From: Halothermothrix sp.
GTDB lineage: Bacteria; Bacillota; Halanaerobiia; DY22613
Assembly: GCA_016841825.1 (NCBI GenBank)
Contig: JAENYK010000001.1
Span: 124,001 to 188,000 of the forward strand
Length of the DNA: 64,000 nucleotides
Direction: 5' to 3'
In this document: positions 1-64,000 of the stretch, piece after piece
Numbering within the stretch: position 1 is the first letter of the stretch
How the letters are laid out: every line of letters begins with the position of its first letter
Notes under the pieces: model-generated
Databases searched by the model: none
Told to the model about the DNA's origin: nothing
The model's input: only the letters and a program-made list of their open reading frames with translations
Position numbers and translations under genes: made by a program

Positions 1-335
1 AGCTCCTCAGTAGATAAAGATGTGACAATCGGTGATTCTATATCCGTTATCTGCTCATCATTCTTTAATGCATCCAGATCGGGATATAACTTCAAATCTG
101 ACTCTAACACCAGACGAATTAGGCGCATCTCCTGTGAGACAAAGACCAGTTCCTTATCCCAGTCCTTTAAATATTTCTGTAATAGCTGAAGATTAATCTT
201 ACTGTTAAAAACGTTAGAACGCTGATCTACTACAAGGGCCAGCTTCTCTGCTGATACTTGTTTCAATTCGGTGAGCAAACTATTGATATCTTCTTCTGGA
301 TCAAGATAAAAGACCCGATACCCCCGTATATTCAT
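1..335 (-). CDS. N-terminal part of an unidentified protein, cut by the window edge
   Basis: An open frame runs from an ATG at 335 to the window start, giving about 111 residues beginning MNIRGYRVFYLDPEEDINSL. It has an alternating strand/helix character (LALVVDQRSNVF, then ELVFVSQEMRLIRLVLE), like a small Rossmann-type alpha/beta fold. This resembles the N-terminal domain of some large Firmicute surface or baseplate-J/Ig-type proteins, but that is recalled similarity, not a match I can test. The ATG follows a GGGGAG-like stretch. It lies 45 bases downstream of the FtsA-like gene on the same strand, so the two are probably co-transcribed. The function cannot be assigned because the rest lies outside the window. 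Confidence 0.6.
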   Translation of the reverse strand, partial: MNIRGYRVFYLDPEEDINSLLTELKQVSAEKLALVVDQRSNVFNSKINLQLLQKYLKDWDKELVFVSQEMRLIRLVLESDLKLYPDLDALKNDEQITDIESPIVTSLSTEE

Positions 336-379
336 TATATCACTCCCCTAAGATTATGTTAAGTCTCAAAGGTAAATTT

Positions 380-1618
380 TTAAGCTAACCTTTGATCTAA
401 CAGATTTTGGGTAGTCAAAAAAGCTGCCTGTAATGCTAAAGCCCGGGGAGTCACATTCTCTTCACCACTGACCAGATTATCTGGATCATTAATCCTATCG
501 AGCTCCTCTGCTTTGAGCATATAAATATCTGGTTTTTTAAAGAAAGGCAGCCTTTCGTGAATCCGTTTCTCTTTAACTCCATCAATTAGACCTTTTAATG
601 CACTTCCCCCACCACAGAAATAGATCCTGGGTGGTAACGCATTCCCTCTGGCCAATTCGGTTAATGCCATCTCCAGTCCATCAAACAATAGGTGTAGATC
701 AGGAATAATCATATCTCTGATCTCTTTAGTCATATCTGGCGGCAGTTGGTTATGCGAATACCTTAACTTTAGCTCTTCTGCATCCCGTAAAGTTATATTC
801 AACTCCCGGGCGATCTTTCTGGTAAAGGAACGACCACCAATGCCAACCATCATGGTTCCCTCAATTCCTCCATTTCTGATTAATGCTACATCCATAGTTC
901 CGCCGCCGATATCAACGACGATAGCTCCAAACTCACATGCTTCATCTGTGAGAATACTGTTGGCAACTGCATAAGGTTCTGCAATCGTTCCCACCAGTTG
1001 ATAACCCAGACCTTCTACAACTGTAGCCAATGGTCCAACATTGACCAATGGGGCATATGTATTAAATAGACTTAATGAGATATTTTTCCCCTGAAATTGA
1101 TAAGGGTTAGATACCTTATATCCATCAATCTTCACTTCCACCAACGCTGTATTGACCAGTTCTATCTCCAGATTACTCACACCTGTTGATCTGATTAGCT
1201 CTTCTCGTCCCTGACGATATGCCAACTGTTGGGCTTTTTCAATTAGTATCTCCAGTTCTTTAATGCTTATACGTTCAGTTGGTTCTTTTCGCTCTTCATC
1301 AAGGGTTGTCATCACACCTTTGACAAATTCACCAGCTATCCCGACAATTGCATCAATAGGTTCATGGGGAGTCTCCTGCTGGGCCAGTTCTACCGCCTTA
1401 CGGGCTGTCTGCAAAACCCCCTGAATATTGGCAATCGCTCCTCCCATCATGTCACTATACCTCTGTTGTACCCTTCCATATCCAACAATATTACTCTCGC
1501 TGGCATTATATTCAACGATTACAGCCTTCATATATTCTGTACCTATATCTAAAGCCAGGCGATACTTGTAACCATTGGAATCCTGGATCTTAGTCTTCCT
1601 GCTAAATAAATTTAACAT
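380..1618 (-). CDS. FtsA/PilM-like actin-fold ATPase
   Basis: Predicted cytoplasmic actin/HSP70-fold ATPase of about 412 residues, related to cell-division FtsA and pilus-assembly PilM. The fold signatures are visible: a phosphate-1 motif near the N-terminus (ALDIGTEYMKAVIVE), a phosphate-2 motif in the middle (VVDIGGGTMDVALI) and an adenosine motif (IYFCGGGSALKG). I start it at the ATG at 1618 (MLNLFSRK) because GGGAGGG lies about eight bases upstream; an upstream in-frame codon seven residues earlier would swallow that site. It follows the phosphatase-fold membrane gene by about 100 bases on the same strand, so both may serve an envelope or division process. FtsA normally sits beside ftsZ, which is not seen here, so this may be a paralogue. 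No FtsA-type C-terminal amphipathic tail is evident. Confidence 0.75.
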   Translation of the reverse strand: MLNLFSRKTKIQDSNGYKYRLALDIGTEYMKAVIVEYNASESNIVGYGRVQQRYSDMMGGAIANIQGVLQTARKAVELAQQETPHEPIDAIVGIAGEFVKGVMTTLDEERKEPTERISIKELEILIEKAQQLAYRQGREELIRSTGVSNLEIELVNTALVEVKIDGYKVSNPYQFQGKNISLSLFNTYAPLVNVGPLATVVEGLGYQLVGTIAEPYAVANSILTDEACEFGAIVVDIGGGTMDVALIRNGGIEGTMMVGIGGRSFTRKIARELNITLRDAEELKLRYSHNQLPPDMTKEIRDMIIPDLHLLFDGLEMALTELARGNALPPRIYFCGGGSALKGLIDGVKEKRIHERLPFFKKPDIYMLKAEELDRINDPDNLVSGEENVTPRALALQAAFLTTQNLLDQRLA

Positions 1619-1724
1619 TTTCTTATCCCTCCCTATCACCTTTCTTCTTTTACAATTTTCTCCAAAAGTTTAGAAAATCCTTTCTCCCACCGAAAATTTT
1701 TTCTGTTTTTTGAAAAAAATTTGC

Positions 1725-3761
1725 TTAAAACTGATCTGACTCAGCCTCTTTTAGAAACAGGTAAATTAACGGATGTACTGCAAAGAACAGTAAAGTCGCT
1801 GCAGCTACCACTCCAGAATCATTGACCATCATGGTAATCACACTTCCCAGAATAACTCCCATAAAACCCAGGGTGAAGTTGGGGTGGTCACTAATCAATG
1901 CCTGAAGGTATCCCTTTGGACGCTTGAAAAGCAGAGCCAGTACGGCAATGAAGGTCAAAAGCACCCTTGTCCAGATCGTCCACCGCAAAAGTTTCAGATT
2001 CATACTTAGCTTTCGGGATATGATAGCATAAAGGGCTGAAATCCCCTGATCTTTTAACAAATGGATCGTCTGACCAAGGTGACTTCTTTCCCCTGTCCAA
2101 CTATATGTATCACTGATAATGATTATGCTTAAAAATAAGATTATCGCAAGCAATGATACCAGGATTATTTTAAACCTCCTGCTGCGTTCAAACATTAATA
2201 CATAGGTGAAACCAAAAGCTGCCAGTGCAGTCACAGTTCCTCCAAAATTGGCTCCTAAAGCCGGAATGCCGATAAGGATGGTGACTCCCAAAAAGACCAG
2301 TGGAGTCAGAACTAATCTTCTCTCCTTTAACCAACCCACATAATCTAATAATCCGGTCCATCCCAGCAGGGTTCCTCCAATCAAAATACCCATAAATTCA
2401 TTGCCAATTCCATAATATCTGGCTCCAATTACCGGACAATACCCCAGAAGAGAACTGGACATCCAGGGGGATTTACGGATAATGTCTATCAGGATTAACA
2501 GAACTGTTACTACTGTGATGAAAACTATCTGGAATATAGGTGGTCGTAAATAATGTTTAGCCAGCCAGGTAAATATTCCAATAATCGCCACAAAAAACAC
2601 CAGATAAGCCCCAAAATCCGGAATCAAATATGGTGAGAATATCAGAAATGTTAGCGGAATTAAGATGACTCCCAGAATTAGTGTGGTTATTATCTTCCAC
2701 CAGTGGCCAATGGCATATTTTCGGGCAAAGAACGTCATCGTTGCCAGTATTAGAATGATTATTTGAATCAGGATAAAGGCCTTGATATACCAGGGACGCC
2801 ATTCAGAAGTTCTTTGAATCCGCACCTGTAACTGTAAAAGGCGACCAATACCACCATGGATATTATCAACAGCATAGATTGGCCTTCCAATAATCTCAGG
2901 TGGACTGGATATTTGAAAATAAGACAAAATGGTTGGAGCCAGATCAGAGATCGTGACCAGCCCCGGTCTTCTGGTTGTGGCAGTTGACAAGATACCTACA
3001 TCATTCTGACCAGATAATGATACCCAGGTTAATTTTGCAGCATACTCACTTACCTGATCGGGAGTCGGAGCCACTATCATTAACTGATCCTCTTCCTCCT
3101 TAATCGTCTCTCTTATCTCACTGATAAGACTGCTAACCCGCAGAAGTGTTTGATTTATCAGACTTTCCATATTTTCCGTATTAATCTCCTGCAGGCTGAC
3201 CGCCCGTTTGATGCGAGCGATATCACCCACTTCCAACACAATCACTTCATATTCAGCGTAACCCTGCCGAAAAGCCTGACTCAGCTGCCGATAATCCGTT
3301 CGCCATCCGCCAGGAAAATCCAGATCCTGAAGCAGCATATCTTTACTGATGTCACCATAATCTATTTGTCCATTCTCATCCATAATAATAGTGACCGCTT
3401 CCCGATTCTCTTCTATCCCATAATCTGTGTTACCGTACAGGGCGGCTTTCAGGTTATAATCTTTTAACGTCTGTCCCAGAAGTCCCGGTATTGCCCCATA
3501 CTCCTCTCCCCTACTACCTGCACCAAAAGCCTGATAAGTGTACTGAGATTCAATACCCTTATCTGTTCTCACATTCATCAAAGCCTGGGCACTGTTATCT
3601 AGCAGATCAATTAGTTCACTGTCACCAAAGTGACTTACCTCTTGTAACGAAAGTTGATCCAGCAGAATAATGATGAATTTACCAGGATTCTCAGCCTGAG
3701 TTGAACAGGTGATACTTAGCAGGGTAATAATCACCAGAAGGGTTATCCAGATTTTCCGCAC
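1725..3761 (-). CDS. Alkaline-phosphatase-fold multi-pass membrane protein
   Basis: A 678-residue protein. It opens with a signal peptide or first membrane helix (IWITLLVIITLLSITCS), followed by a roughly 300-residue extracytoplasmic domain starting FIIILLDQLSLQEV. The early Asp in a hydrophobic strand and the later MIVAPTPDQV segment suggest the alkaline phosphatase/sulfatase superfamily. The C-terminal half has about ten hydrophobic helices from around residue 330 onward. I do not see a clean metal-ligand set, so catalytic activity is uncertain. Similar fused phosphatase-fold/membrane proteins occur in anaerobic Firmicutes, mostly without assigned function. It is probably first in an operon with the FtsA-like gene. 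It could be an envelope polymer-modifying enzyme or a degenerate sensor-transporter; I cannot decide which. Confidence 0.6.
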   Translation of the reverse strand: MRKIWITLLVIITLLSITCSTQAENPGKFIIILLDQLSLQEVSHFGDSELIDLLDNSAQALMNVRTDKGIESQYTYQAFGAGSRGEEYGAIPGLLGQTLKDYNLKAALYGNTDYGIEENREAVTIIMDENGQIDYGDISKDMLLQDLDFPGGWRTDYRQLSQAFRQGYAEYEVIVLEVGDIARIKRAVSLQEINTENMESLINQTLLRVSSLISEIRETIKEEEDQLMIVAPTPDQVSEYAAKLTWVSLSGQNDVGILSTATTRRPGLVTISDLAPTILSYFQISSPPEIIGRPIYAVDNIHGGIGRLLQLQVRIQRTSEWRPWYIKAFILIQIIILILATMTFFARKYAIGHWWKIITTLILGVILIPLTFLIFSPYLIPDFGAYLVFFVAIIGIFTWLAKHYLRPPIFQIVFITVVTVLLILIDIIRKSPWMSSSLLGYCPVIGARYYGIGNEFMGILIGGTLLGWTGLLDYVGWLKERRLVLTPLVFLGVTILIGIPALGANFGGTVTALAAFGFTYVLMFERSRRFKIILVSLLAIILFLSIIIISDTYSWTGERSHLGQTIHLLKDQGISALYAIISRKLSMNLKLLRWTIWTRVLLTFIAVLALLFKRPKGYLQALISDHPNFTLGFMGVILGSVITMMVNDSGVVAAATLLFFAVHPLIYLFLKEAESDQF

Positions 3762-3953
3762 AGTGTTTCACTCCTAAAAATGCCATATTTATAACTATTC
3801 TATCCATTTCTGTAGGTGGGATATACCTGTGTTATGGAAAGTATACTCAAATACCAGATTGAAGGATACAGAAAAGTGTTATCCACAGCTTTTCTGCCTT
3901 CTCTTTCCACAAAAGGATTTTCTGTATCACCCTTCCGTACATAAAATAAAGAA

Positions 3954-3991
3954 CTCGGTTTCAAAAGATCCGCACATCTTTTGAAACCGAG
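3954..3991 (-). terminator. Intrinsic terminator downstream of the PadR operon
   Basis: A perfect 16-bp inverted repeat (3954-3969 with 3976-3991, six-base loop) is followed on the minus strand by a T-rich stretch. It lies 30 bases past the DUF2812 gene stop. The interval 3762-4020 otherwise holds only the promoter region of the phosphatase-fold gene. Confidence 0.8.
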
Positions 3992-4020
3992 CCCCACCCG
4001 CAACATATCGGTAAATTAAT

Positions 4021-4566
4021 TTATAACTTATCTTTAAGATCATTAATCTTCCGCTTAATCCGATAAATTGAATAACCTAACAGACCAAATAGGCCTAAAG
4101 ATATAATCCGAATTATTGTATAAGCATTGAATGCATAGGGGAATATATCAATAGTCCCAAAAAACATATTTATTATATTAAAAACATTTGCAAAGGTAAC
4201 CACATAGATAACATATAACAGGCTCTGATATTTCTGAATCCTGGATTCATTGTCTGAGTATATATCAGGAGTTCTCGATCCTTCAGCTTTAGTACGAAAA
4301 TAATGCCATCCTAAAAATTGAGTTACATGCTCCCACCCAGCTTCTTGAAAAATATTAATATATTCCGGCAGGTCAGAGTTGCAGCTCACCTTATAATCCA
4401 GTTTGTAGACATAATCCTCCGGATCACCTTTGATAAAAATGTACATAAAAACGGTAAAATCGATCAGATGCCAGCCTTTAAGTGCCATCTCACGCAGCCA
4501 TCTCTCTTCTTTATCTTCCTGCCAGATCAAAAAAATATTAAACACTCGTTTAAGCTCTTTAGTCAT
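4021..4566 (-). CDS. DUF2812 membrane protein, partner of PadR
   Basis: A 181-residue protein. Its soluble N-terminal half has the DUF2812 pattern (a WLREMALKGWHL segment, then a GWEHV..FLGWHYFR segment), and it has two C-terminal membrane helices (about residues 113-135 and 145-168). DUF2812 proteins are almost always encoded directly after a PadR-family repressor and are thought to act in signalling or membrane stress; the biochemical role is unknown. Its start overlaps the PadR gene by eight bases, so translation is coupled. It shares the PadR promoter and operator and ends at a strong hairpin terminator. Confidence 0.82.
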   Translation of the reverse strand: MTKELKRVFNIFLIWQEDKEERWLREMALKGWHLIDFTVFMYIFIKGDPEDYVYKLDYKVSCNSDLPEYINIFQEAGWEHVTQFLGWHYFRTKAEGSRTPDIYSDNESRIQKYQSLLYVIYVVTFANVFNIINMFFGTIDIFPYAFNAYTIIRIISLGLFGLLGYSIYRIKRKINDLKDKL

Positions 4567-4915
4567 CAGTTATCACCCCAATCTGCACAAGTTGTTTTCG
4601 ACCATCCCCAATTAATTGAATGAGCCGTTCGTATTCTAATTTTGCAACCATCTGCCCATATTTTGTAAGAATATAGTACTTCCGTCTGCTATCACCCTCA
4701 TCCGCTACCTCTGTCTGTTGAACCAGACCTTCTTTCTCCAGCTTACTCAACGCTCCATACAATGTACCCGGACCCAGTATCATCCGTCCCTTACTCAATG
4801 CTTCGACATCCTGCATAATTCCATAGCCATGCAATGGTCGAATCAATGAGATTAATATGTAATAAGTCGCTTCAGTAAGCGGTAAATATTTACTCAGATC
4901 AAGATTATTAGCCAT
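4559..4915 (-). CDS. PadR-family transcriptional repressor
   Basis: A 118-residue winged-helix regulator with typical PadR landmarks: LPLTEATYYILISL at the start, HGYGIMQDVE, GTLYGALSKLEKEGLV in the recognition-helix region, then the wing DEGDSRRKYYILT. PadR proteins of this length are dimeric and repress their own operon. The upstream region supports this, with consecutive CGATATATC palindromes immediately downstream of a consensus promoter. The effector is unknown; the family responds to phenolics, antibiotics or cell-wall stress. The gene overlaps the DUF2812 gene. Confidence 0.92.
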   Translation of the reverse strand: MANNLDLSKYLPLTEATYYILISLIRPLHGYGIMQDVEALSKGRMILGPGTLYGALSKLEKEGLVQQTEVADEGDSRRKYYILTKYGQMVAKLEYERLIQLIGDGRKQLVQIGVITDD

Positions 4916-4946
4916 CTAAAATCCTTCCCTTCTTTATATCTTACCA

Positions 4947-5024
4947 CGATATATCCCGGGCCGATATATCGTTAACCGATATATCGGCTAACGATATTAT
5001 ACCAATTTATTAGTCGCTTGTCAA
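4947..5024 (-). promoter_or_regulatory. Consensus sigma-A promoter with PadR operator array
   Basis: On the minus strand TTGACA (5019-5024) and TATAAT (4996-5001) are separated by 17 bases, a perfect consensus. Between the -10 box and the padR start lie three copies of CGATATATC (4947-4955, 4962-4970, 4977-4985), the last being part of a perfect 10-bp palindrome, plus a partial CGATAT at 4992. The position over the transcription start fits autorepression by PadR. The rest of the 4916-5308 gap holds the chemoreceptor terminator and no gene. Confidence 0.85.
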
Positions 5025-5128
5025 GAATCTCATGATAACTACCTAATGGCGGTTCTGTTATTTTATAAAAAAAGACCTTTTGAAATAAAGAAATCTGGGC
5101 CAGCTCTCCAGAATACAACATAATCAAA

Positions 5129-5154
5129 AATCCCGGGCCAACTGACCCGAGATT
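5129..5154 (-). terminator. Terminator of the chemoreceptor gene
   Basis: Hairpin with arms 5129-5137 and 5146-5154 (one mismatch, GC-rich core) followed on the minus strand by a TTTTTGATT tract. It lies 155 bases beyond the chemoreceptor stop. A weaker imperfect inverted repeat is present at about 5241-5281. Confidence 0.65.
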
Positions 5155-5308
5155 CGTCTATCTTCTACCCGATATTCTCAACTTCCCTGTAACAGCAAGC
5201 TGTTAATGTTTTAAGATTTACGATTTCCAACGATGTTCTTACCTCCACTGAAGTATCTACCTATACTCTCAGCTACAGAGGTTGAGAGATTTCCTTGCTG
5301 AAAAGTTG

Positions 5309-7474
5309 TTAAATATCTTCTTCTGTAAGCTTGTCATCTTCCATCATATGATCATCTTCTGTGTGATCTTCATCCTGCAGAAGATTCTCATCAGTTTTGA
5401 ACTTTCCAATCAATTCTTGCAATTCATCAATGACCTGTTGCTGATTCAGAATAGATGCATTTAACTCCTCTAAGCCAGCAGTCTGTTCCTGGGTTGTTGC
5501 AGAAACTTCCTCAGTTGAAGCAGCAATCTCCTCAGCTTTAGAAAAGATATCATTCATTGAACCAATAATATTTTGACTGCTCTGTCCGATAGCCTTAATG
5601 ACCTGATTCAATTGTTTGATCTCAACCAGAACTGTTTGATTGCCTTCGGAAATTTTCGCAAAATGCTGCTTAGTTTTGTCTACTGCCTGATCCTGCTCCT
5701 GACCTAGATTCGCACTTTTTTTGTAGTTTTCAACGGTAAGATTAATCTGGTTCTGGATAGAAGCGACCAGACCAGAGATCTTTCCGGCTGCTTCAGCTGA
5801 TTGTTGAGCTAGACTTCTCACTTCATCTGCCACTACCGAAAAACCTTTGCCCGCCTCTCCTGCTCTGGCTGCTTCAATAGCAGCATTAAGCGCCAAGAGA
5901 TTGGTCTGTTCAGACATGGTTGTAATTAACTCAGTAATTTGCCCAATATTATTTGATGTCTTCTGTAAAGAAAGAATGATTTTTTGATTTTCCCCGATGA
6001 AAACCGTATTCTCTTGATTCTTCTCAATCAAATCTTCAATTACTGTCAAACCTTCCTGAGTAATAGAATTAGAATCTTCGGAGACATGAAGAATTTTATC
6101 AAAGCCATTGGTAATGTTTTCTATCTGCTGACCCAGATTTCGCAGATTATTCAATCCTTGCTCTGTAGTAGCTGCCTGTAAACTTGTCCCATCAGCTATA
6201 CCCAGAATAATTCCGTTTAATTGATTTCCGGCTTCCGTATTCTGATCAGAAATGTTTTGAATAACATCGCCTGACTGGACAATCTGAGCGATAGTCTGTT
6301 TTGATTTGTCAATCAATTCGCTTATATTTAATGACATATGTTTAAAAGCATTGAACAGAGAACCCAATTCATCTTCCCGTTTAACTGTACCCATATCAAA
6401 TGAGAAATTATAATTAGTCATTTCTCTGGCAATAAGAGTTAAATGTTTGATAGGTTTATAAATTAGTTGAGTTGTGATAATGCCTGCCAGGATAGTCCCC
6501 AGAATAGCTATTCCCACTACAGTGAAAACCTTCTGCATCAAGCGATTTACTTGACCAAAAGCTTCAATACTTTCAACTTCAGCAACAATTCCCCAATTCA
6601 AATCATCCAGACTGGCAACTTTTAAAGGCTTAAAGGAACTCAAAACCTTAATACCCTCATAGCCCTCAATGATCTCTACTCCGGAATTCTCATTATCTAT
6701 TTGCTCCACGGCAAGTGTATTAATCTCTCCCACTAAAGCCATATAGTCTGAATTTTTCTTAGAATCAGATCTCAATATGTGATCTGAACCGACCAGATAG
6801 ACTTCTTCCGTAACATATAATGAGGCAGATGTTTTCATCAAATCATTCAGTTCAGAGATAGGTAATTCAACAATTACCACACCATTTAAATTTTCACTGG
6901 CATTATAGATTGGTGCAGAGATAAACATCACCCGATTCAGTGAGAGTTTGAAGAACTCCAACTCTGAAATCGAGATTTTGCCTTTTTGAGCTGTTCTAAA
7001 GGAACCAGAAAAGGTTGTATCCTGATACTCATCTGTTAATAAATTCTCACCGACAATTTGCTTATTCTTTAAAGAGTATAAGACTGTCCCATCTGGAGCA
7101 ACTAAAAATAGATTACCATAGGAATAATTGTCTACAAATTTTTTATGATCATCCTCATATGTATCATTGTAAGATTGGTAGACATCCTGACTGGAAAGAC
7201 CCATAGTGTCATATGTAAAACCTATAAACTGCATATGATTCATTACTGCCAAATTCGCAGAAAGTGCTTTAATGTTGCTCAGGTGATAATCAAAAAACTG
7301 AGCGAGTAATGTTTCCTTCTGATCACGCAGGTCTGTCAAACGATTAAATACCTGATCTTCAATTGCTCCCCTCATATTAGTATACGATACATAATTAGAG
7401 ATGAGAAGTGGAACCAGACCTACTAATAAAAACAAACCAATTAATTTAATTCGCATGCTCAATTTATTACCCAT
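5309..7474 (-). CDS. Methyl-accepting chemotaxis protein with dCache-type sensor
   Basis: A 721-residue chemoreceptor. Membrane helix 1 lies at about residues 10-29, followed by a ~270-residue extracytoplasmic sensor of dCache size (about 35-305), membrane helix 2 (about 312-335), HAMP (about 335-390) and the cytoplasmic signalling coiled coil. The coiled coil carries the conserved hairpin tip ([19 protein letters not shown], then [13 protein letters not shown]). A ligand binds the sensor and modulates CheA. The C-terminus is extended by about 20 very acidic residues with repeated D/E/H/M, instead of a CheR/CheB-tethering pentapeptide. The start is supported by AAGGAGG seven bases upstream. 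No che genes are nearby and it is monocistronic. The ligand is unknown; a Cache domain favours small organic acids or amino acids, which would suit the adjacent organic-acid operon, but this is inference. Confidence 0.93.
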
Positions 7475-7673
7475 TATACAGCCTCCTTGAAAATTTCTTT
7501 AACTCTATTAGTATTCGGCACAGTACCCCTTTTACCTTTCATTTTAGGAAAATTTTTTTAAAAAATGATATTGATTGTGAAAAATTTATTACTTGAACAA
7601 ATATAAACTCAAAATCATGATAAGAATACACAATACATATCTTTATCCAGAAAATTACATCATTACACATAAC

Positions 7674-7712
7674 AATCTACTCCCAACCCCGAAAAACAGT
7701 TGGGAGTAGATT
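7674..7712 (-). terminator. Terminator at the end of the organic-acid operon
   Basis: A perfect 14-bp stem (7674-7687 with 7699-7712) lies 62 bases past the malic-enzyme stop. The T-tract on the minus strand is weak (TGTTATG), so it may also act as a 3' stabilising hairpin. The remainder of 7475-7773 is the AT-rich upstream region of the chemoreceptor; nothing else is recognised. Confidence 0.65.
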
Positions 7713-7774
7713 CACTTTGATTAAATACCTTGTCATCCTGGGAACTTTACTCCCTTTATATCAATCTTTACGAG

Positions 7775-8998
7775 CTACAAACTCATAACCTTTCTGGCCA
7801 ATTCCAACTCCTCAGTAAAGGTTCGTTTAATCCTGGCCACACCAGTCTGAACAGCAGCTTCTGCCACAGCTGCTGCGACTGTCGGACCTACTTCCCGATT
7901 AAACGCTTTCGGTAAAATATATTCCCGACTCAACTCTTCTGGTTTGACCATCTTCGCCAGAGCATGGGCTGCTGCTCTTTTCATCGCTTCATTTATCTCA
8001 ACAGCCTGCACATCCAATGCTCCTCTGAAGATTCCAGGAAATGCCAGTACATTATTCACCTGATTTGGATAGTCAGAACGCCCAGTAGCCACCACTGCAG
8101 CACCAGCTGCTTTGGCCAGTTCTGGTTCAATCTCCGGAACAGGATTAGCTAAAGCAAAGACTATTGGACTATCCGCCATCGCCTCAACCATCTCTTTCTT
8201 CAAAACATTAGCTGCAGAGACACCAATAAATACATCTGCTCCCTGAATCACATCTGCCAGACTTCCCTGTTTCATCGCTCTGTTAGTTATAGCCGCAATC
8301 TCCGTCTGAGCTTCATTGAGACCCGGGCAATCCTTGCACAGAGCGCCATTTATATCAACCAGAATGAGATCTTCAACTCCCTCATCTAATAACAACCTGG
8401 CGATACTAATACCAGCTGCACCCGCTCCATTAATCACAACTTTGATCTGATTCATCTGCTTATTGACTACTTTCAGAGCATTGATTAGACCACCTAACGC
8501 GATAATTGCAGTACCATGCTGATCATCATGGAAGACAGGAATATCCAATCTCTTCTTCAATTCGCTTTCAATATAAAAACATTCAGGTGCTTTAATATCT
8601 TCTAAGTTAATTCCTCCAAAGGTTAGGGCAATCCGTTCAACAGTTTCAATCACCTGATCGGATGTATCTGCCTGAATGATGATGGGAAAGCCATCAACTC
8701 CACCAAACTCTTTAAACAAGACCGCTTTCCCTTCCATGACCGGTAGTGATGCCAGAGGGCCAATCTGGCCCAGACCTAAAACAGCTGTCCCATTAGAGAC
8801 GACAGCAACAAAATTACCCTTATTAGTATATTTATATACATCATTCGGATTATCCTTGATCTTCCGACATGGCTCCGCGACTCCGGGCGTATAGGCTAAT
8901 GCCAGATCAGCATCATTTTTTATCGGCATCTTACCCTCTATCTTCAATTTTCCCCGACACTCTTCATGTAATCGTAATGCCACTTCACACAGATCCAT
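7775..8998 (-). CDS. Malic enzyme (oxaloacetate-decarboxylating, short bacterial type)
   Basis: A 407-residue enzyme of the short NAD(P)-dependent malic enzyme family. It oxidatively decarboxylates L-malate to pyruvate and CO2 in the cytoplasm. Landmarks are YTPGVAEPC near residue 34, the Lys/Asp-rich [16 protein letters not shown] region, the metal-binding ECFYIE and FHDDQHGTA segments, the Rossmann [13 protein letters not shown], and NPVPEI. The length is typical of the family without a phosphotransacetylase domain. It is the last gene of the operon, about 80 bases after the decarboxylase beta gene, which supports a malate-like intermediate in the pathway. Cofactor preference cannot be read with certainty. 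Confidence 0.93.
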
Positions 8999-9079
8999 TA
9001 TTACAACCTCCCTACTATTTTATCTTCAGCAATTTTAGTATCCATAATCTAAATCATTAACTTGCTAATTAGGTTGATT

Positions 9080-10195
9080 TTAACCTACCAGAGCCAATAA
9101 GCACCCAGCCGCAATTGCAGAACCGAGCACTCCTGCAACATTTGGCCCCATAGCATGCATCAAAAGATAATTACTCGGATTAGCTCTCTGACCTTCTTTA
9201 TGAACAACCCGGGCTGCCATCGGCACAGCCGAAACACCGGCTGCTCCAATCAATGGATTGATCTTACCTTTCGAGAACACTTTTAGTAATTTTCCCAGAA
9301 GAAGTCCTGAAGCAGTACCGATAGAGAAAGCAAATAAACCTAACAGGATAATAATTATTGTTTGCCAACTTAAGAAAGTCTCAGCAGAAGCGGTAGCTCC
9401 TACCGTCAAACCTAAAAAGATGGTTACGATATTTACCAATTCATTCTGGGCTGTCTTCGCCAGTCGGTCGACAACCCCACTCTCCCGTAATAGATTACCA
9501 AACATCAATGAACCCAATAATGCACCGGCAGATGGTAAAAGAAAGATACCTACCAGAGCAATGATAATTGAAAAGATTATTTTCTCAACTCGACTGACCG
9601 GGCGGAGCTGCTCCATCTTAATCTTTCTCTCTTCTTCTGTCGTCAACAACCGCATTATAGGTGGTTGAATAATCGGAACCAGAGCCATATATGAGTAAGC
9701 GGCCACGGCTATTTGAGCCAACAGATCTGGTGCTAACTTGCTGGTCAGAAAGATTGCGGTCGGACCATCAGCACCTCCAATAATACCGATAGAGGCTGCT
9801 TCTGGTAGAGTGAACTTGAAAAGAATAGCTCCCAGAAAGGTAATAAAGATTCCTATCTGGGCAGCAGCACCTAAAAGCATACTTTTGGGATTGGCAATCA
9901 ATGGCCCAAAATCTGTCAAAGCTCCCACACCCATAAAGATTAATGGTGGATAGATCCCTAATTTTACTCCTTTATATAGATAATATAATAATCCACCTTC
10001 ATCCATCAAACCTGTCATTGGAATATTAGCCAGGAGAATTCCAAAGGAGATAGGAATCAAGAGAAGTGGTTCATACTCTTTTCTGATCGCCAGATAGAGG
10101 AGAACCAGAGCAATTAGGATCATCCCCATATTTCCCAAACCAACATGCTTAAATCCCGTGCTCTCCAATAAACTAACTAATTTATTTACAAACAT
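9080..10195 (-). CDS. Na+-translocating decarboxylase beta subunit (OadB/MmdB/GcdB)
   Basis: Integral membrane subunit of about 371 residues that decarboxylates carboxybiotin and couples this to Na+ export. It has about ten hydrophobic helices and the family signature [17 protein letters not shown], whose Asp is the Na+/proton-binding residue in known enzymes, plus the C-terminal [18 protein letters not shown] motif. I prefer the ATG at 10195, which has AGGTGA six bases upstream, over a GTG at 10204 that abuts the previous stop. The gene follows the gamma- and biotin-subunit genes in the order seen in methylmalonyl-CoA decarboxylase operons, but no alpha (carboxyltransferase) gene is present. 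Oxaloacetate, methylmalonyl-CoA or glutaconyl-CoA specificity therefore cannot be read. Confidence 0.93.
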
Positions 10196-10204
10196 AATCT
10201 TCAC

Positions 10205-10582
10205 CTATTCCTCTGCTTTTTGAATCGTTAAAAGTGGATCACCAAGATCGATAGTCGAACCTGTACTAACCATAACCTCCACAATTTCACCATCAAAAGG
10301 TGCAGTGATCTCATTCTCTAACTTCAAAGCCTCTAAGGTCATTAACAGATCACCGGTTTTAACTCTATCTCCAACCTTTACATTTATCTTTAAAATAGTT
10401 CCACCTAAAGGTGCTTCTAAAGATTCACATTGCTTGTCAATAACCTTTTCTTTTGGAGGAACTGCGGTGATCCCCGAATCTGTGCCTGTCTGTTCACTGT
10501 TAGGTTGTTCATCTTCTGTTAGTAGCCGGACCTGGACTACGAATTCTTCATCGGCAAATTGAACCAGATATTTTCTCATCAT
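10205..10582 (-). CDS. Biotin carboxyl carrier subunit of the Na+-pumping decarboxylase
   Basis: A protein of about 125 residues with a short N-terminal strand region, a Pro/Glu/Thr linker (about residues 24-50) and a C-terminal biotinyl domain starting about residue 55 (APLGGTILKINVKVGDRVKTGDLL). The biotinyl Lys is expected at K87 in LEALKLENEI. Both methionines of the usual AMKM motif are Leu here (TTG and TTA codons, checked in the DNA). It would carry the carboxyl group from the alpha to the beta subunit. The start overlaps the gamma-subunit stop; two adjacent ATG codons (10582 and 10579) follow GGAGAAGG and I cannot decide between them. Confidence 0.88.
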   Translation of the reverse strand: MMRKYLVQFADEEFVVQVRLLTEDEQPNSEQTGTDSGITAVPPKEKVIDKQCESLEAPLGGTILKINVKVGDRVKTGDLLMTLEALKLENEITAPFDGEIVEVMVSTGSTIDLGDPLLTIQKAEE

Positions 10583-10863
10583 CCTTCTCCCTTTCTCTGC
10601 GGTATTATCTTAATTTCTGCCTTGTGATCTCCAATCTCTTCTCTAATTACCGCCATAATAGCAGTGATCTTTCGCTGATCAGCAGTAATTTTCTGGATAG
10701 TATGGAAAGAGGATTGGCCTTCCCTTTCTGCAATCCGGGAATGACCAACCCGCTGAAAAAAATTCCCCATTAATGAAAGAAGAACATTAAAGACCAGAAG
10801 GCTAGCAAATACGATACTGATACTTATCAGAGAGATCTGCACACCTTCCCTCAGCAAATTCAT
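10579..10863 (-). CDS. Na+-translocating decarboxylase gamma/delta subunit (OadG family)
   Basis: A 94-residue small subunit with one N-terminal membrane helix (about residues 8-30) and a polar C-terminal tail that in known complexes contacts the alpha subunit and stabilises assembly. Pattern and size match OadG/MmdD. It overlaps the dehydratase small-subunit gene by four bases and the biotin-carrier gene by four bases, so the three are translationally coupled. That fusion of an aconitase-family gene with the decarboxylase block in one operon suggests consecutive steps. Confidence 0.8.
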   Translation of the reverse strand: MNLLREGVQISLISISIVFASLLVFNVLLSLMGNFFQRVGHSRIAEREGQSSFHTIQKITADQRKITAIMAVIREEIGDHKAEIKIIPQRKGEG

Positions 10864-11369
10864 TTTTGTCCAGCCTCCTGCCCGCTTTTGGCCTGAAACA
10901 TTTGAATAACTCCACCATGTTGAAAGATGTTTAGAACATAATCTGAGAGTTTTTCAGCCTGAAGGACTTCTCCCGATGACAGAGTAATCTTCGCCTCAAC
11001 TAAATCAACCTCGATCTCCTCTCCTGCAGTCACTTGTTCAACAATCCCTGGACAGATCAGAACAGGATAAGCCATGTTGACCGCATTCCGATAGAATATC
11101 CGGGCAAAAGATTCCGCAATAACTGCACCAACACCAGCAGCGTTCAGTGTAATTACTGCATGCTCACGACTGGAGCCACAACCAAAATTTTTACCAGCCA
11201 CAATAATATCTCCCGGTTGATAGTTCTCTTTAAAAGAAGGATCTGCCCCTTCCATAACATGCTGTGCAATCTCTTGATGATCACTTTTGTCCAAATACCG
11301 ACCAGGGTAAATCTGGTCTGTATCTATATTATCGTTAAATTTAAATACTTTACCTTGGATTTTTTCCAT
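10860..11369 (-). CDS. Aconitase-family dehydratase, small subunit (LeuD-like)
   Basis: A 169-residue swivel-domain subunit of the isopropylmalate/homoaconitate/dimethylmalate/maleate hydratase group. Landmarks are [11 protein letters not shown] near the N-terminus and [11 protein letters not shown] in the middle, the latter carrying the catalytic Ser-Arg region. The substrate-recognition loop after RYL reads DKSDHQ; leucine-pathway enzymes that I remember have NTSDP or LRT-like loops, so a substrate other than isopropylmalate is likely. The neighbours support this: no leuA or leuB, but a racemase, an uptake system and a decarboxylase. A maleate- or citraconate-type hydratase, or dimethylmalate dehydratase, are reasonable alternatives. 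ATG at 11369. Confidence 0.85.
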
Positions 11370-11387
11370 TGTCAGAAGCTCCTTCCC

Positions 11388-12641
11388 TTAAAGATATTTC
11401 CGCGGGTCTGCCAACTTGCCTTCCAATGCCGATGCTGCAGCTGTAGCCGGAGAAACAACATAAATCTCGGCCTTAGTACTGCCCATCCGCCCCGGGAAAT
11501 TCCGACTGGATGTGGTCGCACACCGTTCTCCATCGGCTAATAATCCCTGGTGAACACCTAAACATGGTCCACATCCTGGTGCAGCAATGGTCGCACCTGC
11601 TGCCATCAGATCAGAAATATAACCTTTTTCCAGGCAGCGGGACAATACTTCTTTAGAAGCAGGCAAAATGATCAAACGGGTATGAACCGGAATATGCTGA
11701 CCTTTTAAGATTTTAGCAGCCACCTCAATATCCTCAAAACGTCCACCAGTACAAGTCCCAATCAATACCTGATTAATCTGCACTCCCAGGTGGTCTTCAC
11801 TGACCGGGATTACATTATCAACACTGTGAGGTGCAGCAGCCTGGGGAACCAGGTTGTTCACATCAAAGTGATATTCCGCTGCATAAGCAAAATCTGGGTC
11901 TGTCTGATAAACGGTAAAATCATCGCCATAGCGTTCACGAACATATTTCAAAACCTCTTCATTTGGTTGAATATACGAAGTCTTTGCTCCCATCTCAACT
12001 GTCATATTACAGATAGTCATCCGCTCTGCAACGGACAGGTTCTCAATTAACGATCCGGTAAATTCAATCGCTTTATAAACCGCAGCATCCTGTTTTAGTT
12101 CACCAATAATCTTTAAGATTACATCTTTAGCCATTACACCTTTGGTCAAAATACCATCAACATTGATCTTGATTACTTCCGGAACTCTAAACCATAGTTT
12201 TCCTGTTTGCATAATTGAAGCCATGTCAGTTGAACCTACTCCGGTACCAAAAGCACCAAATGCACCATGGGTTACTGTATGGGAATCAGTGGCTACCAGA
12301 ATCATTCCTGGCCGCACCCATCCCCGTTCAGGCATTACCTGATGACAAACTCCTTCATTGATATCAACCAGATGGGGAATTTTCTGAGCAAAACAAAATT
12401 CACGCATCTGTCGATGATTTTCTGCAGCTTTAATCGATGGGGCAGGATTAAAGTGGTCAAAGATAAAAGTTATCTTCTCCGGGTTCCAAACTTTCCCCCC
12501 ACCCATCGCCTCATATGACTTTAAAACTTGCAAATATAAGTCATTTACTTCAGCAAAATCTACATTAGCTGTCACAATTTCCCCGGGCGTAACTGAATCA
12601 ACTCCAGCATGGGAAGCAAGAATTTTATATAAAGCATGCAT
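11388..12641 (-). CDS. Aconitase-family dehydratase, large subunit (LeuC-like, short type)
   Basis: A 417-residue [4Fe-4S] dehydratase large subunit. Cluster cysteines are C297 (GTCTGG) and C357/C360 (PGCGPC). Other family motifs are VATDSHTVTHGA (from about residue 116) and TTSSRNFPGRMG near the C-terminus. At 417 residues it belongs to the short, archaeal-like LeuC/HacA/DmdA class, not the ~470-residue leucine-biosynthetic class. With the small subunit it would reversibly add or remove water on a hydroxy-di- or tricarboxylate in the cytoplasm. GAGGAG lies about ten bases before the ATG. The spacing of 18 bases to the small-subunit gene indicates one operon. The substrate is not determined. 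Confidence 0.88.
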   Translation of the reverse strand: MHALYKILASHAGVDSVTPGEIVTANVDFAEVNDLYLQVLKSYEAMGGGKVWNPEKITFIFDHFNPAPSIKAAENHRQMREFCFAQKIPHLVDINEGVCHQVMPERGWVRPGMILVATDSHTVTHGAFGAFGTGVGSTDMASIMQTGKLWFRVPEVIKINVDGILTKGVMAKDVILKIIGELKQDAAVYKAIEFTGSLIENLSVAERMTICNMTVEMGAKTSYIQPNEEVLKYVRERYGDDFTVYQTDPDFAYAAEYHFDVNNLVPQAAAPHSVDNVIPVSEDHLGVQINQVLIGTCTGGRFEDIEVAAKILKGQHIPVHTRLIILPASKEVLSRCLEKGYISDLMAAGATIAAPGCGPCLGVHQGLLADGERCATTSSRNFPGRMGSTKAEIYVVSPATAAASALEGKLADPRKYL

Positions 12642-12763
12642 TCACTATCAACTCCTCAAAATTAAAGCTAGATTTTTTCTGTCCCATATGTTATAATTAT
12701 AATAATCTAAATTTTCTTAAAGATTCGTTGATCTGATCGGCTTCAGATTAACGGTTTTTTTTA

Positions 12764-14035
12764 TTATTTTGTCTGCATATATGGTTGAACAAGCCCTGCC
12801 TGGGGCATGATAACTGCTTTGAAGTCCTCTCCCAGCTTCTCTCTGGCATATTCCAAAGCTTCCTGAATATCCTTTTTCTTGGTAAAGAAGAGCAGTTCAG
12901 TAGTCTCCTGATCCAAACCGGAAATCAAAACAACTTCTTTTTTGGCAGATACTTTGGAGATCCCAAAGGCTTTATGACCACCAATGACAAACTTTATGCG
13001 AATTCTATCAATATTATCCTCTGGTTTCTTAGCTTCGCGCATCCAGCTTTCAAAGACTTTTTCTCCTAAACCTTCGACACACTCAGCCAGACAGATGATC
13101 ATTCCCCCATCTCTGGTTGCCCGATCTGCATTTTCTAATGCCTTCTGGGTCTGATAGATATTTATATCTTTGGGATATCCACCTGCACTGACAATTGCCA
13201 AATCTACTTTCTCTTCCAGCGGCATCTTATACATCTGTGCACAGGTACTAATCCCAGATTTCCAGGCTTCAACCAGATCTCCTCCGACAACTTTTACGAT
13301 CTCTTTATGACTATTGGTAACTACATTTAGAATAAAGTCTACATTCGCTTTTCTGGCAGCTTCAATCATCTCATTACTAACCGGATTTTCTTCAATAGGG
13401 GGATTCTGTTCTATCAGATCAACCATATGACTATGATTATTTTCAATTGTAGAGCGACCTGCGACTCCCGGTAAGATTGATTTACGGCCACCGGAGAATC
13501 CTGCAAAATAATGAATAATTATTACTCCGGTTGTGATAATCAGATCAGATTCATATACCTGACGATTGACATATAAGGTATTACCCGAACTCAATTCTCC
13601 CAGGTTAACCAGATCTCCATCAGGATCATGGGAGATGAACTGATAATTATTCACTAACTCTTCCCCAAAGATCTGTACATTCTGCTCAGCGGTATGGGGA
13701 TCATGAATCCCGGTTGCGATATAAAATTTAATCTGATCTTTGGTGATCCCTACACTGTGCAATTCATCCAGAATTGGTGGTAAGATTACATCAAAGGGAG
13801 TCGGGCGAGTAATATCATTAACGATGATAGCTACTGATTTTGCCCTTTTCTCCTGAGCAATCTCTTTTAAAGGTTTTGCACCGATAGGATTTCTCAGATA
13901 CTTATATACCTCAGCCACCGGGTCAGCTAAACCTGCTGTTTCGTCTGCCTCTACGATTGAACTCAAGTTTTTTATTGGAAGTTCAAAATCAATTTTTCCT
14001 GTTCCATATTTTAAACGAAAATCCATGCAACTCAC
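12764..14035 (-). CDS. LarA-family nickel-pincer 2-hydroxyacid racemase
   Basis: A 423-residue LarA-superfamily protein. All catalytic hallmarks are present: DITRPTP (74-80), ATGIHDPH with H111 and H114, H175 before AGFSGGRK, the cofactor-binding K185, and H201 in ENNHSHM. The family racemises or epimerises 2-hydroxy acids (lactate, malate, others) using a nickel-pincer nucleotide. Downstream malic enzyme and a dehydratase make a malate-like substrate more likely than lactate. No larB, larC, larE or lactate permease is in the window, so cofactor synthesis must be encoded elsewhere. It lies about 120 bases upstream of the dehydratase gene and 65 bases downstream of tctB. The start at 14035 follows a TGAGGTGAG ribosome-binding site. 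Confidence 0.9.
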   Translation of the reverse strand: MSCMDFRLKYGTGKIDFELPIKNLSSIVEADETAGLADPVAEVYKYLRNPIGAKPLKEIAQEKRAKSVAIIVNDITRPTPFDVILPPILDELHSVGITKDQIKFYIATGIHDPHTAEQNVQIFGEELVNNYQFISHDPDGDLVNLGELSSGNTLYVNRQVYESDLIITTGVIIIHYFAGFSGGRKSILPGVAGRSTIENNHSHMVDLIEQNPPIEENPVSNEMIEAARKANVDFILNVVTNSHKEIVKVVGGDLVEAWKSGISTCAQMYKMPLEEKVDLAIVSAGGYPKDINIYQTQKALENADRATRDGGMIICLAECVEGLGEKVFESWMREAKKPEDNIDRIRIKFVIGGHKAFGISKVSAKKEVVLISGLDQETTELLFFTKKKDIQEALEYAREKLGEDFKAVIMPQAGLVQPYMQTK

Positions 14036-14057
14036 CTCAATATATTTTTTTAAACAG

Positions 14058-14081
14058 ATGGTCGGCTGAAAGACCGACCAT
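14058..14081 (-). other. Intercistronic hairpin between tctB and larA
   Basis: A perfect 8-bp GC-rich stem (14058-14065 with 14074-14081) sits in the 64-base gap. It is followed by only three T on the minus strand, so it is more likely an RNA-stability or partial-termination element than a full terminator. Confidence 0.5.
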
Positions 14082-14099
14082 CAAATATAACAGATAATC

Positions 14100-14552
14100 C
14101 TAAAATAGGAATCCATGGGGAACCGGCACATGTAAAAGAATAGAAAATACTAGATAAAAAGCAAATACTTGAATACAAATAAATCCCAGGGTAACTAGAT
14201 GATTTTTAATTGTTCTATTCTTACGCTCTGTATCTAAATATGTGGTTATCACAAAATAGGCAATAATACTGATTACCACAAATCCAATAATTTTCATCAG
14301 AACAACCCAGAGAATAATTGTTACCAGAAAGACTACTGCATCTAACTTTTCTTTATGTTCAAATATAGTCTTTTTCTCTGGAGAGAGCAAACTTTTGACA
14401 AAGAGTCCGATTGAACTGATCGCTAAAAGAACGATAATTGCTCTGGGAAAAATGGCACCAAATTTTGTGAAAGAACCCATCTGAGACCAGAAGATTCCTG
14501 CTATAACTAACATCAAAATGGAAGCATACAGATCAACATTTTTCTCTTTCAT
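14100..14552 (-). CDS. Tripartite tricarboxylate transporter small membrane subunit (TctB)
   Basis: A 150-residue protein with four predicted membrane helices, matching the TctB/DUF1468 small subunit in size and pattern (an initial helix ending in FWSQMGSF, a G-rich FPRAIIVLLAISSIGLF helix 2, then two C-terminal helices). It partners TctA in binding-protein-dependent secondary uptake of carboxylates driven by Na+ or H+. It overlaps the tctA stop by one base, showing coupling. Confidence 0.85.
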   Translation of the reverse strand: MKEKNVDLYASILMLVIAGIFWSQMGSFTKFGAIFPRAIIVLLAISSIGLFVKSLLSPEKKTIFEHKEKLDAVVFLVTIILWVVLMKIIGFVVISIIAYFVITTYLDTERKNRTIKNHLVTLGFICIQVFAFYLVFSILLHVPVPHGFLF

Positions 14553-16066
14553 TATTTGGCTGCCTCCTTCCCAATTTTTCTCTCTCTCATTTCTTTAATT
14601 AGCGGCCAGATCGCAGAGACCAGACACATTACGATTAAAATTAAAGAGATTGGGCGAGTAAAGAAGATTGACCATCTATTCGCTCTACCCATTGACATCA
14701 ACATTGATTGAACCAATCCCTGCTCAGCAATCGAACCCAGGATTAAACCTAAAAGAATTGGTCCCGGATGGAATCCCAGTTCTCTTAAGATATAACCGAT
14801 AACACCACAACCTAACATGACAAATACGTCAACAATATTATTTCTAATCGCATAGGAACCCAGTATTGTCAAAAAGAAGATTGAAGGAGCCAGAAATCTG
14901 ACCGGCAGCTTACTAACTACTTTATGCAGACCACGTCCTCCCAGTACCCCTACTCCAACCATCATAATATTAGCAATCAACATCGAAAACATGAAAGTAT
15001 AGGTTATATCAGCATGGGTCGAGAAAAGTTCTGGCCCTGGGCGTAACCCCTGCAGCATCAATGCCCCCAAAATAATGGCTGCCGGAGGCGCACCGGGAAT
15101 CCCTAAAGTAACCAGAGGAACCATCCCACTACCAACTGTCGCATTATTTGCAGCCTCAGTCGCTACAATCCCTTCCATACAACCTGTACCAAACTTCTCC
15201 TGATCCTTTGAAGCACGCTTCGCCTCATTATAACTAACCAGGTTGGCAATATTACCACCGGCACCGGGAATAATCCCAACAATAGTACCAATTATTGATG
15301 ACCTGATCAGATTGCCGGGCATTTTGAAAACTTCTCTGAATGTCCGACCAAAGACACCCTTACGGGTTTTGACCTCCATCGCATGCATAGATTGAGCTCC
15401 ATCTCCAACCATTTTGATCAATTCCGGAATACAGAAGAAACCGATCAGAGCGACAATTAACTGTACACCCCCCTGGAAAGAAGAGAGACCAAAGGTGAAT
15501 CGAACATCTCCACCAATTGGAGCAATACCAATTGTACTGACCAGAAGACCGAATATACCACCAACAATACCTTTAATGATCGATTTAGATGCTAGACTAG
15601 CAATAATTGTAAGACCAAAAATACTTACCCAGAAATACTCTGGAGGACCAAACTTTAATGAAGCTTTTGCCAGCGGTGGAGACAAAAAGATCAATACCAA
15701 AACTCCAATAATACCACCAAAAGCAGAAGCAATCGTAGCAATTGTGATCGCCCGATCTCCTTCACCTTTCTTTGCCATGGGGAAACCATCAAAGGTTGTG
15801 CCAATAGAGGAAGGTGTACCGGGAGTATTTACTAGAATTGCCGAAAAACATCCACCATAGATCGCACCACCATAAATTGCCCCAAGAGTGATCAGACCAG
15901 ATACCGGTTCCATTGTAAAAGTAAAGGGAACCAATAAAGCTACTGCCATTGTAGCAGTTAAACCGGGCAGAGCTCCCATCATCATACCGAAGGTGGTACC
16001 AGCTAACATAAGTATCAGGTTTTTAATCGCAAATATGTTTACTAAGACCTTTAGTGCTAGTTCCAT
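14552..16066 (-). CDS. Tripartite tricarboxylate transporter large membrane subunit (TctA)
   Basis: A 504-residue permease with about 11-12 membrane helices and the two family signature blocks: GALPGLTATMAVALLVPFTF near residue 32 followed by GAIYGG(A/C)..AILVNTPGTP, and the second internal-repeat block GIIPGAGGNIANLVSYNEAK near residue 265. It moves the carboxylate handed over by TctC across the inner membrane. The order tctC-tctA-tctB differs from the common C-B-A order. GGAGG precedes the ATG region closely. The substrate is unknown; family members take citrate, tricarballylate, glutarate, terephthalate and other acids. Confidence 0.95.
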   Translation of the reverse strand: MELALKVLVNIFAIKNLILMLAGTTFGMMMGALPGLTATMAVALLVPFTFTMEPVSGLITLGAIYGGAIYGGCFSAILVNTPGTPSSIGTTFDGFPMAKKGEGDRAITIATIASAFGGIIGVLVLIFLSPPLAKASLKFGPPEYFWVSIFGLTIIASLASKSIIKGIVGGIFGLLVSTIGIAPIGGDVRFTFGLSSFQGGVQLIVALIGFFCIPELIKMVGDGAQSMHAMEVKTRKGVFGRTFREVFKMPGNLIRSSIIGTIVGIIPGAGGNIANLVSYNEAKRASKDQEKFGTGCMEGIVATEAANNATVGSGMVPLVTLGIPGAPPAAIILGALMLQGLRPGPELFSTHADITYTFMFSMLIANIMMVGVGVLGGRGLHKVVSKLPVRFLAPSIFFLTILGSYAIRNNIVDVFVMLGCGVIGYILRELGFHPGPILLGLILGSIAEQGLVQSMLMSMGRANRWSIFFTRPISLILIVMCLVSAIWPLIKEMRERKIGKEAAK

Positions 16067-16090
16067 TTATTTCCCTCGCTTTCTTTAAAA

Positions 16091-16124
16091 GCGGTAAAGC
16101 AGTGATCGACCACTACTTTACCGC
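16091..16124 (-). other. Strong intercistronic hairpin after tctC
   Basis: An inverted repeat with a 9-bp outer GC-containing stem (16091-16099 with 16116-16124) and an inner AGTG/CACT extension lies between the tctC stop (16135) and the tctA start (16066). It is followed by TTTT on the minus strand. Such hairpins usually terminate part of the transcription or protect the upstream mRNA, giving more binding protein than permease. Confidence 0.65.
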
Positions 16125-16134
16125 AAATCTTTTC

Positions 16135-17091
16135 CTATTTCAATAGACCTAACTCACCAAGCAATTGAGTATAATATTCTTTTCTCTTGGCAACTAACTC
16201 TACAGAAGCTTGCTGACCGTAATCTTCCAATTTGAAACCCATCTCGTTCATCTTCTGAACGAATTCCGGATTTTGATTTATCTTTCTTAAAGCATCTTCT
16301 AATATTTTGATCTGCTCTGCAGAAGTACCTGGAGCAACAGCTACTCCACGATATGCACCTTCAACAATGTCATAACCTAGTTCGATAAAGGTAGGAACAT
16401 CTGGTAGAGAAGGAACTCTTTCTTCAGAAGCAACAGCCAAAATCTTTATGTCGTCTTTGTAGTTTACACCCATGGTTGTATAGGTCATCAAACCACCGAC
16501 ATGATTACCTAATAGTGCAGGGATTGCAGCACCAGAACCAGTGAATGGAATATAAGTTATGGTAGCACCAGTAACTTGTTCTAATTCTAAAACACCAAGG
16601 TGATTAGCACTATAACTACCACTACCACCTAATGTCATAGCACCAGGATTTTCTTTAGCAAAATTAATGATATCTTCTAAAGAATTAAATGGACTATTTT
16701 TAGGAACAACCAAAATGTTTGGTGTACTCTGGAAGTAGAAAACTGGATTCACATCTTCTGTTTCGTAACCAGTATTTTCTCTCATTAATGGTTGTACAAT
16801 AGTATGAGGTAGGTTACATCCCGTCATCGAATAACCAGTTGGCTTTTCTTTAACTAGTTCAGCCCAACCCAATGCACCACCACCGCCTGGTTTGTTTTTA
16901 ATCAGAACATTAACACCTAAAATTTCCTCTAAATACTTCTGTTGTAATCTTGCAGTTAAATCAGATTCTCCACCTGGATCAAATGGAACAACATAATCGA
17001 TTGGTTTACTTGGATAAGAATCCGCCAGTACCGTAATACTAATTACCGCAAAGAAAGCAATTGTCAGAATAATAGCTAATGTTTTTTTCAT
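16135..17091 (-). CDS. Tricarboxylate transporter substrate-binding protein (TctC/Bug family)
   Basis: A 318-residue exported binding protein. A signal peptide of about 23 residues ends ADSYPSKP, followed by Bug-family signatures: IDYVVPFDPGGESDLTARLQ, the NKPGGGGALGWAELVK block, and ADVPTF-like SLPDVPTFIELGYD. The protein captures the carboxylate in the periplasm and delivers it to TctA/TctB. The first gene behind the sigma-54 promoter, it is followed by a strong hairpin that should make it the most abundant product. There is no lipobox Cys, so it is probably soluble in a periplasm, in agreement with a diderm envelope. Confidence 0.93.
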   Translation of the reverse strand: MKKTLAIILTIAFFAVISITVLADSYPSKPIDYVVPFDPGGESDLTARLQQKYLEEILGVNVLIKNKPGGGGALGWAELVKEKPTGYSMTGCNLPHTIVQPLMRENTGYETEDVNPVFYFQSTPNILVVPKNSPFNSLEDIINFAKENPGAMTLGGSGSYSANHLGVLELEQVTGATITYIPFTGSGAAIPALLGNHVGGLMTYTTMGVNYKDDIKILAVASEERVPSLPDVPTFIELGYDIVEGAYRGVAVAPGTSAEQIKILEDALRKINQNPEFVQKMNEMGFKLEDYGQQASVELVAKRKEYYTQLLGELGLLK

Positions 17092-17210
17092 CCTGCTCTC
17101 CTCCTAAAATTTTTTGTCAGTCTGTTTCGAATGATTTTGCCGGATTACCTACTCGAAAACCACCTCCCGAAATATTATCCAAAGCGTTATTTCATTCAAC
17201 AATATAATAA

Positions 17211-17226
17211 AGCAAAGATTGTGCCA
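17211..17226 (-). promoter_or_regulatory. Sigma-54 (-24/-12) promoter of the tctC operon
   Basis: The minus strand reads TGGCAC-N5-TTGCT, an excellent match to the sigma-54 consensus with correct spacing. It lies about 120 bases upstream of the tctC start and directly downstream of the gene for a sigma-54 activator, so the pairing is strongly supported. Confidence 0.9.
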
Positions 17227-17334
17227 GAATGATAATAAAATTTCAAAAAATTCACCGGGGACTGATATTTCTGAATTTTTAGGTCTTTGGAAAATATCAA
17301 TCAATTATTAATCTTTCAAAAATGCATCTTGTAC

Positions 17335-17374
17335 TGTTGCAGCGTTAAAACATTCCGGATGCTTAATTGCAACA
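17335..17374 (-). promoter_or_regulatory. Candidate upstream activator site for the PrpR-type regulator
   Basis: A perfect inverted repeat TGTTGCA-N26-TGCAACA, with a nested GCATC/GATGC pair, lies about 110-150 bases upstream of the sigma-54 promoter, the usual position for an activator binding site. Function is inferred from position and symmetry only. Confidence 0.5.
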
Positions 17375-17389
17375 CTCTAATTTAAATAA

Positions 17390-19321
17390 TTAGCGATTTA
17401 ATTTTCTCCAGAGGGTACTGCGGTCAATTCCCAACTCCTCTGCCGTCTTCTTTTGGTTACCTTGATTTTTACTCAAGAACCGATGGATGATGACTGATTC
17501 TAGATAAGTCAACATATCTGTTAGAGTTTCTATCTCCTGATCTGGATAAGGAACTCTTTCGATTATCGCCGCATCATCTTCAAAAGCTATTCCCTTCGTC
17601 TTCGGACAGAAAGGTTTTTTATTCAAAAGAATCTCCCGAAGCAGATTATCGGTTATCTGACCATCCTCTGTAAGAACGATCGACTGTTCAATCACATTGG
17701 CAAGCTGGCGAATATTACCAGGCCAATAATATTCCTCTAATAACCGAAGACCTCCCGAAGATATTCCAGTTATCGTTCTTCCCATTCTTTGAGAAATTTG
17801 TTTAATAAAATGCTCCACTAATAGCTGAATATCACCTGTCCGCTGACGAAGTGGTGGTAAGGTGATTCTGAGAATATCCAGGCGATACAACAAATCTTCA
17901 CGAAATTCACCTTCCCTGACCAGTTCTGCAAGATCCCGATTAGATGCAGCTATCACCCGCAAATCCACATGAATTACCCGATCATCTCCAATCCTTCGGA
18001 CTTCTCTTTCCTGCAGAACTCTAAGCAGACGAGCCTGGAGCTTTGCAGACATTTCAGAAACTTCATCCAAAAAGATAGTTCCACCATGTGCCAACTCGAA
18101 TAGACCCTGTTTTCCTTCTTTGATAGCTCCGGTAAATGCACCAGGTGCATAACCAAACAGCTCACTTTCCAGAAGATTCTCTGGTAATGCAGCACAATTA
18201 ACGGCCACAAAAGAGTCCTGTCTTCGATCACTGGCACTGTGAATACTTTGGGCGATAACCTCTTTCCCTGTACCCGTCTCTCCATAGATTAGAATATTAG
18301 AATCTACCTGACTAAATCTTTTGGCTTTTGTAATCGTTTGTTGAATCTCTGCAGACTCACCAATAATGTGATTAAAGGTATGTTTTGCAGTTAACCCCTT
18401 AGAAAGAATCTCCCGGCGTACTTTGTATTCCAAATCCTGAATGTAAGTAACATCCTGACAGGTCACAACCAACCCAGATACCTTGTTCCCTACTTCCAAT
18501 GGAATCCGGTTAACAGCCAGTGTCTTACCCCTAATCTTTTCAATTCGGTCATATTCTCCACTACCAGTTTGTAAATTCCGAAATTTCTCAGGAGATATCA
18601 GACCTTTTAGATCTTCTCCATGCAGCTCTTCTTCTTGAACATTTAATATCTCCTGCATCTTCTGATTATAAGTAGTTAGCTCTCCACTCTGATCAAAAAC
18701 CAAAATCCCATCATTGGTATAATCTAAGATTGTCTGAAATATCTTGGTTCGTTTCATCTCTTTTAAACGAATCTGCAGAATACGTTTAGCTTCTGCAATC
18801 GCCTGGTAAACCCCATTTTTCCCTGAACGAATAAAGACAGAGTTAAAACCGTACTTTATCGCATTCTGAACAGTAACAACCCCACCGACCAGAACATCAA
18901 ATTCATCTTTTGACAGAGTACTAATAACTTTTTCAGCCTGATCGTCTTTAGCCAGATGGATTTTTGTAATTTCTACCTCAAAGAGATCTGCCAGATCTTC
19001 TACCTGAAAAAACATATTTTGAAAACTGATCATCCCGATTCGATCTCCATACTGTTTAGCCTCTTTCAAAGCTTTAGCCAGATCATAACCTGTAATCGGA
19101 ATCTCAATTACTGGAATATGTACCTGAGATTGAAGCATCAGCACAGTACCACCTCTTGAGATTAAAACCTTACTCCCTACCTTTTCCAAATTTTTTCCCA
19201 GATCCACTCCATGCTCTAACAGTCCCTCTACAATTTTCACTTTTTCTCCCGTCTCCTGAACGACCTCAGTCACCTGTCTGGTCAATTCCGGATAAGTGGA
19301 TATAAAAGCTATATCTGCCAA
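17390..19321 (-). CDS. PrpR-type sigma-54-dependent transcriptional activator
   Basis: A 643-residue activator. An N-terminal PrpR-N sensor (about 1-180) is followed by a PAS domain (about 195-300), an AAA+ sigma-54 interaction domain (about 325-560) with Walker A GETGTGKE and the sigma-54-contacting GAFTGA loop, and a C-terminal Fis-type helix-turn-helix (KKTAEELGIDRSTLWRKL). PrpR-N domains bind small carboxylates such as 2-methylcitrate, so the effector is probably the transported acid or an intermediate. It is encoded immediately upstream of the sigma-54 promoter of the tct operon, in the same direction, and should activate it. The gap to its own upstream neighbour contains the terminator of the crystallin/methyltransferase gene. 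Confidence 0.94.
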   Translation of the reverse strand: MADIAFISTYPELTRQVTEVVQETGEKVKIVEGLLEHGVDLGKNLEKVGSKVLISRGGTVLMLQSQVHIPVIEIPITGYDLAKALKEAKQYGDRIGMISFQNMFFQVEDLADLFEVEITKIHLAKDDQAEKVISTLSKDEFDVLVGGVVTVQNAIKYGFNSVFIRSGKNGVYQAIAEAKRILQIRLKEMKRTKIFQTILDYTNDGILVFDQSGELTTYNQKMQEILNVQEEELHGEDLKGLISPEKFRNLQTGSGEYDRIEKIRGKTLAVNRIPLEVGNKVSGLVVTCQDVTYIQDLEYKVRREILSKGLTAKHTFNHIIGESAEIQQTITKAKRFSQVDSNILIYGETGTGKEVIAQSIHSASDRRQDSFVAVNCAALPENLLESELFGYAPGAFTGAIKEGKQGLFELAHGGTIFLDEVSEMSAKLQARLLRVLQEREVRRIGDDRVIHVDLRVIAASNRDLAELVREGEFREDLLYRLDILRITLPPLRQRTGDIQLLVEHFIKQISQRMGRTITGISSGGLRLLEEYYWPGNIRQLANVIEQSIVLTEDGQITDNLLREILLNKKPFCPKTKGIAFEDDAAIIERVPYPDQEIETLTDMLTYLESVIIHRFLSKNQGNQKKTAEELGIDRSTLWRKLNR

Positions 19322-19471
19322 AATAGCACCCCCTTTTTGATTATTTATGAAAATATTATATTTAGATTGCTTAATATATTAACTTTTCAACATTTGAACT
19401 AACTTTTCCTTTCAATTTGAAACTAATTATCTCTTTCACAAAATATTTTGAAGAATTAAGATATTGGGCAT

Positions 19472-19503
19472 AAAAAAACAGGCTGCTAACTGATAGCAAC
19501 CTG
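19472..19503 (-). terminator. Intrinsic terminator of the first crystallin/methyltransferase gene
   Basis: Stem 19479-19488 with 19494-19503 (one G:T or mismatch position) followed on the minus strand by seven T (19472-19478). It lies 42 bases past the stop codon. A decayed copy of the distal arm is present behind the second gene copy at about 24040-24056. Confidence 0.9.
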
Positions 19504-19544
19504 TTCATCTTCATTTCATCTTTTACATAGATAACATAGCATAA

Positions 19545-22500
19545 TTAAATTATAAGTATTTCTACTTCAATAATTTCTACTTCAACAACTTCTACTTCAA
19601 CAACCTCTACTGCTTCCACCGCTTCTACTGCTTCCACTGCCTCAACAGCCTCTACTGCTTCTGCAGCCTCTACTTCTTCAACTTGCTCTGCCTGCTCAAC
19701 TTGCTCTGCCTGTTCAGCCTGCTCTGCCTGTTCAGCTTGTTCCGCTTGCTCGGCTTGTTCTTGCTGCTCCTGTTGTTCCTGTTGTTCCTGCTGCTCCTGC
19801 TGTTCTTGTTGTTCTTGTTGTTCCTGTTGTTCTTGCTGCTCCTGCTGTTCCTGTTGTTCTTGCTGTTCTTGCTGCTGTTGGACTGGTTGTTCACCACCAC
19901 CCTGAATATCCTGTTGACCTGGATTTAACTCAGCCTGAGCCTGTTCTCTTGGTTCTACAACATCCCGTTCCGCATTTCTGAATTCATCCTGTTGTGCTTG
20001 CACCTCTTCTCTGGTTGCCCTTCCTGCTCTCCAATCTCTAAATTTCGTCCAGACCTTCCAGCCTATATCACCCAGGAAGAATATAGTAAGTCCATAGCCG
20101 ATATACTTCATTATCGTATCAAACAATGGTGTTTTGTAATTGTTATCAGGCGGTGGAGGTGTGAGAGTACCATAATAATTACTATTTGTAGGTTCTGTTC
20201 CTCCTTTATCCCATACTTTACCCGTAAATGATGGAGTAATCGTCTGATTATCTTTACTGGGATCAGGTTTAGGTATATAGAAGGTAATCGTCGCATTTGA
20301 TTGATTGGCAGTATCATTCCAGGATAAGACCGGATTATTGAACTGCCATTCTTTGATCTGCTGTCCATTATACATAATTACGCTGTCTTCCTGACTCTCT
20401 GCACCTACAACCTGGAAGGAAGGCCCTGTCTTCCAATTACCACTTCCATCATCCTTGTAAGTATAATAGTTACCACTCCAGGATAATAGATAGTCAATAT
20501 CAATTTCGCCAAACCAGTTCTGATCCGCAGGTTGTTTATCACCCTTCTTCCAATAGTATCCGGAGAACTCACGAATATTGGTGTTAGGTTTTGTAAAGAC
20601 AGTAATGTTCCCATTAAAATCATTATCTGCATCTGTCCAGGAAAGTACCGGATTATTAAAGGCCATATTTTTGATAGTCACTCCACCGACTTTGATTATA
20701 GAATCCTGACCCGGTTCACCGCCCTGAATGATAACTTCTGGCCCTGTGTTCTTATTTAGCGTTGTCTTATAATATCCTGACCATGGTGACAGATATTTTT
20801 CATCAATACTACCATAGAAGTTCGCTTGAGGTGGTACAGGTTTACCTTTATCATTTATTGTTCCGGAAAAACCGGTTACATTAGTATTACTATTTAGATA
20901 GAAAGAAACCTGAACATTAGTATCATTATCGGTATCTTTCCAACTAAGTATTGGAGTACGATATTCAAAGTTTATAATCGTTTTCCCTCCATAGAATATC
21001 TGGCTCTGGGCTAATGTATCACCGGCTTTGACGATTAATTCAAGCCCGGGAGTGTAACTCCCATCTGAACCCTTAATCAGAGTTGAATAATATCCATTCC
21101 ATGGTTTTAGATAAGAGGTATCAAGACTACCGCTGTAATTTACATCTGCAGGTTTGCTCTGACCTTTATCCCAGATGTATCCGGAGAAGTTTGCAGTATA
21201 TCCAGTACTGTCATCATTTGGCTTCATATAGAAGTTCAGTTCACCAGATGTAGAATTATCATCACTACTCCAGGTTAATTTTCCTGTTTCATATGTAAAA
21301 TTCTTAATCTCGGTCTCTCCCAAAGATACAGTGTTATTTGTACCATTAATTAATACCGCATCTCCGGTTACCCAACTGCCGCCACTGTTTTTAAAGGTCT
21401 TATATAATCCATCCCATACTGATATAGTCGAAGGTGCACTTGTGCACTCGCCCTGAACATTATTTGAAGCAGGTTCAGATTGACTGGTATACCACATTTT
21501 GCCTGTAAAAATTGGATCAATTTTGCTGTCTGGATCTTTCCAACCAAATTGCAGTGTAGCATTGACAGAATTACCATCCCCAGTACTCCAGGATAAAACA
21601 GAATTTTCATAGGTGAATTTTTTGATGTAAATCCCATTATAATAGATCTGACTCTTCCAACTGGTCTGATCCCCAACAATAGTAACAATCGCATCATCAA
21701 AGTTGGTCTTATAGTTCCCGGTCATTGGAAGCAGCGATTCCTGTAAAACCTGGTCATAGGTGGTCAAAACATCTTCAAATGTAGTTGCATATCCCTGCTG
21801 CTTGATCCATTCATTAACACTCTCTTCCCCCTCTTCTACCTGCCCATATTTAGAAATAACTTCATGGAAACTATCACCAAATGTTGGACTTTGTAGAACC
21901 TGATACACAAAATCTTTAGCCACGTCTTCAGCGTTTGGTTTGGCCAACATTCGTAAAGTATTAGACGATGGAGCAACTAACCTATTCTGAACATGTTCCG
22001 ATAACGCAGGTTTTTGTTGACTGAGAACATCTTTAGGATTAACAAAATATTTATGAAGTTTCTTAACATCCTGACTGACATCAATCAAGAATTGACCTGT
22101 AGGTGTAGAAACAGTACGTCTATAATCTGGTGGAACTTTGAAATTCGCAAACTCTTTTAAAGCATTAAACTCTACTTGTCGATATGTCGTACGGTCTGCC
22201 GGTGAATATGGTTTATCCGGAATTTTCAAATTGAGTTTTTGATAGATTTCGGCATTCGGTCCACGCAACTCTTTTGGAGGAATATAGAATGAAGAAATCC
22301 CGGATATTTTTTTCGCATTTTCATGATCATATAACTGGGCAATGGTAAAATGTTCGATTCGCGGTTTAATAGTAGCAAAAATAGAACCAATATAATGAAC
22401 AATCTCCTGATCGGGTCCATAAATGTCTTTCAAATAGTCTAAAAGCAGATGGAAATTCTCATTCTTATAGCCCCGTCTCCTGAAACCAGTGTCAAGCACA

Positions 22501-23642
22501 CAACCAACCTGCCAGAGTATTACATGCTGGTCTGTATTGATTTTCCGCCCCCGTAATAATAGGTCGGTCGCTTCAAAAGTTTGCAGACCAGGGAAAGATG
22601 GATCTATGCCAATGTCGGCAAAAAGACTGTCCATCGCTGAGACTGCAGGCAGCATCTCCGCGGTAAAACCTTCTCTTCTGGCGATTGTAATGGCCCGATG
22701 AGAAGGACAGACAAACACTCCCGGATGACCATAAAAGATACCTACTACTTTAAATCCCAACCGAAGATGATGCAGTAATATTTCAGACATTTGTACATAA
22801 GTATTGTAACGAATTTTGCTATCACTATAGAAGACATATAAGTCCAGTGCATCAGGTCTTAACTGTTGAATATACATCTCTGTAGGAGCATCTGCGACAC
22901 AATAAAACACCTTATCTGCTGCTTTAAGATGACCGATTGCTTCCATTGTCAGATGACCAAGCTTCAAACCAGAGCCCAATACGTATAAACTACCATATTT
23001 AAGGGCTGATTTGGTCGGAATAATTGGTTTGGTCGGAATTTCTCGAACCATCCTCTCCCATTTGTTTCGTTCAAGAGTTTCCGGGTGATTAGTCGATAAT
23101 TGTTTTTCAGCCACAACGTCGGGATTTTCACCTTCTTGGTGGAAGGATTTGATCTCCTGTCCTTTTAAGCCATCCAGATTGGGAACTGTACCGAGAGCAG
23201 ATTCTTTGGCTTTGATTAAAATTGGCTTACCCTTAAAATCCATCTCCGGAAATAACAGATAATTACCAGATATAATAATTAATGATTTTCCTGATGGTTT
23301 AATAGCCCGCTCGAAAGTAGAATATTTATTGGTTGCCCAGGCGTTGCCCAAATAGTTCTCTTTTTCAAACACAACTAATCCTTCTTTTGGTAGTAAACGA
23401 ATCGATTCAACCATCATCTTGGAACTGAGCTCAGGATAATTCCCATCTTTCTTGGGACCACCATCCGCAGAAATAACCGTACAAATACCTTCATAATTAG
23501 GTTTATCATAAAGCAGCCAAGTACCATCATCTACTTTAATAGAAGCAACTTTCTGAGATTTCTCGAACCGTTTTGTATCATTAGATAGCGAAAACGGTGC
23601 ACCTGTAAAATTAAATTTACTGAATAACGTAATTTTACTCAT
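19545..23642 (-). CDS. Giant protein: crystallin repeats, borosin-like N-methyltransferase, beta repeats, tripeptide-repeat tail (copy 1)
   Basis: 1365 residues. (1) Residues 1-145: four Greek-key motifs of beta/gamma-crystallin type (FNFTG, PNYEG, ENYLG, MDFKG). (2) About 215-475: a tetrapyrrole-methylase-fold SAM domain that closely follows the borosin precursor-methyltransferase OphMA as I remember it: VFYCVADAPTE, R278/Y282 at the catalytic Arg/Tyr, FYGHPGVF (303-310), SLFADIGIDP, FEATDLL, LWQVGCV and SSFYIPPK. (3) About 480-570: a region resembling the OphMA clasp. (4) About 570-635: helical, faintly Nif11-like. (5) 640-1160: five ~100-residue beta-rich repeats, each with a W.G.Y..T start and LSW core. 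(6) One hydrophobic segment, about 1174-1192. (7) 1251-1365: Glu-Gln-Gln, Glu-Gln-Ala and Val-Glu-Ala repeats ending in Val/Ile. No signal peptide. GGAGGG supports the ATG. I infer autocatalytic backbone N-methylation of the tail; this is untested. Confidence 0.8.
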   Translation of the reverse strand: MSKITLFSKFNFTGAPFSLSNDTKRFEKSQKVASIKVDDGTWLLYDKPNYEGICTVISADGGPKKDGNYPELSSKMMVESIRLLPKEGLVVFEKENYLGNAWATNKYSTFERAIKPSGKSLIIISGNYLLFPEMDFKGKPILIKAKESALGTVPNLDGLKGQEIKSFHQEGENPDVVAEKQLSTNHPETLERNKWERMVREIPTKPIIPTKSALKYGSLYVLGSGLKLGHLTMEAIGHLKAADKVFYCVADAPTEMYIQQLRPDALDLYVFYSDSKIRYNTYVQMSEILLHHLRLGFKVVGIFYGHPGVFVCPSHRAITIARREGFTAEMLPAVSAMDSLFADIGIDPSFPGLQTFEATDLLLRGRKINTDQHVILWQVGCVLDTGFRRRGYKNENFHLLLDYLKDIYGPDQEIVHYIGSIFATIKPRIEHFTIAQLYDHENAKKISGISSFYIPPKELRGPNAEIYQKLNLKIPDKPYSPADRTTYRQVEFNALKEFANFKVPPDYRRTVSTPTGQFLIDVSQDVKKLHKYFVNPKDVLSQQKPALSEHVQNRLVAPSSNTLRMLAKPNAEDVAKDFVYQVLQSPTFGDSFHEVISKYGQVEEGEESVNEWIKQQGYATTFEDVLTTYDQVLQESLLPMTGNYKTNFDDAIVTIVGDQTSWKSQIYYNGIYIKKFTYENSVLSWSTGDGNSVNATLQFGWKDPDSKIDPIFTGKMWYTSQSEPASNNVQGECTSAPSTISVWDGLYKTFKNSGGSWVTGDAVLINGTNNTVSLGETEIKNFTYETGKLTWSSDDNSTSGELNFYMKPNDDSTGYTANFSGYIWDKGQSKPADVNYSGSLDTSYLKPWNGYYSTLIKGSDGSYTPGLELIVKAGDTLAQSQIFYGGKTIINFEYRTPILSWKDTDNDTNVQVSFYLNSNTNVTGFSGTINDKGKPVPPQANFYGSIDEKYLSPWSGYYKTTLNKNTGPEVIIQGGEPGQDSIIKVGGVTIKNMAFNNPVLSWTDADNDFNGNITVFTKPNTNIREFSGYYWKKGDKQPADQNWFGEIDIDYLLSWSGNYYTYKDDGSGNWKTGPSFQVVGAESQEDSVIMYNGQQIKEWQFNNPVLSWNDTANQSNATITFYIPKPDPSKDNQTITPSFTGKVWDKGGTEPTNSNYYGTLTPPPPDNNYKTPLFDTIMKYIGYGLTIFFLGDIGWKVWTKFRDWRAGRATREEVQAQQDEFRNAERDVVEPREQAQAELNPGQQDIQGGGEQPVQQQQEQQEQQEQQEQQEQQEQQEQQEQQEQQEQQEQQEQQEQAEQAEQAEQAEQAEQAEQVEQAEQVEEVEAAEAVEAVEAVEAVEAVEAVEVVEVEVVEVEIIEVEILII
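19548..19892 (-). repeat. Nine-base coding repeat encoding the C-terminal tripeptide-repeat tail (copy 1)
   Basis: Imperfect tandem 9-base units encode, in order, about 13 Glu-Gln-Gln units, about 8 Glu-Gln-Ala-type units, about 8 Val-Glu-Ala-type units and a final Val/Glu/Ile-rich stretch ending EVEILII. Synonymous changes (CAG/CAA, GAG/GAA) between units show the repeat is maintained at protein level, although slippage clearly varies its length between the two copies. Confidence 0.9.
20584..23003. repeat. Direct repeat, copy 1 of a ~2.42-kb identical segment
   Basis: This stretch aligns with 25113-27532 at a constant offset of 4529 bases. I found no difference on reading, and translations in non-coding frames are identical too, so the identity is at DNA level. 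It covers the methyltransferase, clasp and most beta repeats. The first mismatches are at 20583 and 23004. Confidence 0.85.
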
Positions 23643-24094
23643 TTTTGCCCTCCTTATCTAATTTAACCTTACCAAACCACATCATTTAGATTGCTTAATT
23701 ATTTTTACTCATCTCCCCTCTGTTTCAAATAAGCTGAGTTGGGCAATGAAATGTGTACTGATCATTATTTTGATTAATCTACAAAATAGTAATTTATGTT
23801 TTTTTAGTTAAATACATCTATTATCTTATTCTACTCTTTTTCATATATTCCTCCTTGAAATATATTTTTACAGTTTGATCGAACATCTTTTGAAAAAGCC
23901 CGAAATAAAGCCAACGATTAAAGTGAGACATATAAAAAAATTAAGGCTGTTTCGCAATGTTTAACCATTTCGAAACAACCTTCTTTATTACATGTCATCT
24001 CCAAATTTATCTCATTTAATGGAAAAGAATGTATATAGTAACCGATAGCAACCTGTTCATCTTCATCTCATCTTTTTATCCAAACTGCCCAAAA
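23643..24094. other. Intergenic region upstream of copy 1 and downstream of copy 2
   Basis: No gene of normal size. It holds a decayed terminator arm (about 24040-24056), the functional-looking terminator 23934-23982, and a stretch (23816-23856) shared with the region upstream of copy 2. That shared stretch contains an SD-like AGGAGG followed by a seven-codon frame (MKKSRIR, ATG at 23844). I see no convincing sigma-A promoter. Confidence 0.6.
23934..23982 (-). terminator. Intrinsic terminator of the second crystallin/methyltransferase gene
   Basis: A 12-bp stem with one mismatch (23943-23954 with 23971-23982) is followed on the minus strand by AATTTTTTT. It lies about 110 bases beyond the copy 2 stop. 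Confidence 0.85.
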
Positions 24095-27000
24095 TTAAAT
24101 TGCAATTATCTCTACTTCTACAACTTCAACTGCCTCTACTACCTCTACTGCTTCAACTGCTTCAACTGCCTCTACCGCTTCTGCAGCCTCCACTTGTTCG
24201 ACTTGCTCTGCCTGTTCTGCCTGCTCTGCCTGTTCCTGCTGTTCCTGCTGTTCTTGTTGTTCTTGTTGTTCTTGTTGTTCCTGCTGTTCCTGCTGTTCTT
24301 GCTGCTCCTGCTGTTCCTGTTGTTCCTGCTGCTCCTGCTGTTCTTGTTGTTCTTGTTGTTCTTGTTGTTCTTGTTGTTCCTGCTGTTCCTGCTGTTCTTG
24401 CTGCTGTTGGACTGGTTGTTCACCACCACCCTGAATATCCTGTTGACCTGGATTTTGCTCAGCCTGAGCCTGTTCTCTTGGTTCTACAACATCCTGTTCG
24501 GCATTTCTGAATTCATCCTGTTGTTCCTGCACTTGTTGTCTAGATGCTCTTCCGGCTCTCCACGCTCTGAATTTCTTCCAGACCTTCCAACCTATATCAC
24601 CCAGGAAGAATATAGTTAGTCCATAACTCATATATTTCATTATCGTATCAATCAATGGTGTTTTGTAATTGCTATTAGGTGGTGGAGGTGTAAGAGTACC
24701 GTAATAATTACTATTTGTAGGTTCTGTTCCTCCTTTATCCCATACTTTACCCGTAAATGATGGAGTAATCGTCTGATTATCTTTACTGGGATCAGGTTTA
24801 GGTATATAGAAGGTAATCGTCGCATTTGATTGATTGGCAGTATCATTCCAGGATAAGACCGGATTATTAAACTGCCATTCTTTGATCTGCTGTCCATTAT
24901 ACATAATTACACTGTCTTCCTGATTCTCTGCACCTACAACCTGGAAGGAAGGCCCTGTCTTCCAATCATCACTTCCATCATTCTTGTAAGTATAATAGTT
25001 ACCACTCCAGGATAACAGATAGTCAATATCAATTTCGCCAAGCCAGTTCTGATCCGCAGGTTGTTTATCACCCTTCTTCCAATAGTATCCGGAAAACTCA
25101 CGAATATTGGTATTAGGTTTTGTAAAGACAGTAATGTTCCCATTAAAATCATTATCTGCATCTGTCCAGGAAAGTACCGGATTATTAAAGGCCATATTTT
25201 TGATAGTCACTCCACCGACTTTGATTATAGAATCCTGACCCGGTTCACCGCCCTGAATGATAACTTCTGGCCCTGTGTTCTTATTTAGCGTTGTCTTATA
25301 ATATCCTGACCATGGTGACAGATATTTTTCATCAATACTACCATAGAAGTTCGCTTGAGGTGGTACAGGTTTACCTTTATCATTTATTGTTCCGGAAAAA
25401 CCGGTTACATTAGTATTACTATTTAGATAGAAAGAAACCTGAACATTAGTATCATTATCGGTATCTTTCCAACTAAGTATTGGAGTACGATATTCAAAGT
25501 TTATAATCGTTTTCCCTCCATAGAATATCTGGCTCTGGGCTAATGTATCACCGGCTTTGACGATTAATTCAAGCCCGGGAGTGTAACTCCCATCTGAACC
25601 CTTAATCAGAGTTGAATAATATCCATTCCATGGTTTTAGATAAGAGGTATCAAGACTACCGCTGTAATTTACATCTGCAGGTTTGCTCTGACCTTTATCC
25701 CAGATGTATCCGGAGAAGTTTGCAGTATATCCAGTACTGTCATCATTTGGCTTCATATAGAAGTTCAGTTCACCAGATGTAGAATTATCATCACTACTCC
25801 AGGTTAATTTTCCTGTTTCATATGTAAAATTCTTAATCTCGGTCTCTCCCAAAGATACAGTGTTATTTGTACCATTAATTAATACCGCATCTCCGGTTAC
25901 CCAACTGCCGCCACTGTTTTTAAAGGTCTTATATAATCCATCCCATACTGATATAGTCGAAGGTGCACTTGTGCACTCGCCCTGAACATTATTTGAAGCA
26001 GGTTCAGATTGACTGGTATACCACATTTTGCCTGTAAAAATTGGATCAATTTTGCTGTCTGGATCTTTCCAACCAAATTGCAGTGTAGCATTGACAGAAT
26101 TACCATCCCCAGTACTCCAGGATAAAACAGAATTTTCATAGGTGAATTTTTTGATGTAAATCCCATTATAATAGATCTGACTCTTCCAACTGGTCTGATC
26201 CCCAACAATAGTAACAATCGCATCATCAAAGTTGGTCTTATAGTTCCCGGTCATTGGAAGCAGCGATTCCTGTAAAACCTGGTCATAGGTGGTCAAAACA
26301 TCTTCAAATGTAGTTGCATATCCCTGCTGCTTGATCCATTCATTAACACTCTCTTCCCCCTCTTCTACCTGCCCATATTTAGAAATAACTTCATGGAAAC
26401 TATCACCAAATGTTGGACTTTGTAGAACCTGATACACAAAATCTTTAGCCACGTCTTCAGCGTTTGGTTTGGCCAACATTCGTAAAGTATTAGACGATGG
26501 AGCAACTAACCTATTCTGAACATGTTCCGATAACGCAGGTTTTTGTTGACTGAGAACATCTTTAGGATTAACAAAATATTTATGAAGTTTCTTAACATCC
26601 TGACTGACATCAATCAAGAATTGACCTGTAGGTGTAGAAACAGTACGTCTATAATCTGGTGGAACTTTGAAATTCGCAAACTCTTTTAAAGCATTAAACT
26701 CTACTTGTCGATATGTCGTACGGTCTGCCGGTGAATATGGTTTATCCGGAATTTTCAAATTGAGTTTTTGATAGATTTCGGCATTCGGTCCACGCAACTC
26801 TTTTGGAGGAATATAGAATGAAGAAATCCCGGATATTTTTTTCGCATTTTCATGATCATATAACTGGGCAATGGTAAAATGTTCGATTCGCGGTTTAATA
26901 GTAGCAAAAATAGAACCAATATAATGAACAATCTCCTGATCGGGTCCATAAATGTCTTTCAAATAGTCTAAAAGCAGATGGAAATTCTCATTCTTATAGC

Positions 27001-28171
27001 CCCGTCTCCTGAAACCAGTGTCAAGCACACAACCAACCTGCCAGAGTATTACATGCTGGTCTGTATTGATTTTCCGCCCCCGTAATAATAGGTCGGTCGC
27101 TTCAAAAGTTTGCAGACCAGGGAAAGATGGATCTATGCCAATGTCGGCAAAAAGACTGTCCATCGCTGAGACTGCAGGCAGCATCTCCGCGGTAAAACCT
27201 TCTCTTCTGGCGATTGTAATGGCCCGATGAGAAGGACAGACAAACACTCCCGGATGACCATAAAAGATACCTACTACTTTAAATCCCAACCGAAGATGAT
27301 GCAGTAATATTTCAGACATTTGTACATAAGTATTGTAACGAATTTTGCTATCACTATAGAAGACATATAAGTCCAGTGCATCAGGTCTTAACTGTTGAAT
27401 ATACATCTCTGTAGGAGCATCTGCGACACAATAAAACACCTTATCTGCTGCTTTAAGATGACCGATTGCTTCCATTGTCAGATGACCAAGCTTCAAACCA
27501 GAGCCCAATACGTATAAACTACCATATTTAAGAGCCGATTTGTTTGGAATAATAGGTTTTGCCGGAATCTCGCGTGCCAATCTCTCCCACTCATTGCGTT
27601 CAAGAGTTTCCGGGTGATTGGCTGATAATTGTTTTTCAGCTTTATCATCAGGATTCTCACCTTCTTTGTGGAAGGATTTTATCTGCTGTCCTTTTAAGCC
27701 ATCCAGATTGGGAACTGTACCGAGACCAGATTCTTTGGCTTTAATTAAAATTGGTTTACCTTTAAAATCCATCTCTGGAAATAACAGATAATTATCAGAT
27801 ATAATAATTAATGATTTTCCTGATGGTTTAATAGCCCGTTCGAAAGTAGAATATTTATTGGTTGCCCAGGCATTGCCCAAATAGTTCTCTTTTTCAAACA
27901 CAACTAATCCTTCTTTTGGTAGTAAACGAATCGATTCAACCGTCACCTTGGAACTGAGTTCAGGATAATTCCCATCTTTTTTGGGACCACCATCCGCAGA
28001 AATAACCGTACAATTACCTTCATAATTAGGTTTATCATAAAGCAGCCAATTACCATCATCTACTTTAATAGAAGCAACTTTCTGAGATTTCCCGAACCGT
28101 TTTGTATCATTAGATAGTGAATGTGATGCACCTGCAAAATTAGATTTACTGAATAACGTAATCTTACTCAT
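24095..28171 (-). CDS. Giant protein: crystallin repeats, borosin-like N-methyltransferase, beta repeats, tripeptide-repeat tail (copy 2)
   Basis: A 1358-residue tandem paralogue of the 19545-23642 gene with the same architecture. The methyltransferase, clasp and most beta repeats (about residues 214-1019) are identical in sequence. The crystallin-like N-terminus differs at about twenty positions. The last beta repeat, the hydrophobic segment and the linker (for example RASRQQVQEQ against RATREEVQAQ) also differ. The tail has about 18 Glu-Gln-Gln units against about 13, fewer Glu-Gln-Ala and Val-Glu-Ala units, and ends VEVVEVEIIAI instead of EIIEVEILII. I start at the ATG at 28171 (MSKITLFS), which has GGAGGG eight bases upstream exactly as in copy 1; an upstream in-frame start 11 codons earlier would overlap that site. 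Each gene has its own terminator, so the two are separate transcription units. No protease, transporter or separate precursor peptide gene is adjacent. Confidence 0.8.
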   Translation of the reverse strand: MSKITLFSKSNFAGASHSLSNDTKRFGKSQKVASIKVDDGNWLLYDKPNYEGNCTVISADGGPKKDGNYPELSSKVTVESIRLLPKEGLVVFEKENYLGNAWATNKYSTFERAIKPSGKSLIIISDNYLLFPEMDFKGKPILIKAKESGLGTVPNLDGLKGQQIKSFHKEGENPDDKAEKQLSANHPETLERNEWERLAREIPAKPIIPNKSALKYGSLYVLGSGLKLGHLTMEAIGHLKAADKVFYCVADAPTEMYIQQLRPDALDLYVFYSDSKIRYNTYVQMSEILLHHLRLGFKVVGIFYGHPGVFVCPSHRAITIARREGFTAEMLPAVSAMDSLFADIGIDPSFPGLQTFEATDLLLRGRKINTDQHVILWQVGCVLDTGFRRRGYKNENFHLLLDYLKDIYGPDQEIVHYIGSIFATIKPRIEHFTIAQLYDHENAKKISGISSFYIPPKELRGPNAEIYQKLNLKIPDKPYSPADRTTYRQVEFNALKEFANFKVPPDYRRTVSTPTGQFLIDVSQDVKKLHKYFVNPKDVLSQQKPALSEHVQNRLVAPSSNTLRMLAKPNAEDVAKDFVYQVLQSPTFGDSFHEVISKYGQVEEGEESVNEWIKQQGYATTFEDVLTTYDQVLQESLLPMTGNYKTNFDDAIVTIVGDQTSWKSQIYYNGIYIKKFTYENSVLSWSTGDGNSVNATLQFGWKDPDSKIDPIFTGKMWYTSQSEPASNNVQGECTSAPSTISVWDGLYKTFKNSGGSWVTGDAVLINGTNNTVSLGETEIKNFTYETGKLTWSSDDNSTSGELNFYMKPNDDSTGYTANFSGYIWDKGQSKPADVNYSGSLDTSYLKPWNGYYSTLIKGSDGSYTPGLELIVKAGDTLAQSQIFYGGKTIINFEYRTPILSWKDTDNDTNVQVSFYLNSNTNVTGFSGTINDKGKPVPPQANFYGSIDEKYLSPWSGYYKTTLNKNTGPEVIIQGGEPGQDSIIKVGGVTIKNMAFNNPVLSWTDADNDFNGNITVFTKPNTNIREFSGYYWKKGDKQPADQNWLGEIDIDYLLSWSGNYYTYKNDGSDDWKTGPSFQVVGAENQEDSVIMYNGQQIKEWQFNNPVLSWNDTANQSNATITFYIPKPDPSKDNQTITPSFTGKVWDKGGTEPTNSNYYGTLTPPPPNSNYKTPLIDTIMKYMSYGLTIFFLGDIGWKVWKKFRAWRAGRASRQQVQEQQDEFRNAEQDVVEPREQAQAEQNPGQQDIQGGGEQPVQQQQEQQEQQEQQEQQEQQEQQEQQEQQEQQEQQEQQEQQEQQEQQEQQEQQEQQEQQEQAEQAEQAEQVEQVEAAEAVEAVEAVEAVEVVEAVEVVEVEIIAI
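24098..24430 (-). repeat. Nine-base coding repeat encoding the C-terminal tripeptide-repeat tail (copy 2)
   Basis: Same organisation as the copy 1 tail, but with a longer Glu-Gln-Gln block and a shorter Val-Glu-Ala block. The DNA units CTGTTGTTC, CTGCTGTTC and TTGTTGTTC (plus-strand reading) alternate irregularly, showing unit-level shuffling. Confidence 0.9.
25113..27532. repeat. Direct repeat, copy 2 of a ~2.42-kb identical segment
   Basis: Partner of 20584-23003. First flanking mismatches are at 25112 and 27533. Identity over 2.4 kb beside clearly diverged flanks points to recent gene conversion, though an assembly artefact is not excluded. Confidence 0.85.
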
Positions 28172-28466
28172 TTTTGCCCTCCTTATCAAATTTAACCTTA
28201 TCAAACCACATTTCTAAACTCACTCGTATTGTTCCTTTCATCCCTCCTTTGATTTAATTAAAACAAATATAATCTTGCAATTAGATGTAGCAACTAGTAT
28301 TACAGGTAATCTTCAAATATTGATTTGCTTTTTTTGCTTTGAATGTATCTATTATCTTATTCTACCTTATGCAGCATATTCCTCCTTTGAATATATTTTT
28401 TTTAATATTTTTACATTTTAAAAATAAATTACTTAATAGTAACGCAAAATAATACCAGTATATCAC
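28172..28466. other. Upstream region of copy 2
   Basis: An AT-rich region without a gene of normal size. It shares short blocks with the copy 1 upstream region (28347-28365 matches 23816-23834, and an AGGAGGAATAT block follows in both). In this copy the SD-like block precedes a six-codon frame (MLHKVE, ATG at 28377). No clear -35/-10 pair was found. Confidence 0.55.
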
Positions 28467-28503
28467 AAAAAAAAATTAGTCGGCAGCATAAACTGTCGAC
28501 TAA
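28467..28503 (-). terminator. Terminator of the FabK/nitronate monooxygenase-like gene
   Basis: Stem 28476-28486 with 28493-28503 (one mismatch, six-base loop), followed on the minus strand by nine T (28467-28475). Confidence 0.9.
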
Positions 28504-28615
28504 TGATTATTTAAATTCTTCTAATAAACATCATTCATTAACATCAATCCGATCTCTCTACCAGGAAAACACACTTAACTTGCGGAGAGTATACAATTGT
28601 GCAGGAACAAATATT

Positions 28616-29554
28616 TTATCCTTCAAATTCAATTATTTGCTTAAAAATCTTTCGCACGGACAAGATCTGTTTAATCTTCCAGACGCCTTTTCCAGTAAAA
28701 AAGATTCCTTCCTCTAAATCACCTTTAGAACCATTTATCAGAGCTTCTTTAATACAAAATACTCGGGTACATTGTTTTAGACACTTCTCACAACTGCTAG
28801 GTTTGGGAGCCTGTCCACTTAGTACACGCTCAGACATTTTAGTTCTAATAGCATTAGCCGGATACCCAGTGGAACTCATAATCGTAATCACATCTTCTTT
28901 ATTGGCATTGACACACAACTGTTTAAAGACATCTGATACTTCCGATTCTAAACTGGCCAAAAATCTGGTACCCATCTGAACACCATTGACACCTAACTGA
29001 AACATTTTATTAACATCTTTTGGTTCAATGGCATCTCCGGCAGCAATAACCGGAATATTTAATCGCTCTTTTATCTCCTTAACAATATCCCAACTATCCT
29101 GGTCTGTTCCAAGATGACCGCCTGCATTACCACCTTCAACAATGATCGCAGATGCACCGAGTTTTTCCGAAATTCTGGCCAATTTAAGTGACGAAACGAT
29201 AGGAACAATCGGTATTTTGGCTGCTTTGCCAATAGCAAACATATCCCTGGAAAAACCAGCTCCGGAAACAATCAGATCTATCCCTGCATCAATCGAAGCT
29301 TTGATCGATTCAACAAAGTTAGATGCTGCAAACATCAGATTAACACCAATAATTCCATTGGTCTTCTCTCTGGCTTTTTTAATCTCGGCTTTTAACTCTT
29401 CTATCGACAAACCTGTGCCGCCAATGATACCAATTCCTCCTTCGTTAGCTACCGCACTGGCCAGATTAGCCATCGAAATTCGAATTGCCATACCTCCCTG
29501 GATAATTGGATACACTGGACTTAAATTACCAATCTTTAATTTAGGAAATTTCAT
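28616..29554 (-). CDS. Nitronate monooxygenase / FabK-like FMN enzyme
   Basis: A 312-residue TIM-barrel flavoprotein of the nitronate monooxygenase/enoyl-ACP reductase II family. Motifs in order are YPIIQGGMAIRIS at the N-terminus, GIGVNLMF-type GIIGVNLMF, the phosphate-binding GGNAGGHLGTD (with the His used as base in nitronate monooxygenases), IPVIAAGDAIEP and GVQMGTRFLAS. The C-terminal extension has a Cys cluster (CEKCLKQC, then CIKEAL) that may bind metal. Family members oxidise alkyl nitronates or reduce enoyl-ACP; the sequence alone does not distinguish these. It ends with its own terminator and seems to be monocistronic. It could conceivably supply trans-enoylreduction to the PKS downstream in the window, but nothing shows that directly. 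Confidence 0.85.
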   Translation of the reverse strand: MKFPKLKIGNLSPVYPIIQGGMAIRISMANLASAVANEGGIGIIGGTGLSIEELKAEIKKAREKTNGIIGVNLMFAASNFVESIKASIDAGIDLIVSGAGFSRDMFAIGKAAKIPIVPIVSSLKLARISEKLGASAIIVEGGNAGGHLGTDQDSWDIVKEIKERLNIPVIAAGDAIEPKDVNKMFQLGVNGVQMGTRFLASLESEVSDVFKQLCVNANKEDVITIMSSTGYPANAIRTKMSERVLSGQAPKPSSCEKCLKQCTRVFCIKEALINGSKGDLEEGIFFTGKGVWKIKQILSVRKIFKQIIEFEG

Positions 29555-29873
29555 TATTTTGTCACTCCTTTATAGTTATAATGGTTAATTAGAATTAATG
29601 ACCTGTCTTCATGGTTTTAAATAGTTTTAGAAGTAATGTTTATTGACAAATTAAAAAACCGCATATTCTCAACAGACTTCCTCATAGACCACTTTAGTTA
29701 ATACAATTATAACATATAGTACTGTGTATTGAAAGGTACTTATTAATATTTTTATCATTATATTAAAAGATAGCTTACTATATTCTCCCATGATTCCCAA
29801 ACTAAAGATAAACATATTGCCCTAGTGATTCCATCTTTCTGAATATATGTACAACACCGACTTTTATACACAT
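29555..29873. other. Intergenic region without a recognised gene
   Basis: AT-rich DNA between the FabK-like gene and the methyltransferase terminator. No open frame with a ribosome-binding site and no clear structured RNA was seen. It should contain the promoter of the FabK-like gene. Confidence 0.5.
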
Positions 29874-29912
29874 TAAAACAGAGGAACTTTTCGATAAGAA
29901 AAATTCCTCTGT
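29874..29912 (-). terminator. Terminator of the methyltransferase-ECF operon
   Basis: Nine-bp outer stem ACAGAGGAA/TTCCTCTGT with an inner extension (29878-29912), followed on the minus strand by TTTTAATG. It lies about 50 bases after the methyltransferase stop. Confidence 0.8.
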
Positions 29913-29958
29913 TAATCTTACATTTATTATCTTTATGACTATTGGATAGCGATAACTG

Positions 29959-30546
29959 TTATTTAATAAATTCCACGACATACATCTCTTTGTTATCCAA
30001 CAATCGTCCAATCTGGTATCCCAGGTTTTGCCCCAGTCTCGCCACAACCTCTGCTGTTGGTAGCCGATCTTCCTGCACCTCTTGACCCGCCCTTTGATGA
30101 AGGTTATTGATCGCCTGTCGAGATTGAGAATGGAAAATAACCAATCTTCCATCCTTTTTCAAAGAACTGTGCAACTTTTTCAAAGTTATCTCTTTATCAG
30201 CAAAGTGGGGAAAGACTGAATAACAAATAATTAGTTCATATTCCTCCACAGGTAATAGGTATGTGTTTACATCACCTATGATGAATTCAAGATGCTGATA
30301 GTTTCGATGTTTTTCCTTAGAGACCTTTATCATGTTTTCGGCAAAATCAATAGCTGTAATTCTTGCTTCCGCCCCGTATCTTTCTTTCAAAAATGGAATC
30401 ATCACTCCGGTCCCTGAACCAACATCTAAAATACTCGGACTTGCCCATTCAGGCAGCCAATCCATCACTTTTCTGATCTTATTCTGATTATGATCCACCA
30501 TCTGATCCCATTCTCTAGCTTTACTATTGAAAAACTCTATTGACAT
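29959..30546 (-). CDS. Class I SAM-dependent methyltransferase
   Basis: A 195-residue methyltransferase of the Methyltransf_11/25 type. The SAM-binding motif I is ILDVGSGTGVMIPFL (about residues 39-53); motif II is ITAIDFAENMI; motif IV is LIICYSVFPHF. It starts MSIEFFNSKAREWDQ, a form common to small-molecule methyltransferases encoded next to ECF transporter S components. It follows the S-component gene by about 45 bases in the same direction, so the two are co-transcribed behind the structured leader. The substrate is unknown but is probably the imported vitamin-like compound or a metal-containing derivative. Confidence 0.85.
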   Translation of the reverse strand: MSIEFFNSKAREWDQMVDHNQNKIRKVMDWLPEWASPSILDVGSGTGVMIPFLKERYGAEARITAIDFAENMIKVSKEKHRNYQHLEFIIGDVNTYLLPVEEYELIICYSVFPHFADKEITLKKLHSSLKKDGRLVIFHSQSRQAINNLHQRAGQEVQEDRLPTAEVVARLGQNLGYQIGRLLDNKEMYVVEFIK

Positions 30547-30592
30547 CTAACAAGACCATCTCCTTTCTTGTAATTCCCTTTTCTAACATGCT

Positions 30593-31141
30593 TTACGCTG
30601 AATATCCCGTCCCATCTTCTGACAGATCAAGCCGATTTTTTAAATAATAAATGACTAATGGAATCAGAACTAACTGAACTATAATCCCTGGCAAACCTGT
30701 AGTTATACTACCTGTAATAAAAAACCACGGATTAGCCGGTAAAGTGGTTATTCCAAATAGGTGAACCAGTATCCAGACCACTACACCTGCTCCTATTCGC
30801 CCAGCCAGCATACTAATCACCAGACTAATGTAGATGAAAATTTGTTTTTTGTGACAAAGCCAACCGATTACTAATCCGTAAAGAGCCAACTCTACCACCA
30901 TAATTGGCAGCATGGGAATCATCGGTGGCATCCCTGTAAGCAAACTACTAAGGATAGGAGTTACTATTCCAACTATCATTCCCAATTCTGAACCCAGGAT
31001 TACACCGGCTAAAAAGACAGGAATATGCATGGGAAGAAAGATCTGTCCCCCAGCTCCTACCATGTGAAATCCTATTGGTAGGACCACCCCCAGGGCAATC
31101 AATACACCGGTATAAACCATTTTTTTTGTACCAAATCTCAT
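30593..31141 (-). CDS. ECF transporter S component (substrate unknown)
   Basis: A 182-residue integral membrane protein with about five to six helices. The pattern GVVLPIGFHMVGAGGQIFLPMHIPVFLAGVILG (read in parts) and the Pro-rich LLTGMPPMIPMLPIMVVELALYG resemble S components of energy-coupling-factor vitamin importers. The energising A and T subunits are not encoded nearby, as in group II ECF systems. I place the start at the ATG at 31141 (MRFGTKK) because AAGGAGGT lies seven bases upstream; a longer frame begins 19 codons earlier without a good site. It is preceded by a promoter, a structured leader and an intrinsic terminator, so expression is probably ligand-controlled. It is co-transcribed with a methyltransferase. 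Confidence 0.85.
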   Translation of the reverse strand: MRFGTKKMVYTGVLIALGVVLPIGFHMVGAGGQIFLPMHIPVFLAGVILGSELGMIVGIVTPILSSLLTGMPPMIPMLPIMVVELALYGLVIGWLCHKKQIFIYISLVISMLAGRIGAGVVVWILVHLFGITTLPANPWFFITGSITTGLPGIIVQLVLIPLVIYYLKNRLDLSEDGTGYSA

Positions 31142-31206
31142 TGACACTACCTCCTTGATTTTATTAATTTTCCGACCAATTTTATGTTCATTGGCCAAAA
31201 ATTTAC

Positions 31207-31390
31207 TTTCAAAAAAAATGAAGGTAATGCTATCTTACTAATAGCTTTACCTTCATGGTTGGTCGTATAGCATATTCGATTGTCCAGATTAAACGCAGAC
31301 CAGATACCAAACTAAGTATCCAACATCAATACTTTAATTATTTCGGGAAGAGATTCATCTCTTCAGTTCCACTTTCAGTGGATTATATCT
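31207..31390 (-). promoter_or_regulatory. Structured 5' leader with intrinsic terminator, candidate riboswitch or attenuator
   Basis: After the promoter the RNA forms three consecutive short hairpins: TCCACT/AGTGGA, GAAGAG/CTCTTC and AAGTAT/ATACTT. A region that can pair TGGTC with GACCA follows. It then forms a strong terminator (ATGAAGGTAA paired with TTACCTTCAT, extended by GCTAT/ATAGC, then eight T) about 66 bases before the S-component start. The upstream gene has its own terminator at 31508-31543, so this one is in the ECF leader. I do not recognise a known riboswitch class. Confidence 0.6.
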
Positions 31391-31393
31391 GTC

Positions 31394-31422
31394 ATTATAC
31401 TATAAAAATTAATAAACTTCAA
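31394..31422 (-). promoter_or_regulatory. Sigma-A promoter of the ECF-methyltransferase operon
   Basis: TTGAAG (31417-31422) and TATAAT (31394-31399) on the minus strand with a 17-base spacer. Confidence 0.8.
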
Positions 31423-31507
31423 GGCCATTAACTAAGATAAACTGATAAAAACAATTCTATATGATTATAATTTTTCACTAATATCATTATATGTCAATTA
31501 TACACTA

Positions 31508-31543
31508 AAAATGACCACCGTTACCCTCAACGATGGTCATTTT
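31508..31543 (-). terminator. Terminator of the IreB gene
   Basis: Stem of 15 bp with one mismatch (31508-31522 with 31529-31543), with A-rich and T-rich flanks on the two sides. It lies about 40 bases after the IreB stop and could work in both directions. Confidence 0.8.
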
Positions 31544-31582
31544 AACTTTTTGAAAAATCTTCATATCTGGAGTCCACAAATC

Positions 31583-31855
31583 TCACTCCATATTTTTTTC
31601 CAGATAATTACGAACTAACTCTTCAATCAGTTCGTCTCTTTCCAGACTTCTGATCAAACTCCGGGCATTTTTATAGCTAGTTATATAGGCGGGGTCGCCA
31701 GATAGAATATAACCGACAATCTGATTTATTGGATTATAACCTTTTTCTTTTAATGCTTCAAAAACCTCGGTTAAGATTCGAGCAGCTTTACTAACCTCTT
31801 CGTCTTTTTTTACCCGAAACATCATAGTCTGATCATGCTTGTATTCATTACTCAT
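31583..31855 (-). CDS. IreB-family regulatory phosphoprotein (UPF0297)
   Basis: A 90-residue cytoplasmic protein of the IreB family, with [11 protein letters not shown] near the N-terminus, [23 protein letters not shown] in the centre and [16 protein letters not shown] at the end. In Enterococcus, IreB is a substrate of the Ser/Thr kinase IreK at adjacent N-terminal Thr residues and controls cephalosporin resistance; here only one Thr lies before MMF. The ATG at 31855 has AGGTGG seven bases upstream, so I exclude four upstream codons. The usual alaS/ruvX neighbours are absent, so the gene has been relocated. It has its own terminator. Confidence 0.92.
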
Positions 31856-32236
31856 AATAAATCCCACCTTTTGAAGTTCTAAAATCTAGTCTCCCTTATT
31901 TAATATTTCGCTATACATTTGTTAAAACCTTTATCTTATCTATCCTAACTAATTATACCATTTATCTTCTGCTTATGCAAAGATAAGTTTTAGACAAAAT
32001 ATTAATCTGACTGAGCTAATATCAATCATTAGAAAAAGTAGCTCATTCAGACTTTTTACTATCATATCTATCATATTCAGGACAGGTACTTAATGTTCAA
32101 GCCCTTTTGATTTCATTTCACTTCAATTCTATCTTCCCCTGTTGCCTGGTAATTATTTATCGTAGGAGCTAAGAATAAACCAGGCCTGAGTTAAGCACAA
32201 TCCAAAGATTAGCAGCTACTTTTCCCCATATGAAAT
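31856..32236. other. Intergenic region with a bidirectional hairpin
   Basis: No gene recognised. A 13-bp stem with one mismatch (32006-32018 with 32039-32051) has a T-rich tract on the plus-strand side and TTAATATTTT on the minus-strand side. It could act as a second terminator behind the PKS operon. The region also contains the IreB promoter. Confidence 0.5.
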
Positions 32237-32275
32237 AAAAATCCCCAGAGACTCAAATTGTCTCTGAGGATTTTT
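32237..32275 (-). terminator. Terminator of the PKS-NRPS operon
   Basis: Stem 32237-32252 with 32260-32275 (one mismatch, seven-base loop), followed on the minus strand by a T-rich tract. It starts eight bases past the stop of the 3922-residue synthase. Confidence 0.9.
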
Positions 32276-32283
32276 GTCATCTC

Positions 32284-35200
32284 CTATTTAATCGAACTTT
32301 TTTCAGTCTGATGAATAATCTGAGCCACCTGGTCAGCCTGATATTGAACAAAATAATGTCCCCCACCAGTTACTACACCTAGTCTGACCAGTTCAGAATA
32401 TCTGCTCCAATCCTGATAATGCTTATCATAACTCTTTGTCAAAGGATCTTTATCCCCAATAATACTGTAAATCGGTGCATGTAATTTTGATAGATGCTGC
32501 ATCTCCAAATGATTGACAAAGTACTCCATAGATTCCCGAACATCATGCCGAAAACTCTGAATGATAAACGCCATCTCTGTTTGACTCAATTCACCACTAA
32601 AAGCCCCTAAACGTTTCAGAAAATCATAGATCTCTCGATCAGAATATTTCTCCCAGGGATCTGTCTCAATCTTTTTGAAGAGTCGTTTTTTAACTGGCAA
32701 AATACCCCCAAGATAGATGGTTCTAATCTCTTGACCCTTCTCTTCTAATCGCCGGGCAATCTCCAGAGTCAATCCACTCCCTACACAATGTCCATAAAGA
32801 ACAAGTGGTGTCTTGATCTGTTGTAAAATCTCCCGAGCAGACTCTTCTGCTATCTCATTAAGTGGTTTTAATTCTTGTTCAAAACCAAAATCATGACCGG
32901 GTAACGAGATAGAGTAAATTGCATATTCATTGGATAACTGACTGAGGGCACTAGCCAATGGTTGATAAACAATCGGATTGCCTCCACCGTAAGGAATACA
33001 GACTATCGAGACTCGCTTATCTTCAGCAGGGATCGTCAATTGATACAAAACCCCCCGTTTAACTGAATCATTTTCTCTGAGGTACTTAGCCAGACTCTCA
33101 ATAGTTGGATGTTGATACATATCTGCCAGAGTGAATTGACCACCCGCTTTTGCTACAATTCGTAAAGCTTTTAATGAGTCTCCTCCCAGATGGAAGATAT
33201 TGTCCCGAACTCCGATCTGTTCAACCTGTAAGACTTCAGTCCAGATATCAATCAGATTAGCTTCAACTTCATTAGTAGCTGCAGCGTATTCCACACCTCG
33301 GCTAACGCTATTGTCTGGATCTGGCAATGCCCGACGATTCACTTTGCCATTAGCCGTTAAAGGCATCTTTTCTAATTTGACAAAATGAGCAGGAATCATG
33401 TATTCAGGTAATTTCTCAGCCAGATAAGCTCTGAGTTCAGGAACTGAGATATCCTGAATAGGAATGATGTATGCACAGAGTTCCCGGTGATAATCCTGGA
33501 TATCTCTGGCTGCTACCACGACTTCCCGAATCTTTTCATGGCTCAATAATCTGGCTTCAATCTCACCGATCTCGATTCTAAAACCTCTCACTTTAACCTG
33601 ATAATCCAGACGCCCAAGGAACTCAATATTCCCATCATCCAACCATTTTGCTAAATCACCTGTTCTATACATCTTCCGACCAGGTATGAATGGATCTTCA
33701 ACAAATTTCTCCCCACTTAACTCAGGTCGATTCAAATATCCTCTGGCCACTCCTACACCAGCAACACATAATTCCCCCGGTACGCCTACTGGTTGAAGAT
33801 GATTGTCCCGATCAAGAATATAGATCTGGACGTTATCAATTGGCTTGCCAATCGGAACCATCTCCTGATAATAATCCACAGGGCAATCAAAATAGGTTAT
33901 ATCTACTGTAGCTTCGGTTGGACCATAGAGATTATGCAGTGTCGTACCGTTAGTAGCATATAATAGCTGGTTAAATCTTTTAATCTGCTGCGAGAATAAC
34001 GCTTCACCACTGACAAATACTCGCTTCAGTGTCGCCAATCGCTTCAGATCAGTCAGATTTTCCAGATATTCCAGAAAGATCTGTAACATCGATGGCACAA
34101 AATGGATAGTAGTAATTCCATATCGCTGAATACTATTAAGTAAAGTTTCAGGTTCTTTCTCACCTTCAGGTTTTAAGAAACAGACCCTGGCTCCTACTAA
34201 AAACCACCAGAAGAGTTCCCAGACCGAGACATCAAAAGTAAACGGAGTCTTTTGTAAGATAATATCTTCATTTGTCAGTTGATATCTATTCTGCATCCAA
34301 TTCAATCTATTAATTACTGAACAGTGTTCGATCATTACCCCTTTGGGGCGGCCAGTGGAACCGGAAGTATAAATTATATATGCCAGATTTTCAGGGCCAG
34401 CAGTTCTCCCAATCCCGACACCTTCTTTAGTATAAATTTCCGGGTCTTCAAGATTAATCATCTCTCCGGCAAATTCGATCTGTTCAAGATAACGCTCCTG
34501 AATCAACAATAACTCTGAATTACTGTCTTCCAAGATGAAACTAATTCTTTCCTCCGGATAATTAGGATCAATCGGCAGGTATGCACCTCCAGCTTTCAGG
34601 ATTGCCATAATCCCAACTAACATCTCCAGTGAACGTTCAACCATTATCGCAACTGGATAATCGGGTTGAACTCCTTTTTCTCTAAGCAGTCGTGCCAGTT
34701 GGTTGGCTCGTAAATCCAACTCCCGATAAGTCATCGTATCATCGGCAAAATAGACTGCAATCTCCCCGGGAGTAATCTGTACCTGTTCTTCAAAGATCTG
34801 CTGTAAAGTCTTTGTTTTCGGAAACTCTCGTTTTGTATCATTAAATCCTTCTAACAGTCGATTTCTCTCTTCACCAGAGAGCATTTCCAGCTCGGAGATT
34901 TGCAGCTCTGGATTATCAACCATCAGCTCTAAGATATTCCGATAATGGTCAAACATTCTCACTATTGTAGACTTCTTGTATAGACTGCTGCTATATTCCA
35001 CATCTAAATAAATTTCAGTCTTAGCTTCAACTGCATTCACTAATAGATCAAACTTAACCATTTTATTTTTGAAGGAATAGGGGACAAATTCTAAATCATC
35101 AATTACTATTCCCTGTTTACCTGAATCAAAATTGTGCATAGCAAATGCTGTATCAAATAATGGATTACGACTCAGATCCCTTTCCAGGTCAAGTTTCTCA

Positions 35201-38200
35201 ACCAACATGTCAAATTGATAACCTTGATATTCAAAGGCTTTTAACGCTCTATCTTTGACCTCCCTGATCAATTGCAGAATCGTCTTCTCTCTCTTCGGTC
35301 GATTACGCAGAGCCAGAGTATTGACAAACATACCCATGATATTCTCCAGATCAGAATGGGGTCTACCCGCAATCGGTGCTCCAACAATAATATCATCTTG
35401 ACCAGAATATTTGGCCAGCAGGATATTATAGGCAGCCAGTAAGATCATAAAGTTGGTACCACCTTCTTTGACAGCCAACTCAGTAACCTTACGAGCCAGT
35501 TCCTGCTCGATAACCACCCTTACTCCATCACCCTCAAATCTCCGCACCAGAGGTCTGGGATAATCTGTTGGTAGATTAACAACCGAAATCTCATCGGCAA
35601 AGGTCTCTAACCAATAACGTTCCAGTTCTTCAATCTCCCCCGATTCCAGTAATCTATTCTGCCAGACAGCAAAATCTTTGTACTGAATTCGCAATTCTGG
35701 CAAATCTATCCCCTGATACAGTTGAAGAACTTCACGAATCATCAATCCCATTGAGATAGCATCTGAAATAATATGATGAACATCCATCATTAACAGATAT
35801 CTATCTCCCAGAGTGCACAGACCAACCCGCAGTAACGGCGCCTGGGTCAGATCGAAAGGTCGAACAAAGTCTTTTACCATCTGCAAAACTACCTGATCTT
35901 CATCAACAGCCTGAGCCAGATTTAGATCAGCCAGAGTCATCTGCTCCAGAACAAATTCGACTTCCTGCTGAACTTTCTGCACTGGAATTCCATCAATAAA
36001 CTCAAAAGATGTTCTAAAAGCCTCATGCCGTTGAATCAATCTTTGACAGGCTATAGTAAACTTATCCAGATTCAGATCACCTTTGACAAAGATAGCAGCC
36101 GGTAAATTATAGTTAGTACTTTCAGGATTTAATTGATTTAAAACGAACATTCTCTTCTGGGCTGAAGAGACCGGATAAAATTCCTGTTGACTCACTATCG
36201 GTATTCCTGTATACAGACTCTTTTCTGCAATCTGAATATATTCTGCCAATTCGCTAATAGTGGGGGTTTTGAAAATCTCCCGCAGAGGAATCTCTACATT
36301 GAATTCTTTATAGATTCGGGAGACCAGAGTAATCGCTTTTAATGAATGACCCCCTAATTCGAAGAAATTGTCATCAATCCCAATCTGAGAAACACCCAGG
36401 ATCTCTTTCCCCAATTCCACCAATTTCTCCTCCACAGGATTCTCTGGTGGTACATATTCCGTACTGGTCACCAGATTGCTTTCTGGCTCCGGCAGAGCTG
36501 AACGATCAATCTTACCATTGGCATTCAATGGCATCTTCTCTAACTGAACAAAATATGCCGGAACCATATATTCTGGCAACGCCTCTTTCAAATACTGTCT
36601 TAACACCTGAAGATCTAATTCTGCCAGACCAATCAGATAAGCGCACAGATATTTATTTCCATTCATATCTTCATAATCAATGACCACTGCTTCTTTAATC
36701 TGAGGATGATTTACCAGACAACTTTCGATCTCCCCCATCTCGATTCGAAAGCCGCGAATCTTCACCTGATAATCTTTACGTCCAAAGAACTCAATATTGC
36801 CATCAGCTAACCAACGACCTAGATCTCCAGTTTTATACATTCGCACAGTCTCTTTTCGGGCAAACGGATCTGCCAGAAATACTTCCCGGGTTCTCTCGGG
36901 ATCATTGAGATAACCCCGACCAACACCTATGCCTGCCGCACAGATCTCACCTTTGACCCCTACCGGGCAGGGCTGGAGATACTTGTCTACAATATAGATA
37001 TTAAAGTTTTGGATAGGCTTACCGATCGGGATGCTCTCCAGCTCAGAAGCTCTATCCATCACATAATGGGTAATATCATCTGAGGCCTCAGTTGGACCAT
37101 AGGCATTAACCAACTTAATATTCGGATATAGTTCAAACCATCGCTTCACCAGATTTGGCTTGACTGTCTCTCCTGTAACCAACAGATATTCCAGATCTGC
37201 GAATTCTCGACAATCCACTTCCAGATAATCGAGAATTACCCCTAATAAAGACGGAACAACCTCTAAAATTGTCACTTTATCAATTATTACCTGGGAAATA
37301 AGTTGACCAGGGTCGAGACTGAGCTCATTAGAATAGATGACTGTCTTACCACCCAGATTTAATGCCGCAAAGAACTGCCAGACAGAGATGTCAAAACAGT
37401 GCGATGAATTTTGAGCTATGATGCTGTCCTGATCTAATTGAAGATCATTGATCTTAGCCTGCAGGTGATTCATCATCCCAATATGTTCAACCATAGCACC
37501 TTTAGGTCTACCTGTAGAGCCGGAAGTGTAGATAACATATGCCAGGTTATTCATCTCTAGCGGTAAATCCAGATTGGATTCATCTTCCTTTCTAATCTCA
37601 CCATCCCGATCATCTAATAAGATCGTCTCCCCGGGGAATCCCAGATCACCATCTTGATATTTTGCTAAAGTTAATAATATATTAGTAGTAGAATCCTGCA
37701 AAATTCTACTAATCCGTTGTCCAGGATACTCAATATCTATCGGTATATAAGCTCCGCCGGCCTTCCAGACCGCCAAAATTCCTTCAACCAGCAGTGGAGA
37801 ACGTTCCAGAAGAATACCAACAGTCTGGTCACTTTCCAGGCCAGATTTTTTCAGTACACGGGCCAGTTGATTAGCGCGGGCATTCAACACACCATAGGTC
37901 ATTTCGACTCCTTCATATACCAGAGCAAATTTTTCTGGATTATCCGCAGCCCGTTCTTCAATCAATTGATAAACCGATCTGTCCCGGGAAAAATCGGCCC
38001 GATTATCATTAAACCTGACCATCACCAATTCTCGTTCTTCTGGCGAGAAAATATTCAAATGGGCTAGAGGTTTTTCAGGATATGAAATAATGTCTTTGAT
38101 CAGATTCAGAAAATGTCCAGCCATAGCCTGAATAGTCTTCCGTTTAAAAAGTTGAGTACTATATTCCATGACAAAATTGATTCCCTGAGACATCTCAGTC

Positions 38201-41200
38201 GCTGTCAATGTCAAATCAAATTTAGCTACATTGTACTCAAACTCCTGAAGGCGGAAGGTTAAACCTGGAATATCAAAATTTGATGTCGGTGTGTTCTGTA
38301 AGGCCAACATAGTATCAAACAATGGGTTGCGACTCATATCCCGTTTTAAATTCAGTTGATCTACCAACATTTCAAACTGATAGTCCTGGTTTTCATAAGC
38401 CCGTAAAGCTCTCTCTTTGACAACTCCCAGAAATTGATCAAAACTTAACTCACCCTGTGGGTAATTTCGCATAGCCAAAGTGTTAACAAACATACCGATA
38501 AGATGTTCCAGATCAGCATGGGGGCGGCCGGCGATAGGTGTACCGACAATAATATCCTCCTGTCCTGTGTATTTGGCCAGAAGAACATTATAGATCGCCA
38601 ACATAACCATGTACAGTGTCGCGCCTTTCTTGGCAGCCAGATTATTCAACTCTATAGTATGACTTTTCGACAGACTAAATCTATAGACATCGCCTCCAAA
38701 GACCATTATTGCTGGCCGCGGATAATCTGTCGGCAAATTCAACAATGGTAGTTCGCCGCTAAAAGTCTCTAACCAATATTTTTCCTGCTCTCTGGCAAGC
38801 TGGGACTCAAAAAGTTTATTCTGCCAGTGAGCAAAATCCCGGTATTGGATCTTCAATTCCGGAAGCTCTCTTCGATCATAGAGAGCGACAAAATCTTTTA
38901 CCAGAATACTGATCGAATAACCATCAGAGATAATATGATGCATATCAAATAAGAATAGATGTTTGCTATTCCGATCATCTGTTCTGATCTTCACCAGATT
39001 CACTCTGAGTAAAGGAGCTACACTTAAGTCAAAAGGACGGATAAATTTGCGAATAAACTCTGTCAGATCTTCTTCGTCAGCCTCTTGATATTCCAGATTA
39101 ATCGGTAAATGCTGATGCACTCTTTGAACTACTTCCCCTTCTACCACGTGGAAAGAAGTTCGCAGAGATTCATGCCTGGCGATCAACTCATTGATTGACC
39201 AGATAAAATGCTCCCGATCCAACTCTCCCTCAACGATCAAAACAGCAGGCATATTATAATGAATGCTTGTCCCACCATCCAGTTTATACAGGACAAACAT
39301 CCTCTTCTGAGCAGAAGAGACCTGATAATATTCCAGCTCTTCCACTGCTTCAATGGAATCATAGATACTCTCTTCCGCCCCGGAGATTAAACTGGCTAGT
39401 TCCTTAACTGTTGGACAGTTAAAGATATCTTCCAGAGTGATCTCAACACCAAAAGCTTTTTTCACCCTGGCAGCCAGTAGAGTAGCATTAAGGGAATGAC
39501 CTCCCAGGTCATAGAAATTATCATCTCGCTCCACATGCTCAACCCCAAAAACCTCTGCCCAGATCTCAGCCAACAATTCCTCAATCTCTTCCAGAGTAGC
39601 ATCAGGACTCAGGACTCTCTGGTCATCGGTTTTAACAGCAGCAGAAGGTTGAATTTTTAGCTTCACTCTCCTAATCTTCCTGCTAATCTCTGGAGGCAGT
39701 TTAAGCGGGAACTCTCCCTCAATCGCAGCCAATAGCTGGTAATTTAACTCTCCAGGAATAACTGTAACCAGTTGAGAATGGATCACCCGATCAAAAGACC
39801 GTAAAGCTTTTAGGGTAGAGAGAGATTTAAAGACCAACTGCTCATCGTTTACTCCATAATCAACAGCCATCCCGGTCTCCTTCCAGGCAGGCCAGTTAAT
39901 GGCTATAGCTCTCCGTCCCCGTTTATTCAAATATTGTGCATAGGCATCAAGGTAGGCATTAGCTGCTGTATAATCACCCTGACCTTTGCCTCCCAATAGA
40001 GAAGCTATTGAGGAGAACATTACGAAAAAGTCCAATTGCTCATCCATGGTTAATCTATCCAGAAGCCAGGTGCCGTGAATCTTAGGTGCCAGCACTTCAC
40101 GAAAGATTGCTTCTTTTCGTAAGGTCAAAAGACCATCTCCCGCGAGCCCGGCTGCGTGAATAATCCCATTAATTCCACCAAAGGTAGTTTTCAATTCTGC
40201 AATAACCCTTTCCAGATCAGTAGAACTGGTAACATCCCCGGTATAAAAATGAATTTTGACTCCTCTGGCTTCTATCTCCTGAATTTTACTGATCTTCATT
40301 GCTAACCGGGAGTCGGGTTTCTGAGCCAGAATCGTCTCCCATACTTCCCGTCCGGGGAAAGTTGAACGATTCAAGAGTGCCAGATCTGCTCCGACCGCGC
40401 TGCTGGCAAGATAATGACAGATCTCTAAACCAATTCCCCCTGTTCCACCAGTAATCAGATAGACTCCTCCCTGACGGAAAACAGGTAAATTACCTGTCAC
40501 ATCAGGAGTCATCTCTCTCGCTTTAAGTTGTACAAACTTCTCTCTATACCGTTGACCCTGACGATAAGCTACCAGATATTCCCGTCCAGTAGTCTGCAAT
40601 TCTTTACACAGAAGGTCGATGCCGGTCTCTCCATCTATATCAAGACACCTACAGTTCAATTCAGCCATCTCCTGACTGACAACTTTACCAAGACCGAATA
40701 AACTCGCTGCAGCTGGTTGAATAATCTGTTCCCTACCCGTCACTTCATGTACCCGATCTGCAACCAATACTATCTCCAGATTATCTTTGATCCGATTATG
40801 AACGATAGCCCGACTCAAATAGAAAAGACTCATAACCCCATGATCCAAAATTGAGGACAGATCTGTCAGTCCTTTTGCCAACTGCCCAGTTAATTCATCA
40901 TTATCCTCACTCTCAATCATACTCTGCAGATGAATAATCTGACCCAACTTTCTCCCTTTTAGTTCTGCAAATAACCGTCGATAATCTTCTTCCGTCTCCC
41001 GAATTAAGAATTTTTCCTGGTTAAGTTGAGCATATTCAGCACCAATCTCAACCTGAATAACCAGTTTTCCCAACTGATTTAACCTCTCAATCAAGTTGTC
41101 AGCTATTCCCCGGGAATCTTTGAAGACGAGCAGATCTCCCTCTGTCCATTTCTCAGCTTCCTGAGTTAACTCTTCAAGCTCCCAGCCAGGCTGATAATAA

Positions 41201-44052
41201 GTCTCTCTTTCACCAGACATTTTAAAAGCCAGTTCTAAATCTGTAACCTTTTGCAGAGTTAATCCGGTTACTTCCGCTAATATCCTACCGGACGCTTCCA
41301 ATAACCAGACATCATAAACCACTTTCAAGGGTGATTCACTAACCTTTATCAGATAGGCATAAAATTTTTCTGGAAGTGACGCGAAACTCTGAAATTCAGC
41401 CAGAGATTCGGGTAGATAGAGCCCTTCCTCTCCATATTGCACAGCCTGAACCAAAGCCGTCTCCAATAAACCTGGATGCAGATGGTAAGTTTCCAGATCA
41501 GTAATCAGGTGTGCAGCCAGTTCTAATCTGACCAGAATCTCCCGTTCATTCTTCCGTACATGCTGAAGGTTTTTCCACCTTGGACCTAATTCATAGCTCT
41601 CAGTCCATTGATTGTCCCGGGTAGTTACAGCTTTTAATCTCTGCCAGATCTCTTCAATATCCAGAATGGTCGAATCTGTAATCGGGTTACCAACTAATCT
41701 ACCAGATGCATGGGTCATCCAATTCTCATCCAGACTCGCCTGACTTGAGGATTCTTTGCTGATGATCTTAAATTCCAGATCACTCTTATTTTTGACAATC
41801 ACAGTCTGAACTTCCCGCATCTCTCCATCTCCGACTACCAGAGGAATCTCAAACCGCACATCTACAAAACGCATGGCTGTTCGAGGATAATAGGTACTAC
41901 AGGCCTGTAAAACCATCTCCAGATAGGCAGTTTCAGGTAGAATAGACTGACCCAGAAGGCGATGTTCACGCAAAACCCACTGCTTGTCATTCTTATAGTT
42001 TGTCTGAAAAATATCCTGATCTACACTCTCTATTACACATCTTTCCAGTAATGGATGCGCTGTATATCTACCAGTATGAGTATGGATTACAGCAGGATTT
42101 ACTTTAACCCACAATCGTTTTCCATTATAGGGATAAGTAGGTAAACTGACCCGTCTTATTTTCTGATCCCGATATATCTCATCCCAGGGCAGATCTGCAC
42201 CGAGAATATATAGTTGACACATCTCTTCTAAAACTGTTCCATACTCACTATCCAATTGACTTACCAGATCTGCTGCAGCTTTGCTCAATTGTCTTATCTC
42301 CCGTCCAGTGATCCCATTTACATCATTTTTCTTATTAGCAGCTATAATCTGATATTCACCATAATAGATCCCCTCTCCGGAAAACTTTCTGAGATCCTGA
42401 CTTCCGGAATAAAGAGCCTGAATCACTATTCCCAACTTATCCTTAAGATCAATCAGATCACTAATTATCAGTATCAGACGATAATTATAATGACCCCGTC
42501 CTGTATTAGCTGTATAACACAGATTAGCCAGATTCACATCTTGATCCAGATAAGCTGTATATCGCCAGAGTAACTCTTTTAAACTCGTGAAATTCCTGGC
42601 CGAAAGAGTAAGGATATATGGATGTTCAGCTATGACATCCTGTTTTTCATAACCAGGTCTTTCTTCCAAAACGACATGGCAATTAGTCCCACTAAATCCA
42701 AAGGCACTAACTCCTGCCCGCAGTGGTATCTCTTCTGTTTTCAATTCCTGTAATTTATCTACAACATAGATCGGAGAGTCGTGAAAATTAATGTATTGAT
42801 TAGGATCGGCAAAATTAAGCGTACCCGGAATTTCCCGATGTTTCAAAGCCAACACCACTTTGATTAGAGAACCAATCCCCGATGCAGCAACCATATGCCC
42901 CAGATTAGCTTTAGCTGTACCAATGCCGCAGAACTGTCTTCTGTCAGTATGCTTGCGAAAAGCGTTGGTAATACCTTTGATCTCAATAGGGTCGCCCAAC
43001 TCCGTCCCTGTACCATGACATTCAATATACCTTATCGTCTCTGGTTCCACATTGGCTTCTTTCCATGCCCGGGTGATTACGTCTTCCTGAGCTTCAGGAT
43101 TCGGAGCAGTCAGACCGCTGGAAGCAGCATCATTATTAACCGCACTACCTTTAATCACCGCATAAATATTATCACCATCAGCCAGAGCTTTTTTCATTGG
43201 TTTTAGCATCACTGCTCCAAGGCCTTCACCCCAGACCGTTCCCTGAGTATTGCGATCAAAGGGGCGTAAAAAGCCATCAGCTGCTTCAATCATTCCCAGT
43301 CCACCATCATTTAGGGGAAAAGAAAAGATATTAACTCCACCAATAATTGCCATTTCACATTCTTTAGACCGTAAAGCCTGCACAGCAGTATGCAGGGCTA
43401 ATAATCCTGAAGAGCAGGCAGTATCCATCACTATACTCGGACCTCTCAGGTTAAATATATAGGAAAAACGTCTGGCTAAAATACTGGCCCAACTACCTGT
43501 TGCTGCCAGGGGATCAGGTTCAGTAACCATCTTCTTATAACTATTCTCAATGGCATGATCTTTCCCCACATAGACCCCTGTTCTGGTTCCATAAATCTTC
43601 TGACCACCATATCCGGCATCCTCAACTGCTTCCCAGGCAGTTGTTAAAAATAATCTCTGTAATGGATCCATTAGCATGGCTTCACGTTTTGTCAGGCTAA
43701 AGAATTCATGGTCAAAGCGATCGACTTCCCGCAGATAACCTGCTTTTAGATAAGCCAGTTTCGGATCAAAACCTTCCGGTAGGAACATATCTGTATATTT
43801 TCGCCGATGTCCAGGAAAAGTGGTTACACAGTTAGCTTCATTTCGCAGATTTTCCCAGAACTCTCTTGGATTATTAGCTTCCGGAAAACGACAAGCCATT
43901 CCGATAATCGCAATATCATCCGTTTTTTGACTTACCTGTTGACGGGAATTAAGTTCTTTTAAGATATCCAAAGCTTTGTTCTTTTCAAATTTCCCTGCTT
44001 TCACCTGTTCCAATAGATAACGATTAAGATCATTAATTTTGTCATTCATCAT
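32284..44052 (-). CDS. Hybrid trans-AT PKS-NRPS: KS-DH-KR-ACP-C-A-PCP-C-A-PCP-TE
   Basis: 3922 residues. An N-terminal docking helix (1-40) precedes KS (about 45-465; C213, H346, H386). DH is at about 665-940 with HRLLGQSILP from H697; the second catalytic position is E864, not Asp. KR is at about 950-1400 (GGTGGIG; S1348, Y1361, N1365), then ACP (S1520). The first C domain is at about 1577-2000 (HHIISDG), A1 at about 2010-2520, PCP S2570. The second C domain is at about 2625-3050 (HHIISDA), A2 at about 3060-3575, PCP S3626. The TE is at about 3670-3920 with a GHCVG nucleophile motif (C3756) and H3899. No AT domain is present, so the discrete AT at 49063 must load it. A2 gives pocket residues DVWHFSLVD, the serine code. 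A1 gives DIWELTADD, which I cannot assign. The start overlaps the upstream PKS gene by 11 bases. Confidence 0.95.
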   Translation of the reverse strand: MMNDKINDLNRYLLEQVKAGKFEKNKALDILKELNSRQQVSQKTDDIAIIGMACRFPEANNPREFWENLRNEANCVTTFPGHRRKYTDMFLPEGFDPKLAYLKAGYLREVDRFDHEFFSLTKREAMLMDPLQRLFLTTAWEAVEDAGYGGQKIYGTRTGVYVGKDHAIENSYKKMVTEPDPLAATGSWASILARRFSYIFNLRGPSIVMDTACSSGLLALHTAVQALRSKECEMAIIGGVNIFSFPLNDGGLGMIEAADGFLRPFDRNTQGTVWGEGLGAVMLKPMKKALADGDNIYAVIKGSAVNNDAASSGLTAPNPEAQEDVITRAWKEANVEPETIRYIECHGTGTELGDPIEIKGITNAFRKHTDRRQFCGIGTAKANLGHMVAASGIGSLIKVVLALKHREIPGTLNFADPNQYINFHDSPIYVVDKLQELKTEEIPLRAGVSAFGFSGTNCHVVLEERPGYEKQDVIAEHPYILTLSARNFTSLKELLWRYTAYLDQDVNLANLCYTANTGRGHYNYRLILIISDLIDLKDKLGIVIQALYSGSQDLRKFSGEGIYYGEYQIIAANKKNDVNGITGREIRQLSKAAADLVSQLDSEYGTVLEEMCQLYILGADLPWDEIYRDQKIRRVSLPTYPYNGKRLWVKVNPAVIHTHTGRYTAHPLLERCVIESVDQDIFQTNYKNDKQWVLREHRLLGQSILPETAYLEMVLQACSTYYPRTAMRFVDVRFEIPLVVGDGEMREVQTVIVKNKSDLEFKIISKESSSQASLDENWMTHASGRLVGNPITDSTILDIEEIWQRLKAVTTRDNQWTESYELGPRWKNLQHVRKNEREILVRLELAAHLITDLETYHLHPGLLETALVQAVQYGEEGLYLPESLAEFQSFASLPEKFYAYLIKVSESPLKVVYDVWLLEASGRILAEVTGLTLQKVTDLELAFKMSGERETYYQPGWELEELTQEAEKWTEGDLLVFKDSRGIADNLIERLNQLGKLVIQVEIGAEYAQLNQEKFLIRETEEDYRRLFAELKGRKLGQIIHLQSMIESEDNDELTGQLAKGLTDLSSILDHGVMSLFYLSRAIVHNRIKDNLEIVLVADRVHEVTGREQIIQPAAASLFGLGKVVSQEMAELNCRCLDIDGETGIDLLCKELQTTGREYLVAYRQGQRYREKFVQLKAREMTPDVTGNLPVFRQGGVYLITGGTGGIGLEICHYLASSAVGADLALLNRSTFPGREVWETILAQKPDSRLAMKISKIQEIEARGVKIHFYTGDVTSSTDLERVIAELKTTFGGINGIIHAAGLAGDGLLTLRKEAIFREVLAPKIHGTWLLDRLTMDEQLDFFVMFSSIASLLGGKGQGDYTAANAYLDAYAQYLNKRGRRAIAINWPAWKETGMAVDYGVNDEQLVFKSLSTLKALRSFDRVIHSQLVTVIPGELNYQLLAAIEGEFPLKLPPEISRKIRRVKLKIQPSAAVKTDDQRVLSPDATLEEIEELLAEIWAEVFGVEHVERDDNFYDLGGHSLNATLLAARVKKAFGVEITLEDIFNCPTVKELASLISGAEESIYDSIEAVEELEYYQVSSAQKRMFVLYKLDGGTSIHYNMPAVLIVEGELDREHFIWSINELIARHESLRTSFHVVEGEVVQRVHQHLPINLEYQEADEEDLTEFIRKFIRPFDLSVAPLLRVNLVKIRTDDRNSKHLFLFDMHHIISDGYSISILVKDFVALYDRRELPELKIQYRDFAHWQNKLFESQLAREQEKYWLETFSGELPLLNLPTDYPRPAIMVFGGDVYRFSLSKSHTIELNNLAAKKGATLYMVMLAIYNVLLAKYTGQEDIIVGTPIAGRPHADLEHLIGMFVNTLAMRNYPQGELSFDQFLGVVKERALRAYENQDYQFEMLVDQLNLKRDMSRNPLFDTMLALQNTPTSNFDIPGLTFRLQEFEYNVAKFDLTLTATEMSQGINFVMEYSTQLFKRKTIQAMAGHFLNLIKDIISYPEKPLAHLNIFSPEERELVMVRFNDNRADFSRDRSVYQLIEERAADNPEKFALVYEGVEMTYGVLNARANQLARVLKKSGLESDQTVGILLERSPLLVEGILAVWKAGGAYIPIDIEYPGQRISRILQDSTTNILLTLAKYQDGDLGFPGETILLDDRDGEIRKEDESNLDLPLEMNNLAYVIYTSGSTGRPKGAMVEHIGMMNHLQAKINDLQLDQDSIIAQNSSHCFDISVWQFFAALNLGGKTVIYSNELSLDPGQLISQVIIDKVTILEVVPSLLGVILDYLEVDCREFADLEYLLVTGETVKPNLVKRWFELYPNIKLVNAYGPTEASDDITHYVMDRASELESIPIGKPIQNFNIYIVDKYLQPCPVGVKGEICAAGIGVGRGYLNDPERTREVFLADPFARKETVRMYKTGDLGRWLADGNIEFFGRKDYQVKIRGFRIEMGEIESCLVNHPQIKEAVVIDYEDMNGNKYLCAYLIGLAELDLQVLRQYLKEALPEYMVPAYFVQLEKMPLNANGKIDRSALPEPESNLVTSTEYVPPENPVEEKLVELGKEILGVSQIGIDDNFFELGGHSLKAITLVSRIYKEFNVEIPLREIFKTPTISELAEYIQIAEKSLYTGIPIVSQQEFYPVSSAQKRMFVLNQLNPESTNYNLPAAIFVKGDLNLDKFTIACQRLIQRHEAFRTSFEFIDGIPVQKVQQEVEFVLEQMTLADLNLAQAVDEDQVVLQMVKDFVRPFDLTQAPLLRVGLCTLGDRYLLMMDVHHIISDAISMGLMIREVLQLYQGIDLPELRIQYKDFAVWQNRLLESGEIEELERYWLETFADEISVVNLPTDYPRPLVRRFEGDGVRVVIEQELARKVTELAVKEGGTNFMILLAAYNILLAKYSGQDDIIVGAPIAGRPHSDLENIMGMFVNTLALRNRPKREKTILQLIREVKDRALKAFEYQGYQFDMLVEKLDLERDLSRNPLFDTAFAMHNFDSGKQGIVIDDLEFVPYSFKNKMVKFDLLVNAVEAKTEIYLDVEYSSSLYKKSTIVRMFDHYRNILELMVDNPELQISELEMLSGEERNRLLEGFNDTKREFPKTKTLQQIFEEQVQITPGEIAVYFADDTMTYRELDLRANQLARLLREKGVQPDYPVAIMVERSLEMLVGIMAILKAGGAYLPIDPNYPEERISFILEDSNSELLLIQERYLEQIEFAGEMINLEDPEIYTKEGVGIGRTAGPENLAYIIYTSGSTGRPKGVMIEHCSVINRLNWMQNRYQLTNEDIILQKTPFTFDVSVWELFWWFLVGARVCFLKPEGEKEPETLLNSIQRYGITTIHFVPSMLQIFLEYLENLTDLKRLATLKRVFVSGEALFSQQIKRFNQLLYATNGTTLHNLYGPTEATVDITYFDCPVDYYQEMVPIGKPIDNVQIYILDRDNHLQPVGVPGELCVAGVGVARGYLNRPELSGEKFVEDPFIPGRKMYRTGDLAKWLDDGNIEFLGRLDYQVKVRGFRIEIGEIEARLLSHEKIREVVVAARDIQDYHRELCAYIIPIQDISVPELRAYLAEKLPEYMIPAHFVKLEKMPLTANGKVNRRALPDPDNSVSRGVEYAAATNEVEANLIDIWTEVLQVEQIGVRDNIFHLGGDSLKALRIVAKAGGQFTLADMYQHPTIESLAKYLRENDSVKRGVLYQLTIPAEDKRVSIVCIPYGGGNPIVYQPLASALSQLSNEYAIYSISLPGHDFGFEQELKPLNEIAEESAREILQQIKTPLVLYGHCVGSGLTLEIARRLEEKGQEIRTIYLGGILPVKKRLFKKIETDPWEKYSDREIYDFLKRLGAFSGELSQTEMAFIIQSFRHDVRESMEYFVNHLEMQHLSKLHAPIYSIIGDKDPLTKSYDKHYQDWSRYSELVRLGVVTGGGHYFVQYQADQVAQIIHQTEKSSIK

Positions 44053-47000
44053 CTTTTGACCTCATTTCATTCAGGATGGCCAGACTACCTTCAATATCCA
44101 GATCTCCGGATTCCAGACCATCTAATAGTTTTTCCAATTCAACCTCCTGATCCTCTATCTCTTCAGAAATTTGGTCCTGAATAACACCTATTTTTTGATT
44201 AATATACTCTGATAGTTGAGCAATAGTTGGATAGGCGAAGATGTCAGAGATATCTACAATCCCGGGGAATTCCTGCTCCAACTCCTTTAATAACTGAGTT
44301 GCCAGAATCGAATCTCCTCCAAGGTCATAAAAATTGTCATAAATATCGATCTCTTCTATCTCCAGAACCTGAGCAAAGATCTGTCCAAGTCTGGTCTCAG
44401 TCTGATTAAACTCCTGATCATATTTTCCTCTAATTTGAACATTAGTCCGCTGTCTGGGTAGATCGGTCAGCGAATTAACCTTTTTGGCCTGTCTCTCAAC
44501 AATATCTCTAAGTTCTGTCGATAATCTAATCGGAATCTGATCAATTCGCCCACCGATTAACTGATAGTTTAATTCTACGGGAATCACCCTGGATAATCGG
44601 GAGTTCAGAATCTCACCAAACATATCCAGTCCTTTGGCGGTAGTAATAGTTTTGAAGATGCCATCTTCTGTCACTCCATAGTCAGCCGCCATACCTACCT
44701 CTTTCCAGGCTGGCCAATTTATTGCTACAGCCCTTCTCTGCTGACGGTTCAGATAAGATGCATAAGCATCCAGATATGAATTAGCTGCTGTATAATCTCC
44801 CTGTCCAGGTCCACCGAAGAGGGCAGTCTGCGAAGAGAACAACACAAAGAAGTCTAACTCGTCTTCTTTGGTCAGTTCTCCCAATAACCAGGTTCCCTCA
44901 ACCTTTGGTCGGACAACCTGATCAAAAACAGCTTTATCTTTTAAGAAGATGAATCCATCACCTGCTACTCCCGCAGCATGGATAATTCCATTCAACTTAC
45001 CATATTTGGCTCGTAATTCATCCAATACTTCTGTTAGTCTATCAGGCACAGCAATATCTACACCATAACAGCTAATCTCAGCACCTAACTCCTCCAATCG
45101 TCTAAGAGCCTGGAGTTTATTGACCAACTTCTCATCCTGGTTCTCAGCGATTAATCGATCCCATTCGGAAACCGCTGGTAATGATCTCCGATTAAGCAAA
45201 GCTAACTTTAAAGATCCTTTTCCAGATTTTTTCGAAAGTAAATACTGGCTAATCTCTAGACCAAGTCCACCAGTACCACCAGTAATCACATAAACACCCT
45301 GATCTCTAATCTGCAGGTCTGGCCCCTCCAGGTTCTCTCGATTAATTGGCTTAAACTCCTCACCAAACCGCTGTCCATCGCGATAACCAGTCAAATATGG
45401 TCGTCCATTCGCCAAAAGTTCAGCCATAATCTGTGATGGGGTAGTCTGTAAATCTATGTCCAGAGCAGAACAGTTGACATTAGACAATTCCTGGTCGACC
45501 ACTTTCCCCAGGCCAACCAGACTGGCATTATGGGGATTAATCACCTTCTCCAGACCAGTAATCTGATATACATTCTCCGTAACTAATAAAAGATCTAACT
45601 GATTCTTTACTTTAGTCTCAACAATAGCTTTACTAAGATAGAATAGACTATCTACGCCCCGAGCTTTCAACTCCTGCAATCGCTGATAACTAGTCACCTC
45701 TGAATCCGCTACCATACTGAACAGATGAACGATCTTCTGTAATCCATCATTCGTATCAGTCAAAAGCTGTCGATAATCTTCCGCTTTCCCAGATATAGAA
45801 TATCTACTCTCAGTTAATCGTTGATACTCATCAGCTAATTCTACTTCAATAACTTCCGAATACTGAACCTGGAGAGTTTGCACGATCTCCTGCGAAAGTT
45901 TAGTTTCTCCCGTAAAGACCAATACCTTACCTTCAGACTCGGGTTCTGTTATCTGAACAGCATTTTCTATCTTAGCCCAACCTATCTGATAATAGCTGTT
46001 CCCCTTACCAGCCAATTCTTTAAATTTGCGTTGAGCATGATGAACTTTTTTGATCACATAATCTACTATTTCCAGAATCAGTTCTCCATCTTCAGTAAAG
46101 ATAGTGATACTAAATGTCGCTGTCTCCTGTTGATTAGTTTGCAGCTCACCCAATTTCTCTTTCTTTTCCAAATGTATATAGATCCGTTGGGGCATCTGTC
46201 GATAAATTCTTATTTTTTTATAAGTAAATGGAAGATACAATCCTGTACCGAATATTCTGATTCCTAAATTTACTGCATTGTCTAAAAGAGCAGGATGTAA
46301 ACCAAACTCTGCCAGATCATCGGTAATCTCGTCCGGCAAACTCATCTCCACCAATACTTCCTGCTCTCCCAGAAAACCTTCCCGATTAACCTGCCAATGT
46401 GGTCCAAACTCGAAAGGCCCTGTATTAGCCCGAACAGTCTGACCATCAGCTGCCGGGGAGACAGGAATTCGTTCAGTACATCTCTCTTTGAGTTCATTTA
46501 GATCGCAGTCGGGAATTATTGGTTCAACCAATTTTATCTTCCCTGTAGCATGGTGTACCCAACCGTCCATAGTCTTACTGGCAATCAAAAATTCTTTACA
46601 TCCATCCCCTGAATCCTCTTTTGTCAGAATCGTATGTACTTCTCTCTCTTCGCCTTCATTGACCACCATAGGTGTCAAAAAAATTACATCATCTAGTTCA
46701 ATCACACTATTCGTATAATTCTGAGTAATAGCCGCCCTGGCCATCTCCAGATAAGTAGTACCGGGAACTACATAATTCCCCATTACTTTATGATCTTTCA
46801 GAACCCATTTGCCTTCTACAGTGAATTCAGTAGTATAGACCTCCTGTAAAGCTGAGTCAGCCAGACATCTATCCAGCAGAGGATGATTGATCTCTTTTTG
46901 GACTATCTTTACTTCCGCTCTGGCCTCTGGTTTTACCTCTAACCAGTGTCTAGCCCGTTCAAGCGGATATACAGGGAGATTGATTCTCTGCAGTGTTGAC

Positions 47001-48895
47001 CCACTATACAGTTTGTCCCAATGTACATCTGCTCCCTGTGTATAGAGTAGAGCCAGATTTTTCAATCCATTAAACAGATCCGTAGTATTCGTCAACAATT
47101 CCTGAATTTGTAATCCGGCCTGTCTGCTTAACTGACCTTTTTCAGTATCAGTCAGCTCATTAACTTCTCGCACCTGTTTACTGGAAGTGACAATTCTGTG
47201 TTCCCCATAAAAGATGCCCGGATCATTAAGCTCACCGAACTTCACTTCACTCGACCGTCTCAACTTATCCTTTAAATCAACCAGATCAGTAACCAATAGA
47301 GCCAGACGATACGTAAAATGTCCTCGTCCCGTACTGGCAGTATAACAAATATTGAGCAAATCCAGATCCTTATAGATTAAGAGATAATTCTGATAATCAT
47401 TCACCAGATTCTGTAATACTTCCTCGCTTTTGGCTGAGAGCACCAGTAACTGCGGTTTTTCCTCCTCAGAAGATTGGTTAGTCATTACAGGAGCTTCCTC
47501 CAGAACCAGATGACAGTTAGTGCCGCTAAATCCAAAACAACTTATACCAGCTCGACGTGGAGTATCACTTCTCTTCCAGGAAGTGGTTCGGTCATGCAGA
47601 TACAACGGTGAATGAACAAAGTTGATAAAAGGGTTAGGATCGTCAAAATTAATTGATGCCGGGAGAAGTTCATGTCTAAGAGCCAGAATTATCTTCAGCA
47701 CTGAAGCCATCCCCGAAGCTCCAACCAAATGTCCAATACTTGTCTTCACTGAACCGATCCCACAGAACTGTTCTCTATCGGTGTATTTTCGAAAAGCATT
47801 GGTCAATCCTTTAATCTCGATAGGATCACCCAGAACTGTTCCGGTTCCATGTGCTTCCACATAGGAGATAGTTTCAGGGTTAATCTTCCCTTCTTTCCAG
47901 ACATTAAGAATTATCTCTTCCTGGGCGACTGCATTCGGAGCTGTAATTCCATTGGAAGCTCCATCATTATTCGCACCACTGGCTTTAATTATCGCATAGA
48001 TTGGATCTCCATCTGCTCTAGCCTGTTTGCCGGGTTTGAGCATCACAGCGCCAACCCCTTCGCCCCAGACCGTACCATTAGCGTTTTTATCAAAGGTTCT
48101 GACCATAGCATCTTGTGATTCCACCATTGCCATACCAGTGTTTTTCATTGGTAATAAGTTCAGGGCTATTCCTCCGGCTATAGCCTGGTCACATTCCCGA
48201 TTTTTAATCGCCTGAATTGCCAGATGAATCGCCATTAACCCTGAAGAACAGGCAGTGTCAACTACTATGCTGGGGCCGCGCAAATCAAAAATATAGGAAA
48301 GACGACTGGCCAGAATTCCGGTCCATTTACCAGTCAATTTTAAACCATCATCCTCATCATCCATCTTCTCATAGATGGACTCTGCAGTATGATCTCTTCC
48401 TACATAAACCCCTGTCTTGCTTCCAACTATCTTCTCTCCACCATAACCAGCATCTTCGATCGCCTGCCAGGCAGTTTCCAAAAATATTCGTTGAACAGGG
48501 TCCATCTTTCTGGCTTCCCGGGGAGAGATGCGAAAATAACCCGCATCAAAGGTATCAACCTCTGACAGAAAACCTCCCTGGCGAAACATTTCTGTCAGTT
48601 GTAGATCAGCAACCGGGCTTCCCAAATTCTGCAGATATTTTTGCAGAAAAGAATTGACCGTCCTTTGTCTCGAAAGTGGGAATCTGGCGATACAGTTAGC
48701 TTCATTAAGTAAATTCTGCCAGTATTGATCAATATTATCCGCTCCCGGAAACCTACCAGCAATCCCAATAACTGCAATATCATCATCGAGTTTATTAGTC
48801 CTATTCTGTAATTCTTTTAGCAATTTTTTTGCTTCCTCTTTCGTTAAGTTACGTCTGGCAACCTGTTCATATATATAGCGACTTAAATTGTCCAT
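44042..48895 (-). CDS. Trans-AT type I PKS module: KS-DH-KR-ACP
   Basis: 1617 residues. The N-terminal docking helices (1-35) resemble those of the downstream synthase. KS lies at about 38-470 with C216 (TACSSG), H349 (EAHGTGT) and H389. DH lies at about 668-955 with HKVMGNYVVP (H702) and D872 in HPALLD. A KR structural half is at about 965-1185 and the catalytic KR at about 1197-1410 (ITGGTGGLG; FSSQTALFGGPGQGDY). ACP follows at about 1495-1570 (S1529 in LGGDS). The acidic helical C-terminus (about 1580-1617) is a likely docking partner for the next protein. There is no AT, loading domain or enoylreductase, so one extension with reduction and dehydration is predicted and the starter must arrive from another source. 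AGGAGG precedes the ATG. Confidence 0.95.
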   Translation of the reverse strand: MDNLSRYIYEQVARRNLTKEEAKKLLKELQNRTNKLDDDIAVIGIAGRFPGADNIDQYWQNLLNEANCIARFPLSRQRTVNSFLQKYLQNLGSPVADLQLTEMFRQGGFLSEVDTFDAGYFRISPREARKMDPVQRIFLETAWQAIEDAGYGGEKIVGSKTGVYVGRDHTAESIYEKMDDEDDGLKLTGKWTGILASRLSYIFDLRGPSIVVDTACSSGLMAIHLAIQAIKNRECDQAIAGGIALNLLPMKNTGMAMVESQDAMVRTFDKNANGTVWGEGVGAVMLKPGKQARADGDPIYAIIKASGANNDGASNGITAPNAVAQEEIILNVWKEGKINPETISYVEAHGTGTVLGDPIEIKGLTNAFRKYTDREQFCGIGSVKTSIGHLVGASGMASVLKIILALRHELLPASINFDDPNPFINFVHSPLYLHDRTTSWKRSDTPRRAGISCFGFSGTNCHLVLEEAPVMTNQSSEEEKPQLLVLSAKSEEVLQNLVNDYQNYLLIYKDLDLLNICYTASTGRGHFTYRLALLVTDLVDLKDKLRRSSEVKFGELNDPGIFYGEHRIVTSSKQVREVNELTDTEKGQLSRQAGLQIQELLTNTTDLFNGLKNLALLYTQGADVHWDKLYSGSTLQRINLPVYPLERARHWLEVKPEARAEVKIVQKEINHPLLDRCLADSALQEVYTTEFTVEGKWVLKDHKVMGNYVVPGTTYLEMARAAITQNYTNSVIELDDVIFLTPMVVNEGEEREVHTILTKEDSGDGCKEFLIASKTMDGWVHHATGKIKLVEPIIPDCDLNELKERCTERIPVSPAADGQTVRANTGPFEFGPHWQVNREGFLGEQEVLVEMSLPDEITDDLAEFGLHPALLDNAVNLGIRIFGTGLYLPFTYKKIRIYRQMPQRIYIHLEKKEKLGELQTNQQETATFSITIFTEDGELILEIVDYVIKKVHHAQRKFKELAGKGNSYYQIGWAKIENAVQITEPESEGKVLVFTGETKLSQEIVQTLQVQYSEVIEVELADEYQRLTESRYSISGKAEDYRQLLTDTNDGLQKIVHLFSMVADSEVTSYQRLQELKARGVDSLFYLSKAIVETKVKNQLDLLLVTENVYQITGLEKVINPHNASLVGLGKVVDQELSNVNCSALDIDLQTTPSQIMAELLANGRPYLTGYRDGQRFGEEFKPINRENLEGPDLQIRDQGVYVITGGTGGLGLEISQYLLSKKSGKGSLKLALLNRRSLPAVSEWDRLIAENQDEKLVNKLQALRRLEELGAEISCYGVDIAVPDRLTEVLDELRAKYGKLNGIIHAAGVAGDGFIFLKDKAVFDQVVRPKVEGTWLLGELTKEDELDFFVLFSSQTALFGGPGQGDYTAANSYLDAYASYLNRQQRRAVAINWPAWKEVGMAADYGVTEDGIFKTITTAKGLDMFGEILNSRLSRVIPVELNYQLIGGRIDQIPIRLSTELRDIVERQAKKVNSLTDLPRQRTNVQIRGKYDQEFNQTETRLGQIFAQVLEIEEIDIYDNFYDLGGDSILATQLLKELEQEFPGIVDISDIFAYPTIAQLSEYINQKIGVIQDQISEEIEDQEVELEKLLDGLESGDLDIEGSLAILNEMRSKDDE

Positions 48896-48965
48896 TTAAA
48901 TCCTCCTCTTTTAGAAAATATATCTCCTAATCTGTACTTTTAGTACGTTCATTGAAAGACTAGAA

Positions 48966-49050
48966 AAGGGTATCCCGAAGAGCTTGTCTTCTGGCAAGTC
49001 TTAGCTGTTTTGCTAAGACTACACTCCTGCAACCCTCCTGGTATACCCTT
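48966..49050 (-). other. Structured element between the acyltransferase and PKS genes
   Basis: The outer arms AAGGGTAT (48966-48973) and ATACCCTT (49043-49050) enclose a perfect 9-bp hairpin (48997-49005 with 49012-49020) and a smaller CTTG/CAAG stem. There is no T-tract, so this is not a simple terminator. It may be an mRNA processing or stability element or an unrecognised regulatory RNA. Confidence 0.55.
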
Positions 49051-49062
49051 ATCAAACAACTC

Positions 49063-50310
49063 TTAAGCACTGGGGAGCAAATCATTGAATAACTTCTGGG
49101 TTCCGGTCATATCCAATATCTCATTTAACCTTTCCAACTGTTCCTGGATTGGAACTTTTTTGGTTGTCATAATAGTTTTCAATAATTCCAGTGTTTTTCT
49201 AACCTCATCATCTGTCGCCTCTCTGGTTTCTTCATCTAATTGGTTACGCAACTCCTGAATCTCTTTATATGGAAGTACCACACCTTTTTGATATTCATCA
49301 TTATCCCAATTTTGATTACGGGTAGCTACCGCAGCTGCCATAGATTTGCTAACCACCCGATTCAAATCAGGTTTAATATCTAATCCTTCTTTGACTGAGT
49401 TGACCTGGTCTCTAGTGTCCAAATTCAACACTTCCAGCTCAGGAAAACTCCTCTTTAATAGATTTTTCAATACTGTTCCGGGGCCAAGTTCAACAACTTT
49501 GTTAATACCCTGTTTTGCTAAATATTCCATAGTTTCCTGCCATCTTACAGGTTTAACAATCTGTTCAGTCAGATTAATTACCAATCTGTCACCAAACCTG
49601 TAAGGCAATGCTGAGACATTAGAGATTACTGGCCATTTAATAGTTCCAAAATCGATTTCTTTTAAGAGTCCTTTCATCCTCTCAGCAGCGGGACGCATTA
49701 AAGGACTATGAAAAGGTGCACTAACCTGTAATAACTTAATCAACGCACCCATACTTTCCAATTTCTCCCCGGCCTGTTTAACAGCGGCTTCATCTCCTGA
49801 GATAACGACCTGTTGTGGAGAGTTATAATTAGCCGCTACTACTATTCCATCCTGAGTCGAAATTTCTTCACAAACCTGATCGACCACATAAGGTTCAACC
49901 TTCATAACTGCCATCATAGCTCCCTTACCAACCGGGACAGCTTCTTGCATAAACTTACCTCTTTGATGTACCAGTCTTACTGCATCAGAAAAGTCAATCG
50001 CTCCTGTACAGACTAGTGCCGAATATTCACCTAAGCTATGACCCGCTACATATTCGGGAACTATATCTACCTCCTGGATTAACACCCGAAATGCAGCTAC
50101 ACTATGAGTTAGAATAGCTGGTTGGGTGTTTTCAGTCCTGGTTAGTTCTGCTAAGTCACCCTCAAAACATAGCTTCATCAAATCATAGCCTAATGCGTTG
50201 TTAGCTTCTTCAAAGGTCTCACGAGCAATGGGATATTCTTCACACAAATCTTTGCCCATTCCTACATATTGAGCACCTTGTCCCGGAAACAAAAATGCAA
50301 TACCTTTCAT
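49063..50310 (-). CDS. Discrete malonyl-CoA:ACP acyltransferase for the trans-AT PKS
   Basis: A 415-residue protein whose first ~290 residues form a FabD-type acyltransferase: FPGQGAQYVGMGKDL, the nucleophile motif GHSLGEYSAL, QVSAPFHSPLM with the catalytic His, and VVELGPGTVLKNLLK. The remaining ~110 residues are a helical, charged extension not found in FabD, possibly for docking to the synthases. It would load malonyl units on the AT-less modules encoded immediately downstream. GHSLGE and APFHSP match malonyl specificity. It is the first gene of the biosynthetic operon; AGAGG precedes the ATG. Confidence 0.94.
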   Translation of the reverse strand: MKGIAFLFPGQGAQYVGMGKDLCEEYPIARETFEEANNALGYDLMKLCFEGDLAELTRTENTQPAILTHSVAAFRVLIQEVDIVPEYVAGHSLGEYSALVCTGAIDFSDAVRLVHQRGKFMQEAVPVGKGAMMAVMKVEPYVVDQVCEEISTQDGIVVAANYNSPQQVVISGDEAAVKQAGEKLESMGALIKLLQVSAPFHSPLMRPAAERMKGLLKEIDFGTIKWPVISNVSALPYRFGDRLVINLTEQIVKPVRWQETMEYLAKQGINKVVELGPGTVLKNLLKRSFPELEVLNLDTRDQVNSVKEGLDIKPDLNRVVSKSMAAAVATRNQNWDNDEYQKGVVLPYKEIQELRNQLDEETREATDDEVRKTLELLKTIMTTKKVPIQEQLERLNEILDMTGTQKLFNDLLPSA

Positions 50311-50618
50311 TTTACCTCTTCCCCCTTTTAGATACTAATATCTGATGCTTGATATTATAAGATTTACCGCGGTTTAACGCGAATAAAATATGTACGCAAG
50401 AAAATATAAGTTTAGAGCCAAATATCCATTGGGTTGATTACATAAATTTTACATGATACCGAATAAAGTAGTATTTATCTATTCCTTTCTCTTAATACCA
50501 ACAAAAGGTTGTTTTTAAAATAATTCGCCATAGGTTTTATCTTTTCCTTCCTAACTTTATCTTATTTTCTGCTATAATTGTAACTATATTTCTGACAATT
50601 ACTATTAATAGTTCCAGT
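50311..50618. other. Upstream region of the PKS-NRPS operon
   Basis: No gene. The region should hold the operon promoter. A TATAAT-like box is visible at about 50354-50360 without a good -35, together with an 8-bp palindrome ACCGCGGT (about 50367-50374) that could bind a regulator. No regulator gene is adjacent. Confidence 0.4.
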
Positions 50619-50646
50619 AAAAAAACGACACCTTTAAAGTGTCGTT
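50619..50646 (-). terminator. Terminator of the ATPase/TOPRIM-like cassette
   Basis: An eight-bp perfect stem (50624-50631 with 50639-50646) followed on the minus strand by a T-tract, about 30 bases past the second cassette gene. Confidence 0.85.
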
Positions 50647-50678
50647 AACCTAATTTTGTTGTTACTACAGCATTAATT

Positions 50679-51368
50679 TTAGAGATTTTTAGGATTACTA
50701 AAGTACAGATGAAAGTTAGAATATCGCTGTAATGAATGCGTATCCAACTTTATAAATTCCCATGTCTCCTGATAATTTCCACTAACAGCATACTGAGCAT
50801 TGTTTATAAAATTAATAAATTTTTTTGGCTGAGTACTGTATTTATTTTCAAACTGAGTGGCATATTCTGTTTTTTCCTTTCGTGATAAATTAGCCTTATC
50901 ATGTAATACATGATCCATATTGCATGACAAAAAATAAGCACTATAGGGAATAATCCTGCAAACTTTATTCAAAGTGATAAGACGATTCAAAATTTGGGAT
51001 TTTCGCCGGTTCCTTTTTTGAATGTCTTCAGTTTTGTTAGATAATATATTAATATCAGTATAGAATGATTTTTCATACTCTGCTTGCATAATCCTATCAT
51101 CTGGAATAAAAGCGCCATCTGTATCAATTAAATGGACTACCTCTAAAAAATCACTTGGTTTAAAAATTCTCCCCCTAAATTGATTGACTACTTCGCCAAT
51201 TTTAGCAGCAATATTTGAGGAATTATTACCAAATTTAGACGTAAGATCACCATTTGTTAATTGAAATTGAATCAATTGATTACTTAATAACTGATCTAAT
51301 ATATAACCAAGGCAGATTTGTTCCGTTATCCCTTCTACAATAAACAATATTATTTTTTTAGTTCTCAA
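50679..51368 (-). CDS. TOPRIM/RloB-like protein, second gene of a putative defence pair
   Basis: A protein of 229 residues if initiated at the TTG at 51368 (MRTKKIILFIVEGITEQ). I chose this start because AGGTGA lies six bases upstream and it overlaps the ATPase gene by only 11 bases; a longer frame would overlap by over 140 bases. The N-terminal VEGITEQ is like the Glu-containing first motif of TOPRIM-type nucleases, and VVHLIDTDGAFIP in the middle supplies the D-x-D motif. The pairing of an ABC/AAA15-type ATPase with a small TOPRIM or RloB-like partner is typical of abortive-infection cassettes such as AbiL or RloAB. The family assignment is from motif and context, not from alignment. Confidence 0.65.
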   Translation of the reverse strand: MRTKKIILFIVEGITEQICLGYILDQLLSNQLIQFQLTNGDLTSKFGNNSSNIAAKIGEVVNQFRGRIFKPSDFLEVVHLIDTDGAFIPDDRIMQAEYEKSFYTDINILSNKTEDIQKRNRRKSQILNRLITLNKVCRIIPYSAYFLSCNMDHVLHDKANLSRKEKTEYATQFENKYSTQPKKFINFINNAQYAVSGNYQETWEFIKLDTHSLQRYSNFHLYFSNPKNL

Positions 51369-52773
51369 ATGGGTCACCTGCCATTCGAAATGCTCTGGCA
51401 ATAGCAAAACTATTGGTAGGTTCATATATACATTCTTTTTGCCCCCCCAGGACAATATCATGATAATAAAAATCTCGTAAATTATTATTGGTCTTAACAC
51501 TAGTCAAACGGATATATCGGTTTTTAGGGTTTGCAGTTGTGAAAATAATAGACCTTTTTTGCAGAGTTTCTAACGGTCTCAAATTATGTGAGGTAAAAAT
51601 TAGTTGCCCCTTACCTGATTCTTCTATGATTTTCAATATTTCTCCTAACAGATATTCAAAAATTCCTGAATCTAACTCATCAATTGCCAGAGTCATGGAA
51701 GGATTATTATACATAGCAATAAGCATATGTAAAACCGAAATTATTTTCTTAATGCCTTCAGACTCATATTTTAAGGGAACTTTCACATTATTTTTAATTG
51801 AAACTAATTCCACGGTTTTACCAATTTTGCCATCTGGTAAAAGTTGTTTTCCCAAATCAACTAATTCAATAAAAAGTTCCGGAACTATTTGACTTAAAAC
51901 GGTATTCATAGTTTCTATTACCGATTTGAGAATATCGAAAATATCTTCAGGTATTACAGAAGAGCTATTTAGCTTAATAGGAATGCTCCCCATTGACAGA
52001 GTGTCTTCTCCCATAAGTTTAAAGGTAAATGGTAGTGCAATATTTGCATTAATAAGTGCAGTATTACGATTGTCGATAATATAGAGATTATATTTTCCAT
52101 AGGAAACAAGTGCTTTAATTATATCGCTAAACTCTTCATTAGAGCTATTTTTTATTATCTGCTTATATGTATCTTTTAAAAAAATAAACGATGTTGATTG
52201 TTTTATTGCAAGTTTTTTAGCTACTCGTAAATCATCAATAACATCTTGCTTTTGCTGGGTAATTTCTTTAAATCTAATTTTTGGACTAAAAACTTCTTCA
52301 TTATTTTCACCTGCATAATAATTGATTATTGATTTACGTCTAGTCCAATTGCCGTTTTCCAACATAGAATAACTTAAATTTTCCCGGGAAACAACTACTT
52401 GATTTCGCTCCTGATCCTCTTCGTCGGCGTCCAGTAAATCTCTCTTTTGTATAGTAAATTCATATGTTGCTATATAACATGATTTGCTATTTTTTATATT
52501 AAACTCAAAAGCAAAATGAGAGTTATCTTTCCCTTGCGTAATATAGTTTATAACATCTTCGGGCAAACTCTCCCCAGATAATAAAGATTCCAAAATAGAG
52601 AGACCTGAAATAAAAGAAGTTTTACCTGAACCATTTTGACCATATATCCCCAAAATATTGCTATTCTCGAAATTATCTTGTTCATTATTAGATATTAAGT
52701 CAAATGCACCGTATTCCACATTTTTAAAATTGCTAAGTTCAACCTTTTGGATTCGAACAATAAATTCCTTCAT
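51358..52773 (-). CDS. AAA15/ABC-type ATPase, first gene of a putative defence pair
   Basis: A 471-residue SMC/RecF-like ATPase. Walker A is GIYGQNGSGKTS (about residues 42-53), Walker B is LAIDELDSGIFE, and the H-loop-like IFTSHNLRPLE follows. An insertion of coiled-coil and mixed character lies between. RloA/AbiLi and related defence ATPases have this size and layout. I start at the ATG at 52773, which has AGGAGGT seven bases upstream; a GTG three codons earlier lies on the SD itself. It overlaps the partner gene. The pair is AT-rich, has its own terminator and is flanked by unrelated operons, suggesting an acquired accessory cassette. Confidence 0.82.
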   Translation of the reverse strand: MKEFIVRIQKVELSNFKNVEYGAFDLISNNEQDNFENSNILGIYGQNGSGKTSFISGLSILESLLSGESLPEDVINYITQGKDNSHFAFEFNIKNSKSCYIATYEFTIQKRDLLDADEEDQERNQVVVSRENLSYSMLENGNWTRRKSIINYYAGENNEEVFSPKIRFKEITQQKQDVIDDLRVAKKLAIKQSTSFIFLKDTYKQIIKNSSNEEFSDIIKALVSYGKYNLYIIDNRNTALINANIALPFTFKLMGEDTLSMGSIPIKLNSSSVIPEDIFDILKSVIETMNTVLSQIVPELFIELVDLGKQLLPDGKIGKTVELVSIKNNVKVPLKYESEGIKKIISVLHMLIAMYNNPSMTLAIDELDSGIFEYLLGEILKIIEESGKGQLIFTSHNLRPLETLQKRSIIFTTANPKNRYIRLTSVKTNNNLRDFYYHDIVLGGQKECIYEPTNSFAIARAFRMAGDPFEN

Positions 52774-53041
52774 ATTACCCACCTCCTGCTAATAGTATAT
52801 CACATTTAACATAAAAAATACAATATTAAAAGCATTATTGATACAAAATGTTTCGAAATTTAAATTATTCAGTGAGAATTTCAACTTTTTATTTTCACTA
52901 ATTCATTTAATAATGAGCAAATACATTAAGAAACCTTATTTTGCTTCTTGATCGATAGAAAGCGAGACAATTCATTTTTGTAATACCCGGGTTAGTTTTT
53001 TGCATGCTTAAAAGCTATATATACATATCAGTAAAATAGAA
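52774..53041. other. AT-rich intergenic region upstream of the defence-like pair
   Basis: No open frame with a ribosome-binding site. It presumably carries the cassette promoter. No attachment site, inverted repeat or tRNA was seen. Confidence 0.5.
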
Positions 53042-53075
53042 AGAGCTATGCCCAATCTTACTGGCATAGCTCTTT
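53042..53075 (-). terminator. Terminator of the DUF2089-DUF4097 operon
   Basis: A perfect 12-bp stem (53042-53053 with 53064-53075, ten-base loop) with T-rich tracts on both sides; it could work in both directions. Confidence 0.9.
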
Positions 53076-53104
53076 TGGCTTAATCTAAATCTTTTTTATC
53101 TTAC

Positions 53105-54754
53105 TCAGAAACTGTCTGGTTCATCTGGTGTTTCTGGCACTTTCGGTTCTTTTGGCTCCGAAAATTCATTCTCAGAATAAGTACCGACAAAGATACTACC
53201 CATGGAAGTAGAAGCCTGAATCTGTAATCTCTTAACCTGCCCAATATAGTTCTCAGAATGAGCCTGGTATTCTTTCTTGCCACTCTTTTCAATCTTGGTT
53301 TCAAATACCAGGTTTGGAATATCAAAATTAACACTACCCATAGAAGTTTTGGCGTAAATATCTACTGCGGTCTCGGGATCTTTAACCATAACCTTAATTC
53401 GTCCGTTGGATGTACGTAAAGTCATGGAACCTCTTTCAACTACATAAGGGTTAACTGTTATGGTTCCATTAGAAGTATGCGCAGTTAGCTGTTCACATAA
53501 TCCATCCAGATAAATACTGCCATTACTGGTGTTAACATCAATTGTAGAAATAGCAAAATCTTTAATCTCAATCCGACCATTAGATGTATGTCCAGTTAAC
53601 TCTTGTACTCGCAGGTCATATATCGCAATCTGACCATTGCTGGTCTGGAATTCAAACTTACCATTATTCTTCAATCCGTGAGACGAAATCCGACCATTAG
53701 AGGTTTTTAACTTGAAGTCAATATTTTGGCTTTTGGGGACAAATAATTTAAGTCTGACGGAACCCTGACCTTTGAATTTAGTTTGAAAGTTTAGCAGTGA
53801 TGAAGATTGTTCAATTAGAGTCATCTCTTTAATCATCTTGTCGGCTTCAATTTCATTCTCAGCAGCTATCTGATATGTTACCTCCAATCTATAATCCTGT
53901 TCTTCTGTTCCAACAATCTCAATTCGACCATTGCTGGTTTTCAGGTCAACAGCAATAGATCCTTGAGTTGGATCAAAAGCACCTTTAATAGTCCGTTCAA
54001 CCTTTATTTTAGGATAAAAACCGATTGATTTAAAAATATTATTGAACATCTTCTTAAAATCTTTACCCTGGAAAGCCTTCTGAAATTCCTTTGACCCTTC
54101 ATTAAGCCCATCCCGCAATTCCATCATGCCTTCCTTAATCTGACCAGCTATATCCTTCACAGTGGATTTAATCTCGTCCATCGTCTCACCGGTAAAGTGC
54201 TCTTTAAATTCGTTAAAATGTTTTGTGATCTCATCCATACTCTCCTGAAAGTCAAAACTAATCGTATGATTGTGGTCATTATATTTTTTACGATACTCAT
54301 TGCGTTTTCGCTTTAGTTCTCTTCTCCGTTCCTTGATCTTATTACGACGCCCCTCAAGTTGTTCGTAGGCTGCTTTGACTTTCCGTTCCATCTCTTTTCG
54401 CTCTTCAACACCAAGGTATTCTAAATCTTCCAGATCATCTAACTGTTCTTCCAATTCATCCATCTCATTTTCTATCTCATCCTGTAATATATCTAATTGA
54501 TCTTCCATACTATCAAACTTGTCTTCCAATCCAGATAAGTATTCTTCATCTTCATCTCTTTCTTCATCCATATCTAATTCTTCATCCATATCTAATTCTT
54601 CATCATCTGTATTAAACTGGTCTGCATCTCGGTCTATCTCTTTATCCAGGATGGATTCATTTTCACCCAATGCTTCTAATAGATCATCTGCTTCTTCAAG
54701 GGTAATCTTGCCTTCACTCAACATCTTAAGAATCATCATTCTTTCATTACTCAT
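53105..54754 (-). CDS. LiaX-like DUF4097 beta-strand-repeat protein
   Basis: A 549-residue protein. It begins with a SHOCT-like helical motif (MILKMLSEGKITLEEADDLLEAL). A very acidic helical stretch follows (about 35-110), then a charged coiled coil with amphipathic helices (about 110-245), then a DUF4097 region (about 250-515) built of recurring TSNGRI/TSNGSI strands. No signal peptide or membrane helix is evident. This layout matches LiaX of enterococci and YvlB-type proteins, linked to cell-envelope stress and antimicrobial-peptide resistance. The upstream DUF2089 gene ends with a related helical motif and is transcribed from a consensus promoter. The exact role here is inferred. Confidence 0.8.
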   Translation of the reverse strand: MSNERMMILKMLSEGKITLEEADDLLEALGENESILDKEIDRDADQFNTDDEELDMDEELDMDEERDEDEEYLSGLEDKFDSMEDQLDILQDEIENEMDELEEQLDDLEDLEYLGVEERKEMERKVKAAYEQLEGRRNKIKERRRELKRKRNEYRKKYNDHNHTISFDFQESMDEITKHFNEFKEHFTGETMDEIKSTVKDIAGQIKEGMMELRDGLNEGSKEFQKAFQGKDFKKMFNNIFKSIGFYPKIKVERTIKGAFDPTQGSIAVDLKTSNGRIEIVGTEEQDYRLEVTYQIAAENEIEADKMIKEMTLIEQSSSLLNFQTKFKGQGSVRLKLFVPKSQNIDFKLKTSNGRISSHGLKNNGKFEFQTSNGQIAIYDLRVQELTGHTSNGRIEIKDFAISTIDVNTSNGSIYLDGLCEQLTAHTSNGTITVNPYVVERGSMTLRTSNGRIKVMVKDPETAVDIYAKTSMGSVNFDIPNLVFETKIEKSGKKEYQAHSENYIGQVKRLQIQASTSMGSIFVGTYSENEFSEPKEPKVPETPDEPDSF

Positions 54755-54851
54755 TACTTTCCCTCCTTCTAAAATGCCAAAATATATAGATGTATAATCA
54801 ATATATTACCTTTAACTTTGGATAACACTCAATATAGGACACATCAAGCTC

Positions 54852-55226
54852 TCAAAGTTCTTTTAGCAGTTTGATAGCTTCTTTAGAGGAGATGTCACCT
54901 GCATTCAACATATCTAAAATTTCTTTCCGTTTGCCGGTCCTATCCTCCACCTCTGCAGAAACATCATATCCTAAAGATTTGATTACCTGGTCTAATTTAC
55001 TTCTAACTGTGGGATATGAGATGTTTAGCTCTCTCTCCACTTCCTTGATGTTACCCCTGCATTTGATAAATACTTCGATAAATTGCTTTTGATCCTGATC
55101 TAATTTGCAGAATTTGCATAATTCAAAATTACCTTCTATACTGGTTCCACAAAAATTACAAGTGAGTTTCGAGACTTCTAACTCTTGAGAACAGACTGGA
55201 CATTTACCGATCAATTCGTAAGCCAT
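54852..55226 (-). CDS. DUF2089 zinc-ribbon transcriptional regulator
   Basis: A 124-residue protein. Two Cys-x2-Cys pairs (CPVCSQ, CNFC) and a further CKFC form the N-terminal zinc ribbon. A helix-turn-helix-like segment follows (EVERELNISYPTVRSKLDQVIKSLGY), and the C-terminal helix ILDMLNAGDISSKEAIKLLKEL is related to the N-terminus of the neighbouring DUF4097 protein. DUF2089 proteins are probable DNA-binding regulators found with DUF4097 genes. It lies about 100 bases upstream of the DUF4097 gene in the same direction. A palindrome near the promoter is a plausible autoregulatory operator. Confidence 0.88.
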   Translation of the reverse strand: MAYELIGKCPVCSQELEVSKLTCNFCGTSIEGNFELCKFCKLDQDQKQFIEVFIKCRGNIKEVERELNISYPTVRSKLDQVIKSLGYDVSAEVEDRTGKRKEILDMLNAGDISSKEAIKLLKEL

Positions 55227-55284
55227 CTTATCACCTCTTTAATTTTTTTATTGGAAAATGCATTATCTTAAGGTAGGTATTAAA

Positions 55285-55334
55285 AATATTAATATTCCCA
55301 CTTTCATTATATCCATTATATCAGATCTTGTCAA
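55285..55334 (-). promoter_or_regulatory. Consensus sigma-A promoter with AATATTAATATT palindrome
   Basis: TTGACA (55329-55334) and TATAAT (55306-55311) are 17 bases apart on the minus strand. A perfect 12-bp palindrome (55285-55296) lies just past the expected transcription start, a repressor-type position. Confidence 0.85.
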
Positions 55335-55429
55335 GAACTTTACCAAAAAAATTAATATATCTATTGATAATTTTAATCATTCACTTAAATATCTTAATTA
55401 TGAACAGAGGAAGTCGGTTTAATATAAAT

Positions 55430-56266
55430 TTATAATTGAATTATCATCCCTTCCCGGGCAGCGTAACATTCAGGGTATTCAACCTGCGCCTCTCTTTCAA
55501 TCTGTTCCAACTCTCGATCGGTTCGCTTGGGATCATGATGAAAAAGAACCAACTGTTTTGCCAGAGCCTGTCTGACCAATTTAATTCCTGCCTGCCAGGT
55601 AGAATGACCCCAACCAACCCTATTAAGAGCCAGATATTCAGCGTCAGTATAGTTGGCATCGTAAATCACTAGATCAGACTTCATAGTAAAATCAACCAAT
55701 CTGATACTATTCTCCGGATCATGTTCGATATCAGTAAGATAACAACATGAATGCCCTCCATAATCAATGCGATATGAAATGCTACCACCAGGATGATTGT
55801 TTTCAAAGGTCATGATCTGAATCTCATCTGTTAATTTGATCTTATCACCAGATTTTATTTCGCAGAATTCAAAGGATGCTGCCAGATCTGCAAACTGAAC
55901 AGGGAAATAAGGATACATCATCTGAGTTCTAATCAAAGTTTCAAAAGTCTGATTCATCTTCCTCTGTCCATAAAGGGTAAACACATTCTCTGGCTTGAAA
56001 GCTGGTGCAAAAAAGGGTAATCCCTGAATATGATCCCAATGAGTGTGAGTGATAAAAATATCCCCTGTGATAGAGGAATCACCGTACTGGCTCTATAAAT
56101 GCTGGCCCAGATTACATATTCCCGTTCCGGCATCAAAGATCAACAGCCTTGACCCTATTTGAAGCTGTACACAGGGAGTATTACCACCATATTTAACTGT
56201 GTCTGGCCCGGGAACTGGTCTAGAGCCCCTAACACCCCAAAAAGTAACGGTAAAATTATCCCTCAT
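55430..56266 (-). pseudogene. Metallo-beta-lactamase-fold hydrolase interrupted by one in-frame TAG
   Basis: The reading frame runs without shift from ATG 56266 (GGAGGT upstream) to the stop at 55430, apart from a TAG at 56093-56095. The reconstructed ~278-residue protein has VRGSRPVPG, FDAGTG, the metal-binding HTHWDHIQG, a DIEHDP segment, GHSTW and LVLFHHDPKRTD, as in class II phosphodiesterase-like MBL proteins (COG1235-type). The amber codon falls after GQHL, in a loop that varies among homologues. It may be a recent nonsense mutation, a sequencing error or a read-through codon. Everything downstream of it remains well conserved, so the event is recent or the codon is translated. Confidence 0.85.
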
Positions 56267-56541
56267 AGCAAAATAACCTCCAATATAATAAACTCTTAAA
56301 ACATCACACAGGATACTCCTTACCAAAAATTGTATTCCAGTCAGCTTTATCTAATCAAATTATACTACTGAATAAACTGAGGTTCAAATAAATTTAAATT
56401 GTGTGTATTTCTATTTAAAAGAAGGTTTTTTAAAATGTTGGTAGAATTACAGTGTTTAGACATTTAGTTGAAAGGAGGCGAAATACTTTAAAGGGTTCAA
56501 ATTATCTATTATCTGAACACAAGAAGACAGGAGGATTTAAT

Positions 56542-57462
56542 ATGATGAAAAGAAGTATTTTGTTAACCGTTGTAATAGTATTCGTGTTTGCACTGGGAGT
56601 ATCGGCCAATGACCAGGTTTACTATTGGGATTTTATTGATTCAGCTGATATTCAGTATGCTGTAAATGAAGGTCTGATTGAATATTTATGTTTTCCATAC
56701 GATACTTATAACGATGGCTTTAATCAGTTCGGAGAAGTTAGCTACGGAATTTTTGATAATACCCAGATTTACTCTTATATTGAGCTAGATAAATATATCT
56801 ACACTTTTGGTGGTAATGTCAAATACAAATTTTATGATCAGAATAATTTAACTGCTGCAGTACAATTATATGCAAAATTACTCTCAAGTGATTTTGATAA
56901 CTATTTTATTCTTGGTCCAAAAGCATTGATTACCTCAAAAATATCAGATAACTTTGAGCTATACAATAATGTGCAAATTGACCTATTAACCACTAATGAC
57001 TCTTATAGCACTGATACCGATATACAGACAAATCTTTATCTCGAAAATGGTTTTAGCTATGAGTTTATGCCAGGTCACCTATTAAAAGCTAAATTAGACT
57101 CGGCTATGTATGATTTGGATTTTGACCTTCTACAAGTTATTTTGTCGGCGGCATATCAGACAAAACCAATGGACAAATTAACTTATACCCTCTATTGTGA
57201 CTATTCTATCATAGACGATACCGTACTAAGAGCATTGGACAGTGGGGACATAGATTTACATATTACCAATGCTGTAAAGGTTGAACCGATGCAAGATATA
57301 ACCTTAACAGGTGCATTTAAATATAATTCACTGTCAAGTAATGGAATTAGTATTACTGGTGAAAAAGCAATAAACCAGGACTTAAAGGTGAAAAGTGAGT
57401 TCTTTACATGGTTTGCCACTAATAATACTGGCATCACTATTGGTGTACAATATAAGATTTAA
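56542..57462 (+). CDS. Predicted outer-membrane beta-barrel protein
   Basis: A 306-residue protein. A signal peptide (MMKRSILLTVVIVFVFALGVSA) is followed by a mature part made of alternating amphipathic strands rich in Tyr, Asn, Asp and Leu, ending GITIGVQYKI. No Cys and no internal hydrophobic helix are present. This is the composition of a small porin or outer-membrane barrel; an outer membrane fits the diderm Halanaerobiales. I chose the ATG at 56542 because GGAGG lies seven bases before it; a longer upstream frame has no such site. It is monocistronic on the plus strand with its own terminator. No family name could be assigned. Confidence 0.7.
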   Translation: MMKRSILLTVVIVFVFALGVSANDQVYYWDFIDSADIQYAVNEGLIEYLCFPYDTYNDGFNQFGEVSYGIFDNTQIYSYIELDKYIYTFGGNVKYKFYDQNNLTAAVQLYAKLLSSDFDNYFILGPKALITSKISDNFELYNNVQIDLLTTNDSYSTDTDIQTNLYLENGFSYEFMPGHLLKAKLDSAMYDLDFDLLQVILSAAYQTKPMDKLTYTLYCDYSIIDDTVLRALDSGDIDLHITNAVKVEPMQDITLTGAFKYNSLSSNGISITGEKAINQDLKVKSEFFTWFATNNTGITIGVQYKI

Positions 57463-57485
57463 TTAATTTCACCTCTGAAAGAAAA

Positions 57486-57513
57486 AACTGCAAGCTTCGT
57501 CTTGCAGTTTTTT
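57486..57513 (+). terminator. Terminator of the beta-barrel gene
   Basis: A nine-bp perfect stem (57486-57494 with 57501-57509, CTTCGT loop) is followed by T6 on the plus strand. Confidence 0.92.
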
Positions 57514-57639
57514 AAAATAGACCACCATACTAATATATTACTAATAGCCATGTTCTATTACCATAATCTACTATGAAACAAATTTGCATCATATACGTCT
57601 ATATGAATGTACCACCACAAAATCGTAGGAGGAGATACT

Positions 57640-58170
57640 ATGTGCAAAAAACGCCGGTTCCTAATCTTCTGCCTGGCCCTTCTCAGTATAGCCATTCTCT
57701 TCACTGCCTGTGGGAAAAGATCAGAAACCCCACAGAAGGTTGATGAACAGACTACTCCAATAACTTTGACCTTCTATTACCCCTATGATACCGGAACAGA
57801 TGTCGCCATAACAGAGGTCACTGTAGATGAAGAGTTAAAAGAGAATGAGACAATCTTACAGAAGATTAATCACTATCTCAAAAACCCCGAACCAAAACTT
57901 GAGATCAATCCCCTGCCAATTTTAGGTAAAGATGCTCAAATCCTTAGTGTAGATAAACAGTCTGCAGAGATAGCCAGAGTCAATGTTAACCGTCAATTCA
58001 TTACCCAGATGAATGCTGGTGCATCTTTTGAAGAGGCAATTATTCTCAGTCTGGTCAGAACCGTAGCCAAAAACTATGATGTAGAAGGTGTTATCTTACA
58101 AGTAGAAAACCAGGCTTATGAGAGTGGGCACTATGCATTTGGCTCAGACGAAGTGATCAATGCACATTAA
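57640..58170 (+). CDS. GerMN-domain lipoprotein
   Basis: A 176-residue lipoprotein. The lipobox ILFTAC gives a lipidated Cys at about residue 24, followed by a linker and a GerMN domain (ITLTFYYPYDTGTDVAITEV, then LSVDKQSAEIARVNVNRQF and ALVRTVAKNY-like ILSLVRTVAKNYDVEGVILQVENQ). GerM/GerMN proteins act in sporulation and germination or as envelope lipoproteins; a sporulation role is not implied in a non-sporing member. The ATG at 57640 has AGGAGGAG eight bases upstream. It is a single plus-strand gene. Confidence 0.88.
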   Translation: MCKKRRFLIFCLALLSIAILFTACGKRSETPQKVDEQTTPITLTFYYPYDTGTDVAITEVTVDEELKENETILQKINHYLKNPEPKLEINPLPILGKDAQILSVDKQSAEIARVNVNRQFITQMNAGASFEEAIILSLVRTVAKNYDVEGVILQVENQAYESGHYAFGSDEVINAH

Positions 58171-58205
58171 ATACCCATCCCTAATGTATTATAATCTTGC
58201 CAACT

Positions 58206-58230
58206 GAAAAAAGTCGCCAACTATGGCGAC
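58206..58230 (-). terminator. Terminator of the nagA gene
   Basis: A seven-bp GC-rich stem (58213-58219 with 58224-58230) is followed on the minus strand by six T. It is nested against the plus-strand terminator. Confidence 0.85.
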
Positions 58231-58235
58231 CGTGG

Positions 58236-58268
58236 CTGTTGATATCAACTCTATCAACAGTCTTTTTA
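58236..58268 (+). terminator. Terminator of the GerMN lipoprotein gene
   Basis: An eight-bp stem (58236-58243 with 58253-58260) is followed by TCTTTTTATT on the plus strand. Together with the minus-strand terminator it separates convergent transcription. Confidence 0.85.
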
Positions 58269-59432
58269 TTATATTCTTTGATAAATCACCCGACCGTCAA
58301 CAATAGTCGTATGAACCTCCAAGTCAGGAGTCAACAGAGTCAAGTCAGCATCTTTTCCAACAACAATACTTCCCTTGCACTCCAAAATCCCCAGGAGTCG
58401 TGCAGGATTAGTTGAGACTATCCTGACAGCATCAGTAATGGAAAGCCCAATCAGATGAACAGCATTCCGAACCGCCTCTTGCATAGTCAAAGTACTACCG
58501 GCAAGGGTTCCATCATGTAAACGGGCCTCTTTTCCTTCCTTATATACCTGCAATCCACCCAGATCATAGACACCATCTTCCAGACCTGCTGCCCGCATAG
58601 CATCTGTGACCAATACCAGATGTTCTGGAAGCTTTAATCGACTGATCATACGCATAACTACTGGATGAACGTGGATACCATCTGCAATCAATTCAGCCAC
58701 TAAGGGTAGATCTAAAATGGCACCAACCACACCAGGTTCTCTGTGGTGCAAACCTCGCATGCCATTAAAAGTATGCACTCCATGAGTAGCACCAGCTTCA
58801 TATGCTGACCAGACATCAGAATACTTACCATTACTATGACCTACAGCGATCAATACCCCGGCTTTGCTCATCTCTCGAATGTATTCCACAGCTCCAGCCA
58901 TCTCAGGAGCTACAGTCACAATTAATCTCCCGGGAACCCGTTCCAGGACTTTGAGCGTCCATTCTCCATCTGCAGGAATTATCATCTCCGCCTGATGTGC
59001 ACCTTTTTTCTCCGGATTAATAAATGGCCCTTCCATATGAAAGCCCAATATCTGGGCACCATCTATAAGATTTCCGGCAACCTCTCTAACTGTTTCCACT
59101 GCTTCTTCAATCTTTGGGCAAGGATTTGTAATTCCGGTCGGAACAAATCCAGTCACCCCTTGAGATGCCTTGAATTTAGCTATCTTACGAATACCTTCAG
59201 AATCACCATCCATCACATCTACCCCTACTGCTCCATGACAGTGAATATCAATCCAACCAGGACAGATGTACCCTCCTTTGAGATCAATTACTTGATGACT
59301 CTTTAGATAGCGATGTTTGATCTCTTCATCCATCAAAATCTCCTGAATCTTACCATCCCAGATAACTAATCCATGTCCTGCCAGAATCCCGTTCTCCAAA
59401 ACTATTTTACCATTGGTCAAAAATAAAGCCAT
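58269..59432 (-). CDS. nagA: N-acetylglucosamine-6-phosphate deacetylase
   Basis: A 387-residue amidohydrolase that deacetylates GlcNAc-6-phosphate to glucosamine-6-phosphate in cell-wall amino-sugar recycling or chitin use. Metal and active-site motifs are PGWIDIHCHGAVG (HxH), GFHMEGPFINPEKKGAH (metal-binding Glu), VGHSNGKY, THGVHTFNGMRGLHHREPG and LVTDAMRAAG with the catalytic Asp. The length is normal. It lies 14 bases after the PHP-family gene on the same strand. The usual nagB partner is not in the window. Confidence 0.96.
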   Translation of the reverse strand: MALFLTNGKIVLENGILAGHGLVIWDGKIQEILMDEEIKHRYLKSHQVIDLKGGYICPGWIDIHCHGAVGVDVMDGDSEGIRKIAKFKASQGVTGFVPTGITNPCPKIEEAVETVREVAGNLIDGAQILGFHMEGPFINPEKKGAHQAEMIIPADGEWTLKVLERVPGRLIVTVAPEMAGAVEYIREMSKAGVLIAVGHSNGKYSDVWSAYEAGATHGVHTFNGMRGLHHREPGVVGAILDLPLVAELIADGIHVHPVVMRMISRLKLPEHLVLVTDAMRAAGLEDGVYDLGGLQVYKEGKEARLHDGTLAGSTLTMQEAVRNAVHLIGLSITDAVRIVSTNPARLLGILECKGSIVVGKDADLTLLTPDLEVHTTIVDGRVIYQRI

Positions 59433-59445
59433 CTTATCTCACCTC

Positions 59446-60186
59446 TTATTTATAACTATATTCAGCTTTATACAACCTTTTTCTCTGCACAAATTCCATA
59501 ACCTTTTCTTCAGAAGTATTGATTATCTGCTCCGCATCCATACCTACTGTCTCAATCAACTTTTGACTCAAATCCAGTCTACCGACATCAAAAGAGATAT
59601 GTGCATCACTATCCATTGCCATCAACACCCCCTGGTGCTGACACTCACTGGCAATAGCTGTACAGTTATCCCAACTCCCTTTCCGACTCCCGCGAAAACT
59701 ACTATTATTCACCTCTAGAATTACATCATATTCCAGAGCAGCTGCAACAACGAGTTTCTCATCAATAGGAAACATCGGATTGCCCGGATGAACTATCAGA
59801 TCGACTAAGGGATGGCTGATAGCACCAATCAGAGACCTGGTATTCTCTTCAACATTCTTGCCCAGATAACCACACCGAGGATGGAATCCGACCAAAACCA
59901 GATCCAGGTTCTGCAGAACCCTATCCGGAACATCCAGACTGCCATCCAATCCGCAAATATTGCACTCTACACCCTTTAGTATCCTTACTCCTGCAATATA
60001 TTCAGGAATCCGCCATAACTCCTCAAAGTATTTTAACCCAGCTGCTCCTGGCATATTTGGCCCATGATCTGTCGTTCCCAATATCTGTATTCCATTTTGC
60101 CTGGCACCTTCAGCCATCTCCTCTAAAGAACTATAACCATGCCCACAACTGATTGTATGTGTATGTAAATCTGCTATTATTTTCAT
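59446..60186 (-). CDS. PHP-domain phosphoesterase (YcdX-like)
   Basis: A 246-residue PHP-family hydrolase. Metal-binding motifs are DLHTHTISCGHGYSSLEEM at the N-terminus, TTDHGP, KGVECNI, GFHPRCGY, IVHPGNP, EVNNSS and the C-terminal DSDAHISFDVG. These match the YcdX/DUF trinuclear-zinc phosphatases, whose physiological substrate is unclear. It is transcribed with nagA and the membrane protein upstream. Confidence 0.92.
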   Translation of the reverse strand: MKIIADLHTHTISCGHGYSSLEEMAEGARQNGIQILGTTDHGPNMPGAAGLKYFEELWRIPEYIAGVRILKGVECNICGLDGSLDVPDRVLQNLDLVLVGFHPRCGYLGKNVEENTRSLIGAISHPLVDLIVHPGNPMFPIDEKLVVAAALEYDVILEVNNSSFRGSRKGSWDNCTAIASECQHQGVLMAMDSDAHISFDVGRLDLSQKLIETVGMDAEQIINTSEEKVMEFVQRKRLYKAEYSYK

Positions 60187-60210
60187 CTTAGCTTATCCAC
60201 CTATTCTTTG

Positions 60211-61080
60211 TTAACTTAATAATCTTCCTTGACTTAGTATAATCCCAATGATCAAAATTAATAGATAAATCTCCAGAGGAGCAAACTTTCTCACGACCAA
60301 CACAATATTCAAGATTAAGATTCCGGCAAATACTCCAACAATTAGCCAACTCAGATTAGGTAACATTAAATAAATACCAACAATTACCAACAGCCAATCT
60401 AACCACCTGATAGCCTCAACCTCCCGATGTTTCAACAGTACATCTAATATATAATATACCCCAACGAAGACTACAGCTCCCCAGAAGTTTAGCCTTATAG
60501 CCAAATAACTTCCGATCAGGATAGCTGGAATAGCCAGTGTCACTTCTCGATGTCTTGTCCTACTACTCAAACTCCAGATAGCATAAGCAAAAAAGATCCA
60601 GGGAAGAATCCCTCCGGCTACCGCAATGTGATTAAGCAAAGACGCCGGAATATACCCCAAGATCTCTCCCAACAATGGGAGCAAAAAGACAGCAGCAATA
60701 CTAAAAACGACTAATATCAGCCATTTTAGCCAATCACGAACTGGTTCCATTATCAATTGTAATCCAAGGGCCAGCAGTAATCCAAAAGCCATACACAGAC
60801 TTAGATTAATATTATGAGTCTGCTGATTTAAATAAATCGCCAGACCCCCAGCGTATAGGATTAGATTCAATCTTCTGGTCTCTCTAATTTGAGCTATCCC
60901 AAAGATTAATTCTAACACACCCCCAACGATTAAACCATGACTAAATTCACTCCAGAAATAACCTACCCCAGTCAGTAAAACAATGGGATGAAAAATTGGA
61001 TACCTATACAGATACAGATCCACCAATCCTAAGATAACAAATCCAGCAAGTAGATAAATTTGATATGTAGTAATACTCAT
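60211..61080 (-). CDS. Multi-pass membrane protein of unknown function
   Basis: About 289 residues with roughly nine hydrophobic helices and short charged loops. No recognised signature. The helix-hairpin pattern and FSHGLIVGGVLELIFG segment recall the EIIC of mannose-type PTS sugar permeases (Man family, MTDN-like), which would suit the adjacent HPr-like gene, but this is weak. The ATG at 61080 has GGGGTGGAG just upstream; an alternative GTG at 61101 is possible. It is 25 bases upstream of the PHP gene in the same operon. Confidence 0.6.
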   Translation of the reverse strand: MSITTYQIYLLAGFVILGLVDLYLYRYPIFHPIVLLTGVGYFWSEFSHGLIVGGVLELIFGIAQIRETRRLNLILYAGGLAIYLNQQTHNINLSLCMAFGLLLALGLQLIMEPVRDWLKWLILVVFSIAAVFLLPLLGEILGYIPASLLNHIAVAGGILPWIFFAYAIWSLSSRTRHREVTLAIPAILIGSYLAIRLNFWGAVVFVGVYYILDVLLKHREVEAIRWLDWLLVIVGIYLMLPNLSWLIVGVFAGILILNIVLVVRKFAPLEIYLLILIIGIILSQGRLLS

Positions 61081-61240
61081 AATCTCCACCCCTACTTTCA
61101 CCCAGAATACCCTATTCGTTTAAACCCAATTATAATTATATCTGTATTGGTGAAAAAAAGCAAAAAAATATTATACAATCCTGCCAGACGATAACAGATT
61201 GGAGTCAAGGATAAAGGAAACCAATTTTACCAAAATGAAA

Positions 61241-61267
61241 GGTGACCAGATAGAATCTCCGATCACC
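61241..61267 (-). terminator. Terminator after the HPr-like gene
   Basis: A hairpin with outer stem GGTGA/TCACC and a partial inner stem is followed by TTTCATTTT on the minus strand, about 20 bases past the stop. Confidence 0.6.
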
Positions 61268-61286
61268 CTGTCTAACAAAGATCCGT

Positions 61287-61562
61287 TCAGATTGGATAAG
61301 CAGACCCTTCACCTGTCTGCAAAAATCGACTCAACTCAAGTAAAGCTTTTTGTTCGTCTTCACCCCGTGCTCTAATAGTCAATCTCTGTCCAGGAGCAAT
61401 AGCCAGAGTTAACAGGCTCATGATACTCTTGGGATTAACCTCCTTATCCTCATAATACAGCGTAATTCTTGATGTATATCTGCTGGCAATCTGGACAAAA
61501 CGAGTGGCAACTTCTGCATTCAGACCTCCTTCAACCTTTAACTCTACCTGTTCTTCAACCAC
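61287..61562 (-). CDS. Crh-like HPr-family protein lacking the phosphorylatable His
   Basis: A 91-residue HPr-fold protein. Alignment by eye to HPr/Crh places Asn at position 15 (GGLNAEVATRFV, where HPr has GLHARPA and Crh has GLQARPA), and the following Arg is Glu. The regulatory Ser is conserved as S46 (PKSIMSLLTLAI), and the C-terminal GEDEQKALLEL segment matches. So it cannot carry phosphate from Enzyme I at position 15 but could be phosphorylated by HPr kinase at S46. A role as CcpA corepressor or metabolic regulator, as for Bacillus Crh, is inferred. It lies between the glucoamylase gene (22 bases) and a terminator. Confidence 0.88.
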   Translation of the reverse strand: MVEEQVELKVEGGLNAEVATRFVQIASRYTSRITLYYEDKEVNPKSIMSLLTLAIAPGQRLTIRARGEDEQKALLELSRFLQTGEGSAYPI

Positions 61563-61583
61563 TTACAATCCCTCCTTACCCAA

Positions 61584-63566
61584 CTAAATCTTCACAAAAC
61601 ATTTTTGATGTAACCAGGCATATTTTTTCAAATAATTATTTACCACCAACACAAAGGTAGCATGAGACCAGGTCAATGGTGACACAGATAAAGGCTCTCC
61701 TGTATATGGATGAATCTGTTCAGAAAGCACCCCACTTTCACACTGATGATTCACTACCCAGTACAGTATTTCTTTTGGCCTTTCCAACTCCTCTGCCGAC
61801 TGAGCCAGCTCTATATACCAATCTGCCAACCATAAAGTACAGATAAACCAGGGATTACCTGGAACATTGGCTATATCATCACTTTTCCTAAAATAATAAT
61901 CATTGGTATAACGGGCAATCCCTCCCACACCAGTTTTAATCCATAACCCCTCTTCAATAGCCTTCATTGTCTGAATCACTTTGGGATCATCTGCAGAAAG
62001 CACACCAAATCTGAAGAGTCCATACATACTACTCTCCAGAGTAAGATCACGATGAATTTTCTGTCCATCTAGATAGATTCCGCGAATAAATCTTCCTAGT
62101 TTTTTGTCATACAGATGTTCAAGCATACCTTCTTTAACCTCTTCAGCCGCCTTTTGCCAACTATCCCTACGTTTTACATCTCCTAAAAGACCTGCAATTT
62201 TAGCTGCTGAAATCAATCCACCATACACCGAGGCTGCTGTAAAAGTAAAGATACCTCTCCGCTCTTCCCAGAGATCATAGCTCATCAACGGCAACTTCAA
62301 TTCCGGATGACGATAATCCACCATAAAATTAGCAGCTTTTCGAATCAATGGCCGGTAAAGTGATTCAATAAACTCCAGATCATGAAACCATTCGTAAAAA
62401 TGCCACAAAGCATAGATAATCAAAGCAGTCTCATCTTCCTGAATTGGTAGTTGAATCTCGCCATTATTCAGATACGGATGCCAACTAGAACCGACTGATC
62501 CATCAGGATTATATTTATGCCACAAATATCCACCTTCAGCCATAATTTTTTCACAAAACTTGAAGAATCGAGATGTAATCTCTGGATAACCTGCCAGGTC
62601 TAAAGCATAGGCTACCAGAGCACCATCCCGGGGCCACATATAGCTATAATGATCCCGGTTATAATGCAATATATCTGAATCATTGGCAGCAATAATTGCT
62701 CCTCCATTATCTATCTGTGTCCGGACTATCAACAAACTTAGTTTATACAATTTTATGATCTCTGGCGATAGATCAAAGAAATCTTTATGATTCTTATTAA
62801 CCCATGCCCGCCAATAACACTCAGTACTATTCAGAAGATAATCAGGACTGCGACTCAACACATATGAATTCTTTTCCCTGACCTCTTCAAATCCTCGATC
62901 CACAACAATCCAATAATACAAAACTTTTTCACTTTGACCAGGAACAATCATCTTCATGCTAACAGTACTATCCACCGATCCTTGAGCGATAGGATTTCCT
63001 TCTAACCAACCGTCCTCAGCATCTCGCCAGGTTCCTTCTGCACCTCCAAAACGTTTAGTCCCACAGGCAAATTGGAAAAACCCATCTCCATCTTTTGTAT
63101 ATCCATTAATCAGAAAACAAACATCCCGTTTATAATGGATCATCACATCCAGGCCAGGATCATAAAGAGCTGTATCACCAATATTTGTCTCATTAATATT
63201 AAAATCGTGGGTGAAGAAAATCCTGACATCCCGATCCTGCTGCTGCAGATTTTTCACCCTGATCTTTTTCAGATAGACATTTTCTCGAAAGTGGACCAGA
63301 TCATTGATTACTAACTCAATCCCCAAACGATCATTTTTTGCGGTAACATCTGTGACCAGACTCTCTTCAAGATAACCTTCTTTTCTCTGCCAATCAACTT
63401 CATCTGTCCAACCGAATTGACCATTTACCCAGACTCCTAAACTATTTTTGTGACCTCCGATATGATTTAATTCACCCACATGGGGAAAATACAGATCTCG
63501 CATATTCAATCCCCTATCAAAATTGATCAGCAGATTGCCATTTCCAATTGTTAAAGCTCTCGGCAC
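61584..63566 (-). CDS. GH15-family glucoamylase/glucodextranase-like enzyme
   Basis: A 660-residue glycoside hydrolase. An N-terminal beta-sandwich (about 1-260) precedes an (alpha/alpha)6 barrel (about 265-655). Barrel motifs are NYRDHYSYMWPRDGA-like YNRDHYSYMWPRDGA, LPIQEDETALIIYALW, the catalytic general acid region YDLWEERRG (E434 or E435) and the general base in LSEQIHPYTGEP (E616), with PLTWSHATF closing the site. No signal peptide is present, so it is probably cytoplasmic and hydrolyses alpha-1,4-glucans or imported maltodextrins to glucose. It is flanked by a phosphohexomutase and the HPr-like gene with short gaps, indicating a starch/glycogen-linked operon. Confidence 0.93.
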   Translation of the reverse strand: MPRALTIGNGNLLINFDRGLNMRDLYFPHVGELNHIGGHKNSLGVWVNGQFGWTDEVDWQRKEGYLEESLVTDVTAKNDRLGIELVINDLVHFRENVYLKKIRVKNLQQQDRDVRIFFTHDFNINETNIGDTALYDPGLDVMIHYKRDVCFLINGYTKDGDGFFQFACGTKRFGGAEGTWRDAEDGWLEGNPIAQGSVDSTVSMKMIVPGQSEKVLYYWIVVDRGFEEVREKNSYVLSRSPDYLLNSTECYWRAWVNKNHKDFFDLSPEIIKLYKLSLLIVRTQIDNGGAIIAANDSDILHYNRDHYSYMWPRDGALVAYALDLAGYPEITSRFFKFCEKIMAEGGYLWHKYNPDGSVGSSWHPYLNNGEIQLPIQEDETALIIYALWHFYEWFHDLEFIESLYRPLIRKAANFMVDYRHPELKLPLMSYDLWEERRGIFTFTAASVYGGLISAAKIAGLLGDVKRRDSWQKAAEEVKEGMLEHLYDKKLGRFIRGIYLDGQKIHRDLTLESSMYGLFRFGVLSADDPKVIQTMKAIEEGLWIKTGVGGIARYTNDYYFRKSDDIANVPGNPWFICTLWLADWYIELAQSAEELERPKEILYWVVNHQCESGVLSEQIHPYTGEPLSVSPLTWSHATFVLVVNNYLKKYAWLHQKCFVKI

Positions 63567-63578
63567 CAGGATTTCCTC

Positions 63579-64000
63579 CTAACTTAACTGATAGTCTTCA
63601 ATCTTGTGGGCATATTCGCGCGAAATCTCTGCCGCAACTTCTGGATCATCAGCTTCTGTATATACGTGGAATAAGGGCTCATCTCCATCTGGATAGATTA
63701 AAGTCCAACCATGGTCATGGTGAATGCGCACTCCATCTACTAGTTCTACTTCAGCAGCATCCATATTCTCAATGATCTGACGCATGATTCTTCCCTTCTC
63801 CTCCCATGCGCAGTCAATATCTTCAGCGCAGGTATAAAAAGCCGGAATCGTCTCAACCAGAGACCCCAGACTTAACTCTTGACTAGATAGAAAATCCATG
63901 ATCAATACCAGAGCTGCTATCCCATCTCCGTATGGATAGAAGAATGGTTCACCCTGAACAGCCGCTTCAGCATAGAAGTTACGCATTACAGTTGGTCGAT
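63579..64000 (-). CDS. C-terminal part of a phosphoglucomutase/phosphomannomutase-type enzyme, cut by the window edge
   Basis: The frame stays open to the window edge, so the visible ~139 residues are only the C-terminus; an internal Met should not be taken as the start. The final segment has the family phosphate-binding loop and tail (DGWTLIYPDGDEPLFHVYTEADDPE-like, read in parts as GWTLIYP, PLFHVYTEADD, then a closing helix), matching domain 4 of alpha-D-phosphohexomutases. Preceding text (PFFYPYGDGIAALVLIMDFL) resembles domain 3 (DGI..L..). It may be fused to a nucleotidyltransferase outside the window. It precedes the glucoamylase gene by 12 bases. Confidence 0.85.
   Translation of the reverse strand, partial: RPTVMRNFYAEAAVQGEPFFYPYGDGIAALVLIMDFLSSQELSLGSLVETIPAFYTCAEDIDCAWEEKGRIMRQIIENMDAAEVELVDGVRIHHDHGWTLIYPDGDEPLFHVYTEADDPEVAAEISREYAHKIEDYQLS

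What the first reader, a model, noticed from the sequence alone, without database searches (positions are those of the whole stretch)
19545..28171. Two tandem giant proteins with a borosin-like autocatalytic N-methyltransferase core in an anaerobic Firmicute
Seen: both ~1360-residue proteins carry a tetrapyrrole-methylase domain with FYGHPGVF, SLFADIGIDP, LWQVGCV and SSFYIPPK, and an Arg-x3-Tyr pair (R278/Y282) at the position of the catalytic pair in the fungal borosin precursor OphMA, as I recall that sequence. Known: OphMA-type enzymes methylate the backbone of their own C-terminus, releasing borosin peptides. Inference: these are bacterial fused borosin precursors. The added beta/gamma-crystallin modules, five beta repeats, hydrophobic segment and repeat tail make an architecture I have not met before.
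Basis: partly seen in the sequence, partly recalled or inferred. Interest (0 to 1): 0.93.

Follow-up and report, generated by a model that had tools for sequence, protein, structure and literature searches.

The report
Giant self-methylating borosin precursors with crystallin domains
An anaerobic bacterium carries two near-identical giant proteins in which an enzyme that methylates peptide backbones is joined to its own probable target tail, a known kind of peptide factory, but here packed between eye-lens-type crystallin domains and a row of small beta-barrels in a combination not found described.

Summary
Two tandem genes (19545-23642 and 24095-28171, minus strand; 1365 and 1358 residues) each encode beta/gamma-crystallin, an OphMA-type alpha-N-methyltransferase, a helical clasp/leader, five ~100-residue beta modules, a hydrophobic helix, an (EQQ)n linker and an alternating acidic/aliphatic C-terminus. 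The enzyme domain matches fungal dbOphM/OphMA at E ~1e-79; the predicted fold matches OphMA far better than CobA/CysG enzymes; all seven residues tested in OphMA/KchMA are present. In other bacteria the same modules are separate genes: in Azorhizobium and Methylumidiphilus the leader, beta modules, helix and a (TEV)n/(TDV)n core form a stand-alone precursor next to the enzyme. The window protein is therefore an enzyme joined to a complete precursor, and the VE-rich C-terminus is the probable core. Bacterial fused borosins are not new (KchMA was shown to methylate itself), so this is a new variant, not a new class. New here: the crystallin front end, the five-module giant form, the clostridial occurrence (one ortholog, Desulforamulus aquiferis), and a 2.4-kb identical tract between the copies that suggests recent gene conversion. 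Methylation, the mature product and any protease are not shown.

The parts
24095..28171 (-). Fused borosin gene, copy 2 (upstream gene, 1358 aa)
   Evidence: ORF; AAGGAGGGCAAAA ribosome-binding site before the ATG
19545..23642 (-). Fused borosin gene, copy 1 (downstream gene, 1365 aa)
   Evidence: ORF; same leader and ribosome-binding site; terminator-like hairpin at 19506-19476
27926..28165 (-). Copy 2 beta/gamma-crystallin domain, residues 3-82
   Evidence: PF00030 E 2.8e-16
27677..27919 (-). Copy 2 second, degenerate crystallin-like domain, residues 85-165
   Evidence: phmmer alignments to gamma-crystallin D span residues 1-144; no canonical Ca motif
26762..27538 (-). Copy 2 alpha-N-methyltransferase domain, residues 212-470, with Y269, Y272, R278, Y282, Y304, S335, Q378
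   Evidence: phmmer to dbOphM 9e-80; Foldseek to OphMA 2e-35; residues
26252..26761 (-). Copy 2 clasp and Nif11-like helical leader domain, residues 471-640
   Evidence: AlphaFold helices and match to OphMA as far as residue 377; the leader part is homologous to the N-terminus of separate precursors
24692..26251 (-). Copy 2, five beta modules of ~100 residues, residues 641-1160
   Evidence: repeat alignment; same module in 38 ORFs of related loci; small barrel model
24557..24670 (-). Copy 2 hydrophobic helix, residues 1168-1205
   Evidence: Kyte-Doolittle 1.12; helix in low-confidence part of the model; counterparts in D. aquiferis, Erwinia, Azorhizobium
24233..24415 (-). Copy 2 (EQQ)n linker, residues 1253-1313
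   Evidence: tandem repeat 24230-24403
24098..24232 (-). Copy 2 probable core, residues 1314-1358, (A/V)E-alternating, ends VEVVEVEIIAI
   Evidence: pattern shared with separate TEV/TDV/VD cores and with the D. aquiferis tail
23397..23636 (-). Copy 1 beta/gamma-crystallin domain, residues 3-82
   Evidence: PF00030 E 2.2e-16
22233..23009 (-). Copy 1 alpha-N-methyltransferase domain, residues 212-470
   Evidence: identical to copy 2 from residue 214 on
21723..22232 (-). Copy 1 clasp and helical leader domain, residues 471-640
   Evidence: identical to copy 2
20163..21722 (-). Copy 1, five beta modules, residues 641-1160
20028..20141 (-). Copy 1 hydrophobic helix, residues 1168-1205
   Evidence: Kyte-Doolittle 1.19
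19758..19886 (-). Copy 1 (EQQ)n linker, residues 1253-1295
19548..19757 (-). Copy 1 probable core, residues 1296-1365, ends VEVVEVEVVEVEIIEVEILII
25113..27532 (-). Copy 2 side of the identical tract (ORF bases 640-3059; counterpart 20584-23003 in copy 1)
   Evidence: no mismatch over 2420 bases between diverged ends: recent gene conversion, or an assembly effect

Best explanation
Each protein is a fused (class 1, type III-like) borosin: a SAM-dependent peptide backbone alpha-N-methyltransferase joined to a complete precursor. Shown: the enzyme is an OphMA/SonM homolog with the full set of tested residues; its clasp and helical leader follow; the rest (leader, beta modules, hydrophobic helix, acidic/aliphatic C-terminus) corresponds to what is a separate precursor protein in other bacteria. 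Inferred: two chains, from either gene, dimerise as OphMA does; the helical leader places the flexible (EQQ)n-tethered tail of one chain in the active site of the other; backbone amides of Val/Ile/Ala residues in the C-terminal (A/V)E stretch are methylated one after another from N to C, while the acidic residues are largely spared. The beta barrels and crystallin domains are not part of the catalytic machine: they are most simply spacer, solubility, binding or anchoring modules. Whether the tail is then released as a peptide or kept is open.
For: Sequence: dbOphM 9e-80, OphMA 2e-78, SonM 2e-38. Fold: model of residues 205-745 (mean pLDDT 88) matches OphMA at Foldseek E 2e-35 and VIA Z 23 against 12.8 for the CysG methylase. 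Residues equivalent to OphMA Y63, Y66, R72, Y76, Y98, S129, Q172 all present, five of them invariant in 46 sequences; the same set was mutated in KchMA, mostly with loss of activity (PMC11395268). Precursor half: leader domain found at the N-terminus of stand-alone precursors L041 (7e-9) and L043 (8e-8), which go on with beta modules and end in TEV/TDV cores; in Burkholderia arboris, Sphingomonas and an alphaproteobacterium the split falls between leader and beta modules. The C-terminal signature recurs: VEIIAI and VEILII (window), VEIIVI (D. aquiferis), VEVLIV (Erwinia), VEVLAEDDD (Burkholderia), VEVIVVM (Methylumidiphilus). Core-like stretches lie in 28 of 45 long-type loci against 3 of 35 short-type loci (p 6e-7). 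KchMA, a fused bacterial protein of this type, carries up to 11 methylations at residues 742-796.
Against: No methylation data. The core lies ~670 residues behind the leader, much further than in OphMA (KchMA, too, has its core far behind the enzyme). No protease or cyclase in the window. The AlphaFold monomer superposes on OphMA with 17-19 A rmsd although Z is 23, so the relative placement of parts is not reproduced, and the dimer was not modelled. The precise core limits are a guess.
Confidence: 0.8

Rival explanations
1. Same enzyme, different purpose: the N-methylated acidic tail is not released but kept, making a self-modifying structural or surface protein (crystallin and barrel modules for binding or stability, hydrophobic helix for membrane contact, protease-resistant methylated tail). 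Not exclusive with the best explanation, which leaves this point open.
For: No protease in the 64-kb window; crystallin, barrel and helix modules look structural; the tail ends with the chain, without a follower; the linker is hydrophilic and probably flexible. Pfam SBD (OAA-lectin) matches beta modules (27.6 bits, cut-off 20).
Against: Few bacterial borosin products are known, so a missing protease is weak evidence; S9 peptidases exist elsewhere in the genome. No signal peptide is apparent and the helix is borderline as a membrane span.
Confidence: 0.3
2. The methyltransferase acts in trans on another precursor, and its own VE tail is not the main substrate.
For: Most relatives (enzyme-leader-beta proteins of Methylococcaceae, Paenibacillus, cyanobacteria and others) lack an own core and sit beside separate VDVD precursors.
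Against: No separate core-like precursor was seen next to the window genes; the tail pattern matches the cores.
Confidence: 0.12
3. The gene pair is decaying or silent.
For: The D. aquiferis ortholog is interrupted in its draft; distribution is very patchy.
Against: Both window ORFs are intact; dN/dS about 0.2 between the copies' diverged ends and strong constraint against D. aquiferis.
Confidence: 0.05
4. An ordinary tetrapyrrole methylase (CobA/CysG/RsmI kind) with fused domains.
For: Pfam calls the domain TP_methylase.
Against: Borosin matches are far stronger in sequence and fold; clasp and leader present; borosin-specific residues invariant.
Confidence: 0.01

Closest known systems
KchMA (bacterial type III fused borosin, PMC11395268)
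   Same: Methyltransferase and core in one bacterial protein; long core with alternating acidic residues at the end of a long chain; same catalytic residue set
   Different: Core reported at residues 742-796, with the methyltransferase near the N-terminus (Y73/R79/Y83), which leaves no room for a crystallin front end; sequence not available here, so a module-by-module comparison was not done
OphMA / dbOphMA (fungal fused borosins)
   Same: Methyltransferase plus clasp, 47-49% identity in the enzyme domain, same active-site residues and fold
   Different: About 400 residues; short hydrophobic core right after the clasp; no crystallin, beta modules, hydrophobic helix or acidic repeats; the window enzyme does not group with the fungal ones in the tree
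SonM/SonA (type IV split borosin)
   Same: Homologous enzyme (2e-38); helical borosin-binding leader
   Different: Enzyme and short precursor are separate; no clasp on the enzyme
Split systems with beta-module precursors (Azorhizobium L041, Methylumidiphilus L043, Burkholderia arboris L003/L021, Sphingomonas L032)
   Same: Same enzyme, leader, beta modules and acidic repeat core
   Different: Spread over two genes; two or three beta modules; no crystallin; TEV or TDV repeats
Desulforamulus aquiferis Bs105 locus (L010)
   Same: Whole architecture including crystallin, five beta modules, helix, EQQ linker and VEVV core; 58-59% identity, 100/100 sister in the tree
   Different: One copy, other neighbours, frame interrupted in the draft assembly
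Erwinia phyllosphaerae protein (L011, 1000 aa)
   Same: All-fused enzyme, leader, beta modules, hydrophobic helix, AEA/AEV core
   Different: Two beta modules; no crystallin; an extra AEV repeat before the enzyme domain

Membership tests
Fused borosin (class 1, types I-III) | alpha-N-methyltransferase domain homologous to OphMA | tested here: met
   phmmer 9e-80; Foldseek 2e-35, VIA Z 23
Fused borosin (class 1, types I-III) | Catalytic, substrate and SAM residues (OphMA Y63, Y66, R72, Y76, Y98, S129, Q172) | tested here: met
   Y269, Y272, R278, Y282, Y304, S335, Q378
Fused borosin (class 1, types I-III) | Clasp / borosin-binding helical domain behind the enzyme | tested here: met
   alignment to OphMA residue 340 and 377; leader homologous to stand-alone precursors
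Fused borosin (class 1, types I-III) | Core peptide at the C-terminus of the same chain | tested here: inconclusive
   pattern and position fit the cores of relatives; methylated residues unknown
Fused borosin (class 1, types I-III) | Autocatalytic backbone N-methylation | not testable with these tools
   needs mass spectrometry
Fused borosin (class 1, types I-III) | Interlocked homodimer | not testable with these tools
   only a monomer could be predicted; its parts superpose poorly on OphMA (rmsd 17-19 A)
Type III borosin | Long core with acidic residues alternating with others (PMC11395268) | tested here: met
   C-terminal (A/V)E stretch, residues 1314-1358 and 1296-1365
Split borosin (types IV-X) | Methyltransferase and core on separate genes | tested here: not met
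   both on one ORF in both copies
Beta/gamma-crystallin | PF00030 above curated cut-off | tested here: met
   60 bits against 25
Beta/gamma-crystallin, calcium-binding kind | (N/D)(N/D)xx(S/T)S motif | tested here: not met
   no match in residues 1-200
OAA-family lectin | PF17882 sugar-binding domain | tested here: inconclusive
   27.6 bits (cut-off 20) on a fragment with beta modules 2-3, but not listed for the whole protein; fold closest to avidin/calycin barrels at Z 7-8

The most novel reading that the evidence does not exclude
The pair are self-methylating structural proteins: the backbone-methylated acidic tail stays attached to a crystallin and barrel scaffold and acts as a protease-proof, perhaps metal- or membrane-binding polymer, so that borosin chemistry serves as a protein maturation step and not as a route to a released peptide.
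Probability: 0.25. Interest if true: 0.85.

Novelty: new variant of a known kind. Interest (0 to 1): 0.6.

Why it matters
Backbone N-methylation by borosin enzymes is a route to stable, permeable peptides, and it has been unclear how enzyme, leader and core came to be fused or split. Here one set of modules is seen in four gene arrangements, with the window proteins as the all-in-one extreme. The two intact copies, with near-identical enzymes but different tails, are a natural substrate comparison. If the tail is kept on the protein, borosin chemistry would have a role beyond small natural products.

Tried and rejected
Viral contigs and phage records: no relatives. Calcium-binding crystallin: canonical motif absent. 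Assigning the beta modules to a known family: profile search of PDB gave only E about 0.1 matches to phage tailspikes, Foldseek no match with E <= 0.001, VIA Z 7-8 for avidin-like and other barrels, the level its notes call common; the lectin match is weak. Direct kinship of the window enzyme with fungal borosins, considered because of 49% identity, is not supported: many bacterial members are equally close to dbOphM and the window groups with D. aquiferis inside a bacterial clade (100/97), while the fungal pair sits with Erwinia, Xenorhabdus and Trinickia, weakly (87/52). A biosynthetic link with the neighbouring PKS/NRPS genes: nothing found for it. Literature with 'borosin' and 'crystallin' together: three papers hold both words; the two listed are on plant peptides and on mining biosynthetic potential in general and were not read for this point. 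The primary papers on types V-X are not in the library, so absence of an earlier report is not certain.
Full report
Observation. Copy 1 is 19545-23642 and copy 2 is 24095-28171, both on the minus strand, with the same ribosome-binding site and a similar leader of about 45 bases. Order of parts in each: beta/gamma-crystallin (3-82, Pfam E 2e-16; a degenerate second domain to ~165), alpha-N-methyltransferase (212-470), clasp and helical leader (471-640), five beta modules (641-1160), hydrophobic helix (1168-1205), (EQQ)n linker, and a C-terminus in which Glu alternates with Ala, Val and Ile.

What the enzyme is. phmmer against PDB sequences gives dbOphM 9e-80, OphMA 2e-78, Mycena MroMA 7e-69 and SonM 2e-38. 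The AlphaFold model of residues 205-745, built with 46 sequences (mean pLDDT 88), finds OphMA structures first (Foldseek 2e-35) and scores Z 23 to them against 12.8 for the CysG methylase. The rmsd of 17-19 A shows that the parts are not placed as in OphMA; this could come from predicting a single chain of what is an interlocked dimer in OphMA, but that is not shown. The residues equivalent to OphMA Y63, Y66, R72, Y76, Y98, S129 and Q172 are all present; Y66, R72, Y76, Y98 and Q172 are invariant in 46 sequences. The literature identifies these positions by OphMA/KchMA mutants (PMC11395268).

What the rest is. A genome scan (537 relatives, best 80 kept) and plasmid hits show the same modules in four arrangements: (a) enzyme next to a precursor made of helical leader, beta modules and TEV/TDV core (Azorhizobium L041, Methylumidiphilus L043); (b) enzyme plus leader next to a beta-module precursor with TEV core (Burkholderia arboris L003/L021, L023, Sphingomonas L032); (c) enzyme, leader region and beta modules in one protein, next to a separate precursor with a VDVD/IDID core and a further C-terminal part (Azospirillum, Mycetohabitans, Methylococcaceae, Paenibacillus, Nannocystis, cyanobacteria, Bacteroidota and others); (d) everything fused (both window copies, D. 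aquiferis L010, Erwinia L011). The window protein is therefore an enzyme fused to a full precursor. The tail is the probable core because its pattern and terminal signature recur in the stand-alone precursors, and because core-like stretches accompany long-type loci (28 of 45) and rarely short-type ones (3 of 35; Fisher p 6e-7). The pattern used to define 'core-like' was chosen after seeing the window tail, and related loci are not independent, so this p-value is only a guide.

Mechanism. Shown: homology, residues, module identity, constraint. Inferred from OphMA, SonM and KchMA: dimerisation, presentation of the tail by the leader, stepwise N-to-C methylation, preference for aliphatic residues. 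KchMA is the nearest tested case, with up to 11 methylations at residues 742-796. Not known: extent of methylation, release, product, role of the crystallin and beta modules. Each beta module is predicted as a small barrel (block pLDDT mostly 85-95), closest in shape to avidin and calycin barrels (Z 7-8), with a weak lectin-profile match.

Distribution and evolution. No relative in 120 other genomes drawn as relatives, 397 others from the phylum, or 58 others of the class (the sets overlap), and in one of ten genomes of the D. aquiferis family; other Bacillota members of the wider group are Paenibacillus. In the tree the window and D. aquiferis are sisters (100/100) within a bacterial clade (100/97); the neighbours of the two loci differ. 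This fits horizontal transfer, which was not tested formally. The only crystallin domains found in the own genome are in these two genes. The two copies share 2420 identical bases (ORF 640-3059: enzyme, leader and most of the beta modules) while both ends differ (dN/dS about 0.2), so the enzyme has been homogenised recently and the tails and crystallins have not; collapse by the assembler is not excluded.

Surroundings. On the same strand lie a PKS and a large PKS/NRPS gene (32284-48895), an acyltransferase, an ECF transporter part, a small methyltransferase and a nitronate-monooxygenase-like protein upstream, and a PrpR-type sigma-54 regulator with tricarboxylate transport and aconitase genes downstream. 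None is a recognisable borosin processing gene. By contrast a prolyl oligopeptidase lies beside the methyltransferase in Haloarcula and Bradyrhizobium. Peptidase S9 genes occur elsewhere in the genome.

Verdict. A real, well-supported fused borosin of a new architecture; a new variant of a known kind. The claim 'bacterial fused borosin' is not itself new. The most open and most interesting point is whether the methylated tail is released or kept.

Noticed in passing
L011 residues 117-145 (ORF 5443-8445): The Erwinia phyllosphaerae fused protein has a second AEV repeat in front of the methyltransferase besides the C-terminal one: possibly cores at both ends.
   Followed up: no
L014, L016-L020, L022, L024-L028, L030, L033, L034, L036, L044, L048, L054: Separate precursors with long VDVD/IDID/TDTD stretches followed by a further C-terminal part lie directly upstream of enzyme-leader-beta proteins in many phyla.
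   Followed up: partly
L049, L050, L053: Bacteroidota proteins of ~980 residues with a borosin-type methyltransferase at the N-terminus and a long C-terminal part; the one scanned (L050) has no other Pfam match.
   Followed up: partly
L056, L058, L066: Actinobacterial and verrucomicrobial ORFs of 737-850 residues with the methyltransferase at the C-terminus, like the published type 0/XI arrangement; part of the N-terminal extension may be an ORF-calling effect.
   Followed up: partly
L009, L065, L072: Borosin-type methyltransferases in archaea (Haloarcula, Methanomassiliicoccus, Nitrososphaera); the Haloarcula one is followed by a prolyl oligopeptidase gene.
   Followed up: no
window 32284-48895: A PKS gene (1617 aa) and a giant PKS/NRPS gene (3922 aa), with a separate acyltransferase gene at 49063-50310, in an apparently anaerobic bacterium.
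   Followed up: partly
L010 5465-9401: The D. aquiferis ortholog is broken into three ORFs by frame interruptions in the draft; sequencing error or decay cannot be told apart.
   Followed up: partly
window 54541-54604: 18-base tandem repeat (3.6 copies) inside the coding region of a DUF4097 protein.
   Followed up: no
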